Assembly (NCBI GenBank): GCA_036874045.1
Contig: JAZBRI010000003.1
Location: 4,662,501-4,726,500, forward strand
Length of the DNA stretch: 64,000 nucleotides
Direction: 5' to 3'
Source: Cymodocea nodosa
Taxonomy: Eukaryota; Streptophyta; Magnoliopsida; Alismatales; Cymodoceaceae
Shown: positions 1-64,000 of the stretch, piece by piece
Layout: every line of letters begins with the position of its first letter
Position numbering within the stretch: position 1 is the stretch's first letter
Notes under the pieces: model-generated
What the model was told of the DNA's origin: nothing
The model's input: the letters and a program-made list of their open reading frames with translations, nothing else
Database searches by the model: none
Program-made: the position numbers and the translations under genes

Positions 1-265
1 AGCTTAATTGGTGCCACGAGGCTCTACACAACTTATAGGATGGATTATGTAGAGGTTTTTCACTGGTGCACGACTCAATACCATATTGATTATTTCTATC
101 CATTGTAGTTAATCAATCCTGCTTACAACTCAATTTAAATTGCATTTTCTATGTGATCAATTGCACTGATAAGGAGAGTTCCATTGGCAAATATAATTGC
201 CCTGCAAGAATTATCCATAACATATTATTGATTTATGATGTGCCTGTCATGAATTTGTGATACAG

Positions 266-740
266 GTAGAAACTGCAGATACATTATCAAAGTTGTGTCT
301 TAACTTTTCAGATATCTATATAGGTAAGATAGCAAATATTTATTAGTATGATAAGACCATGGTCATGAATACCTGGTTGATACTCAAATTACTTGCTACA
401 TTTTTTTGAAATATAGGATGTCATCACAAAGCACGGGATGGCCCTCTGATTATAAGTTTTGTTGGAAAGGTATTTGTTAATTTGTTGTTCAATGTATATT
501 TCAGAGATTATGCAAATTCATTTACTCTTCCTTTACGATACTGTTTCTACTGTGGTACTGCATATTACGCTTTGTCAGTTTACATCATGTTTGTGAATTG
601 AGAAGCGAATTCCTTTTTCTTTACCTAAGTTAGCTAAATTCTTTAATTTTATTTAGGACCTTGCGAGAATAGAGTTGGCTGTCCAAGATCTCCGTCAGAA
701 GTTCCAGGTTGGAACATTTTCTGAAATGAATTGTGGGTGA
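266..740 (+). CDS. 3' end of an FAD-synthase-like / PAPS-reductase-like gene (C-terminal MoCF domain), partial
   Basis: Three exons in consistent phase: 266-323, 417-469 and 657-740, ending at TGA 738-740. Each is bounded by AG and GT, except the last, which runs into the stop. Together they encode about 64 residues including YIGCHHKARDGPLIISF, then a helix with DLARIELAVQDL and a KFQVGTFSEMN tail. The order (helix, IGxY/H, a strand of the type GPLIISF, GKD, helix) is what I know from the end of molybdopterin-binding (MoCF/CinA-like) domains. In plants these occur at the C-terminus of FAD-synthetase-like proteins that carry an N-terminal PAPS-reductase-like domain. The catalytic part would lie left of the window. 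The identification rests on a short stretch; the exon structure itself is well supported. Confidence 0.55.
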
Positions 741-2573
741 TCTTTCACAATTCATTGCCTGTCTGCAACCTAAAAGCTGAAGCCTAAGTTCATACTCAAT
801 TGGTAATTTCGATTCAGCTTTTTTCTAATCACCAGAATTCCTGGTTAAATCAGAGGTGCTTCCCTGTACCACGATCACTAAATGCACCGGCAAAGGCACA
901 TATTATACTAGCGTATACTGATAAATACTTAGCATGGGTACAATTGGCAGAAGGATCAATTATTGTTCTTGATCATGGTTATTCATTGTACTTGATCCCG
1001 ATTGTATCCAGAAAATACACTTGAATTTCTTTGTTCGAGGATATTAGTAGCCAATTTTTTCTCTTCACATGAATAGTTGTAGACAGAACTTAACCCTCAC
1101 GGTCCATCATTCACATTACTGATGCCTACTCATTTGCCATAAATTTCTAGATTTAAACCCGTCAACTGTATTCATTCTGGAGAATTTGGTCGTGTACCCT
1201 CCAGCACGGTTCACAATAAATTTCCCTCTGAAGGATAAAGTTGTAATCTGTTTGTGAATGAAACACTCCATTGATACCGATGTTTCTCTATGTTTAACTT
1301 ATGTTTCTAGGCGATCACGGTGGTGCCTTTTTGATAGTGGCAATGTTTGTATCTTTAGATTTCCCGAAGGTCAAATACGTTCTGTTCTTAACATAAATGT
1401 GGATGTTTCTATGCGTTGTAGTCAATGTGGATGTTTTTCACAATGTTTCAACAAGGGAGGAGTAGACATAAATTGATGCCTTACAAGTACATCTATGAAT
1501 ATAAAAAGATGAGGAACACCAACCAACGGTGTTGCCTAACCCCTGTGGCGATCATGCATCCAAACGGCTATTTCTGGGTTTAAAATTGCAACTTGTGCCT
1601 CTCATGAAATCCAATGTATACATACTCTGTCCTTTTAGGATTTAGGTTCTGTCACAGCCACGAATTGGCTAAATCTCTTCGAAACGCGTATCATTTGTTC
1701 TCCCTTCTTTTGATTTATTTCTTAAATTTCTCTCTTCAGAAATCTTTTTATTCTATTCTCAACACTTAAATTCTTATTAAATCTCATTCTTTCTTCATTT
1801 ATCTTAAATTCTACGGGATGTAACAATCGGGCTCAAATTATCTTCAAAAATCCAATGCGTTGGATCTTCCTTCTCTCGTACATCTCTTTTTTAATACACA
1901 TTTTTAGACTACATGGCTCATCATCATTGATTGTCTACCACTCATCTAACAATTTTCAAGTAAGCTTCTAGACTACAATCCTCAAACAAGTAGACCCATA
2001 ATTTTCGTAATGAAGCACCTAAGAGATATCGAAGTTGACCTTCCGTATCTTTCAAGACCTATGAATAAAGAAAATGTTGGGTTCAAAAGCAGGCAAAAGA
2101 TTGTTTGCCAGAAGATAGCTCATAAATTAGGTTCAACGCATGTACGGGACCCTTTACGTGGCTTTCTAATAATTTGGCAACTTTCATTTGCAAGTGATTA
2201 AAAGATCATAGGTCTTCTCGTTCCATCAGTAAACCGTATTCTTATGGTTGGACCTCTTCTAAAAGCAGGCAAGCCGTTCCGCATAATCAATTGGAAACTA
2301 AACAATGAAATACTTGAAAGACCACTTCTAATCAGACAGCATCATCTTGTCTTGATTCCTTTCTGTTTCACCTCGAACACATAATTGTGCAGCTGCAAGA
2401 AGACATAACAAAGAAGGCATAAGAATTGAGGAGGGTCCTCCAAAGATATCATCCATTCATTAAACTTACTACCATGCTCCGGGCCTTTCAATGGATCGTT
2501 TGGCGCCAAGCCATCCCTTCAGCAAGTGAATGCAGCATCTCCTTCCAAAAACCGCACCAGAGCATAACCTAGT
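741..2573. other. intergenic, no gene seen
   Basis: This stretch lies between the converging 3' ends of the MoCF gene and LDL1. Short open frames occur (800-1024, 1258-1476, 2010-2201), but none has a recognisable domain or splice-consistent neighbours. The first part probably contains the 3' UTR of the upstream gene. Confidence 0.6.
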
Positions 2574-5500
2574 TCACTTTGAGTTAACAAGTCCCCCATG
2601 CTTTAAAGAAGTAGACTTGGGTGTGGAAGACTTTGTTCTTCTGCTGGCTCTGTCAGCTTTGATGGAAGCAATGACAGTATCGGCCGCAGATCCTAGACCT
2701 CTTCTACCTACAAGTTTCACGTTAAGCTTTTCAGTGAGGTAATGTAATCTCATTTCGTCTCCTCCTTTCACCTCCCTCAGGTCAAGTGCTTGTTGCCGAG
2801 ATAACAATGTATAAACATGAAGCTGCTGTTGCTGATTGTAATGCGATTGTAGTTGCTGAAATAGTGGTTTACTGGAATGATCTCCTCTGGCACCTTCTGC
2901 TGCATTGCTTTTTTTTCTTGTTTCACCGAACGTGACTCTTAGGATTGCTGTGGATCTGGGATCGGCAATGGTTTTGGGGCTGAAAATTACAGCAAAGCTT
3001 CCAAATTCTATGTCCGGTTCTCTGAACAAGTCCGCAAGAAGTGCAGCACATGATTGTGTATTGCTGGATGGGCTTTTCTCAACCTTCATTTGCAAAGCTC
3101 GGGCATTTGCATGATGCGTCATATTTGCAGCTTCTCTCAAGCCACTAAGGAATGCACCATGCATGGTTGCAGGATATCGCCTTGTTGTAGCCTCCCCAGC
3201 AAAGAAGAGTCTTCCATCTCCAACACTTTCTGCTAAGATGTCGTAATCATCTCCTGATGCCCCCACAGCAACATGAGAATATGAACCTAAACTGAATGAG
3301 TCCGTACCCCATCTTGTGCAGACAGATTGGATGGGATCTGGGACTTTGATTCCTTGAGGCTCAAATATACCTGTGTATGAAGTGCTATTACTCATATGTC
3401 TAAATCAAGGACTGTACAATTCATTACATAATATGTTAATGAGGTGCCCTAAAGACACGTTAATGCAACAGTTGAAGGCTAGATACAATCAAATGCCCTA
3501 AAGTTTACGAATTATTATTACATGTCATAGAAAGTGGTAGTAGAGTCACATAAATGAGGATAAACAGGAAACACCAAAGACTTTAAAACTGTAACAAAAC
3601 ATTAGGGCTAAGAATCATATACTCTAAAGGCTTTTTTTTTAGTATATCAGAACACTGCAACAGGTTAAGCCCAAGGAAGATTAGATGAGAAGTCTTCAGA
3701 AAACATAACAATCGGACAGCGCCCAAAAGCCCAACTCCTAAGATCCAAATTGAAATGTACATTACCCACTTAAAGAGCACAATATCTTATCACACTGATT
3801 GCCTCTCAATGGTGCAAAAGACCCCACAAAAGGCAATGCAGTAGTTTAACAAAAAAATCCAAACAACTAAATGGTGAAAAACCATTTCTCTAACTCTAGA
3901 AGCTTTCATGTCTAAAATGATAAATTAATTATTTAACAAGAGAAGAGCTACTTTTTATTCTCCATTGAAGAGTGGGAAAGAAAATCATGATATAGAGAAT
4001 TAATTTACTGAAAAAATATTCAATATCAAACTATTAATTTTCTGATGATAAATTTTTCAGTCTTAAAAACAATAAGAAGGCTTCCATTGTTAAAGTAAGA
4101 GCCCACATAACGTGTTAACTTGGAATTTGGAAATGTTTGATAACTTAGTAATGATACATAGCCAGAAGTATACAATGTCAGAATATCTGTAACTAATGCA
4201 ATTTTCATTGAAACTGGATTCAAAAGAACTTCTTATTAACGTATAAACAGATGTGATTCTGCAGAGAAGCGTGACTAGGAATGCAGCTGCAGAATGACTG
4301 TCCCAGCCCATGGCCATGCATAACGATGCCTCCTTTCAATGTGCATAGGCAGAGGTAAATCAAATCATTGTTGAGACCGTAATCATTTATATCATTAAGG
4401 TAAGTAATCACCGGTGGAGGACCGAATTGACAATTGTACAAAATACATCACATTTTCCCATTCCTCTCCAACATTTACACATTTATTCGAATCAAAATCA
4501 AAGGATACTAAAGTAATAGATTGTGATGCTTGATAACTGAATCATATATTATCAAGAAAATAACTGATGCATCCACATTTGACGGATAACTTCCAATTCA
4601 AGGGAAAAGATTCATTTTATACCTGCATAAAATTGAAAAAACAATTCCAACCCATTTCAATTTCTTTTCCTATTAATCCTTCATCTTTTCTTTTCTTTTG
4701 AGATTCCAATCATTCAACAGCAATGACTATTAGTTTGTCGCATATTTGATATTTTCCTTAGTTTCTTTTACATGTGGCCTTTCATGTGCATTCTACAAGT
4801 GGTAAGAATAGGGATTCTACATAAAACATACCCCTGAGGATTTGAATAACTAGAACAACTGCATCGGTTGGAACCATAGTCTCAAATGTATGGGCAGCTT
4901 CCCCTGCAACCAAAGCAATTAAAACAGGTCCACCGGCAACAGTTGCATAGCTGTAGAATAGGAAAAATTCTCCCCGTCGTGTTGGATCATTAGACAAATG
5001 ACCAAAGGTATCAAGATCAGTGCTCCAGAATACATGAGGAAATAGCATCGCAACTTTGTTCAACAGCCCAAACCCCAACCTCTTTATCCCGTCAAGCTTC
5101 CTCTGTGGCAGCTCAGGAACAAATTGTATCGACCCACTTTTCAATACCCCCAGGGGAACAGTGCACAATGCCATGTCACCCTCGTAAGCCTGTGCTCCAG
5201 TAACAACCTGCACGCCATCCTCACCGTACCGTATCGTATGCACTGTTTTCTCGTAAGCTATTGGGACGTTCTCTGCCAAAGCCTGAAGCAGTCGTCCATT
5301 TCCACCAGGCAAAAAGCAGTGATCACCGCCCATATCGTATGGATCATCCTGATCCCAAAATGCCAGTGAAAGCTTCGAAAGCAACCCAGCATTTGCATAC
5401 TCCAAGTTCGCTAAATGCCAATTGAACAAGTTTATCTCCTCCTGGGTCACTGCATCCCCATAAACCTCCCTAAAAGTTTCCAAAGCTGCGCCTAGTGAGA

Positions 5501-6500
5501 CGTCCATGGCAACATCACCCATACACTGCCTCAAATTACTAGCCTTATCCAGTAGCCGATTAAATGCCTTCTCGACCTTCTCATCAATAGCCGGGTCCAC
5601 AGGTTTTCCATCATCCCTGTACAAAGGGCACTTATCCCTGATCCTATGAAACGACAAACCCAATTGCCTCGCGATGGCACAGAGGGGGTTCCCTAAAGTA
5701 CCGGTCAAGACACTACCGCCCAGTTCCGCAGCCCCAGACTTACCCGAGCCCTCCATCTTCTTCGTGTAAACCCTCCCCCCACACCTTTTCCTCCCCTCCA
5801 ACACAACCACCTGAAACCCAAACGCCATCAACTGCCTAGCAGCCGCAAGCCCCGCCAAGCCAGCCCCGACGATCACCACCGTCAGCTTCCGGGGTTCCGC
5901 CGGGATCCTCTCCTTGATAGCGGGTGCAACTCCGAAATTGACGTACCCGTGCGAGAGCAAGAAGTTGTAGGCGGAATTCAAGAGAGGTTCGCAATGGTTG
6001 GGCACAATCCCCGTGAAGGACTCCTTCGAGAGCCAGGCGGAGACATTCTCCCTCCATCTGCAGAGAATGTGGTTACGGATGAGAATGTAGTTGACCTGCT
6101 CGATGCCGCCTACGTTGGAGACGACGCCGGCGTCGATCTCCTCTTCGGTCAGGGAGTCGGCGGGGAACCCGGCGGAGAGGGCGGTGAGGGCTTCGGAAGT
6201 AGCCTCCTTGTTGATGACGATGATCTCCTCGGAGACGTCCGGGTGCAGGTTGGTGGTGGGGATCGGTCTGGGGGCGGCTGCGTTGGTGGTGGGGAGGGGA
6301 GTGACGGGAGGTCCGCGGCGGAAGCCGGTGCGCTTGCGCTTGCGGGGGAAAGGTATCTGAAGGGGGAAATTAGGGTTCAGCCAAGTGGTGGCGTTGGCGG
6401 AGATTGGAGCCTGGTCATGATTAGGGTTAGGGTGGGGAGAAGAGTGAACGGTAGAGGAGGAAGGCGGTGGTGGCAGCAGTGGGCTTTGGCGTTCAGACAT
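2574..6500 (-). CDS. LDL1: LSD1-like histone H3K4 demethylase, LDL1 type
   Basis: Flavin-dependent lysine demethylase acting on H3K4me1/2 in the nucleus; plant LDL1 represses floral-repressor genes. Exons are 4832-6500 and 2574-3370, joined in phase at LRG|IFEPQG across a 1.46-kb intron, giving 821 residues. The order is: proline-rich N-terminus, basic PRKRKR segment (about 52-57, likely NLS), SWIRM domain (about 102-197), FAD Rossmann motif GAGLAG (212-217), amine-oxidase domain with GGDHCFLPGGNG and AVGASGDDYDILAESVGDGRLFFAGEA split across the two parts, then a Gln-rich tail. The length is close to Arabidopsis LDL1 (844). The first in-frame ATG is at 6500; the frame is open further upstream but has only a GTG there. 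A short upstream ORF overlaps this ATG (listed separately). Confidence 0.93.
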
Positions 6501-6519
6501 GGGGCGAGTGGACTGGCAT
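6493..6519 (-). promoter_or_regulatory. candidate upstream ORF overlapping the LDL1 start codon
   Basis: An ATG at 6519-6517 opens a frame of eight codons (MPVHSPHV) whose TGA (6495-6493) lies inside the first three codons of LDL1: ATGTCTGA contains both the LDL1 ATG and the uORF stop. If the transcript starts upstream of 6519, ribosomes using this ATG would end 3 nt past the main start and would have to reinitiate backward or miss it. Whether the 5' UTR reaches here is not visible. Confidence 0.4.
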
Positions 6520-6540
6520 GGTAACTTCACCCTCCGCCCC

Positions 6541-7705
6541 CTTCCTTTAACGTAATATTGAGATTTAATTTCTGTTCAACCGCTCATTTTTTTCTATTTT
6601 TTATTATAAAAATATATAGACGATTTTAAGAGATCGACTGAATCAAGTCCTCTCTCGATTTAACCTAAAACTCTATATATTTTATTTTTAAAAGAATAAA
6701 AAAACTCGATTGAATTTATCATGTTTCGATTCAACCTATAAATTTATAATTTTTTATTTAAAAGAATGGTTGAACAGATGGCATTTCGGTTCAACCATTT
6801 ATTTTTATGACTTTTTTAATTGGTTTGATATAACACATTAGGTTCGGACAATATTTATTATTATTTTATTATATGTATATATTTATAATCTCTTGATTTA
6901 AGAGTTTGTTGTAAAATATTTTAAATATTGAAACATAAGAATTTGCATTTAAATAATTCAATTTACTAGTAAATTACTATCTATCTTTATTTATACTTTT
7001 TAAAATTTATAATCATAAATAATTGAAATAAATGATTTATAATTTCCATAACATCAAATCACAAAAAGAATAAGAAAAAATGTCTAAATTATTTATTTTA
7101 ACTTTTAAATATGTATTATAAGTAAATTAAGAATAAAATTTTAACCATTCATTTTTTTTGCATTTTTATTATATTTTTGTATTTGAATAATTCTATTTAA
7201 ATAATTTTTTAAATTTCAATTATGTATGATAATTTAATTATTAAAAATTCATGATTTATTATAACTTTAATAATATTTATATTATAATTTCAGTTAATAA
7301 TTGAAAACTTAAACTTTACAATTTTTAAAATTTTTCATCAATGACAAAAATATCTTTAATTTTTACTTTCTCAACTTTCTATTTTCTATCTTTTCTACTT
7401 TTTTGTTTTTTAACTTTTTGATAGTACACAAATAAATCTTTAATGATCAAATTTTAATTTGAATCTTCATGACGTAAAATTTTAATATTATATTTTTTCC
7501 ATGAAATATAATTGATTGATTACAAAATCATGTTATTTTATGTCATTTTTAGGTTTTTTAATTCCCATATATATTATTAATTAAGATTAAAGTGTAGTTG
7601 AAACAGATATCAGCAATGACAATTGTAACAAATATGTCTGTCAAAAGCAGCACCGGTTCCAGAGTTCCTTCCTGTAGACGAGAAAAGGAACAAGTCCAAA
7701 GCTTT
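6541..7705. repeat. AT-rich flank shared with the third UGT copy
   Basis: Very AT-rich DNA between LDL1 and UGT copy 1. It includes a unit of the form 'cgatttaacctaaaac...tatatattttatttttaaaagaa...ttgaatttatcatgtttcgattcaacctataaatttataatttttt' at about 6625-6800, also found twice at 18840-19215. The part nearest the UGT (7430-7626) is almost identical to 20235-20430. No coding sequence seen. Confidence 0.7.
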
Positions 7706-9229
7706 TCAACTCGGAGGCGTGAAGGACGATCGGCGATTGCCGTGACTCCGGGCCGTCTCCAGTAAGTCGTCCAACGCAGCAAGCGAAGACCCTCTCTTCA
7801 CCTTTCCTTCCTCCGTCACCGTCGCCACCACCGCACTCCTCATCACCTCCTTCATCTCCGCCGCCCTCCTCCTCATCTCCGTCCCCTTCTCCCCGCCCAT
7901 CACATCCCTCACCATCGTCTCCACCAACCCAACGTCCACGGCTTCCGCCAAGCCTCTCGCTACCTCCACGCACACCCCAATCTCCTCCTCGAGCATCTTG
8001 ACGTTGTAGAACTGCTCCGCCGCCAAGGGCCAGCCAAGCATGGGCACGCCTTCGCTCAGACTCTCCAGCACCGAGTTCCATCCGCAATGCGTCAGAAAGG
8101 CGCCCACCGCCTTGTGGCCGAGGATCTCTGGCTGTGGTGCCCAGTTCCTCACCACCAGTCCCCTACCTTGTTCCCTCATCCTCTCCTCGAATCCCTCCGG
8201 CAACCATTCGCTTCTGAACTCGCCTTTCAGATCGAATCCCAATGGTGGTCGGACCACCCAGAGGAAAGAATGATTGCTTCTCTCCAGCCCCGTCGCCAGA
8301 CTCAGCATATGCGATGGCGAGATTGTGTTCTGCGAACCGAACGACACGTACAGCACCGACATCGTCGGGTGGTCGTCCAGCCACTGCATGCAGTCCTTAA
8401 TGCTGATTCCCGTTTCCTTCCCTAGCCGTGGTCTGCCACCACCGCCCCCAAGCACCAAAGGTCCCACCGGCCACACCCTGCGCCCGCTGATACGCCTAAG
8501 GACCTCCAATCCGCTCTTCTCCATCTCCTCCACCGTGTTGCAAAGCATCCCATTCGAGTTAAGGACGGACAGCGTGATTTGCTCCTTGAGAAACACCAAC
8601 CAGGGCTCCTTCCCATTGGCGCCTTTCATTTGCTCCGACATCTGGCTCCGCCGGAACCTGTACGTCTCCGGGAAACCTGGCAACTCGAAGTCCTCGTCTT
8701 CCTTCTTGTTGAGATGGGGCAGGTGGAGCCAGAGCGAGTGGTAGGCGGCGAATCCGAAGGCGCCACAGGTGGGGAAGGTGGCGTGGAAGACACCGTACTC
8801 CCTGGCGACGTCGACGGCCCACCCGAAGAAGAAGTCGGCGATGATGCAGAACGGGGGGCAACCATCATGGGCGACGATGTCGGAGATGAGGCCATCGAAG
8901 TGAGGGCGGAGGGAGCGTGATGCCTGGAAGAAATACACGATGAGATGGTAGGGGAGGGAATCAGTGTTCTCGGCGCCGGGAGGGAGGCCGTGGTCGGGGC
9001 CGTGGAAGGGTAGGACCTTGAAGTTGAAGGCGGTGGTGGGGGGGAGGGATGACCGTAGGATGTCGACGTTCATTGGCGTGTTGACGATGGTGATGGTGAA
9101 TTCACCGGGCCGTGTCTCCTCGATGAGCTTCGCCAGGGAAAGGAAGGCTGAGAAGTGGCCTTGCGCCATGAATGGCAGCAGCACTATGTGCTTCTTCCGC
9201 CGCCGCTCTTCAAATCCCAATCCCATCAT
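7706..9229 (-). CDS. UDP-glycosyltransferase, UGT92-like (array copy 1, intact)
   Basis: Cytosolic family-1 glycosyltransferase that moves a sugar from a UDP-sugar to a small lipophilic acceptor; the acceptor is not predictable. It is a single exon of 507 residues from the first in-frame ATG. The N-terminal acceptor domain has the catalytic-type His in FMAQGH (residue 25) and Asp in IIADFFFGW (about 132). The 44-residue PSPG box (363-406) runs from WAPQPEILGH to the final Gln of AAEQ and contains THCGWNS. Ending in Q is usually associated with UDP-glucose or UDP-galactose use. The open frame continues upstream only to a GTG. An indel relative to copy 3 just upstream of the start supports the chosen Met. 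The UGT92 assignment is from general resemblance. Confidence 0.9.
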   Translation of the reverse strand: MMGLGFEERRRKKHIVLLPFMAQGHFSAFLSLAKLIEETRPGEFTITIVNTPMNVDILRSSLPPTTAFNFKVLPFHGPDHGLPPGAENTDSLPYHLIVYFFQASRSLRPHFDGLISDIVAHDGCPPFCIIADFFFGWAVDVAREYGVFHATFPTCGAFGFAAYHSLWLHLPHLNKKEDEDFELPGFPETYRFRRSQMSEQMKGANGKEPWLVFLKEQITLSVLNSNGMLCNTVEEMEKSGLEVLRRISGRRVWPVGPLVLGGGGGRPRLGKETGISIKDCMQWLDDHPTMSVLYVSFGSQNTISPSHMLSLATGLERSNHSFLWVVRPPLGFDLKGEFRSEWLPEGFEERMREQGRGLVVRNWAPQPEILGHKAVGAFLTHCGWNSVLESLSEGVPMLGWPLAAEQFYNVKMLEEEIGVCVEVARGLAEAVDVGLVETMVRDVMGGEKGTEMRRRAAEMKEVMRSAVVATVTEEGKVKRGSSLAALDDLLETARSHGNRRSSFTPPS

Positions 9230-9749
9230 GCCCGATGCCTTCGTGGCGGTGCGCGTCTCGTGACTCTTTAAGGGATGAACGATGCTTGGGTTGGGACCGT
9301 TGGGTTGGAGGCATATGACGTAATCGTGTGCGTCACGTGTCACGTTGCTTCACTATTTCGCTTTTTATTTAATTTGAGGTTGCCGTTTGGTATCATCATT
9401 TTTAACTTTTTATTTAGGAATTGTTTGTGTATCTTGAAAATGACATAAAATTATAGAAAATATTTTAAAAAAATAATAAAAAGTAACGAAAAATTTATAT
9501 AAAATTAGAGTATTTGTGTACGTAATAGAAAATGACAGAATTTAAAAAATATGTGTTTGTGCATGTAATAGAAAATGACAGAAAATTATAGAATGTAAAT
9601 TATATATGCTTGTTCACAGATTAGAAAATATTGAAGATTAACTTAATTTAATATTTATTATTTATGTTTTAAAGATAGAGAATAAAAAAATTTGTCATAA
9701 ATAATACAAATATTTAGATATTAATTTCAATTTGTATTTTAACTTCAAG

Positions 9750-10980
9750 TGCATAGTATCTATTGTATTAGTGTGCAAGTACAGGTCGATCTTATAGGGA
9801 ATTACATAAGAATTTAGAACTGTCTGTTTGTTAACAATCAAATTTATATATTCAATAAGCTCTCCGTTGAGTTACAGTTAACTCAACGGACTAACCTCGT
9901 GGACTTAAGTTAACTCCACGAGCCTGCCTTTTTTTTTTAATACTACTATTTATAGAGGAATTCGGCCAACTATTGGGCAATTCCACAGATTGTAAATAAC
10001 ATCAATTAAGCTCTTTAATGTTAGTAAACACTGGATTTATCATTAAGCAATACTAACATTCAGATAATTCAAACATTAACCATTAAAATCTTTAAGTCTT
10101 TTGAACGAACCAATTTTAGTAAACTATAAAACTAAAACTAACATAAATCAATCACAACACTAATAAGGATAACATTAATCACGATACAACACAAACAATA
10201 CAACACTCAAATATAAAATACAAACACAGATAAATTGTTTTTGGTATTTTTGTTTTAATATGAACATGGAAATGGGCGAAAGGTGAAATGTAAAGTAATC
10301 TCAATTGATGGTAAATACTTCTGTCACTAATTGCAACGTAATTACACCACTGAAAATTAAACCACTTACTATTCTGTCTCCTCTCCCTATAGAATCGTGA
10401 GTCTAGAATTGCAAGATGATCTCCTCTTCAGCATATAGGCATCAACCCGAAGCCAAGGCTAGAAGCTTTACGATCTCCTAAAATATGAGTTGGCGCTTGG
10501 TGAAAATGGCTTCCCTTCTCATGATGCGATCACTCCTCACAGTGGTTGTCAAACACTGTGTTTGGCTTGAAATCGACCCGACATTAAGAAAGTATCCTCA
10601 CAAACCTTTGATGGTTGGTGATTATGGTGGTGGTAACGATGGTTGGTGTGGTACTTTGGAGAATTGTCGATACTATCTATAAAAAGTTCGGTGCTCCTCC
10701 TCTATACACATTAGCCGTCCATCAATCACACCTTACTTCTTTTTCTTCTTTTCTTTTATATTTCTTCAGTGGTAACTGCTTCTGCTTGAATGGTCAGTTG
10801 GATTTCCTTCATTCATATCAACGATGATGATTTCTTCTCCCTTCGACGAGTGAATTCCTGCGTGATACGTGCGATTATGGTTTTTTTCTTCCAATTGTTT
10901 ATTCCTGCAACCGCTACAGTGACATATTAGAAAATAAATAGTCCATGGAGTTACAGATAACTCAATGAACTTTCATCGTT
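9750..10980. repeat. possible fossil LTR-type element remnant
   Basis: The phrase 'gtgcaagtacaggtcgatc' followed by 'atagggaa' (about 9773-9803) resembles a motif I associate with Ty3/gypsy TAT/Ogre-like elements. Short palindromes built on 'gagttacagttaactc' follow at 9863-9930 and recur at 10944-10962. No protein-coding remnant was identified and no paired end repeats were established, so family and limits are tentative. It looks old and broken. Confidence 0.22.
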
Positions 10981-10982
10981 GA

Positions 10983-11130
10983 TTTAACTATAAAACACGT
11001 GCATAAATTTAACTATCCGATGCTCAGGTGTATTTCAGATACTTACAACTTAACTATCTGATGCACAAATGCATTTTAGATACTTATAAACTTAACTATC
11101 TGATGCTCAGATGCATTTCGGATAGTTACA
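10983..11130. repeat. short tandem repeat, about 53-bp unit
   Basis: Three degenerate units share 'ttaactatctgatgctcag' and 'tgcatttcagatacttat'. A related core, TAACTATCYGA, also appears in the 150-bp tandem repeat at 61.6-62.3 kb. Confidence 0.6.
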
Positions 11131-11621
11131 GATAACTCACCGATATATAACTTAAGTAAATCTACCAGATCTCAACACATGTCAATAGCAATTTAATAAT
11201 AAAAAATTAAAAATTGTTTTGACCCAATTCAACCCGTAACCCGAATGAGCTACTAGTCCGACCCGGTCCATTAACATATCTACTGACTGACTTGATTTAA
11301 TAGTTTATGTATATAAATATATATTTTTTGTGTTAACTTTCATAGTTTAATTAATGACCATGTTTGTCTTTTACTTGACATACCGAATTGGAAACAAAAC
11401 ACATCTGATGTGGTGAGATTTTTGTTTTCTAATATTTAAACCAATTCTTTATCAGTTACAACCGTAGGCATCCAGGAATCGCTTCTGAATGCTGATTTTT
11501 GAATAATCCCGTCGGCAGAGACAAAAACATTACTACAGCCATAAATACTGGAATAATAATTACTAGAGTTTGACACACACACAGAGAGATCATGAAGCTT
11601 TGTCCTCTGGTTCTGTGCCAA

Positions 11622-14600
11622 CTACTCAGCGTATGTGATCACATCAAGTGATGAGTTCGCCTTCCACAATTCATTGGGTGCATCCTTCGTTTTCACGGAG
11701 TATTCGTCCAGATGAACGGCAAAATATGAAACAAGTGGAGTTGTTCGGGATTCATCAATAATGAATTTCAGATACTGAGCTTTTACTCTTGGAAAAGACA
11801 ACAATCTTTTGTAGCCCACAGTGGTGCCTACCACTATGGTATACCACTGATCTCCAAGGATGGCATCAAGGTGAAACTTGCTAATTCGCTGTCCCATCTG
11901 AATTGGCTCTTGTATCTGCAACACATTGAATGACAACGGTTTTTGCAAATCCATGTCAATCACCCAAGAAGACTCATGGTCTTCCGGGGCCCAGTAGTTG
12001 TGTATCCCTTCTTCGAAGATGTGAGCTGCACCAAATGAAGGGTTTGTGTGGCCTCCACGGGTGCTGCTTGCAGAAACCGTGGCATCCTGCGCCAAGTTTT
12101 TGGAGAATATGTTCCTTCGCATTTCAGCAAATTCACGTAGCACAAGCAAGTCTTCATCAGATATTAGACCGGAAGAATTAGGGGGAACATTCAGTATCAG
12201 GAAACAGTTCCTCCCAGAAGAATTGTAGTATATGTCAAGAAGCTCAATGGCAGATTTTGGACGTTCATTACTGTGCCAAAACCAGCCTGGTCTGATGGAC
12301 ACATCACATTCTGCAGGTACCCAGTTACGCCCCATTGGATCTCCCATAGTTGAGTATCTATTGCACACAAAGTAAATACACATTTAGCCTTCAGTTCAAC
12401 TCATTTTCATGCCCAATAAATAATGTGACACGTTGAGTTTACATCCTAGCAACTAGTTGGGAAGGCAAAAGTGTCGGCATCCTATAAGATGAACAGACTC
12501 TTCAGAAAAGTCGTTGGAATGACACATATTACTCATGATATATAGACGTTAGATTTGGGTCACGTTCTGAAAAAACTGCGAGCTCAAGTGGCTAATATAC
12601 ATTTATGTGTATAAAATTGAAGTGGCTAATATGGCAAGACATTTGTACTAGTTGCTCATCTTCTTGTTTCTACAAATGGCAAAACTACAAAAAGTACTTT
12701 AAAATCTGTTTGTGATGAAACTTGATATCCACTCAATTATCAATACGGTACAAGGTGCAGCAAGCTTGAAATAGGATTCATAACAAACATCCACATCCCT
12801 ATAAAGGAGGCATATTCATAAACATATATATAAAATTAAGAAAAATAACTAGAACTTTTCTCTGTAATATTGATGAGAATAGATTATTCCGTTTTACATT
12901 TCCTTTTAGAGAGGAGTAGAGGAATATTCTAAAAATAAGTCTATTGTATTCTCATGTGAGGAAGAACTCATCCATGACAAATTGTCTAATTGGAGTAAAG
13001 TGCATCTTTGCAGAAATCAATAGCTAAACAATTTCTCAATAATTTTATTTTCGATGAGGAAAGTAAGCATGAAAGTAGAAACCCCACTTTAGTGACCAGA
13101 CGACCTCAATGATAGCTCCAAGGAAGTCCTAACTGATGCTTCACCTACCACCTGACCCAGTCATTAGATTCCAAACATGAAGACGAAAATTAATAACTCA
13201 ATTCACCCTCAATTTGCACCTAAATTTTTCATTATTATGAAACACCAAGCCCATCAGACCCATAGCCATCACCAACCCACCAACACTTGGGTAATTTTCA
13301 CTAAACATCTCCCTCAGTTGTAATCAAGTGCCTATATTCTACCTTACCATTTAAGACCAAATGATATATAAATGCTCCCAAATCATATTCATTGCACAAA
13401 TAACTATCAAGCTCTCCAATGAACCTAATTTCATGCTAATTTAGCAAGAAATGTCAACCGTGCACACTTGCAAAGCCAGCCTGGCATGGAAATCTCTACA
13501 AGACACACCTAGTTGATTTTTCCAGGCAGCTTGGGCATATGAACATGAGAGATTTCTAGTTGCTGTAGACAATTTAGACTATATGGTGGAATTTCATCCA
13601 CTTGGCTTAATTTCTATTGGTTTATGCTAATTTCAGATATGTGGGAGAGTGATTTTTACCATCATAAATTACCTCTATCATCCTAACCTACATTCAGAGG
13701 GGATTCTACACACCTTGCAGAAATTCCAACCCTCCCTACTGCATTTCTTCTCCTCTAACACAATCCCCACATTCTCCTTTCTACCGCCAACATATGGGTT
13801 CATTCCACCGCCTAATTTGAACCATCACATTTAAATTACTAGAGTTAAGTATTTGTTTGCCAAAAAGTAGATTGAGGAATTTTGTCCATAATATCATCTT
13901 CAGTTACTAAAATGAATCCAAACATATGAAATAGTTTTACGAGATATATTAATAACAAGCTAGTTTAGCCACATGTATATTTTAGTGTATTACTTTTCAA
14001 CCATACGAGAAAAACTTTGAATCCCATTAAAGGATACGCCAAGGGAATGCAGCTATCAGATCAGAGGTGAACACCTTCATGAAACATTATAGGATACTAT
14101 CTCAAAGAATGGAAATGTTTGATGACTCCTGAGCATAATTCACTAGGTTTCCACTTAATATGTCAATGCATCATTAGTCACAACATTTCAAATCTTTTAA
14201 ATTGATTAGATACTAAAATGCCAATAAAATAAGAGAAACTATGACTTTATTTTGGATATCTCCATCATAATATTTGTGCATGCCTATCTAGTTTTTTCAG
14301 GAGACATGTTATCAGGTAATTTAACTAATGCATGAAGACATAACATGAAGTCTGTAAGGAAGAAAACTCACTGGTAGGTTGTGTTGCCTATCATGTCTAT
14401 GCTTCGATTGAAGAGTGACCAGCAGGTGAAGCCAGCGAGCCCTGTCTCATCACCTACCCATCGGCTGTCTGGACCAGAATCAGAGAAAATAATTGCACCC
14501 GGTTGAAGTTGATGAATAAAGTCAAACCAGGACGTAAACAAGTATTCCATATGTGTCTCATTCTTCCCTGGAGCACCATCCAAAAATACCTCCTGAATTT

Positions 14601-15789
14601 CACCATAACTGCCCCCAAAGATGAAACTAATCAGTGATGGACAGCAGGAAGGAGAAAGTGTTGGTAACAAAAACTGGCTTCATAAGGGCTTTTAGATTGT
14701 ATTGTGTTCCAGGTTGCTTCAATTTACTTGACTAGTAAAGTTGCTATGCAACTTCAGAAATGTAGTATTCACTGGTCAATGCACATATAAAGATGCAGGC
14801 AGCTAATCTGTATCAGTTATCAATGCTAAACAGATTCTGAGTTATGAAAGCATTAAAATGCTAATGCCAATCTTGATTATATGATAGAAGTCTAAGAGAT
14901 GTATTACTCACTGCTCAATGCACATATAAAGATGCAGGCAGCTGATCTGTATCAGTCATCAATGCTAAAATATCATTGAGTTATGAAAGCATTAAAATGC
15001 CAATGCTTGTACAATCGATAAAAGTGTAAGAGATGAATTGACATGTTTAAATGGTTCCATATTGGAAATGAGAAGAAAGCTTGTACAATTAATATAACAT
15101 TAGATTTCTTCCCTAATAACCAATTGATTTTAGGTTACAGTTATTCACGTTTCAATACGACAACATCAACACATTTCTCTTACGACATTCCACAAACCAG
15201 CAAAAGAAAACCCAAATCCAACACACCCGGTGAGCAGCTCGGCCATCTGCCCCAAATAGTACTCATTGTACTCCAGCGTCTTCCCATAAGATTTCTCATG
15301 CCGATCCCACGGCGAAAGGTAGACCCCCATCCCAATCCCCGCCTCCTTGACTGCGGCCGCCAGCTCCCCGACCACGTCCCCCGTGCCACCTCTCCACCTG
15401 CTGCTCTTCACGGAGTAGCTGGTGTAGTTGGAGGGCCAAAGGCAGAACCCGTCGTGGTGCTTGGCAGTAAGGACAACCCGCGAGAATCCCGTGTCCACTG
15501 CGGCCCGCACCCACTGGCGGGCGTCGAGGGAGGTCGGGTCGAACAATGACGGGTCGTCGGAGCCCGTGCCCCACTCGGAGTCGGTGAAAGTGTTGATGCC
15601 GAAGTGGAGGAAGAGGGCCATCTCGCCAAGCTGCCATTGGAGCTGGGCGGCGGAGGGGAGGGGCGGGGTGGGGAGGGGTGGGGTGGTATGCAAGTTCCAG
15701 GAAGAGCGGGCGGAGGGAACAAGAGAGGGGAGGACGAGAAAGAGAAGAATTGCGTAGCGGTGGCGGTGACATTCTGATCTGTCAGCCAT
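11622..15789 (-). CDS. FUC1: alpha-L-fucosidase, glycoside hydrolase family 29 (FUC1-like)
   Basis: Secreted or vacuolar hydrolase; the Arabidopsis relative removes alpha-1,3/1,4-linked fucose from N-glycans. Exons are 15227-15789, 14372-14608 and 11622-12357, all phase-consistent, giving 511 residues. A signal peptide (about residues 1-29, core AILLFLVLPSLV) precedes the GH29 barrel with LHFGINTF, AKHHDGFCLW (HHDG at 111-114), LSPWDRHE and EVFLDGA, whose Asp198 is the expected nucleophile. Exon 3 carries WVPAECDVSIRPGWFWH and NVPPNSSGLI, followed by a C-terminal beta-sandwich region (EEGIHNYWAPEDHESSWV). Length matches Arabidopsis FUC1 (about 506). Intron 1 (14609-15226) contains an internal tandem duplication; intron 2 is 2.0 kb. 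The ATG at 15789 is followed at once by the signal peptide. The gene sits inside the UGT array. Confidence 0.93.
14762..15035. repeat. two-unit tandem duplication in fucosidase intron 1
   Basis: Unit 1 is 14762-14900 and unit 2 is 14901-15035, about 139 bp each. Both contain 'gcacatataaagatgcagg', 'aatgctaaa', 'gagttatgaaagcattaaa' and end in 'gtaagagatg' or 'tctaagagatg'. Divergence is modest, so the duplication is fairly recent. Confidence 0.85.
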
Positions 15790-16080
15790 GGTGGTATGCT
15801 ATCAAAAGTGAAGCTGGCCTATGGAATAAATAATAGAAGAAATAAGATAAATAGAAAAAAAAAAATTTCTTTTACTTTTTTATTTCCTTCGAGTGTTTAG
15901 AAAATTTCAAACTCTAATTAAGATTTTTCCAATAAATGAGAATTAACTAAAATGTTTCTGTCGAATATGATAACATTAATGCATAGATTAAAATTTAAAC
16001 AGCAACGTAAGACATGAGTCAAGAAACACACAGAAACAACCAGCACAATATATTATAATAGTGAAAAAAATATGTCTGTC
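15790..16080. other. short intergenic spacer between fucosidase start and UGT pseudogene
   Basis: AT-rich sequence carrying the fucosidase upstream region. No gene seen. It does not match the 3' flanks of UGT copies 1 and 3, so the pseudogene's downstream context differs from the other two copies. Confidence 0.6.
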
Positions 16081-17090
16081 AAAAGCAGCACCGGCTGCAG
16101 AGCTCCTCCCAGTAGAAAGGAAGAAGCCCAAAGCTTTTGACAATCGGCGATGGCCGTGACTCTGGGCCGTCTCCAGTGAGTCGTCCAACGCAGCAAGCGA
16201 AGACCCTCTTTTCACCTTTCCTTCCTCCGTCACCGTCGCCACCACCGCACTCCTCATCACCTCCTTCATCTCCGCCGCCCTCCTCCTCATCTCCTCCCCT
16301 TCTCCCCGCCCATCACCTCCCTCACCGCCGTCTCCACCAACCCAACGTCCACGGCTTCCGCCAAGCCTCTCGCTACCTCCACGCACACCCCCATCTCCTC
16401 CTCGAGCATCTTGACGTTGTAGAACTGCTCCGCCGCCAAGGGCCAGCCAATCATGGGCACGCCTTCGCTCAGACTCTCCAGCACCGAGTTCCATCCGCAA
16501 TGCGTCAGAAAGGCACCCACCGCCTTGTGGCCGAGGATCTCCGGCTGTGGTGCCCAGTTCCTCACCACCAGTCCCCTACCTTGTTCCCTCATCCTCTCGT
16601 CGAATCCCTCCGGCAACCATTCGCTTCTGAACTCGCCTTTCAGATCGAATCCCAATGGTGGTCGGACCACCCAGAGGAAAGAATGATTGCTCCTCTCCAG
16701 CCCCGTCGCCAGACTCAGCATATGCGATGGCGAGATTGTGTTCTGCGAACCGAACGACACGTAAAGCACCGACATCGTCGGGTGGTCGTCGAGCCACTGC
16801 ATGCAGTCCTTAATGCTGATTCCCGTTTCCTTCCCTAGCCGTGGTCTGCCACCACTGCCACACCCTGCGCCCACCGATACGCCGAAGGGCCTCCAATCTG
16901 CTCTTCTCCATCTCCTCCACTGTGTTGCAAAGGAACCCATTCGAATTAAGGACGGACAGCGTGATTTGCTCCTTGAGAAACACTGACCATGAATGGCAGC
17001 AGCACTTTGTGCTCCTTCCGCCGCCGCTGCCGCTCTTCACGTCCCAATCCCATCATGCCCGATGCCTTCGTGACGGTGCGCGTCTCATGA
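16080..17090 (-). pseudogene. UDP-glycosyltransferase pseudogene (array copy 2)
   Basis: Closely related to copies 1 and 3 over the PSPG region (WAPQPEILGHKAVGAFLTHC... at about 16430-16560), but not functional. The N-terminal segment (MMGLGREERQRRRKEHKVLLPFM, 17000-17066) is joined directly to the region starting VFLKEQITLSVL, so roughly 200 residues of the acceptor domain are missing. A second small loss removes the WPVGPLVLGGG linker. Near GGEKG the reading frame shifts, so the C-terminal part continues in another frame with an altered tail. Identity to the intact copies remains high, so decay is recent. No function is expected. Confidence 0.9.
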
Positions 17091-18579
17091 CTCTTGAGGA
17101 GACAAATGATGCTCGGGTTTGGTTCGAGATATATGACATAATCGTGTGCGTCATGTGTCACGTGGGACGTAATTAAATTGAGGTTATCAATTTAATTATA
17201 CCAAAGCATGTGCACACAATCGTACCTCCCACGCGACACATGACTTGGTATAATTAAATTGAGAACATTGAATCGGAGATCTCACAAGGGATTTCGATTA
17301 CGAAGATTTTCTAAAAGGTCTTCGTACATCAACTTGATTTGTAATGTTTATTAATTTTTTCAACTACTGTAGTTGTATTATTTTAATTCGTTAATCCGTT
17401 TGTGTAGTTTGAAATATATTATCTCAATTTTTACTTGAAACAGATATCAGCAATGACAATTGTTAAATTCAATTTGGTTGATTTCTGAATTTGTGCTTTA
17501 TGATTGATATTCTTGTTGATCTATTCATCTTATCTGATATCTCCTATCTATGATCTACGTTAAGAATGAACATCCGAATGATGATTATTAGTCCATTCTA
17601 ATTATTTTTGGTTTGGTGCCTTGACAAATAATGTGTATGTTTGATATGAAATCTCTTGTCCCATTTTGCACACGACAATCTGTTAATTTACCGTAGACAA
17701 AGTACTGTACTTATGAATATTAACCAATCTTATGTGATAATCACATTACATAAAAATGGTTTTTGATAGCATTGGTATAATTTTAATATGTAGGAAAATT
17801 TTATTTAGTTGATGGTTGTCCAAAATCGATTAGAATTTCTTACTTTATTTTGAAGTGTTCATTATTACTTAAATGATTATGTTGTTGATCGACTTTTAAA
17901 TAATACAATCAAAAATTTTAATTATAAGCATTTACAATTATGAATAATAATAGAACATACATTCAAAATAGAAAAGCATCGATTCTCTACGAGATTATAT
18001 ACCATTTTCTTATAAAACACAGGTTAAGATTGTTTAAATGTATTTTCAACTTTATAATTTTATTCATAAGACACATAAAATAAATCTACTTAAAGAATTT
18101 TAAGATAAAGTGAGAGGAATTAAAGACTATGAACAATAAATAGAATTTACATCACATTTTGAAAATGATGAACAACTATATATTATTAGTAGTACTCAAG
18201 ACTAAAGAAAAATAACAATAGATCAAAAGCATGAAATAATGTTGCAATCTATGTGACATAATCTTCATTATTAAGTCATGTTTTGTGGCTTCTTGATTTT
18301 TGAGTTTCTTGTGGACTAATTTAAATATTGGAAGATATGATTTTGTATTTCAATGTCATAGTTTGTAATTTTCATACCAAAATCACAAAAAGAATAAAAG
18401 ATAATGTCTAAATAATATTCATGATTTATTAAATGAATAATTCTATTTAATTAAGCCTATATATTATAAAATTTATTATATTATATTATTTTATTATATA
18501 TATTATTATTATTTATTTTATTTTATTTAATATATGTTATTAATATTGCCTTTTTATTTATTCATTTATTATTGTTTTA
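17091..18579. other. intergenic AT-rich DNA with a UGT 3'-flank fragment
   Basis: No gene seen. 17091-17165 still matches the UGT 5' flank. 17150-17262 contains an inverted duplication. 17435-17463 is a 29-bp match to the sequence found just downstream of UGT copies 1 (7598-7626) and 3 (20403-20430). The rest is AT-rich without recognisable content. Confidence 0.6.
17150..17262. repeat. imperfect inverted duplication at the 5' edge of the UGT pseudogene
   Basis: GTCATGTGTCACGTGGG (17150-17166) pairs with CCCACGCGACACATGAC (17228-17244), 16 of 17 bases. TCAATTTAATTATACCAA (17187-17204) pairs perfectly with 17245-17262. The arms are not in simple nested order, which points to a rearranged inverted duplication rather than a plain hairpin. 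Confidence 0.75.
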
Positions 18580-19480
18580 TTGTTTTATTTAGTGAATTGA
18601 TTAACCGAGATATCTCTCGATTTCACCATGACCAAAGTATTACTTATGTTTATTAATAATATTATTATTATATATATGCATGTATTTAAATCAACCAATT
18701 CAAAAAAATAAATTTTCTTATATTATTTTTTGGTAGAAAACGGTTGAACCACAAATATTTCTACACAACCTATAAATTTATAATTTTTTATTTCCTAGAT
18801 CAATTGAACTCAAGCTATTTTGATTCTGATTTTCTAAGATCGATTTATTCGAATTCTCTTTCAATTTAACCTAAAACCTTATATATTTTATTTTTAAAAG
18901 AATAAAAAAAACTCAACTGAATCGATCATGTTTCAATTCAACCTATAAATTATAATTTTTTATTTAAAAGAGTAATCGAATCGATGGTATTTTAGTTCAA
19001 TCACTCTTTTTTTTTTCATTATAATAATATATATATGATTTTAAGAGATCGATCGAATCGAGTTCTCTCTCGATTTAACCTAAAACCCTATATATTTTAT
19101 TTTAAAAAGAATAAAAAAAACTTGATTGAATCGATCATGTTTTGACTGAACCTATAAATTTATAATTTTTTATTTAAAAGAGTGGTTGAACCGATCGTAT
19201 TTCAATTCAACAACCTATTTTTTTGTATTTTTTATTATAAAATGTTAGGTGCAATCTCATAACATTTCTTTGTTATATTATTATTATTATTTTATTGACT
19301 TTTTAAAATATATGTTTTTAATTGGTTTAATATAATAAATTAGGTTAGGCCAATATTTATTATTATATATATATATATATATATAATATAATATATATAT
19401 ATATATATGTATAGTCTATTGATTTAAGAATTTGTTGTAAACAATTTTAAAAATTGAGACATATGAATTTCTATCTAAGG
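18580..19480. repeat. AT-rich tandem module (about 190 bp) and (AT)n
   Basis: Two consecutive units at about 18840-19030 and 19035-19215 share 'tcgatttaacctaaaac', 'tatatattttattttaaa' and 'aacctataaatttataat'. The same unit occurs once left of UGT copy 1 (6625-6800). An (AT)n run lies at 19371-19408. Confidence 0.7.
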
Positions 19481-19483
19481 GGG

Positions 19484-19945
19484 TGTTTGTGCACCCAGAA
19501 AATGACGGAAAATTTTCCATCATTTTCTAGGTGTTTGTGCACCCCTGAGATTTTCCGTCATTTTCTAGCAAAATCGTCAAACACCCCAAAAAATTTTCCG
19601 TCGTTTTCCAACCACATCCAAGGGTGAAAACGACGGAAAACACCCCTCGAATGAACCCTCCTCGCGCATCCTCGCCCTTGCGCATCTTCACCCACTATTG
19701 TTTCCTCGCTGTTGGCCTCCTCGTCGCATCTTCTTCTGCCGTCGTCTCGTCGTCGTCATCCTCCTCATCACATCTTCTTATGCCGTCGTCTCCTCGTCTC
19801 ATCCAGAAAGCACCGTCGTCCGACATCCGAAGCACATCTTCTTACGTTGTCGTCTCTGTACTTATTTGTTGCGCATCTTTTTTCACCGTAGTCTCATTGC
19901 CGTCTTCCTCCTCATCGCATCTTCTTGTTCTGTCTTCCATCTTTT
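19484..19945. mobile_element. GC-richer insertion in the UGT copy 3 downstream flank (possible MITE plus pyrimidine-rich repeat)
   Basis: The flank of copy 3 aligns with that of copy 1 on both sides, but this block has no counterpart there. It opens with GGGGGTGTTTGTGCACCC. It carries repeated and inverted 'gaaaatgacggaaaa' / 'ttttccgtcattttc' phrases to about 19645, where 'gaaaacacccc' inversely matches the start. 19660-19940 is a degenerate CTCGT/CATCTTCTT-rich repeat (GCATCTTCTTCTGCCGTCGT and variants). The palindromic ends suggest a small non-autonomous DNA element; no clear target-site duplication was found. An open frame across it (19624-19977) is judged a by-product of the repeat. Confidence 0.45.
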
Positions 19946-20510
19946 TTTTTGTATTTTTATTATATTTTCGCATTTGAATAATTCTATTTAAATAATTTTT
20001 TAAAATTTCAATTATGTATTAAAATTTAATTATTAAAAATTTATGATTTATTATAACTTTAATAATATTCATATTATAATTTATGTTAATAATTGAAAAC
20101 TTAAATTTTATAATTTTCTTACCTTAAAATTTTAATTCTCTAACTTTCTATTTTTAATATTTTTTAATTTTTTATTTCTTATCTTTTTTGACCTTTTGTT
20201 TACTAATTTTCTACACTTTTCAACGATGATACACAAATAGACCCTTATTGATCAAATTTTAATTTGAATCTTCATGACATAAAATTTTAATATTATATTT
20301 TTTCCATGAAATATAATTCATTGATTACAAAATCAAGTTATTTTATGACATTTTTAGGTTTTTTAATTCCTATATATATTATTAATTAAGATTAAAGTGT
20401 AGTTGAAACAGATATCAGCAATGACAATTGAAAGTAATACGTCTGTCAAAAGCAGGACCGGTTCCAGAGCTCCTTCCGGTAGACGAGAAAAGGAACAAGT
20501 CCAAAGCTTT

Positions 20511-22034
20511 TCAACTCGGAGGCGTGAAGGACGATCGGCGATTGCCGTGACTCCGGGCCGTCTCCAGTAAGTCGTCCAACGCAGTAAGCGAAGACCCTCT
20601 CTTCACCTTTCCTTCTTCCGTCACCGTCGCCACCACCGCACTCCTCATCACCTCCTTCATCTCCGCCGCCCTCCTCCTCATCTCCGTCCCCTTCTCCCCG
20701 CCCATCACCTCCCTCACCACCGTCTCCACCAACCCAACGTCCACGGCTTCCGCCAAGCCTCTCGCTACCTCCACGCACACCCCCATCTCCTCCTCGAGCA
20801 TCTTGACGTTGTAGAACTGCTCCGCTGCCAAGGGCCAGCCAATCATGGGCACGCCTTCGCTCAGACTCTCCAGCACCGAGTTCCATCCGCAATGCGTCAG
20901 AAAGGCACCCACCGCCTTGTGGCCGAGGATCTCCGGCTGTGGTGCCCAGTTCCTCACCACCAGTCCCCTACCTTGTTCCCTCATCCTCTCCTCGAATCCC
21001 TCCGGCAACCATTCGCTTCTGAACTCGCCTTTCAGATCGAATCCCAATGGTGGTCGGACCACCCAGAGGAAAGAATGATTGCTCCTCTCCAGCCCCGTCG
21101 CCAGACTCAGCATTTGGGATGGCGTGATTGTGTTCTGCGAACCGAACGACACGTAAAGCACCGACATCGTCGGGTGGTCGTCCAGCCACTGCATGCAGTC
21201 CTTAATGCTGATTCCCGCTTCCTTCCCTAGTCGTGGTCTGCCACCACCGCCACCAAGCAACAAAGGTCCCACCGGCCACACCCTGCGCCCGCTGATACGC
21301 TGAAGGACCTCCAATCCGTTCTTCTCCATCTCCTCCACCGTGTTGCAAAGGATCCCATTCGAGTTAAGGACGGACAGCGTGACTTGCTCCTTGAGAAACA
21401 CCGACCAGGGATCCTTCCCGTCGGCGCTTTTCATTTGCTCCGACATCTGGTTCCGCCGTATCCGGTACGTCTCCGGGAAACCTGGCAACCCGAAGTCTTC
21501 GTCTTCTTTCTTGTTGAGATGGGGCAGGTGGAGCCAGAGCGAGTAGTAGGCGGCGAAGCCGAAGGCGCCACAGGTGGGGAATGTGGCGTGGAAGACGCCG
21601 TGCTCCCTGGCGACGTCGACGGCCCACCCGAAGAAGAAGTCGGCGATGATGCAGAACGGGGGGCAACCATCATGGGTGACGATGTCGGAGATGAGGCCAT
21701 CGAAGTGAGGGCGGAGGGAGCGTGATGCCTGGAAGAGATACACGATGAAATGGTAGGGGAGGGAATCAGTGTTCTCGGCGCCGGGAGGGAGGCCGTGGTC
21801 GGGGCCGTGGAAGGGTAGGACCTTGAAGTTGAAGGCGGTGGTGGGGGGGAGGGACGACCGTAGGATGTCGACGTTCACTGGCGTGTTGACGATGGTGAAG
21901 GTGAATTCACCGGGCCGTGTCTCCTCGATGAACTTCACCAGGGCAAGGAAGGCTGAGAAGTGGCCTTGCGCCATGAATGGCAGCAGCACTATGTGCTCCT
22001 TCCGCCGCCGCTCTTCACATCCCAATCCCATCAT
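20511..22034 (-). CDS. UDP-glycosyltransferase, UGT92-like (array copy 3, intact)
   Basis: Near-identical paralogue of copy 1: 507 residues from the aligned Met at 22034, single exon, with the His in FMAQGH, the Asp in IIADFFFGW and a complete 44-residue PSPG box ending in Gln. Differences from copy 1 are scattered and mostly conservative (for example PMIGWP for PMLGWP in the PSPG box). Unlike copy 1, an extra in-frame ATG lies upstream at 22082, in good context (ttcATGG). If used, it would add 16 residues (MAFKSHETRT...). Because that segment matches noncoding 5' flank in copy 1 with an indel, I prefer 22034 as the ancestral start. Both intact copies are probably functional; the acceptor is unknown. 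Confidence 0.9.
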   Translation of the reverse strand: MMGLGCEERRRKEHIVLLPFMAQGHFSAFLALVKFIEETRPGEFTFTIVNTPVNVDILRSSLPPTTAFNFKVLPFHGPDHGLPPGAENTDSLPYHFIVYLFQASRSLRPHFDGLISDIVTHDGCPPFCIIADFFFGWAVDVAREHGVFHATFPTCGAFGFAAYYSLWLHLPHLNKKEDEDFGLPGFPETYRIRRNQMSEQMKSADGKDPWSVFLKEQVTLSVLNSNGILCNTVEEMEKNGLEVLQRISGRRVWPVGPLLLGGGGGRPRLGKEAGISIKDCMQWLDDHPTMSVLYVSFGSQNTITPSQMLSLATGLERSNHSFLWVVRPPLGFDLKGEFRSEWLPEGFEERMREQGRGLVVRNWAPQPEILGHKAVGAFLTHCGWNSVLESLSEGVPMIGWPLAAEQFYNVKMLEEEMGVCVEVARGLAEAVDVGLVETVVREVMGGEKGTEMRRRAAEMKEVMRSAVVATVTEEGKVKRGSSLTALDDLLETARSHGNRRSSFTPPS

Positions 22035-22082
22035 GTCCGATGCCTTTGTGGCGGTGCGCGTCTCGTGACTCTTAAAGGCCAT

Positions 22083-25000
22083 GAACGATGCTTGGGTTGG
22101 GACCGTTGGATTGGAGACATATGACGTAATCGTGTGCGTCACGTGTCACGTAGCTTCACGATTGCACTCTTTATTTAATCTAATCTTTGCTTTATCATGA
22201 AAAAAAAGAGAAAAACATCTGACTGACTTGATTTCATGGTTGTGCAACCTTAAACAGCAAATTAGTCTTAGTTATATACTAATTAATTTTACATTAATTT
22301 GTGCAAAGTATCATGATTGTGTGAATTGCCGTTATTCTTGCTGCTCTATGGTGACGGTCACAATTAGTCAAAAAAAAAAATGAAGCATCAAACGACAACC
22401 AATACGGACAAACGTCTCTTCTTCACTTACGGACTTTGTCATCCACGCACGTGAATGACGTTTTTCTTTTTTCCAATCTTTTGTCGGTATCAAATATAAT
22501 AAGTAAATGAAATTTATATTTTGACAGAATTTCTACCACAACAACCGTTAGATACGGCTGTCGATTAGGTATCTGCTTTGGGACTTGTGATCTGATGGGT
22601 GGTGGTATGGATTTACAGGATTACCACGATGACATCTACGCACCTAAATTTTACCTGTTCGGCTTAAGCAGGAGAGGACCACACATGCCCAGCCACGTTA
22701 TTCGCCAGCAGAGAACGGCAAAAGCCGATCGGCATTTTCTTATGCTGCGTTTATTTGAGTTTCCGAGTGGAATAACGTGTGATTTGAAAGAAAAGTTTTA
22801 ATAAAAAGATCGTCGATCGTTTTACCTGAACGCCACTGCCACCCCCACATCGGCCTTAACACTAGCCGGTATTTGTGTATATAATATAAAATCCAGCCTC
22901 ACGTGATGGACGGAAATGATCACGTGACAGAGAGGGCAGATCGACGATCTCAAAAACCGAATTGTCCGTGCAGGCCTGGCCCGGGCCCAAAAATCAACGG
23001 TAGGCCCACGGCCCTGGACTCTCTGGCTCGGCCTGACCTGCGGCTTCCGGCCTGGCCCAACCCAATCTACACTACTTACGACTACATGGGAAATTTTCGA
23101 TTACATGGCAATTAGACTGGTATGATAGTAGAAACATGGCACTAATTATTTGTGGCGAAAGAAGACTAAAATGTCATCCACATCATAAATTATTTATAGC
23201 GCGTGATTGAAGTTTCAGAAAAATGAATTGGGTGGTTATAAAAAGGAAAGAAAAGTAGCGCTCTTTGTCAATCATTGCAATCAAAACAGTTTTCCAGCAA
23301 TTAATTAAGATATAATACTCAGACACACAGACATCGTTTCAAATCATGCATGCCTCTTAAAACCGTCATTATCAACGTTGCGTACAAGAAGGGCAAGGGA
23401 AGACATTCCCACTAATCAAACACGTTCAATAATGCATGCCAACAGTGGAGAAAACTAAATGAAGGGAAGTCAATGGGTTCCCATTTCCCAAAACGTTGTT
23501 TATCCCATCGGCGGCCTTCAAAGGAATCTCCCATCATTAGGATTTAAAAGGCCAACCTCGGTTTTTTAATCACGCCTACTTTCTGTAGAAATCATGTATA
23601 TGTGCTTGCTAATGGCAATATTAGCTGCTACATGCCATTTCAAACTGAATCATTAATAGTTTTCTCAGTTTGAGATCTTTGGTTGGCGTACACGGCAAGC
23701 AAGGGAGGGAACGGCTTCCCTCTGGCGCAAAGCATTAATTCTGATGATTATTCGTTTTTAGAGAAAAACGAAAGAAAGGGACGGAGGGAGCGGTGACATG
23801 CTCTCTGATAAATAGAAGTTAGAAGAGGAGGTGAACGAGAGAAGATCATCAATAAGTCCTTCTTTTACTGCTTTAAATCCATCGCCAGAAAATCATCCCA
23901 ACAGTTCTCACACCACTCTTTACTTGTAATTTATTTTTTATGTTTATTACATTCTTCTTTTTTCCTTGTTAAACGGCGACCTCTTGGCAAACATGGTCTC
24001 TTTCAATTTAAACCCACATCTCTGGTCTAGTTGTAAACATGGTCTCCCATCTATCATGGTAATCCATCCATCCATCCATCCATCCATCCACCCTCGTCAT
24101 AATCTTCTTGATCAGCTGTTTCCACTGCCTGGAATTTAATATTTTGCCTTCTGATCACCCCGCAGAATCCAGCGGCTGGCTTATGTTTTCTTCTGCTTGA
24201 TTGGAACCGTCTGAATAAACAGGTGGTAATCTGCCAATTCTTTATCGAAGGAAATCATAGCCAGCCCCGCCTACTTCTTTCTGAAGAAACGACGATATCT
24301 TTCCAAAATGACGAATAATGGTTGCAAATTTTGGCATCCACAGTTTTGGTTAATAAAATACACTATTTATTTGGTTGGGGAGCTTAAAGAATCATTGCAG
24401 CGATAGCGAGAACCTTGGCTGAAGCTTCAAAACCTTCTTGCTAGAAATATAATTCTCAAGGCGTCACCTCTTGACACGGCAAACCCATGTGAAATCCAAA
24501 GCTATAATTTTTTTCAATTGTCAAAGCTTCAAGCCTTCAGAAGAACTATTAGTAGAGCTAGTTGATTTCAAATCAATAAAATTTCGACTTCAATTGCTTC
24601 AAATCAACCACTGTAAAATTTTCAACTTAAAATTGATTAATCACGAGTGAAAAAATCTATCATTATGCATAGATCGTGCCTCTGTTTATCTGGAAAGAAA
24701 ATGAATTACCATGACAACATACACCTTCAAATCAAAGAAACGCAGATGTGATGTAACACGTATTTAAAGCTTAGACGACATTTACATAAATCCCCAGAAG
24801 CAACAACTGGCCGAGAACAGAACAGTTTCAGAAAAAAAAAAGAAAGGCAACTGCTGGCACAGAAACCCAAGCTCATACAATTCAGTGATTGGTGGTACGA
24901 AGGGAAGGGAGAAAGAGAGCACTGCAGAGTAAAATAAAGGAGGGTACTTGGACTGGTGCACGTTTGTGAGTGGGATTCTTGTTCTAGATTGCTGTCATTT

Positions 25001-25083
25001 GCTACCTGCCATCACTCCCCCCAATGCCAAATCGTTGATTACTAATGTTACCATTGCCATTTGTGTTTGATTAATTTTGGAAC
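22083..25083. other. intergenic, no gene seen
   Basis: This lies between UGT copy 3 and the MYB gene. 22955-23075 is a GC-rich patch of GGCCTGGCCCGGGCCC-like phrases typical of degraded plant transposon ends. 24062-24091 is a (CATC)n microsatellite. The last few hundred bases are probably MYB 3' UTR. Short open frames (22595-22801, 22903-23115) have no recognisable content. Confidence 0.6.
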
Positions 25084-26728
25084 CTATGCATCATCCATCA
25101 CATTGGCGTCCCCCATTTCTGATAACCATCTACTGTCGATGTCCCCGTCATCCACCAAGCAAGCCCCTCCTTGTATGCTTCTTGGAAAGAGGATCTCAAG
25201 CTTTTTGCAGTGAATAGTAGTAGTTGTTGATGGCCCTCTCTTGAGATCTGTGATCTCCCACTCCTCCTCTTGCACTCTGCTTGGATAGCGGGAGGTAATT
25301 AGCTCTTTTATCTCCTCGTATTTACCGTAGTCCTCCATTAATGGAGCTGCTTCTCTCCATGGGGCAGTGCCCTCGTTCTCTCTCACCAAATGATGACCAC
25401 CATCAAACCCACCGACAATGTCTGCAAGCGAGAGCCCTTGATGATTCCCATCCAACATTTCGTCGCACGGTAAGCTCCCAAAGCTCATATGCTGCCAGTG
25501 ACCACCAGCTGTTCCCACACCTCCATGCTCGTGTTGTATGTCCGGGGTGCTGTTACCTTCGCCCGAACCAAACCCCAGAAGAGCGCCGCCGCTGCTGTTC
25601 CCAGCAACTTTGAAGTGGTGTGCCGGGTCCTGGAAGAGAGCGGTACCAGAAGAAACACTGTTTAGGAGATGTGCCTGGGAGATTTGGGAGCCACACCGCA
25701 GGCCCGAAAGAGGAGATTTTGTTGAAGGGTTTTGGATCAGTGGTGACGATGACTCTGCACCAGCGTCTGCTGGCGGCTGGAGTGAAGATGAGAAACATTG
25801 TCGCCGGCGTTCAAACTGCTGCTGCTGATGGTGCTGCGATTGACGCTTTCTTTGAGATGGAGTAATACCCAGTAGCTTCTTCTTCAACTTGGTGTTCCAG
25901 TAGTTCTTGATATCATTGTCTGTCCTCCCAGGTAAATGACTAGCTATAATAGACCACCTGGTCAAGCAACAGGAGAGATCATTTTGCTTTCTGTGTGCCA
26001 GCAAATTAATCGATCAGAAGATCTCCATCTTTTGCAGAAATAATCATCAATGTCTATCGGTAATAAAATAGCATTTGCCTCGTGTGTGCACTAATAAAGA
26101 GAAGGGAAATAAGCATACATATATATATATATATATATATATGGAAAATGATGATATAATAATAAACCTGCTTCCAATGGTGTTATAGAGGTTGCAGATT
26201 ATGCTGTCCTCGGCATCAGAGAACTCCCCATGCTTTATATTTGGTCTCAAATAGTTAAGCCATCGCAGCCTGCAACTCTTTCCACATCTCTCCAGTCCTG
26301 CAGATGTACAGATTAAAGATCAAACACTAGCCTTCACAAAACAGCAAGATTCTTATACGTGACTCTTACGAATCTGTCTCTCACTCTTCTCGACGTATTT
26401 GATCAAAAGAAAAAACACACACCCATATATATTAGAAACCCTTTTGATCATACACAAACACAGAGAAACAATATCTTTCTAATTTTCTTCTCACAAAAGA
26501 AAAAACGCAGAACAAAACAGATTTCTGCCATGATAATATCATTCCAACTTGGGAGAAAATTCTCCTTGGTATCTGATCTATATCTGCCAAACCTGCTTTA
26601 TGTGGTAGAGCGATCCAGTTGCCACCAGTGCCGTGCTTCTCTATGAACTCCTTGAGCTTCATGTCTTCGTCCGGGGACCATGGCCCCCTTTTCACCTTTG
26701 CCTTGTCACAACATGGAGCCCTCCCCAT
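25084..26728 (-). CDS. R2R3-MYB transcription factor, RAX-like (subgroup 14)
   Basis: DNA-binding regulator; subgroup 14 members (RAX1-3, MYB36, MYB68, MYB84, MYB87) control axillary meristem formation or root endodermis differentiation. Exons are 26593-26728 (136 nt), 26168-26297 (130 nt) and 25084-25957, the canonical R2R3 intron positions, giving 379 residues. R2 starts after [20 protein letters not shown]. Exon 2 supplies [20 protein letters not shown] and [20 protein letters not shown]3 ends in [20 protein letters not shown] followed by [10 protein letters not shown]. The acidic C-terminal half has [10 protein letters not shown], which resembles a short motif in RAX proteins. CDKAKVKRG and NTKLKKKLL favour RAX over MYB36. 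Intron 2 contains an (AT)n run. Confidence 0.92.
26117..26142. repeat. (AT)n microsatellite in MYB intron 2
   Basis: An uninterrupted alternating AT run of about 25 bases within the intron 25958-26167. Confidence 0.9.
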
Positions 26729-29700
26729 CTCTCACTCTCTGCTAGGTGGCGTTTCCTACCGTCTACCTTCTGGGCTTGGCTTTTGGTGGGGAAGTCTGGT
26801 CTAGGAAGAAGACAGTACTGGTACTTCCTTCAGGGATGATGACGGGAGAATTGGAAAGGAAGGGGCGTGTAGGGTGTTGTATATGTACATGTTTGTTGTG
26901 GAGGAAGCTGTGGCAAGTCAAAGAGACACCTGATCAAACCATTATAATATTCCTCGTCTCCATACAGAAGCAGTACTTTTAGTCTATTCGAACATCGAAG
27001 GAAAAGCTTCTGACGCGACTTAGGTTGGACAGGAAATGCATGAAGCTGATCCCTGCTCTTTTTTATAATATTAAGTTTTATGTTAACCAGTATTTGAGTA
27101 TTAATCAAATTTAAATTATCATTGCCGTAACCTATCAAGGTATTGCAAGTCGAAGCTTCTGGGTCCTTGACGAGTTTTTCAATGCTGCTCGAGGACCCTT
27201 TTTCTTTGATGATGATTGTAATACTAGGTTTAATTCAAAGAAGAGGAAAAAATTGCCTTTACGATGTAAAAAATGATGTTTTCAGAAGAAAGTAAAAAGT
27301 GATTAAGCTAATCTAGGTTTGTATTTTCCGTAACCCAATTTACATGGGCCGAGGAGCAACATGCCAGTGCAAGTTTATCAATTGTGTTCGGTGAATTGAA
27401 CTTCCTGAAACAAGTTTTTATTTATTTATTGAGAGGTCAAGCTCAAATGATTTCGTGAAGGAACTCAAACCTTCTGCCTTTTTTTAGCTACTCCTCCGTG
27501 AATTGCTTCTTTCCATTACCGTAAGTTGCATGGAAAACCTTACATGTATACCTATATATATACGAAGTTGGAACCAAGAGGAAATTGTTGAATTTAGAGA
27601 AAAGCAATTATTCAATCTGTTACTAAGAGATTGATTATATATGTATAGGGGATCTAGATACTTGATATCCAATAATTAATTAGTATTACAACTATATAAT
27701 AACATGCCATTATCTTACACTCTCGTCAAACTGAAGCAAATGTATATTTGTTATCTACCCTAATGCCCAAATGTTCAAATACCCTAATACCCTATACTTT
27801 TCTGTGATGATATTTAGAAGCTGCTCTGGAAAGTTTAATTTATCGATGGAATTATAATTATCCTTCTCATCGATCAACATATCACACATATGTAATTATA
27901 ATCAACCTTGGTACACCTTTTGTATCGATGAAACAATGCATGGCCGGATTATTAACAATAAAGATTGTTGCTTGATTATCAGCACACATATAGACGTGGG
28001 AGTTATTGTTGTAAGATCAAGTTCTAATGACACAAAATATATATTTGAATCACAACATCTCATAAGTTTCCCATGCAGTAGAATTAATATTCTTCCTTTG
28101 CATGAGAATTGAAAATAACATTCTATCTCTCTTACCATATTGAGTGACCATCACTTTCCTTCATTAGAACATCATTAGTGCACTAAAACAACACAACCAT
28201 TATTTACCATAGACTAATATCCTATGACAATGTTATTAATATTTCAAAACAACCTAAGAGGTTTCTCCATCAACATTTGTTTTTCAAGTCACCTTATATG
28301 AAAGCATTCTTAACATGTAGTTAATGGTTATTTGTAGACTACTTAAAATTATTTCGATGATTACCAAAACTATTCATGAATTATTTGAGATTATGCCTTT
28401 ATTGTTCAAAATGCATGAAAAATATATAACGACCATTTAAGTGAAATTTATGACCTATTTTGATGGAAAATATCAAAATCATTTTACATAGGCATCTTTG
28501 ATGGAAAATCATTCCATTGCCTATAGATTTATGGTTATGAAATTTAATGAATTTCTCTCAATTACTCACCTTGATTCTCAAGAGTGATAAAAACAAAAGA
28601 AAATTTACATGAAATGAATCCAAGGCATGAAGACATCAAGAGTAAGCAGTGAGGAGACTCAAAATTTAAAGAAAAACAACAAGACTTTAAACCTTAAAAT
28701 TTCTAAAAGATGGCAACCTTGAACAACTTAAGTTCACCTTATGTCAACTTAAATGATGTTTAAATCAAAATTTTCATTAGTTGTAAAAACATATGGCCGA
28801 AGTATTGTATTTTATTTTTCTTGAGTTCTAGGTATTTGTAAAACCCTCACCTATAGATTAGAAACACATTGCCTTAGAACCTAAGTCAAAAAAAATTCAA
28901 AATGTTAAAAATAGGTTGATTTACTGATTTGCAAAGATAATATGTTGAAATTGAGGCAAAATGCAACCCAAGGTATTTTTTGGTCTACCAACGAAAGATA
29001 TCAGTTTATGAAACCACTCAAGCATTGATGATTTTTGACTAACAATTCAAACATGATGGCTCATTTATTTTTGAATAAGTAGTTTTCTAAATAAAAGTAT
29101 ATTTATTGCATGTCTTGATAAAGTGATGGATTAACTTCTTATGGGAACATTCCTAACTTTATTCTAATATTTTTTAACCATAAATGTTGAATGAACATTT
29201 TAGTAGGAACTTAATGTATATATTTTGAATGTTAGTGGAGATTCATCATTTCATAAAGTCAATTAATGTACTTTCTTGAAAGTTTGTGTAGTTAAAATTA
29301 ATAATTTTGGATGTAATATATTTTAAAAAGTTGTTAATATAAAATTATAATTTAGTTAATGCTCCAACTAAAGAAAAGTCCAAGATCCATCACTACTCTA
29401 TAAGAAAAAAGAAAAAGAACAAAAAACCCTCACACTTTGAAAGTTAGCTTTTAAAAGAAAAACAAAAAAATTGTCAATGCAAACAAATGCACCCTACAAG
29501 ATAGAAGTGTTAATAGATCATGTTGACACTATTTATGTTAGACTACGTAGTATTAAATGTGAAAGGAGATAATCTAAACATAACTTATGATTTACAATTT
29601 ATTTGTATCATGTTGATCAGTAATATAGTTTAACCATATTAAGACGTAGTGACCTATACTTTTCAATATACTATTTTTACAAAACAATATATCATTCATT

Positions 29701-30255
29701 ATATAGTAATTTTAATATGCCGCTTTACAAAAAATAATATCCAAATTTACAAAAACCCAACCATATTTACAAAAACCATACTTCACAAAATATCGTACCA
29801 TGCGTACAAAATTAAACCCATTCTAATGCTTTCAGCGCCTTTTGCATAGTTATGTTGTGAATAACCGATGAACCTTGGAATGCTCCCATGGAAAGGAGAG
29901 AATGGCAGTAAATTTGCATTTTAAAGATCAAACAAGACTTCAGATAAAAGGAACGAACCCAATATCACCTCCCACGTATTAAAATTTATTGTTCTTTTAC
30001 ATGAGCGCCGTACGCATCTTGCTATAAATGTGTGGCACATACGTATGTCTTCCTTTCGACGTAGAAGTATCTTTTCCTCTTGATGAGTTGTGTACAATTG
30101 ATTCATGGTATGTATGAATACCCATTCATTATATACAACAGATTCTCTTCGGGCTTGGTATGTAGAAGAAATACATGCGGGTTACATGCGGGTGCTCCGC
30201 ATAACATGATAAAACTATACATATACATACACAATTAATTTTTATCTATCGTTGA
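26729..30255. other. intergenic, no gene seen
   Basis: AT-rich DNA between the MYB promoter and the 3' end of the next gene. 26729-27150 is the likely MYB promoter/5' UTR. From 27.5 to 30.2 kb only short open frames are present, none with a recognisable domain. 29650-29830 repeats 'tttacaaaaa' phrases. Confidence 0.6.
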
Positions 30256-33200
30256 TTACAAGAAATCCCATTGCCAGGTTATCTTCTCAATGATCCCCCC
30301 ACCACTTCGGACTGCCACGTGGAGGGTGTCAGAAGCGGGCGGCACACCCCAGAGGAGAGGCACTGCTACGGTCATGGACAGCTTTTCATGAAGACCTCCC
30401 TTGCTGGCCTTTTCCGCAGCGACAACCTGACAATGTAATTGTTTAACATTCTTTGTTGTACCACCAACAGCCAAGGTCATAGATAATCACTTATCATGAG
30501 ATAAGAAAACTTAAGTTCAAATCCAAGAAAATGTTAAAAAAACATGGCATAGATTTAAAGCCCAACCTAACCTACTTTGAAATGATTGCTTGAAGTAAAA
30601 AAAAATGGCATAGATTTAAAACCCAACCTAACCCACTTTGAAATGATTGCTTCAAGTCATTTAGTTACTGGTTCATCCAAACAAAAACCCACGGTCTAAG
30701 CACAAAAAACTTATGGGTCGATCCAAAGTAAATACACAGCAACTTCAGTTTTTAAAACATTGACAAACAGTGACTTCCCAAAAAAAGACAAGCAGTGACC
30801 AAATGATCGTTGGCTCTTCATTTGCAAACAAGTTTATCATTGAAAAAAGCTATTGTATTGAATCTAGAGGATGAATTTGGGTCAAGACTAACACTTGGAT
30901 GGCCCATTGTGAAGTCTAGTTATCAGGGAACAGATCTGTTCACAATATTTCCCTTATTCAAGTAGGTATTTCACTGAAGCACGACTCAGAGAAGACAAAT
31001 GACTCACGCTTTCCATTAATGTAACGAATGAAAGACATGCAACAGAATGTAGAAGTACCTCACCACCATGTTCTAAGACTGTGTCCTCCACAACATCACT
31101 CAACATCTCAATTGAGCGACAGAAACCAAAGATGCATAACCTTCTTCCTGTATCAAGCCCCTGCAACAAATTTTAATAGTCACCGGCATTAGAAAGCCAT
31201 AAAATGCTTATAAAGATCGCTATTGAAATGGATTCTGATCTGTGACTGAACGTCAGTCTTCAGTGATGAACATACATTTGTTGCAGCAATATCGAAGAGA
31301 GCACCAAGACAGAGTCCCTGATGGGGATCCATGTAATTGCTCTCTTGAAATCTTTGAAATCTTTTTGACACTTTTGATTTCCCTTGTTTCTGTGAAATAA
31401 CATAATTAGTGTAACAACAATTATGAACTATCAATTTCTGGAATTAAGTCCAATATTTAGTTTTATTTTTAAGCTAGGAAGTTTCTTCTATATTAGTATT
31501 AATAATAAAATACAATGATAATGCCCTTGACACATACAAAGTTACCAGATGGAGGATAAAATCAACGAACAGCAACAATGGTATTGCCCAAACGCCTACT
31601 ATCAAAAGTGCAAAGATGGAAATTACAAAAGTTTCCAGTTCTATAGAATTCTTTTGTTTCAAAATGGGATTCTCTCATTAAAAGTTCTAAAATTATAATA
31701 ATGTGATTGATGCAGAAAATTTGATTACATCTGAAAATGGTATTCTACGAGGAACCAAGGAACCGCCTATCTGAACGAGACCATCAGATGTAAAAAGTGT
31801 AACCCTATCTTCTGGCAACCACTGGATACCTGCAAGAAAACATTACTTACCAAGAGACATTGGAGGAGAGGAAAAACTTTTCAACATTTAGTAAAAGCAT
31901 TATACAAAAATGCCTCCATTCAAGGGGTAAGAAAACACCACCTAAATATCTTATGCACAATAACAATAATAATTCAAGCTATAATGCTACTATGTGAGGT
32001 TAGTCACATGAATCTTTTTCTTTCATGTATTTCTATCTATGATCAAATTTACAATTAAATTACATAAATTTAAATCTTTTCTCACAAATCCTGACCAAAT
32101 AATTTTAGGTCTTCATCTACTTCTTTTAATTTCTTCTGTATTAATTAATTATTCTATTATAATTGATACAGCCTTTAGTTTTCTAAGAATGACTAAACCA
32201 CCTAAACATCTTTTATAAGAAAAATAAAATTACGTAAGATTTGAAGGATACAGATATCTGCAACAAAATATCAGTGGACGTACAAAAAGGCCAGGAGTGG
32301 ACTGAATTGGCCATTTAAACAATGGGACCTACTGTTCCTTTAGGTCTGAGTCCACACAGCCTGGGTATTGAGAAGGCTTGGGTTGGGCTGAGCAAATCTT
32401 ATTGCTGCAGAGCATGGGAAAAGCCCAGCCAGCCCTCGGCCCTTGGACTGATCAGAGCCGGGCTGGGTTGCCTCAGCCCATTTGTTTTTTTATTTTGAAA
32501 AAAAACTGAACGTTGTGCAACACTTGGAGAAGCTCAACCTAGCCCCGCCCTCTATATTAGAGAGAGAGCCTAAACTAGGCCTAGATCGATTGGGCCCCAG
32601 ACCTAGCCCCTCAAGCCCAGACTGACCAGGCCCTTTATAGGCCAGATCTATCCCAATCGATGCCCATCTTGGGTGCAGGCTGACAAAACCCAGTTTAAAT
32701 GTCTAAATGTTAGCCATAGAATACCATGGCGAGAATTAATCATGTGCACAATATTTAAGCTGCATTTTATAATATGAAGGAAACCATTCACAATAGATAG
32801 CAATAGCACTATAAGAAAATCAAGCTATATAGAATCAGAACCTTAAAGAAGAGATAAAGGAAAATTTGATGCATATGAAGAGCTTAAGATTTTCACAAAT
32901 ATAAGACAAAGTATTACATTGGCATAGACTATGATTTGTGGGAATATTATTATTTAAGAGAATTAACATGTCACACGCCAAAGCATAATGAAAATATGGC
33001 ACACTTACCATCAAAAGAAATAAAAGAAAACATACCAACATATCTTGGACACCACTATGTCACAAGCCCATGTTTGATGTGAACCTCTGCTTTACCAGTT
33101 TAGTTGGTTAATAATGTGATAACAATACAAATTACAAATACCAGAAATTTCATTAATAAAGAATTTCAATTCATATTTAATTTCAACTGCTCACGTTCCA

Positions 33201-35691
33201 CTGATTATACACAAGTCCTTTTCGTGAAATTTAATAAAACATTCTAAATGACTATAGATAGACATGTCCTTATGCATTAGTTTTATCCTTTTGGAGCACA
33301 CCCTCCTGTTTTTGGGTTGTGGAATCATGGATATTCAAAATCATCATTTTGAGGATGGGCATCACTACAGCGGGAAGATCACTTGATATTTAAAGATGAA
33401 AAATATACTACAAGCAGTCAACATACCAACAGAATATTCAGCCCGACAGCCAATTTTAGAACCACAGAACACAGCACATACATAAACTTTAACAGCTTCC
33501 CCTTAATCTCCTGCCAATTCCAGGCTACAAGTAAAGTAGGGCTTAGCATTATTAATTTTCAGTTGCTATTTCACATTGCTATATCTGTTCAAATATTTCA
33601 ATGTCTTTCCAGTATTTTCACATGTGAATTTAATTTATGTTCCTCACTCAAATCCTTCTTCTGGCTATAGTCATCATTGTTAGGTGGATTACATCACATT
33701 TTTTGTGGTCAATCTAAAAGCACATTATTGTAGCTACATTTTCAAAACTATAGTTATTCTTCACGTAATGCATTCACTTTTTCTGATTTCTTTTCGAGGT
33801 AACACATTTTCTATGACTATCCATTTATACATTACATGACTCATTACTGATAAACAATGAAACAGAATGATGGAAAGAAATTTGAAATGCTTGACAAGAG
33901 TCAATGGATAGGCTTTGCTCGTCTATTTACCTAAATTAGTCGTTCTTGCCAAGATATGATTATGGAAAAGTTATGAACAAGGAAAATATGACAACTTAAA
34001 AAGAAAACACTCATAGGAAAAATAAGGTAGCATTTGGTTTGACGTTTTTTCCCAATGTTTGGATAAGCTACATTTTTTGTGTAACATTTTGAATAATTGA
34101 TGGTGGTGTTTGATTGGTGTCATTGCTCCAATGTTTTTAAGCAGCATCTTTTGTGAAATGATTGTAAGTAATACCCTTTTCATGTTATTATATTTTATAT
34201 TGTAATAGACATTATATATACAAATATAGTTCATTTATATTCACTACTATATACAAATAGATGATAACATAATATATAATTAATAAAATTTTAATAATTA
34301 CTTACTTTAACCAAATGGAAATTAATTCAAAATAAAGAATCAATAAACCAATGATCATCATTGAAAAACAATTCATCAATATAGATTAACAACAAATATT
34401 CTTTACAAAAATAAAAGAGACCATTACATATCAACAACGTCAATAAATAACCAATCCTACAAATACATGAATTGTAAATCAACAACATATGCCCTACATT
34501 ACAAATCAAAATATTTCTGCAAACTATTTTTAGTTCTACAGGTCTACAAATACTTCCACAAAATATTTCTACAACAACAATAACTATAGACCTAAGCCAA
34601 ATGCTATCCAAGAGTGGGGACAAATAAAAGCTAGCGGTGGGTAATAATGCTTCTCAATATATTGAACAAAACTAACAATAACAAGACAAAGTGTAACCTT
34701 TGAACTACTCATCAACAATTTTAATGATAAAGCATATTTTTAATGATGATAAGATAAAAGGATGATATAAAATATTCAACAATTTTTTACCAAGTTGACC
34801 AAAGGGCAAAACCCAAAGGCTAATTTATTTGATCGAAAAAAAGAAAATTTTCCCCTTGTCTTGCAAAAGAAAATTCCCAAAGAAGTAAGACCAGAAATGT
34901 TTAGCAGCTGCCTACTACATAAATAGGCTATTCCGAGAAACTGATTAATCAATGTATAAATACAACCAACAATGATTGATAGGAACCGATCTAATCCGGT
35001 CAAACATGGTCCGTTACTGGTACAAACAAGTGAATAAAACTATTAGGTATAGGTTCACAGGAGGCCAAAAACTTCTCAGCCAAATAATCAGGAACGAAAG
35101 AAAGCAATTAGTATTAAACAGGATGAGCAAATTGGCACAGTAACAGGAGTACAGTGCCAAAACATAGAAATGGTATTCTATTCCCTCCAAGAAAACATCG
35201 TTGACATTGCTCGAATAATGAAGATATTTAACTTCAGTTGACCATCATCTTGTATTTCATCACCGTCTAAACGAGAGTTGCAATGACACGATTCCACCAG
35301 ATAATAGGACGGAGAAATTGACAGAACGCAGCCAAGAACACCATATTTTTAAGAAAAAAAATTAAATACAACGAAAGGCTTCGTCCAACGGCAGGAAGGA
35401 AAGAAAAATCCAGGGAGGGTGAAACGCACCAGCAGCATCACCACCGGCATCATTGGAAGAGGATGCACGGGGGTCCCATGGATAGAACCCGAAGGAGTCG
35501 TCCTCCCCCCCAATGTCCGGGTCGCGAGAGGCGCAGCAGGATCGGAGAGCTCGCGCATACCGAGACTGGAACGGGGAGATCAACCAGCACGAGGAGGAGG
35601 AGGTGGAGGCGACGTCTCTCGGTGAAGATCGGGAGAGGGGGTTGTGGGAGGGGAAGGAGGAGAAGAAGCAGAGAGCAGGTGAGACCACCAT
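30256..35691 (-). CDS. conserved plant protein of unknown function, five exons
   Basis: Exons: 35430-35691, 31729-31829, 31276-31389, 31059-31160 and 30256-30426. All have GT-AG borders and consistent phase, giving 249 residues. The Ser/Arg-rich first exon (MVVSPALCFFSSF..., few acidic residues before GGEDDSFG) looks like an organelle transit peptide, most likely plastid. The mature part reads IQWLPEDRVTLFTSDGLVQI, then KRFQRFQESNYMDPHQGLCL, GALFDIAATN, LCIFGFCRSIEMLSDVVEDT, VLEHGGE and a final domain with LHEKLSMTVAVPLLWGVPPA ending ITWQWDFL. I believe this is a conserved land-plant family but do not recognise a named domain. The ATG at 35691 is the first in frame; the open frame upstream begins only with TTG. 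Intron 1 is 3.6 kb. Confidence 0.8.
30541..30660. repeat. two-unit tandem duplication, 61-bp period, in intron 4
   Basis: The phrases 'atggcatagatttaaa', 'cccaacctaac' and 'ctttgaaatgattgctt' occur at 30543-30590 and again 61 bases later. This lies within the intron between exons 4 and 5 of the unknown gene. Confidence 0.85.
32330..32710. repeat. GCCC/AGCC-rich patch in intron 1 of the unknown gene
   Basis: A locally GC-rich segment with many copies of 'gcccagcc', 'ggcttgggttgggctg', 'agccgggctggg' and 'aggcccttta' in an otherwise AT-rich intron. Such phrases are common in degraded plant DNA transposons and LTR sequences. Ends were not resolved. Confidence 0.4.
34030..34316. mobile_element. 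possible MITE in intron 1 of the unknown gene
   Basis: The start 'gcatttggtttga' (34030) and the end, read in reverse, 'ccatttggttaaag' (34303-34316) form imperfect inverted termini around about 285 bp of AT-rich sequence. No convincing target-site duplication was seen. Confidence 0.35.
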
Positions 35692-37357
35692 TGCCCTAAA
35701 AGGTTCATGAGGTGGGGAACGAACCGAAGAGGAAGAGGCGAAGAGCCAGAGAAGAGAAGGTGTGGGCGGGGGACGAGAAATGGCTGGAGGGCGGTGCGGG
35801 AGATCGCAGCAGAGGCATAAAATCTCGACACGTGGCAACTAAAACGTGCACGTACTTTAAAAGCAGACGACCCAGGCAGCGTGCTTTATATTAAAAAAAA
35901 ATATCCAGGCAAACAATGTCGTATATATTAATTATATTATAATTATATGTCGATAATTATTTATTCAATAGATTTGAAGGACAAAACTAAAGTTTGAAGT
36001 TATTCTTTTCTGTGATTTTTGCATTTCATCAGTGTTAGTTGATCTTGTTTTTTTTAATCTGCAACATTGTCGCAAATGGTGTTAAGTATATTTTTGAAAA
36101 TGGATTCATCTACACCTCCATCTAAGAGCTACTACACCGTCAAATATAATGCCTCATTCCACATGTACGCAATAGACGTCACACCCAAAGCGTACCTCTA
36201 CGCCAGTGTTGTACAGTTGTACTTGCTTGGTAAACAAACAACGCTTAAGAATGTCAAACTTATACAGTCAAAGAAACAATACCGTATGGTAGAAGTAGAA
36301 GAAACTGAAATAAGAAAGTTAGAAGGCACTTAGGATATCAACGATCAAAGAACATACTCGGTGGCCATCTTCATTTGAGATGGTGAACTACCACCGATTG
36401 GGCTCAATCATGAATAGCTTTCTCACTTCCATCACCAATAGCTCAACACGTGAAGAAGAAGGAAATTTAACATTTCCATTCTGATTCACTTCGGATCAAT
36501 TTTGAATGTTGGTATATACAATTTGATAAGATCAGAATCCAATAATAATAATAATAATAAAATAATTACATATTTATATTGAATCTGAATCCCAATTTGT
36601 ATGTTAGTCTATCAAAAAAAATGATATTTTGGGAGTTTTGTATTCGAATAATTAAAGTTGTGATGATGTGCGAACGTTAGGCTTTTCAAATAACTCATTT
36701 AAATTTCAATTTCAGATAATATTAAAATTCAAATATAGATGTATAAATTATTATAATACGAGATCAGATGTAGTTTAAAAAATTAAGAATTTAAATTTGG
36801 AAATCCATATGTAGTTAAAAATTAATATAATACGAACCGGTAGAACGAGCAAGTTTGGAATATGCAGGACGATTTGAGAGGGGAGAGAGCATATCTAGTT
36901 TCGTGAAAGACTGGATTTTATACCATTTCATACAAATATTTATGGAAGTGATTGATAAACAGTTCAGAACATCCTCATTCAATCGTGGCTGCGCTGATTG
37001 CCATAATTAATTAACATGATTAATTAATGTGTATAATCAATCACACTACTTTATCATACATGCATCAAATGAGACTCGTCAAAAACATGCGATTACAAGA
37101 GAGAATCCAAAAACCAGTGAAGAAAAATTCTTACATTTGAAACGTATAAGCACTAACATAATAAAAAAAACCAATAGACGTGCAAATAAAACAACTACCT
37201 TCTTCATTTTTCCTCGGCTTTGAATGTTTCGAATTTGAAACAAATATACTCGCCAAGATCAAACGAAACTTGGAACAAAATTATCATCACTGCTAAAACG
37301 TACCTTGCACAAAAGAAAGGTGCCCCTCAGAAAAAAATCAGGCTCAACTTGGGATGC
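35692..37357. other. intergenic, no gene seen
   Basis: Promoter side of the unknown gene and 3' side of the zinc-finger gene. An open frame at 36067-36333 (+, 88 residues) has no recognisable domain. 36541-36560 is an (AAT)n run. Confidence 0.55.
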
Positions 37358-40300
37358 TTAACCTGACATGAGTTTCGGTCCATTGTCGGGCATTCCCATT
37401 CCACCAGCCAGGTCAGCGTCTAGCTGGGTATGTGGTGCAGGTCCGTTCATTAGCTTAACTCTACACAGAAAAAGCACGATATTGGAATACAATCGATCTT
37501 CTTGAAATCAAAATCTGACAAAGAATATTGCCATTCCAAAATTCAAACTATAGACGAGAACACGGGTCAGTAACTTCGTTACGAACTGTGGCAAGTACCA
37601 GTTGATTTTACCAGTGACTGAATGGTTTCGGAAAAAAAAATATAAAACCTGATCCACACTACATATTTATGTGTTCAGTGAAGATTGGAAGGAAATTTAA
37701 TCACGTAGGGTTAGAATGCGATGAAGAAACACAAATTAACTTGTACAAAAAAAGAAAAAATAGTTTCATAATTAATCAGAGCCAACAGAGATCTACATCT
37801 AATGACACAAAAAAGCACTCTTAAAATTTCGGGTATGTTTTGATTCCTTCCCAATTTCCCTTGACTTTGAGGTAAAATAATAAACACCAACAAATATCTA
37901 TTCAAATCTATCCCAAAGAAAAATGCAAGATACCTCAACTGGCCACAAACAAAACAATCATCACATTAAATTTACATATGCAGCAATCTACCAGAAAATG
38001 TTTTTTTTTTCCTTTTTTTAATGAGCATAATGGAAATATCATAAAATGAGGAAAATACGGGGCCTACACAAGCTAAAGAAAATAAAACATGAAAACGATT
38101 GAACTTCAGAGAGAGAACCCCAAGAAAAGGAAAAGATACAAACGCAAAAACAATATGAAAGAAGAGAAACTAACACATGAACAGCAACAAACAACTGCCC
38201 ACCACAGTCACAATGTAAGAAGCATCTCAAGCCAAGGTGCAAATAACCCTACATCCAACATCAACACACCATTGCCCCAAGCACCCGTCCATTCAACAAC
38301 ACATTCCATCACCTCAGGCATGAATTTATCATCATGATAGATGATTCAAAAGATCCTGTTCCTCTCCCGCCATCTCCACCAGATAACAATGGGAATTGTG
38401 CACCATAGTTTTCTTCTCAACTTGTCTGAACCTCCCTTATCCACCCAGTTCTCCCAAAATTCTCACATTGGAAGGGCATGCAAACAATAAATACCACTGA
38501 TCTTTGCCATGAGCTCCACAAAACGTACATAAGCTTTGCCAAAGAATGTCCCTTTCTTTGAAGCAAATTCTCTGTTGGAATGCCTCCATGCCACAATTGT
38601 CATTCAAAGAACTGAGAACCTTTATAGAAATCCAACTCCTCCATGGGTAGGTTAATTCCCTGCATTTGACTCCACTGTATGTCAACACCTGGTTAAGTGA
38701 CTTAAATGGGAAACTCTATTGGCACTCCATTACCAAACTTGGGAAGGATTCTTTGCAATGACAAGAGAGCTGAGTATGAAGAAAAGACAAGAACTGAATT
38801 ATGGCTGATGATTGTGTTACTCAGATCCCTTCAAACATTTCGTACTATCCCTACCCGACATCCCTTAGTACACTCAAGCTACACTCATCTAGCTATAAGA
38901 TGCAACAAAAAATGACACTAGGAACTCGAGGCTAAGGAACCACCCCCACCCCACCCCCAACTGATAAAAAAACTTCAAGTATTCACCCTAAAATTGATCC
39001 CTCTCCCATTTCCAACTACTAATCTCACCTTGCATCTAACGTTTGCCTCAAGAATACATATTGCTAAAGACTTGTCAAAGTTAAACAGGCTTAAAAAGTA
39101 TTGAAGATATTCAATCAATTTTTGGCTAGCATCATAGAATATAATTGTGTCCATTAACACCTCATATTTTTCACATTTTACCAAAATCTATTCTCTGACA
39201 AAGACACTATTCATATTTCCACATTTGGTGCCTCATCCATTGGACATTCGACATTCACTGCCTACATCGACAATTTACTTCAGTTATTTGATGCATCTTC
39301 ATTGAACATTCAATGCCTCATCCACTAGGCATCTGACATTCACTTCTTGCGTTAGCAATTCACTGTTCATTTATCTGAATCTTCACCAAACATCTAGTGT
39401 CTCATCCACCAAACATCCAACATTTGCTGCTCACATCAATAGTTCATTGTTCATTTGTCTGGTGCATTTTCACCAAACATCCAGGTAAAATACTTTGAAG
39501 AAAATTATAAGGAAACTAGAGAATCCAAACAAGTTCATCAAAGGTTACTGTTAACAATTGAATAATCCAGATAAAACAACTAGAGATTATTGTGGCTGGA
39601 TAAGACATTATCATAGATAAGGAAACAACTTTAACAACATTAGCCAACCAATCAACACTATTCATTTGTCTGGCACCTAACGACTGAACCGCCAAACACC
39701 TAATGCCCAAACTTGACACTACCTGCAGTTAAACTGATATTCTTTTTAGTTAGATTGAAAACAAGATTTTCAGTCAAACCAAAACAGAGACAAGGATGAG
39801 AGTTTTAATTATTTGTTTAGTGTTTGACCACTGGACATCTAGTGCTTGTTTATCAAACTTGTCCAGTGCCCAACCATTGAACAATTGATGCCCATACATC
39901 GAACACTAGAGAACACATCCATATGTGTTAGTTGCCCTTCATTTCATTTGTTCAATGCCTAATTATTGGACATCCAATGTCTGCTAACCAAACATTGTGG
40001 CCTTACACTTTTTCCTGCATCTTCTTTTAAAAAAGAGAGTGGGCTTCAAGACCCTTCAAAGATTATTGCACATATGTCCAAACACTCATTGATGGTGAGG
40101 AACCAACAAACTATCCTAGGTGACTTTACAAAGAAAAGAAACTCAAGGCTATCCCAAGAAAAGAACCTTTGAGAGGGTTCTGTGATCAACCAAATCACTG
40201 ATAAAGTTCGACAATCAAAGGTGTAGGTGAGGTGGCTGTAGGTTGTTGCCAATATTTATGTAGAAATAGCAACCACAAGGTACAACTAGAAGCATGAGCC

Positions 40301-43300
40301 ATCAGCCATCAGTTTCAAATGACCCTCAGCTGACTCCCTTATAAAAAGGGATTGAGAACCTCCCACACACACAAATAGCAAACTTTGGCAATTTCGGCTC
40401 CCTAGCAACCTTGCTCTCCAAATCCTCAAGCATCCAACGAACTTCCAGGAACTTTGAGGAATACCCACTTCAACCTGTGACTTTGAGCTCAAGTATTGAG
40501 CACTGTCAATGACCTTAATAAACCAAAAATAACCTAAATAAAGAACTTCCAAGGGGTTAACATAAATCCTTGCTACCCTCATATTCTAAATGATGGCAGA
40601 ACCTTTCTTCAATGGTCATCACTTTTGTTTTCCAAACTTTCTTATTGCTGTTTATCTTCAATGTCATTTACTTTATCATTTTGTTCATCTTTCTGTTATG
40701 ATTTTGAACATTGATTTGACCCACTGACTCACTTTCTCTCTAGACGAATCCCTACAAAGTTTGTTTTCTTCACATCGCTTTGTTTTATCATTTGGATTCC
40801 TTTACCTTCTTGGCCAAGATTCACCATCGAATGATTCTACTTGGCAGATTTCTGTTCTTTGGGCATTGCTTTATGGTCTTCATCGAAGTTTCTTCATGGT
40901 CTGATCTAGATTTCATCCCTAGCATCTGTTTCTCTATCTGTGTCATCACAGATTTTTGATTTTTCGATCATCATTACACTATTTTGTTAATTTTATTTAC
41001 TCTTCAGTTTTGGTTTATTGATTGCATTTAGATTTTTATCATTTAGTTCTTTTCCTTTTCAGCTCTGCTTTACTGCTTTACCAATGTTCCTTTAATCTTA
41101 GTTTGCACTCATCACTGATTTGCTTCCCTCCACATGACTCCTTGTAAGTCTCTATTTTTGCCTTACTTTACTATTTCATTTTGATTTCTTACAACTAATT
41201 GGAGATCGTTATCATTGTCACTATTTCCCCTACATAAATCCTTACAGGTCTCTGTTTTTCAACTTTACTAAATCACTCGATCTTGATTTCTTGAGATTCT
41301 ATTTAACTTTTATCATTGGTTTAGTTTCAAAGGAACTTTTGGATGTCTCTTTTTGTTTTCCTATAACACATTCTGTCTGCTTCTTCTCATTTAGCTAGCA
41401 TTTCTATCAACTTTTCATTTAGCTATTATTCACTTTTGGTGCTGAAAATTTAAGATGAATATGAATCCATACAAACAGTTAGGAGGCGACTTCAGAATAC
41501 TTACCCAAGAATCTCTATGTTATCCTACCCTTTTCTTCATTTTCTAGCCGAAGGATTTTGTTTTCTTCACTCTCCTTTGGTTTTTCTGTTTTTCTCCCAA
41601 AGAACAAGTGTTGACTCCATCTTTTCCATCTCTTCTCTTTTCCCAACCTATAAAGTCCCAATTCACTCTATAACGAAGTCCAATGTTAGAGTGTCATCTG
41701 CATATTAAAGGTGTGTAACACTTGGAATTGCACCTCACATGCAAAAACCTTTGATCAAAACATTTGATTCCTCTTTATAATACATCCAATCAAACACATT
41801 TACAACCAATGAGAATAAGGAAAGAGTTAAGGATCTTCTCAAAGTCATCTACCACACCTAAACTCACTTGTAGGATAGTCGTTAATCAAAACCAACAAAG
41901 ATGTTAAACTAACATAGTATCTGATCAAATACTGTCATTTGGTGAATTGGTGTTGAACCACATGCAAAACATCACTTGCTCTAGACAACCATATGATGCA
42001 CTATCATATTCCTTTACCATATCTAGTTTCCACTAGTGGTTTTAGAACCAAACCAAGAACTGACAACCTTGACAATTTGCAAGGTCAATGTTGGATCGTT
42101 TTGGGCATTGAGTTGGTTGACCTGATGACAAAATGGCTCGACCAATTGATTTGGGTTCAGCAAGTACTAGTTTTTCAAATGGATCCATACTTGTTTGAAG
42201 ACCTTATCTTAAAAGCAAAACCCTTCTTCACCCATGAGTCCATGATGACTGCAAAAACATCCTCTAATAAGGGTGCCCACCATTGTTGCGCATCACAACC
42301 ATCAATGCCACTAAATGCCTTCATTGTTGCCAATAAGGACCACAATTGTTGTTGCTTTGTCAGATCCACCATTGACATTTCTCATGTGTGCTCTTTAACC
42401 AAGTTCCTTTATATATATATATATTTTTTTTTAACATTTACAATGTAGTTTTTAGTTAGATTCCTAAAAATAAAACATGTTATATGTGAATCAATGATAA
42501 ATGTTATTAAAATTAATTCAAAATTCTAGATAAAATGAAAGACAATACCATGTTAATTCCTTATTTATCATGTATTTCATTGAAATATGTTAGTGTCTCA
42601 ATTTTTAAAATTTATCTTTCATAATTTATAGTAATTGTAAGATATATTGCTATTTATTTTGATTCTAAGTATTTAAAAGTCTTATTTTTATGAATTTCAT
42701 GAGCATCTAATTGTGTACCTTTATCATTATTCTTATTTTTGTTAAACATGCACTCCATATATTCAATTTTGACCCTCTCAATCTAAATTCTTTGAATTCT
42801 AAAGCATCCATCCATATTTCTAATTTAGAACCAATTTCGACCTTACTTTCATCAACCAATACTATCATTAGCAAATAACATATGCCAAAGGCATTTTACC
42901 TTGAATTTTCTCAATTATTTCATCTATAGCTAAGACAAATAGATATGGATTTAGAGAGGACCTTTGCTGTAAACCTATGTCTACTAGAAATTCTTTAATT
43001 TCCCCTTCTATGGTTTTGACACTAATAAATGCTCCTTTATAATATCAATATATCCTACAATTACTCTTTTAATTACCAATACCCACTACAACAGATTTCT
43101 AGGTATTCTTTATAAGCTTTCTCTAAATCAATAAAAACCACATGGACGTTCTTTTTTAACTCTAAAATTTTCTATTAGTTATCCAAATAAATGAATAGCT
43201 TCCATTGTGAACCTACCCAAAATGATTTTTTGTGATTACATGCTTTATTCTTTTTTAATTACCTTATTCCATAGTTTCATATTATGATTTCATAATTTAT

Positions 43301-45540
43301 CTTATTGATTTAATGGAAATTTTTCTTAAAATTTATTTCAAAATTCTAAGTAGAATAAAGATGGCAAAAATGATGATATCATGATTTATGAACATTGTTA
43401 TCTTAATGACTAGCCATCTTCATGAATGTGAATGCCCTAATTTTTTTCAATTTTTCTTATTTTTTATTGATTTATAATTAATATTAAATTAACTAATTAT
43501 TATTCTTTTCAATAAAAATTCATTTCAATATTGATTTATATGTAATATCTAACCCCATGTTCAATAAAATTTCTTTAGAGTACTATAAGAGCTTTGCTTG
43601 TGGATGACATCCTAGCACATAATTGGTGTCAGGCTGAAGAGCCATAAAACTTATCAAACCAAAATCAACACATACTAGAGAAAGGATTCATGCTGTCTAT
43701 GACATAAAGGCATTACCGTTGTGTAAAGGCATTGCTTCACATGACATAAAGGCATTACTATTATGACATAGTGGGACTAAAGGCATTACCATTGTCATGT
43801 AAAAGAATACTCTAAGCCGCCATTCAAGTATTGCTTCCTTCAAACAATCTTTTTGATATTATACTAGAACTACAAAGTGTTCGGAAGAAACTGAAACACA
43901 CAACTAGATTACATTCAAACCATTTGTTTCAATTAATTGCATACCAAACACAGAATTTCAATGGCAATCAATTTAATTGAAGTTAAGACTTTAAAGACTA
44001 GGAAACCAGGTCCATAAGATCTTAAATGACATGGACTTTTTGTACTGCATTCAACCTTTAGATCAATGACAGCAGGTCTTAACCAAATTCCAAACAAAAG
44101 ACTCCAAAAAAGATTGAAGGAGAAGAAATGGATCCCTTCCATTGTTTTCAAAATCTATTCTTGTGAACCTAGAGATAGTCCTAAAATGGGAAGCTTATTA
44201 GAATACAAATTGAAGAAAGACCTCAAGGAACATAGGAATCTAAGGAAGATGATTTAGAGCACTTAAAAGAAGAAATCTTTACTTTTGGACTTGACTTATC
44301 TTGTCTGTAAAAGCATCACTTCTTATCATAGTTGTTAAGACAGGGGCGGCCCCTAGGCACCCAAGCATATTTTGGGAAATGCCTAGGTACACCCAACACC
44401 TTGTAGGACTTCACTGAATCTTTGTTGGATACAATTAGAAATCCAAGAAAGATCTAATACTGGATAGGGCACTTTTAATGTTTTCTAACAGAGATCTCGA
44501 TATTTTAGTGTCATTAGATTTTCAATATCTTATTTTATTACAGTGTATTGATTTTCAATATCTTATTTTGTCATAGTTAACTTACATGTTCTGAGTTTTA
44601 AATATCATATTGTTGTGCTTGTTGTTTACACATTTTTGTAAGTTAGTTTACAGTATTTATTTATGCATTTTTTATTATTAATATACATAAAAATATGAAA
44701 ATAACTACACATATACATATAGTAAAATAAAAAATGCATATAATTATAGGTGCCTAGGCACCCAAGGCATCCAAGGATACCAATTGGGCCTTAATAACCT
44801 TGCTTCTTATTATCATTGTGTCGCATTGTTATTTTATTTGTGATGCACGTAAAAACTAAAAGTGCAAAAGGTCTTTCTAACAAGTAATTCTAATCAACAA
44901 ATGATCCAATTTAAGCAGTAACAAGGGACGAGAAAAAGGATAGATATATCCACTAAAATATTAAGTACACGGTAGTTTGTAAAAGAAAAAGACCGTTTCT
45001 TATGCAGCTTCGTTCGAAAATGATCTTCCCTCACAGCGTCGTTGGCGAAATAGCGACTGCGAGATCATAAAACAAACACGAACCGTAAAAAAACCAAAAA
45101 TATCATAATAGCAAGAGGAAACTATTATTCCAAAAAAAAATATATTTTATCAAGGAAAACAGAAGACCGGTGAACGAATATACGGAGAACATTTGCGACT
45201 GAAACTCACTCGCAGTGCAAGCAGTAGAACTGGCCCATCCCGGGCAGATCCTCGTCGAACGGGAACGCCTTGGCCTCCTTTCCCCGGGCCGCCTCCTCCG
45301 CGGCCTTCAGAAGCTCGCCGTATACAGCATCGTCACGTGGTCTCCGACGTGATCAAGGAGACGCAAATTGTGTGCCGTCTAGAGCGGGCTTTGAAATTTG
45401 TACACACGAAGAACTCGAAAAGCAAGCATAAAAGAAGGAGTAGCAAAAAGGATATCTTTGAGTTCAAATTTGCTGCGGCGGGCAGTTTTGTGGGAGAACT
45501 TGCGTTTTTTCGACTTCCTGTGCGGGCATTTACCTCCCAT
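37358..45540 (-). CDS. ZNF593/Bud20-like C2H2 zinc-finger protein
   Basis: Small nuclear/nucleolar zinc-finger protein; yeast Bud20 is a pre-60S export factor. Exons: 45456-45540, 45210-45336, 44994-45056 and 37358-37460, giving 125 residues. The N-terminus MGGKCPHRKSKKRKFSHKTA is strongly basic. DEDLPGMGQFYCLHC leads into a single U1-type C2H2 finger (C-x2-C-x12-H-x5-H: CLHC ... DH FRTKLH) split between exons 2 and 3. The tail, HKKRVKLMNGPAPHTQLDAD followed by GMGMPDNGPKLMS, is the family's conserved C-terminus. Intron 1 (119 nt) has AT-AC ends and joins as FELK|GDDAVY, matching the family. Intron 3 is 7.5 kb, holds transposon remnants and has a weak donor (CG|GTCTTT). The family is recalled from plant orthologues; exon joins preserve phase throughout. 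Confidence 0.9.
38340..38700 (-). mobile_element. LINE fragment (3' end of ORF2, zinc-knuckle region)
   Basis: On the minus strand the frame 38437-38688 reads ...KVLSSLNDNCGMEAFQQRIC... CTFCGAHGKDQWYLLFAC. This has the shape of the Cys/His zinc finger that follows reverse transcriptase in plant L1-type LINEs. In another frame just beyond, IVIWWRWRERNRIF matches the usual ORF2 tail. The frame changes between the two parts, and the upstream reverse transcriptase is absent. Confidence 0.65.
39200..40000. repeat. degenerate short-motif repeat region
   Basis: About 800 bp in which variants of 'ggacatccaatgcctcatcc', 'caccaaacatcc' and 'ttcatttgtctggtgc' recur many times at irregular spacing on one strand. 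This resembles LTR-internal sequence of some plant retroelements, but no protein remnant accompanies it. Confidence 0.55.
40130..40600. repeat. possible fossil LTR-like stretch
   Basis: A TATA-like TTATAAAAAGGG at 40339-40350 sits in less AT-rich sequence, following the motif-repeat region. It could be the promoter part of an old LTR. No primer-binding site or paired copy was found; family not assigned. Confidence 0.25.
40690..41340. repeat. degenerate tandem repeat, about 105-bp period
   Basis: Three recognisable units at about 40735, 41120 and 41225 share 'cctacataaatccttacagg' or variants, 'tctctgtttttc', 'tttgatttctt' and 'cttttatcattgg'. The last two are adjacent and about 105 bp apart. 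Confidence 0.55.
42560..43190 (-). mobile_element. RTE-clade LINE fragment (reverse transcriptase, C-terminal part)
   Basis: The minus-strand translation contains VVFIDLEKAYKEYLEI (the FIDLEKAYD motif), then GLQQRSSLNPYLFVLAIDEI, then MLFANDSI.LVDESKVEIGSKLEIWMDALE, in the order of RTE-type reverse transcriptase. The FADD box reads FAND, and stops and frame changes interrupt the sequence, so it is dead. The 5' part of the element and its 3' tail were not delimited. Confidence 0.75.
43690..43800. repeat. short tandem repeat
   Basis: Four variants of 'gacataaaggcattacc' within about 110 bp. Confidence 0.7.
44327..44802. mobile_element. non-autonomous hAT-type element with 8-bp target-site duplication
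   Basis: 476 bp flanked on both sides by CTTCTTAT (44319-44326 and 44803-44810). Terminal inverted repeats are CATAGTTGTTAAGAC (left) and, read in reverse from the right, CAAGGTTATTAAGGC, 11 of 15 matching. Subterminal 'cctaggcaccc' phrases occur at both ends in inverted form. No transposase is present. The 8-bp duplication is the hAT hallmark. Confidence 0.8.
45337..45455 (-). other. probable U12-type AT-AC intron
   Basis: The first intron of the zinc-finger gene begins ATATCCTTTTT at 45455, matching the U12 5' splice-site consensus. It ends CCAC at 45337. TCCTTGAT at 45359-45352 matches the U12 branch consensus TCCTTRAY, with the branch adenosine (45353) 16 nt from the intron end. No GT donor fits the reading frame here, while removing this segment restores the conserved K-G-D-D-x-V-Y junction. 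Confidence 0.82.
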
Positions 45541-47207
45541 TTCTACTCCTCTCCGGCAACGACGATGATTCTGGGAAACAAAGCGAGATCGCGAGCTCTT
45601 AAACCCTAATTTGAGGTATGGGCCGTCCGGCTCCAGTAGGGGATGGACCTTGGGATTTTTTACAGCGTTTCCAATTGGGATGAAAATGGTATTTTTTATT
45701 TTTCTAGCAGATGTATTAAAATAATTTAAAAACGCCAGCACAACATTTTATTGATTACACAGATCCTAACGTATCTAAAGATGTATAATGATAAAAAAAA
45801 TAACGAAAAATAAAAGTTCTTTAAAAAATTAATTTTAAAAAATATACCTGGTTAGCGTAGAAGAAATCAATCACCATGCTGTCTTCTTTAACTTCGAATT
45901 CGGCATTCTATATGTTGAGGGTAAAGTTTTGAATATCAGAATTATCCAATTGTTATAGAAAGTTCATAAAATTATTGATGAAAATTTTGATATGTACTAT
46001 AATTTCAATATCTTCTTAGCCTCCTTTTATTTATTAATTTCCTGTACATCCTAAATCTCAATTCCCTAACAACAGGTTATCAACACATAGAGGTTTTCTC
46101 AGATACTCATTAACCATATATTATTAAGTTTTCTTTGTAAAATAATAGAAAGAATATATCTAAAAAAATTATCTCATTACTTACAATAATAAAACTTTTA
46201 ACAACTCTGCCACCATTTTTTTTAGAAAAATAGATAACTAATAATGTGTTGCAGAGTCAAATGTTCAAATTACACGTTCACGTGCAGCAGCACCGCCACG
46301 TCGCCACGTCGGACAAATTTTTTTTATTAAAAGATATAAGAATCTTGAATCACTCCTTCCAAACAGTCGACCGCCCAACAACATTCTGGTCGCGTGCCAA
46401 ATTTGTCCCTCGGCTACGAACGTAGATTTGGAATTCGGACTTCCGTTTTTGACTTTTCGCCCTTTTTTTATTATCATTAAACTGTAATAAAATAAGTTTT
46501 TTTGAATCATGAAGGAAAATTGAATCGTCCTTTTGTCTACCACCGACTCTAACATCTGAACATGGATAGAGTTTGATCCAGAAAGATCGGATCTTTTATC
46601 CAATAGAATAAAAAATTATCCTTTTCAACGAGTTGTGTATTACCAAAATTGCAAAAAGATTGATTATAAAAAAAAACCGTATTTTATTGTTGATCAAGCT
46701 ATTTTGGTTCGTTCAAGTTTGGCACGGTTCAATCATTTAACGTTAAATTTATATTTATTTAGATTATTCAAAGAAAAAAATCAGTCATCGATTTGGACCA
46801 TATTGCAACCCTGCTGGTGGTGGGCTTCTATCGTGGTGGGGCCTACCACCACATACATCGTCATCACTTACCATCCCACGATAATCCATCAAAATCTGTA
46901 TATTTTAGTAGTAATGAGAAATTTTTATTATATTATTTACGTACATTTACTTGAATTTATTATTATCTTAATAAAAAAAATCCATCAACATCTCTGTACG
47001 ATCCCATCCGCGTCCATACGCACGAAACAGGGAGGGAAGAAGGTGAAGAGAAGCAGCACACCTCCTCTTTCAAATCCACGACACTTGTTCGACGCGCGTT
47101 CCATTGCCTCTCGGCGCCTATTTATTCCCGCGCCAACACCGCACCCCAAACCGCAGCGGAGGAAGAAGACCGACGGAGGGACACGAGGGAGCGAGACGCC
47201 GTGCGCC
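45541..47207. other. divergent promoter region between zinc-finger and HIPP genes
   Basis: The two genes are transcribed away from each other. AT-rich in the middle. A minus-strand open frame (46265-46603, 112 residues) has no recognisable domain. The last roughly 200 bases are GC-rich and are likely HIPP 5' UTR. Confidence 0.55.
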
Positions 47208-47590
47208 ATGGGAGAGGTAAGGTGTAGAAGGGGCTCCGGCGGACGGCTTTTGCTTTTTTGTTTCTTTTTTGACCGGTTGTGATCATCATCGATGCGTTCT
47301 TGCACTGTAGCCGTCTGCTCACGGGATTAACTTGATTTCTCGGTGCAGAAGGGAGCGAAAAGCGACGATGGGGGGAAGAAGAAGTCGAAGAAGGTGGAGG
47401 GTGGGGCTAAGGATGGTGGGGAAGTGGAGAAGAGCAAGAAGGATTCCAGCGGCGGTGGGAATGGAGCCGTCACTGCCGTGCTCAAGGTCGACATGCATTG
47501 CGAGGGCTGCGCCAGGAAAGTTAGGCGCTCCGTCTACGGGTTCCAAGGTAAAACACCACTTGTTTCGAGTCTCTTCTTCTTCTTCTTCTT

Positions 47591-47627
<37 letters not shown>

Positions 47628-49974
47628 ATAGGAACGATTTTCCATAGGAGTTTCAAGATTTTTTTTTGTCCTTTAGGGCTCCGATTAGAGTATGTATGTT
47701 TTACCAGAACGTAAGAAATTAGGGATTGCAATTGTGATTTTTTCTCTGTCAACGACGACGACCATCACCATGGTCGACGTGGTTCCAGCGGTTGCTTTTA
47801 CCGGTACAAGCTGAAACTCTGTTTGACTGTTTTCTCCCGTGGAGCACGATAGTCCGACCCTATCAAGAAACTATCCGTCTGGGATTCCTTCCCTGCTCAT
47901 CTTCTGATATTTCAGGTGTGGAGACTGTGGCTGTTGACAGCAACAACCACATACTGACGGTGGTGGGGAAGATGGATCCGTGGAACCTCCGGGAGAGGGT
48001 GGAGGTCAAAACCCACAAAAAGGTCGTCCTTGTATCTCCCACCGATCCTCCCAAGAAGGAAAAGGAAGTTCCGAAGAAGGAGGACAAGGTTGTCGAGAAA
48101 CCCAAAGAGGTAATTGCACGAAAAGCCTTGACCTGCCCTGCTCAAAGTTTTGGGAGTTCCCCTTCTTGGTCTTCCATTAATTACACCATCGGGTGTTGAT
48201 TCTCTTCTTCTTCTTCTGTTTCCGTGGACAGGCTGTTGTTTCAACCGTTGTGTTCAAGATTCAGCTGCATTGCGAGGGGTGCATCCAGAAGATTCGGAGG
48301 TCCATCTTCAAAGTCAAGGGTGAGTTCCTCTTTTTACGATTCGTTCTTAATTACGCATCTAGTTCTCGGATACAAGTAGGCAATACTTGTGCTTTATACT
48401 AGTTTGGCATGTGAGAAGTAATGCTTTTTTACGATAATGATAGTGTTTTTTGCGTCAAACCCTGCACTAGTATTGGTTAAACGCGAATAAGTTTGAAAGA
48501 AGGTTGGAATCTGAATTTTAGTAAAAATACAATCATTATCAAAAAAAAAAGAGAACACTTTACCAATAAAAAAGCTTCATCCTCAAAAAGGTTTCATAAA
48601 TTTGCAAAAAAGAAAGTTGCTTCGTTGACTGTCTGGTGTTAAATTAGACGTCATCCACTGATCGACCTTTGCATATTTGAAGCTTTTTTTTGCTGCAAGG
48701 TGGATATTCGTGGTTTCTGAAAAGATCATGAAAAGGAAGAAAGTTTTGAATTCGATTTCCTTAAATTAATTGGGGCAACAGCTAGGTATTAGACTCTATC
48801 ATAAAAAGAAACAAATATAAACAAAAACTCGGACGAATCGTAATCAGCAGGACACTTTGGAGTGTGTTCTTGGGAATTGGGACTGCTTTTCTGCGAAGGC
48901 TTTAAGCAAGCTTTTATCGTCTCCATCTTATTCGCCGGTGGCTGCTGGTACAACGACCTTTTATTTACTTTTTTTGTCCGTGGGTTGGTGTACCCCTGCC
49001 CACATCATGACATTTCACCTTTTTTTTATTATTATTGTTGGTTTCTGGATGTTTATTTCGAGTCAGTAGTTGAACTTTATTAATTGACGACATACGATTG
49101 TGTACGAAGATATCTTGGAAATTTCTCCGTATCCTTCGAGTTCAAATTGTTTGGAATTCAGAGTTTGAATTGGTTGGTTGGTTGGTTGGTTGCACATTTT
49201 GTCTTCGAGAGATTCTCTTCATTAAGGTCTGACATTTAAAAAGGGTCTGACATTTCTCTGATGCATGGCTCTCCCTTTAAAAGCAGTTTAAAAGTGTATT
49301 TTATATGCTGGAGGTAGCCAGTTACATTAAATGTTTCGTGTGTATATATATATTATCATACGGAAAACATTTACCGATTCATATGATTGTTTCAATCAGG
49401 TGGTTGTCGTGTACGCTCATTACCATAATGATGAAATATATAGTTTCTTTCTGTCATCGAAGAAAGACCAGGCATAAAACAATATATTTAGCTGAACTGA
49501 TTACGGAATGTTTTCACCATTGCAGGAGTTGAAGAGGTGAAGATCGATACCCCCAAGGATCTCGTCGCCGTGAAGGGGACAATGGATGTGAAAACTATGG
49601 TGCCGTTTCTAGCCGATAGACTTAAGCGCAAGATCGAGATCGTCCCGGCGAAGAAGGATGAAGGCGGAGAGAAGGAAGAAAAAGAGAAGGACAAAGAAAA
49701 AGAAAAGGACAAAGGGAAGAAAGAGGAAAAGAAGGAATCTGCTGAGAAGGAAGAAAAAGGAGAGGGTGGTGGCGGAGAAAAGAAGAAAGGCGACGGTGGA
49801 AAGAAGGAAGACGGTGAAGCCAAACCGGAGGTGAACAAGATGGACTACTACAGTGGCGGTGGTGCTGCTGCCGGTGGATACGTGTCTCACGGATACAATT
49901 ACCACCCGATACAGCTGCTCCATGCACCTCAGTACTTCAGCGATGAAAACCCCAATGCTTGCTCTGTCATGTGA
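47208..49974 (+). CDS. heavy-metal-associated isoprenylated plant protein (HIPP), two HMA domains
   Basis: Metallochaperone-type protein, membrane-anchored by C-terminal farnesylation. Exons: 47208-47216 (only MGE), 47349-47547, 47916-48109, 48232-48319 and 49526-49974, all GT-AG and phase-consistent, giving 312 residues. A Lys-rich N-terminus precedes HMA domain 1 with MHCEGC (52-57). HMA domain 2 has LHCEGC (146-151). A long Lys/Glu-rich linker (EKEEKEKDKEKEKDKGKKEE) and a Gly-rich YYSGGGAAAGGYVSH segment lead to the CaaX box CSVM (309-312). Both CxxC metal-binding pairs are intact. Two HMA domains plus CaaX place it with the two-domain HIPP cluster. The first exon of nine bases makes the start easy to miss; its ATG has the strong context gccATGGG. 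Confidence 0.93.
47567..47626. repeat. (TCT)n(CTA)n microsatellite in HIPP intron 2
   Basis: Compound trinucleotide repeat starting about 20 bases after the donor of intron 2 (GT at 47548-47549). The frame stays open through it, so an unspliced transcript would add a run of Phe and Tyr residues. Confidence 0.9.
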
Positions 49975-52900
49975 AATAACTGGCAGTACTGTTAAGATAG
50001 GTATCTTCTGGGGAGATGGGAAGTGAATGTACATACACGTATATATATATATATATACCAGGGAGAGATCGAGAGAGTAGGGTTCTGGGAAGCAGTTGTA
50101 CGTACGTAGTTGGGTGGGAAGGAAGAAGGTTTTGGTAGACTGTGGATGAGTCTTTCTCTGTTGGTGGTTCGCTTTTGCTGTGGACGTCCAATTTTGCCTC
50201 GATGTGTGTGACATCATTGTAACGTGTGTATTAATCTAATCCCTCGCTGTTGTAGCTTCCTCCCTGGCCAATGCTGTCGCCAATGCTGTCCTCCGTTTCC
50301 ACAAAAGACTGCTGATGTGTTTGGCATGTGGCATGCACGCGTGAGAAGACTTCTTCTTGTTCTTGACAGACCATCTGGATTACAGAATAGAGTGCGACGA
50401 AGCTGGCGGCTGAGTTGTCGTCCCCGTCTCTCCCATCTCCTTACGAGGCCCCACGGCTCGCCGGTTAAGTAGACATTTTTCTCTGTCCGGACTTGAACAG
50501 CCAACCACTGTGGTTTCTCCATCGTCACGGCTTCCCAGCTGATTCATACATATATATATATATATATGTATATATCGTTTTCTCCGGGTGCTTTGCATTA
50601 TGTTACTAGAAGCAGAGTTTCTTGGCTGGTAACATCACGTAACTTCACTAATGTTACATCCAACTTTTTCCATAAAGAGATGGTATAAACTATATACGTA
50701 TATATCTTATCAGACAATCAAGTATCGATGAAGTCGATCCTAAGAAACCCTGTTGACCTAAATTACAAATCCTGCAGGATGGATGTGTTCGCGAGGATGC
50801 CCACAAAGGATTCCGTTATTTTGTGACATTACGGCCACACGATAGATAGAAATACGCAAGCACGGATCGAACAGACAAGGTTCAGGGTAGAAGACCTTGT
50901 CCGGCCGGCATTCGACGGGAGGATTGGATTTGTTTCCACCGTCCGCCTCCACCGGCGCGCTAAAGGATGATGACCCGTTCCAGGCGCGACCGGACCAGAC
51001 CACGACCTTCCACCGCGCCGGCGACTAATCAGAACGGCGTCGGCGAACCGTCCATCGTGTCGGTTGAAATTTGTCCGCCCGGACGTCCTTCGTCGGCGGT
51101 TGCGTAACGAAAGCGTCATCTCTCCTCCTCGAACGAATGTGAAATTGTGAACAGGGAAATGCGATTTCTACGCCACCGTCATATCCACCACCTTCAATCG
51201 AAAACTTTTATCCATATAAAATGTTAAACTTTTGTATATGACGATTTTCAAATCAACTGATCTAATTCAATATTTCAACGAAGAATTAATTAGAAGTGCA
51301 ATCATCCTTTAACATTTATAGGCGTATAAATAAATCGTGGGTAACGAAAAATACCAAGGACAAGACTCAATCTTATGTATGATGATTTTTTTTTTTTTTT
51401 ATCACTTTTGAATTAAAGTTTAAATAATTACGATTTTCAACAATCTTGAGAATTCACAGCGGAGGATTGAAAAGGCATCCCTCTGGTTGCCCACTTCTCC
51501 AACAATCAAGCGGGGTAATTTTGTCACAGGTGATTATGAATGTTTGAATAATGTGGCATTTTGTGTGTTTCGATCTTGATGGTGTTGCATCCCTACACGT
51601 AAAGTAATGTTGGTTGTGCATTGTTTTCACTTAAAATACAACGATTGGATGTGTCAACACTTGATGCAATAGACCTTGTTTGTTTCCTTGAAGAATTGGG
51701 ATCTTCCAAAGCAAGTGGTTTAATTGACTATTGTTATTGGATTATAAACAATAAAACATAAACCCTAAATCTTAATAGCTGAAGTTTAGGTGGTTTGCCT
51801 CTTGTTAATGGATCATAAACAATAAACCCTAACCACCTGCAAATTACATTGCTGTATTATCAGACATTTATAATTGTTTTAGCAGATGCATGCATACAGG
51901 AGGACCTTTAGTTGGTTTCTTTGTAATTTCTTAAAAACTGTTGATGCATGGGCGTAGTTGTTGTAGAGGCGGTTGAAAACTTAGGAAAGAGTTGCATTAA
52001 TTGTTGCAATAATATTAAATATGATAATTATAGCTTGCATAAATTAGGTACCCTCTATGAACAAGGAATTGCATTGTTTGCAGTAATATTAATTATGTGA
52101 GTAGGTGATTTTTGATTGTGGAATCATCATCCTAGAGAAAAAACAAGCATGAAAGGCGATAGTGTACGAGTGGTTGGCCCATGCTTTTCGTCTAGACATC
52201 GGTCCTTCATCGTCACATGAGTATGCATGAGGGATACCGAAAATATTAATAATCAGCCTTGATCTCAACTACGGGAAGAGATCGTAGTTTGTTTTTGACG
52301 AGCCCTACATAAACAATCTTTTCGTAGAATATCTGTGTATTTATTATCCATTTTCTTTCCAGTGTATTTGAATTCGAAATCAACATAGTCGTTTCTCACC
52401 ACCAGTACATTTGTGTTAGAAAAACCAATCGTGAGAGGTAATATCCTTGTATTGGCTGTATTTTCACAACATGTAGTATCTTAAGAAAAACCAATTTTCG
52501 AAGTTTTTTTTTTTTTTTTTCTTTCTTTTATAATTCGCTGATAATGATAACTTTTACGACTATCAGAATTCAATTTATCATACAAACACCCTCCTAGCTT
52601 CCTGGTGAAACGAGTTTTGATCCATCTGCCCCTTAAATTCTCTGTTATCTCTTTTCGCAAGTATTGATTAGTCAAAACTTCGACTTTGAACGTTCAAGAT
52701 CTAGGAACGAGGTGGCGGATGTAGTTAGGGAGGGAGGGCCGATAGACTGTTTCTTTCTATTATGACTCTTACGTCATTTCAGGGTAGTTTATTGGACACT
52801 TATCTGGTTGATCTCTATTCTGGATCTCCCTTGTGATCTCTAATATTGTGAACGGGGGGGACGTAAAGGAGTTGCTCACCTCCTTCCTGCCTTTCGATTG

Positions 52901-53653
52901 TCAAATATTCGCACACACGTGCCGTTTGCCTCGTCTTCCTCTTCTTCCCTCCTCCTGGAACCAAAACCCACGTTTGTGATGGTTTGAACGGTCCGACGAT
53001 CACCTGTTTCTTGTCATTCCGTGCCGGATAAAAGCAAACCCCTCCCCACCCACCACGTGATAATTAAGGGCGTACGTACCAAACACGGTGATGAAAGGGA
53101 GAATAAAAAAGGGACACATGGCCAGCAAATTCCACGGAATATTAAAGGGGTGTTCTTCTTCAATAGAGGAGGAGAGTGGAAAAGAGCTTCGTCGTGATAC
53201 AGGACCTGCATAAATGTACAAGAGGGCATACGTGCACACAACAAGTTGAGAACAAAAAATAACAAACATAACCGCAGATTTATGTAGTTGCAAATATTAT
53301 TAGGCAAAAGCAATTACATCATGAATTACGTACAACGTGAAAGTTTCAAAAAGAATGTGCTATGAGACGTACCCGACGGATGGCCTTAATATTCTAAAAG
53401 GAGAGACTGGATATGGAATTCTTGCCTTGTAGATACACAGAGAAACAATACACGCACGCAACTGTTACAATCTTCAAGAGTCCCCATCAGTGGAACTAAG
53501 TTGAACACACAGACTGGGGAGAGAGTATGGGGAGTAACCCAGGGGGAAGGCATGCCTTTCTTTCCTTGTGTGCACCTGATGAATGACAACTTTGATTGAA
53601 TCTTTCCCCTCGCACTCCTGTCTTACTTCTGCCATATTTCAAAACAAACACTC
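49975..53653. other. intergenic, convergent 3' ends; no certain gene
   Basis: The HIPP 3' UTR is followed by AT microsatellites (50040-50057, 50549-50569). 50830-51120 is a GC-rich island with an Arg-rich minus-strand open frame of 96 residues (50829-51119), unrecognised and judged doubtful. The rest is AT-rich, and the last part is probably 3' UTR of the U-box gene. Confidence 0.55.
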
Positions 53654-56600
53654 TCATGTTCCATCTTTCCCACGTAAACGTTCCAGAAGATGTGCAGCCT
53701 TCCGCTTCGCACGTTCTGTACCAATATCGCACAAGTCCTGCAATGCTTCTTCTGTTCCGCATTCTTTTGCAATCTTAACTTGCTCTTCATCGTCAGTGCA
53801 AAGAGATGATAAAATGGCTACCGAATATTCCCTATTACGTGAAGATCCTGTTTTCAACAGCCCTGCCAATATTGGGATGGGATTGAAAACCACAATAGCA
53901 GGCTTACCCTCCTGATGAGTTGCAAGAAGTTCCAACACTGCAAGTGCCTCATCCACCATTCCTCCATTAGGATCCGTTAACATATTCATCAAATGCTCCA
54001 CTATTCCAGCTTTCACAGCTCTCGATTTGTTTTCTGCAGATATCGCCAGGTGGAAAATTGCTGTCACCGCATCCTTTTTACCCCTTGGACTTCCATGACA
54101 AAGTAAGTCTATGAGAACAGGTACAGCCCCAGCTTCTCCTATCTTTGCTTTATAGGAATCTATAAAAGACAAACTAAATAGAGCAGCAGCAGCATTCTCT
54201 CTTGCTTCCATACTTCCATTCTTCAATACCTGTACTATCTTGGGTATGGCAAAAGCACTAACTATGAGTTTTTTATTGTAATCGTTTATGGACAAGTTGA
54301 GCAGTGCAGTTACAGCATGTTCCTGAGTTCTTGAATCACTTGATGACAAACAATCTACAAGTAAGGGAACAGCTCCAGCTTCTGCAATGCAAACCCTGTT
54401 ATCTGCATTCCTCTTTGCCAGCAACCGGAGGTGGCCAGCAGTTGCCCTTTGTTCTTCAATATTTCCACGCTTCAATTTTTGAAGTAACAAGTTGATGCTT
54501 GCTCGATCACAGTCAGATTTGGATTTAGATGAATCCTTGCCTTCGAAATCTGCTTGTTGTTTGGGAACCTCAAGACCATTACTCTCACACCATTGTGCAA
54601 TTAGACTCTTCAAAGCATAGTTTGGTGTGAGAGAAGAATGAGATAGTTGTTGTTGGGTCTTGGGACAAGTCCTGTGTCCAGAATTTAGCCATTTTTGAAT
54701 GCTTGATCTGTCATATGTCTAGGGAAAGATAAAACAATATTAGTTGAGCGAAATTTGAAGTCAAAGCTTATTCAAAGGGAACAATTTATAACCTGCCCCG
54801 TGGAGACAATAACCGGGTCTTTCATTAGTTCAAGAGTCATTGGACAGCGAAAATCATCTGGAATAACAGGCGACCTGAGTTTCGATACATCGGTATTTGT
54901 TTCAAGGACATTAGTGTTGTGATCTGCCATCAGGAAAAAATCTTCTAATTTTTTGAGCACCACAGAATTTTCAGTTTCTCCACAGTTTCCATTGGTCTTT
55001 CTACTTAGTGCACTTTTCTCTCTCTCAAAATCATTGTGTGTCTTGAGACCAAGCTTCTCAGAAAGCTTTCTGAGAATTGTATGATCCATGGTCTTTCCAG
55101 TACGGACTGTATCAAGATCTTGAGAAAGTTGTATATCAGGAGGATCAATTATCCATTTTGCTCTTTTGAACTGGCCATAAATGAGCTCTACCTGAAAAAT
55201 TTTGCTGGGACATCTTACACATACTAATGGCAAAAGGTTACATTAAGTAGATGATAAACTTTTAAACATGGGCAACTATAAGCGTAAGAATAAAAGAACT
55301 ACATATAGCACATGCTTGGAAGTTTTGGGTCCCTTGTGCTATAAATCACATGGCATAAACCGACATCTTTATATTGAGGGGCTAGGCTTCAGGCTTCTTC
55401 CACATACAATTTTCTTAGTTTACATGACAATATCTAAAACTATTATTCTCTCGTGATATCTATCATTATTCTCATTGTTTATTTCATAAGTTTATGATTC
55501 TCCCTTAAAAACGTGAGATTTTTGTGTAGTCATCTCTGTTTTTATTTTCAAATCTCCCTAAATCATATGATCGAATCCTAGAAAATCTTCACGATTCTGT
55601 TGCCCCATTTGCCAATGACTTCACTATACACCATAACTTTGAATTGATATGGGATTCTTTTCAATTGGAACTGTGTAATCAGGCATGATTCTTGAGTTCA
55701 TAAAAACATAATGCTTGGATGTTAAAACCTTTAATTTTAGTTTTCATGGCATGAATATAAAAGATCTGACAAAAATACAAGTCCATACGTGCAATTTGAT
55801 TATGAAGTTCTTGTTACATGATAGCCAAACTAATACAACTTAAGAATAAAAGGATGGTTCATCAAAGTTATGGAAGTTACTAACCTTCATTGAATGGCTT
55901 ACCCTTTCATTCTCAAAAAGACTTATCAATTTTAGACATGTAGTGGTGAACTACTAATTCTGAAACCTGAGGAAAAACAATACGTATATTTTAAATCAAT
56001 TATTCTAGCTCATTATCTAGTCAACTAAAGGAAGATAACCAATATCGGATGATTTTCAAATCCAACATCAGTACCTCCACCTCCACTATTTTTTATTAAG
56101 AGGACTGACAAAAGGGCAGAAGGCCATGACTGACAATCCTCTCTCAATATGGAGTGTTTGTCAGGGCAAGATAACCTCTAACAGTGATTCCAAACGTCTA
56201 ATAGTCTACATTTATTTTTTGAAAAAATCATGCATAATCATGATCCCGCACGGAAGGAGACAATATTTGAAATGGTTGCTGAGTGGTCCTCAACTTCATA
56301 TCAATCTGCATTAACACATGCAGTCATTAGCATGTGGCTGGAGACCTTAGATTGCATTTGTAACTATGATTTCATCACAGTTTTTACACAAAGGCACTTT
56401 TCTGAAATGCATTTCCGAATACACCCAGAAGATTTCATTTTTTCGGAAACATGGTTTCTAGATTTTAGTTCTAAATTCAATGATTTTCAAAAAGTTGGTG
56501 AGAATCCATTCATGGAAAACCGTACAAATATTGTCCCACCTTTATAAGGTTGTCCTTGTATCTTTTGTACTTACACAAAAATTGCAAATGGTACAACCTT

Positions 56601-57402
56601 TCAATAAGTTAGTTTTCATTGTAAATCTATAATCTTGACCATAGTTCCAAAAGTAACCCTAGAAAGGGGGTCCAAAAGGGGTATAGTTGCTTTTTCCTTT
56701 TATCCTGTTGGCATGCTTTCTAGTCTGATTTTAGTCATTTTACTTCTTTCTTTGGTTTTCTTAGGTTTCCTGTATTCTTTGTTGCCCCTTGTTTCCTGTC
56801 CTCCCATTTTACCCAAGGGAAGGGTGGTTGCCTGAATCAAATAGATTCCTTTTTCTTCTTTTTGTCTTTATTTAATAGAAAGAAAGGAAATAAAATCTAC
56901 CATTGCAAAGCCCTATGCAATGAACAAAAATGCCCGTAAAATTGTTCATTTCTATTTTTCCTTCTTATTATCCTTCCTTTAGACTAATCATGTGGGATAC
57001 AGTAAGCTTACATGACGTTCCAGAATTGGGGTTATAATTCTCCCACCTGCTGGTTCTTTGTTCAATTTTTTAATAATATTTTTCTGACCACCAATAAAAG
57101 ATACACAAATTTCCAAAAATGGGTATTATGTATCAAAATATTTATTCCTAAAGAAACAAAGAAAACTACATACAGTAACATCCAATTACATTGTGGCTCC
57201 CTCTCATGGCAGGGAGTCCTGCAATTAAAAACAGGTCAGAATAGTAGAATAAAATCTAAAATGAGAAATTAGTAGTGCCATTTACCTGCTCTTTTACTTC
57301 TGTTGATATGTCAAGCTTATCAAAGGATATTCCACTCAATGCATTTTCAAGTTTCTCTGTTATGTCCATAAACTTATTGGCAAAGTCTTCACTTCTTTCA
57401 GC
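53654..57402 (-). CDS. U-box/ARM-repeat E3 ubiquitin ligase, PUB12/13/14 (SPL11) type; N-terminal exon(s) not found
   Basis: E3 ligase; relatives such as SPL11 and PUB13 restrain immunity and cell death. Mapped exons: 57286-57402, 54793-55191 and 53654-54718, all phase 0, giving 526 residues. Exon 57286-57402 ([20 protein letters not shown]) belongs to the N-terminal UND region. The U-box ([42 protein letters not shown]) is split by the 74-nt intron. The last exon holds [16 protein letters not shown] and about six armadillo repeats (for example [39 protein letters not shown]), ending [10 protein letters not shown]. Family members are about 610-660 residues, so some 90-110 N-terminal residues are missing. 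I searched the minus strand to the window end without a convincing match; that exon may lie beyond 64 kb or be too diverged to see. Confidence 0.87.
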
Positions 57403-58159
57403 CTGCAATATAGATAATATTTTCAGTGGAAGAAATTAAAAAATTTAACAAAACTATATCACTCTTTGCATAATACCTAAAAAATGTTACAAAGATACAG
57501 ATCTGAAATCCAAAATCAAAATTCTCATATTACTCTTGAAATCCAAAAAAAGAAATCCAGATGAATTCAGTTCTTTGAGCAGTTGACAAACATTTAAGTA
57601 AAATTGATGAACTTAAGAAATATATGACAACGACAGATTCTACATGACTATGACGTGCATGTAGACTAGGAAATGCAACACTATGATTACAATATTATTT
57701 GAGCAGTAGTAAGAAATATCATTAAATCAAAACAAAGTACAGAGAAAACAAAGGAGTCGTCCCAAGAAGACAACCCAAGAGAAAAACAAAGATGTTCCAA
57801 AATAGGAATTGACACGGCAAAAGCCAAGAGAACAAAAAGGGAAAATACAACATCACTCAAAACATAATGCACCTCAGCAAGCTCAACACTATCAGATCAC
57901 TTAAATGGCTCTGCTTGATTTTTGTCCATTCAAAAACTGAGAGAAAATCTCATCTTGTCAGTTTTCAAAGTCTGTTGTTTTGTTTTAACTGACAATACCA
58001 CAATATTGCAAGTGGAAACACCATCCACACCATAGCTTCCCAAAAAAACACCATCCACACCATTGACAATTGCTGTACATCCCTCTGATGGAAGCTATCA
58101 TGCCCAAAATCCATCAATCTGCAAGACTGAAAATGTATCCAAACAAGGATTTTTGGATG

Positions 58160-59960
58160 AATGAACCAAGTATTTTGAAGTGGATTGTCATTATATCAAG
58201 GATTTGGTCTTGAAAGAATATGTTAGCACTCCTTACATTCAATCATTGAAGCAACTTGTAGATGTTTTCACAAAGAGTCTTTCTGTTGGAGTTTTGAAAA
58301 AAATATTTGTAATAAGCTAGGCATGTTAGATATGTTCACTCTATTTTGAAGAAGAGTGTTAAATTTCTTATTATATTTATGTCATTAGAGTTATTCAGGT
58401 TATTGGGTCATTAGTTGGATCCAATTATGAACCACTACTATTTATATGTAATAAACGTCATCAAAATAATCACTTTTTCTTCTTGTTACAATAGGTGGGA
58501 CTCATGCTTAGGACTTTTGAGCTTGTCGCCATCAATTTGTGGAACATCACCTTTCCCCTTGCAATCCACAACATCTTGCAAGATTGATTTTAAGGCAACA
58601 ACTACAACGGAAAGTTTGGGGGGTGATGATGGTGGTGGTATTGGCATTGACCACCTTGGAATTTGTGATGGCACCTCAACAATCTCAATCTGATTTTTCC
58701 TTTGTCTTCTTTCTAAAACAAGATCCTTCATCTATAAACTTCTCCGAAGGTCCTTATCATAGATGCCATCCTTTTGGGTAAGCATTGTGTCTCAACCATC
58801 TCCTTCATGTGATCTCATTAGAATCATATCAAGAGATCCAACTTGCCTTTGCCATCTATGGAACTATTGTTCTTCAAGTTGTCATTGTGTTTGCTGGTGT
58901 TAGAGTATGTTTATGACAATATCCATGTAAGGATTCGTATAAGGATCTAGATATGCAACCCCTATTTATGTAACCCCTTCCTATGGAATAGACAACCCTT
59001 GTTTTCTTTGTTGATCTCAACTTGGTATCAGAGGTGACAAAGGAAAGGAACAAGCCCTAACTCCACCACCATCTCCAACATCGGTGGCTTGCAACCTCCA
59101 TTGTTTTTCTCTCTTTGTCAACGGTCATCCTCACCTTCTCGGATGGTTCTCTCTGCCAATTTCTTCTTGTCAAACAATAGCGAACTTCGGATTTACAAGC
59201 AGCATCACTCAAGTGATCCTATGCTCAACAACCAACAATTAGGCTTTCCTTGGATGCTCAACCCATGGTAAGGCATGCTTCTTCTACACATGGGAAGAGT
59301 AGTGTGATAGGAATAGGTCCACAATAGGACTTGGTGGTGGCTCGTAGTAGGGTCAACGTCATCAGATGGTCAACGTGATAGATCCATGATAGGGTCTGGT
59401 GGGAGCTTGCAGTAGAGCCTTATTCTTTGGTGGTTTGATGCATCTTCCTCTTGCTGCAACTCCTAGTAGTGCATCTAGTTGAGCTTGTATCCTCAAATAG
59501 CCCAATGAGGTAAACCTCGATGGTTTCCTGAAGAGTGAGCATGGTGTGACTCTGGAACCTTAGATCGGCCTTGAAGTCTTGTGTGATCTCCCTCACTAGC
59601 CTCTAGAATGGTAGCTTCCTGATCAATAGCTCCATGCTCTTCTGGTACTTGTAGATCTCACAAAGAACTAGCACACATCAGTAGGTTAGTGCTGGTGATG
59701 GTGCAGGAGGAGCTTGTAGGTCAATGTTGGTGCTAGTGCATACATCCATCCTTTTCTTTTGGGGATGGCACAGACGGTACTTTGCCAACTTATTGGTACT
59801 ACAATCAACCTAAACAACACAAATTATCTGATGTGGGCTCAAAGCTTTCAGACATTTGTTGTTTCTTCGAGGAAGATTGACCATCTGACAAAACCTCCAC
59901 CAGATGTAAAAGATACAATGTATGCAGATGTGTTGAAAAAAAAAAATGAAAGTGTGCAAA
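58160..59960 (+). mobile_element. fossil Ty1/copia LTR-retrotransposon pieces around a central LTR
   Basis: Fossil of the Ty1/copia family, clearly broken in several places. Parts in order: a pol-terminal (RNase H) remnant at about 58220-58350, a purine-rich tract, a candidate LTR of about 660 bp (58357-59019, TG...CA), a primer-binding site matching initiator Met tRNA (TGGTATCAGAGG, 59023-59034), a leader, and a gag-start remnant at about 59765-59950. No second LTR was found in the window. Degradation suggests considerable age. Confidence 0.65.
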
Positions 59961-60404
59961 AGAGATTTGGAGCGTTGGAAGAAAAGGAGGAGGAGGGTGC
60001 TCAGAACATGCAACAAGCCACAACACTGCATTTTCATTTCAAATATAAATAGAGTACATAAACAGAACGTGGATTCTATTTTCACGGATCATGGGAACAT
60101 AGAAAAGAAAATAACTGAACCAAACTCCACCCACACTTAACCCACTACACCCACTACTCATGTTACACAACACATTATGTAACAACTTAAATAAAGCATG
60201 TGGGTACTAGGAGAATTATGCTTTAAAGCACAACTCAACAAGATGACTGTGCTGTTATTACATAGAGAATAGCATTGGATAAAACCACAATAATCATTAA
60301 TCACAGAAAAAAGGAGCAAAGAGGAGTTTTTTGACCCATGTATCCTTTCAAAACCTCAGACATTCACCATTGTCAACTACTAACCTCATCATACACCTTA
60401 CCAT

Positions 60405-61108
60405 CAGAGTTTTCAAGGCTGGCAGCTCAGTCACCTGAGGTGAGAGAAGGAGAGGCAAAGACTGTCTGGGCACCTGTTGAGGCAACGTAGCTATGAAAAG
60501 CATCCACCCAAGGTTGCCCTAGCACTTAGAGGAGTGCATGACACTTCTTCCACCTTTGTGAACAGGCATTTTAAATGGGTAAATAGGTTAAAAATCTGAT
60601 TATTTTTGATATAAAATCCTAACCACAAAATCTTTCCTCTCTTCTTCCTCTTCCAAACTCTCTCTTCCAGCCAGCAAACCCTAACTATGGGATTCTTTCT
60701 TCCTACCTCCTTGCATTTCTAGGTTTCAACAGCATTTCTATCATCTGTCATTGCCAACGTCTGCCACTGCTACCACCACACTATCCACCACCATCAAACA
60801 GTATTTCAACATTGTCTCTCTTAGGGTATTTTGTTGCTTTTTTCCATTTTCCTTTTTTCTTCTTAGCATTGATTGTAACTTGAATGCTATGATATTTGAC
60901 TTTCTTATCATCATTTCTCTGACTTATCATTGTAATGATTATATATTTCTTTATTAATGCATTATATGATTAGATGTTTAGTATTTTTTATTTTTTATTT
61001 AAATTTTATAAATTGTTGCCATGCTTCAGTCAAGTGATTGCCTAGCCTCTCACCTCAACCATTTAAAGGGGTCTCACCTTGGTGTCACCTTTCACCTTGA
61101 GAACCCTT
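60405..61108. mobile_element. non-autonomous hAT-type element with 8-bp target-site duplication
   Basis: 704 bp flanked by CTTACCAT (60397-60404 and 61109-61116). The left terminus is CAGAGTTTTCAAGG; the right, read in reverse, is AAGGGTTCTCAAGG, 11 of 14 matching. Subterminal 'cacctgaggtgagag' is mirrored by 'ctctcacctcaa' near the right end. CAGRG termini and an 8-bp duplication fit hAT. The open frame at 60751-60957 shows no transposase features. Confidence 0.8.
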
Positions 61109-61196
61109 CTTACCATCTTCTTAAACTCAAGCACTACTTCCCACTCATTGGTGACTCGGCTAATAAAGTTCTCTCATAGACCCACTAAAGGTCATA

Positions 61197-61215
61197 GTTA
61201 TTAAGTCACCATGGC
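61197..61215. mobile_element. single hAT-like terminus
   Basis: CATAGTTATTAAGTCACC closely matches the left terminus of the element at 44327 (CATAGTTGTTAAGAC). The partner terminus was not found, so this is probably a truncated relative. Confidence 0.45.
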
Positions 61216-61639
61216 ACATAGGGGTAGGCCAAGTGCCTACTTAAATACTCATCTTTCAGTTTTTCATGGATACATTACATATATTTATAAATATTTAATG
61301 ATAATTATATATGCTTTTAGCCATATGTAGCATCAAAGTACAAGTACAAAGTACAATGATACTAATGTGCAATTTTCAATTATATATATGTTACATATTT
61401 CAATAATTATGCATATTTTAGTAGTATTCCATCAAAAAATGTTGAATCCTGTTAAAACCTTTGTGTTTTTATAATGTAAAAATTCGTGTAAGGAAACACT
61501 TTGTATTTTACAAGGCAGTTATAGTTCAACAGGATAACAGATAAATAAATACAGATAGCTCAATAAATGTTGCCAGATAAAAACAAGATTTTCAGACAGT
61601 TTAAATACAGTTCAAAGCTCAAATATCCGAAAGAAGAGG

Positions 61640-62300
61640 AATATCAAAAGGTTACCAAGCTAACTATCTATAAGATAGCTTAAGAGCAGAAAGGAAGAAT
61701 TTCGAAAAGTTAGAAAATTAACTATCCGAAACAAGAAGCTCTTTGGAAGGTTAGAAAAATAATTGTTTGAGTTTTTAAAATGCTGCAACAGCTAACTATC
61801 TGAAAATACAATAGAATTAAAAAGTTGAGATGGCTAACAATCTGAACAGTTAAGTTACATGTGAGAAACTTAAATACTCACATAATAGAAAGTCAGAAAC
61901 AGTGGAAGACAATTGTTTGAGTTTTCGAAAAGTTAACAGAGCTAACTATTCGAAAATAAAATAAAATCGAAAAGTTAAGAAGATTAACTATCCGAACTTT
62001 AAGTTACACATGAGAAACTTAAATACTTACGTGACAGAAAGTCAGAAACAATGGAAGACAGCTGTTTGAGTTTTCGGAAAATTAATAAGGCTAACTACTT
62101 GAAAATAAAATAGAATCAAAAAGTTAAGATGACTAACTATTTGAACTTTAAATTACACATGCAGAACTTAAAAACACACGTAACCAATAGTCGAAAACTT
62201 TAAAAAAAATCGAAAGGGTAAGATAGCTAACTATTTGAAAGTTAAGCCATTGCGAAAAATTAACAGTTATAATTATCCAAACTTAAAGACTCACGTGCTG
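61640..62300. repeat. tandem repeat, about 150-bp unit
   Basis: Four or so degenerate units. Clear anchors are 'agtcagaaacagtggaagac' at about 61892 and a near copy 150 bp later, each followed by 'ttgtttgagttttc', a 'gctaactatctgaaaata' phrase, 'gaatcaaaaagttaag' and 'acatgagaaacttaaatac'. The last unit decays toward 62300, where 'cacgtg' and 'tcacgtg' motifs cluster. Confidence 0.8.
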
Positions 62301-64000
62301 AATTTGAAGTCACGTGCAGAACTTAAAGATCACGTGAAAGGAATAACTTTTCAAGGTTTTTTAGAAAGTTACAGAACAATCATTTAAATTTTCGAAAGAT
62401 TACAACAACTAACTATCCGAAAATCAAAGAGAATCAGAAGGTTACACCAAGAACAATATACAGAACAGTAACTTACTATTTTTGGGATTGACAATGTAGT
62501 AAATACAACAGGATAAATGCCATTAGAAAAAATATGATTGTTATATGCCTTGGTGTAAGTATGATTAGTAAAGAAAGATAAAGACAACGATTATCATATA
62601 CTTTAAGAGCTATACCAAAATTCCACAACATACTTTCAACAAGTACTGAAGAAGAAGAAAAGCAAAAAGCATACTAAAGTACTAAAAGCTTACTGCGCAT
62701 AAACCCTGCAAGAAAGAAAGAAATTGTTGGTTTGTGAGCTTGCACTTGAAAGCTCATGATTGATTAAGAGCTTGCACCAAAAAGCTCAAAGGAAAGATTA
62801 GTTTAGAGTTTTTACCTAAAAGCTCATGTATTGGTTCTTACTTCTACCTGAAAACAAGTGTTGAAAGTGTAACTCACTTAATGAAGTCTAAATGAATTTT
62901 AAGGGTAGACTAACCAAGTTGGTGAACCACCTAAAATTTTTTGTCTTTTATTTTTATCTCTGCTATGCATATTCATTCATCTAGTTAATACCTATGCTTA
63001 CTGTTTAAATTAAATCAATTAGTTAAATTAAAGAAAGATCAAAATCAATCATAAATCACTATTCACTCTCTTTTGGTGAGTCATACGATCCTAACAAATC
63101 CAACCAAAGGGCATAAAGTTTGTTTTATTTTGCAACAAAAACACCTTAAAAAGTCCATCTCCAACATGGATGTTGGCTGGATCTATTGTTGAATCCAACC
63201 AAGATACACTAGCATCAAGGCATGAAACAATCGAAGGGCATTTTATACCTGGGAGCCTAGCCACTGCCTAATGCCTCAATAAACTTGTTAAAGACCCTTC
63301 ATACCATTTTAAGATGATGATCTCCTTCCAAAGGCTTAAATTCCTCACTCTACCCTTGCATAATCTCCAAATTCATATATCCAAAAATTCCTAAATTCCA
63401 CACCATCGTTCCCTTTGTCCCTACAGACCTTGGACCGAGAAGCCATTTGAAAGTCATTGCTATCATTATTTTTCCGATCTTTACATAATAATTTATTTTG
63501 AATCCTGAAGAGAAGCAAATGGTAGATTAGAGTACGTTTGCTGCCAAAGGAGAGAAATCTCCCAGTCCATCCAACTAGATGTGTTTCAAATCTATCGACG
63601 ATGGGGCACCGATCAACAGAAGAGGGTGGTCGTTAGGAAGGAATCCGATTAGGACACTTGTAGCTCATAAAAATTGTGGCTCTTCTGAGTTCCAATTGTA
63701 TTTCCTTCCAGCTGTTATAACAAGCCTTGTGTGACACATACAGCCAAGATTTCTATATTGATGCATATTACTACCCTGAAAAAAGAAACGGCAACGCAAA
63801 TTCTTCGATCAAGTTTTGAATGACTTCTAAAGTCAAATCGTTCCTGCTGATGGTCGGATTCTCTACTTCTTTAGACAAGGATAAGCAGCAATTACCTAGA
63901 CTCAGCCGAATCCTCCACGAAGATCACAATCACAATTCACAAACCCAAAAAAAGTTAAAGTTTTCGTCGTTCGAGTCAAAATATATCAAAAGATAGAAAC

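Follow-up and report, generated by a model that had tools for sequence, protein, structure and literature searches.

Intron 4 of plant CBP20 has AT-AC ends, a ATATCCTT donor and a TCCTTRAY branch site close to its end, and the U12 introns of CBP20 lack a pyrimidine tract and range from 76 to 284 nt in length (PMC5932401). U12 introns are found mainly in information-processing genes (PMC3584512). More than 200 minor introns have been catalogued in Arabidopsis, where EXOSC5 has a U12 intron (PMC2831892), and AT-AC introns account for 26% of the U12-type introns of Arabidopsis and 22% of those of rice (PMC7367187), and for about 0.06% of plant introns (PMC6310983).

Leaving aside how close the branch site is to the end, which depends on the AC used, the features of the CBP20 introns listed above are shared by the first intron of a BUD20 gene in the window (the whole 64,000-nt stretch of Cymodocea nodosa DNA that was analysed), which at 119 nt also falls within the CBP20 size range. 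The intron differs from its CBP20 counterparts in its host gene and its position there (BUD20, intron 1), in having G and not A at the upstream branch-site purine, and in an AT content of 55%, lower than the approximately 65% of the CBP20 U12 introns (PMC5932401). For a minor intron, a host gene of RNA or ribosome metabolism is typical and nothing unusual in kind; the BUD20 intron is very probably a fresh example of the well-known AT-AC class, and knowledge of minor introns would be unchanged by it.

In PMC12332008, AT2G36930 is named BUD20 as the Arabidopsis homologue of yeast Bud20, and its product is described as mainly nucleolar, as shuttling between nucleus and cytosol, as binding pre-60S particles, and as staying on pre-60S particles in the cytosol once the OPENER complex has been lost. 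The present locus is likened to AT2G36930 by this reported homology to Bud20. The passages of literature on AT2G36930 that were covered, those of PMC12332008 included, contained no mention of a U12 intron.

The BUD20/ZNF593 gene is oriented on the minus strand with its ATG at 45540, and it is very probably an intact four-exon gene with a U12-type AT-AC intron 1 at 45455-45337. The initial annotation had placed this intron at 45337-45455, with coordinates and counts which proved exact, and had left the minus strand unstated. The layout of the gene is as follows.

45456-45540, minus strand: exon 1 (coding part), MGGKCPHRKSKKRKFSHKTARRSKFELK plus the first base of the next codon
45337-45455, minus strand: intron 1, 119 nt, phase 1, AT-AC, very probably U12-type
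45210-45336, minus strand: exon 2, GDDAVYGELLKAAEEAARGKEAKAFPFDEDLPGMGQFYCLHC plus GA of D; stops at the U2 donor GTGAGT
45057-45209, minus strand: intron 2, 153 nt, U2-type GT-AG (GTGAGT ... TCGCAG)
44994-45056, minus strand: exon 3, (D)RYFANDAVREDHFRTKLHKK plus CG of R; the C2H2 finger is completed here
37461-44993, minus strand: intron 3, 7533 nt, U2-type GT-AG; donor weak (GTCTTTTT), acceptor good (TTTTTCTGTGTAG)
37359-37460, minus strand: exon 4 (coding end), (R)VKLMNGPAPHTQLDADLAGGMGMPDNGPKLMSG plus stop; 7.5 kb away

When joined, the four exons encode a complete protein of 125 amino acids (MGGKCPHRKSKKRKFSHKTARRSKFELKGDDAVYGELLKAAEEAARGKEAKAFPFDEDLPGMGQFYCLHCDRYFANDAVREDHFRTKLHKKRVKLMNGPAPHTQLDADLAGGMGMPDNGPKLMSG), and all four are open and conserved across about 8 kb, the far last exon included. 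Exon 4 was located with a query modelled on plant relatives, the matched letters being the window's own, and the tail it encodes can be aligned with human ZNF593 and yeast Bud20 as well. Scored with an approximate U2 matrix built from textbook frequencies (the source of all splice-site percentiles given here), the splice sites of intron 2 were at the 91st (donor) and 98th (acceptor) percentile and those of intron 3 at the 77th and 96th. The intron 3 donor at 44993 (ACG/GTCTTTTT) was set by homology and frame; this weak U2 site precedes a 7.5-kb intron, and could be due to a base error, a poor site or relaxed constraint. For intron 3, an alternative donor near its start, the U12-like CTATCCTTTTT at about 44948, was rejected, as its use would give a stop at the exon 4 junction (judged by eye). 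The first coding bases, ATGGGAG/GTAAATG, look like one of the strongest U2 donors of the window at 45533 (minus strand; 99.6th percentile); among the AG acceptors tested with it, none leaves exon 2 in frame.

The assembled protein matched the solved structures of human ZNF593 (7e-13) and yeast Bud20 (1.6e-12), and the Pfam family PF12171, zf-C2H2_jaz (8.6e-10). A single C2H2 finger with flanking conserved blocks is present, the same arrangement as in the yeast and human proteins, and the N-terminal SHKTARR... was aligned to AHSLARQ... of human ZNF593. Judged by these sequence matches, the gene is a BUD20/ZNF593 homologue, and the earlier proposal of a ZNF593/Bud20-like gene is upheld by both the ZNF593/Bud20 matches and the zf-C2H2_jaz finger. 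No plant or algal relatives were found when viral and prokaryotic contigs and plasmid and phage records were searched by protein and by profile. The predicted product would consist of a basic N-terminus, one C2H2 finger of the dsRNA-binding type and a conserved C-terminal tail, and by analogy with its relatives it would act in late pre-60S ribosome assembly in this plant.

The candidate signals of intron 1 are listed below.

45447-45455, minus strand: U12-type 5' splice site ATATCCTTT, 9/9 to the consensus ATATCCTT(T) (PMC2831892)
45352-45360, minus strand: U12-type branch site CTCCTTGAT, 8/9 to the consensus TTCCTTRAY (PMC5932401)
45337-45342, minus strand: 3' splice site region GACCAC, with ACs ending at 45337 (CAC) and 45340 (GAC) and an AG ending at 45342

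Exon 1 has its last base at 45456, after ...CTCAAAG, and the intron opens with ATATCCTTTTTGCT and closes with GTCTCCTTGATCACGTCGGAGACCAC, coding sequence being picked up again at 45336 with GTGACGATGCTG. Its start (ATATCCTTTTT) matches the U12 donor at 9/9 positions, one of just 2 sites to do so among the about 12,000 AT sites on both strands of the window. The motif TCCTTGAT at 45359-45352 (minus strand) puts the predicted branch A at 45353, exactly 16 nt ahead of the final base of the intron, and branch-site matches of at least 8/9 occur at 0.065% of window positions. The last 30 nt (TTGCGTCTCCTTGATCACGTCGGAGACCAC) show no pyrimidine tract downstream of the branch site, in contrast to introns 2 and 3, where the acceptors are of the ordinary U2 kind and the tracts are rich in T. 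The terminus is GACCAC (an AC end), and removal of the intron gives ...FELK-GDDAVY... with the frame restored in phase 1.

The full AT-AC pattern (donor, branch site, CAC and suitable spacing) was found once in the window and in 0/200 simulated windows of the same dinucleotide content, and a looser pattern, [AG]TATCCTT...TCCTTRAY...YA[CG], which also admits GT donors and AG ends, was found once against 0.105 expected; both patterns were composed after the sequence had been seen, and the counts are thus a guide and not a blind test. Minor introns follow the phase order 1 > 2 > 0, and their 5' bias is significant in 39% of surveyed streptophyte species compared to 2% of animals (PMC10639083); the phase 1, 5'-proximal intron 1 agrees with these published plant biases. 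With nearly every DNA-testable feature present, and only the branch-to-3' spacing less clear-cut, the reading of intron 1 as U12-type AT-AC, first put forward in the initial annotation, is supported by its sequence: the signals ascribed there to the minor spliceosome were recovered (donor 9/9, branch site 8/9, CCAC end), the distance of 16 nt from the branch adenosine to the end was exact (A at 45353), and the FELK-GDDAVY junction left on removal of 119 nt was reproduced. Around the branch site, GTCTCC...GGAGAC at 45339-45361 (minus strand) could form a 6-bp hairpin which spans two decoy 3' sites. Folding of the intron 1 RNA showed nothing unusual (z 0.49), and the hairpin is therefore probably due to chance.

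The exact 3' end of intron 1 is uncertain, because two in-frame ACs lie 3 nt apart, and mixed use of both is possible. A pyrimidine before the AC is favoured at U12 3' sites, and the AC at 45337 was preferred because a pyrimidine precedes it. The KGDD or KADD of plant proteins at the junction between exons 1 and 2 also favours 45337 over 45340, as a lead and not a test. Measured from the branch A, the AG at 45342 lies at 11 nt (out of frame), and the ACs at 45340 and 45337 at 13 nt and 16 nt (both in frame). The optimum for this distance is 11-13 nt (PMC3584512); the preferred AC is beyond it, while the AG and the other AC are inside it. Use of the AG at 45342 was rejected, as the frame would be shifted and AT-AG pairs are disfavoured (PMC3584512). 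We regard it as unlikely that the intron is U12-type with AC 45340 as its main 3' site (...FELK-ARDDAVY, one residue more), or with both ACs in use: this AC is in frame, as is 45337, it is within the optimal distance and its product scores about equally against relatives, but it is preceded by G (GAC), where the CAC at 45337 fits the pyrimidine preference, and the KGDD or KADD of plant proteins points away from it.

A second alternative is an intron of the major class. The initial annotation had claimed that no GT donor restores the frame after exon 1, which was wrong: enumeration gave three in-frame GT-AG pairs, with donors at 45514, 45499 and 45403, each paired with the AG at 45342, and these choices either delete or enlarge the N-terminal part of the protein. 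As frame alone leaves these alternatives, the case for AT-AC rests on splice-site quality. On the approximate matrix, the three donors were at the 26th, 52nd and 23rd percentile, respectively, and the AG at the 38th, no better than random sites in the window.

The probability that intron 1 is a major-spliceosome GT-AG intron, most plausibly 45499-45342 (158 nt), and that its U12-like motifs are a coincidence, is judged to be very small. Such an intron maintains the frame, and its product (MGGKCPHRKSKKRK-PRDDAVYG...) has a basic stretch right before the DDAVY block, as in the human and yeast proteins. This product reached 57.6 bits against human ZNF593 and 54.8 against yeast Bud20, whereas the AT-AC product reached 52.2 and 51.0; the difference stems from the likeness of KKRKPRDD to KAKRRRPDLD and KTKRRTRDLD. 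The gain, however, arises from that short basic stretch, and the product loses SHKTARRSK, which is aligned to human AHSLARQMK and partly to a fungal relative. Among all GTs in the window its donor (CAA/GTTCTC) ranks at the 52nd percentile, and among all AGs its acceptor (GTCGGAG), which has no pyrimidine tract, ranks at the 38th; the complete set of U12 signals is left unexplained. Scoring the alternative splice products against solved relatives gave no discrimination in favour of AT-AC; between the AT-AC and GT-AG readings it is the splice signals that decide, and not distant homology.

Two short elements were found upstream of the ATG.

45601-45609, plus strand: telo box AAACCCTAA, 60 nt upstream of the ATG
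45619-45624, plus strand: site II motif TGGGCC, 9 nt past the telo box and 78 nt upstream of the ATG

An association of telo box and site II has been reported for most rRNA-processing genes in Arabidopsis and rice (PMC3022908). The whole window has 4 copies of the telo box and 36 of site II, and the pair is supporting evidence only because neither motif alone is rare there. That the gene has become a decaying copy in which correct splicing of the intron has been lost, as the weak intron 3 donor (GTCTTTTT, 77th percentile) and the 7.5-kb length of intron 3 might suggest, is highly improbable given four exons open and conserved over about 8 kb and the presence of both upstream elements.

In splicing by the minor spliceosome, the donor and branch site are recognised jointly by U11 and U12, after which U6atac displaces U11 from the donor and exon joining follows. 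We infer from the sequence that the U12 site of intron 1 is used; the donor sequence ATATCCTTT would base-pair with U11 and the branch-site sequence TCCTTGAT with U12, U6atac would take over the donor from U11, and this donor would be attacked by the branch A (45353), the exons being joined at the AC ending at 45337 to give the 125-residue protein. If intron 1 is retained, a stop is reached after 53 residues, ahead of the zinc finger, and the amount of protein should therefore follow minor-spliceosome activity. BUD20 may on this basis be under the control of the minor spliceosome and of inefficient splicing. U12 splicing in plants is promoted when the upstream branch-site purine is an A and when the intron is AT-rich (PMC5932401). 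Since the G at this position and the 55% AT of intron 1 are features tied to weak U12 splicing, noticeable, measurable retention of the intron is predicted by analogy. It is more speculative, and unlikely, that slow, limiting splicing of intron 1 tunes BUD20 output and late 60S assembly, with the two ACs giving two N-terminal variants.

Several other genes were seen in the window. Three copies of UDP-glycosyltransferase-type sequence (7420-8181, 16139-16594 and 20225-20986, within larger minus-strand genes) are 94-99% identical over blocks of 160-300 nt, which suggests that they arose by duplication, or underwent gene conversion, in recent times; the middle one, with its shorter open frames, may be broken. 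A gene with SWIRM and amine oxidase domains at 2577-6575 (minus strand) resembles an LSD1-type histone demethylase, and alpha-L-fucosidase exons lie at 11625-15798 (minus strand), with a weak C-terminal F5/8 type C-like match below the Pfam cut-off. The exons at 47331-49971 (plus strand) look like those of a heavy-metal-associated (HIPP-like) protein; they contain MHCEGCARKVRRSV and a stretch rich in lysine and glutamate, and adjoin a simple repeat near 47600. No Pfam domain was found in the open reading frame at 49501-49971. A U-box and armadillo-repeat (PUB-type) E3 ligase gene occupies 53657-55242 (minus strand), the Pfam match covering 53657-54718.

With the U12-type reading of intron 1, a pre-60S assembly factor gains a clear candidate for a minor intron. 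The N-terminal part of the BUD20 gene would probably be mis-annotated by standard GT-AG gene finders, and the candidate intron could help to explain the growth defects of plant minor-spliceosome mutants.
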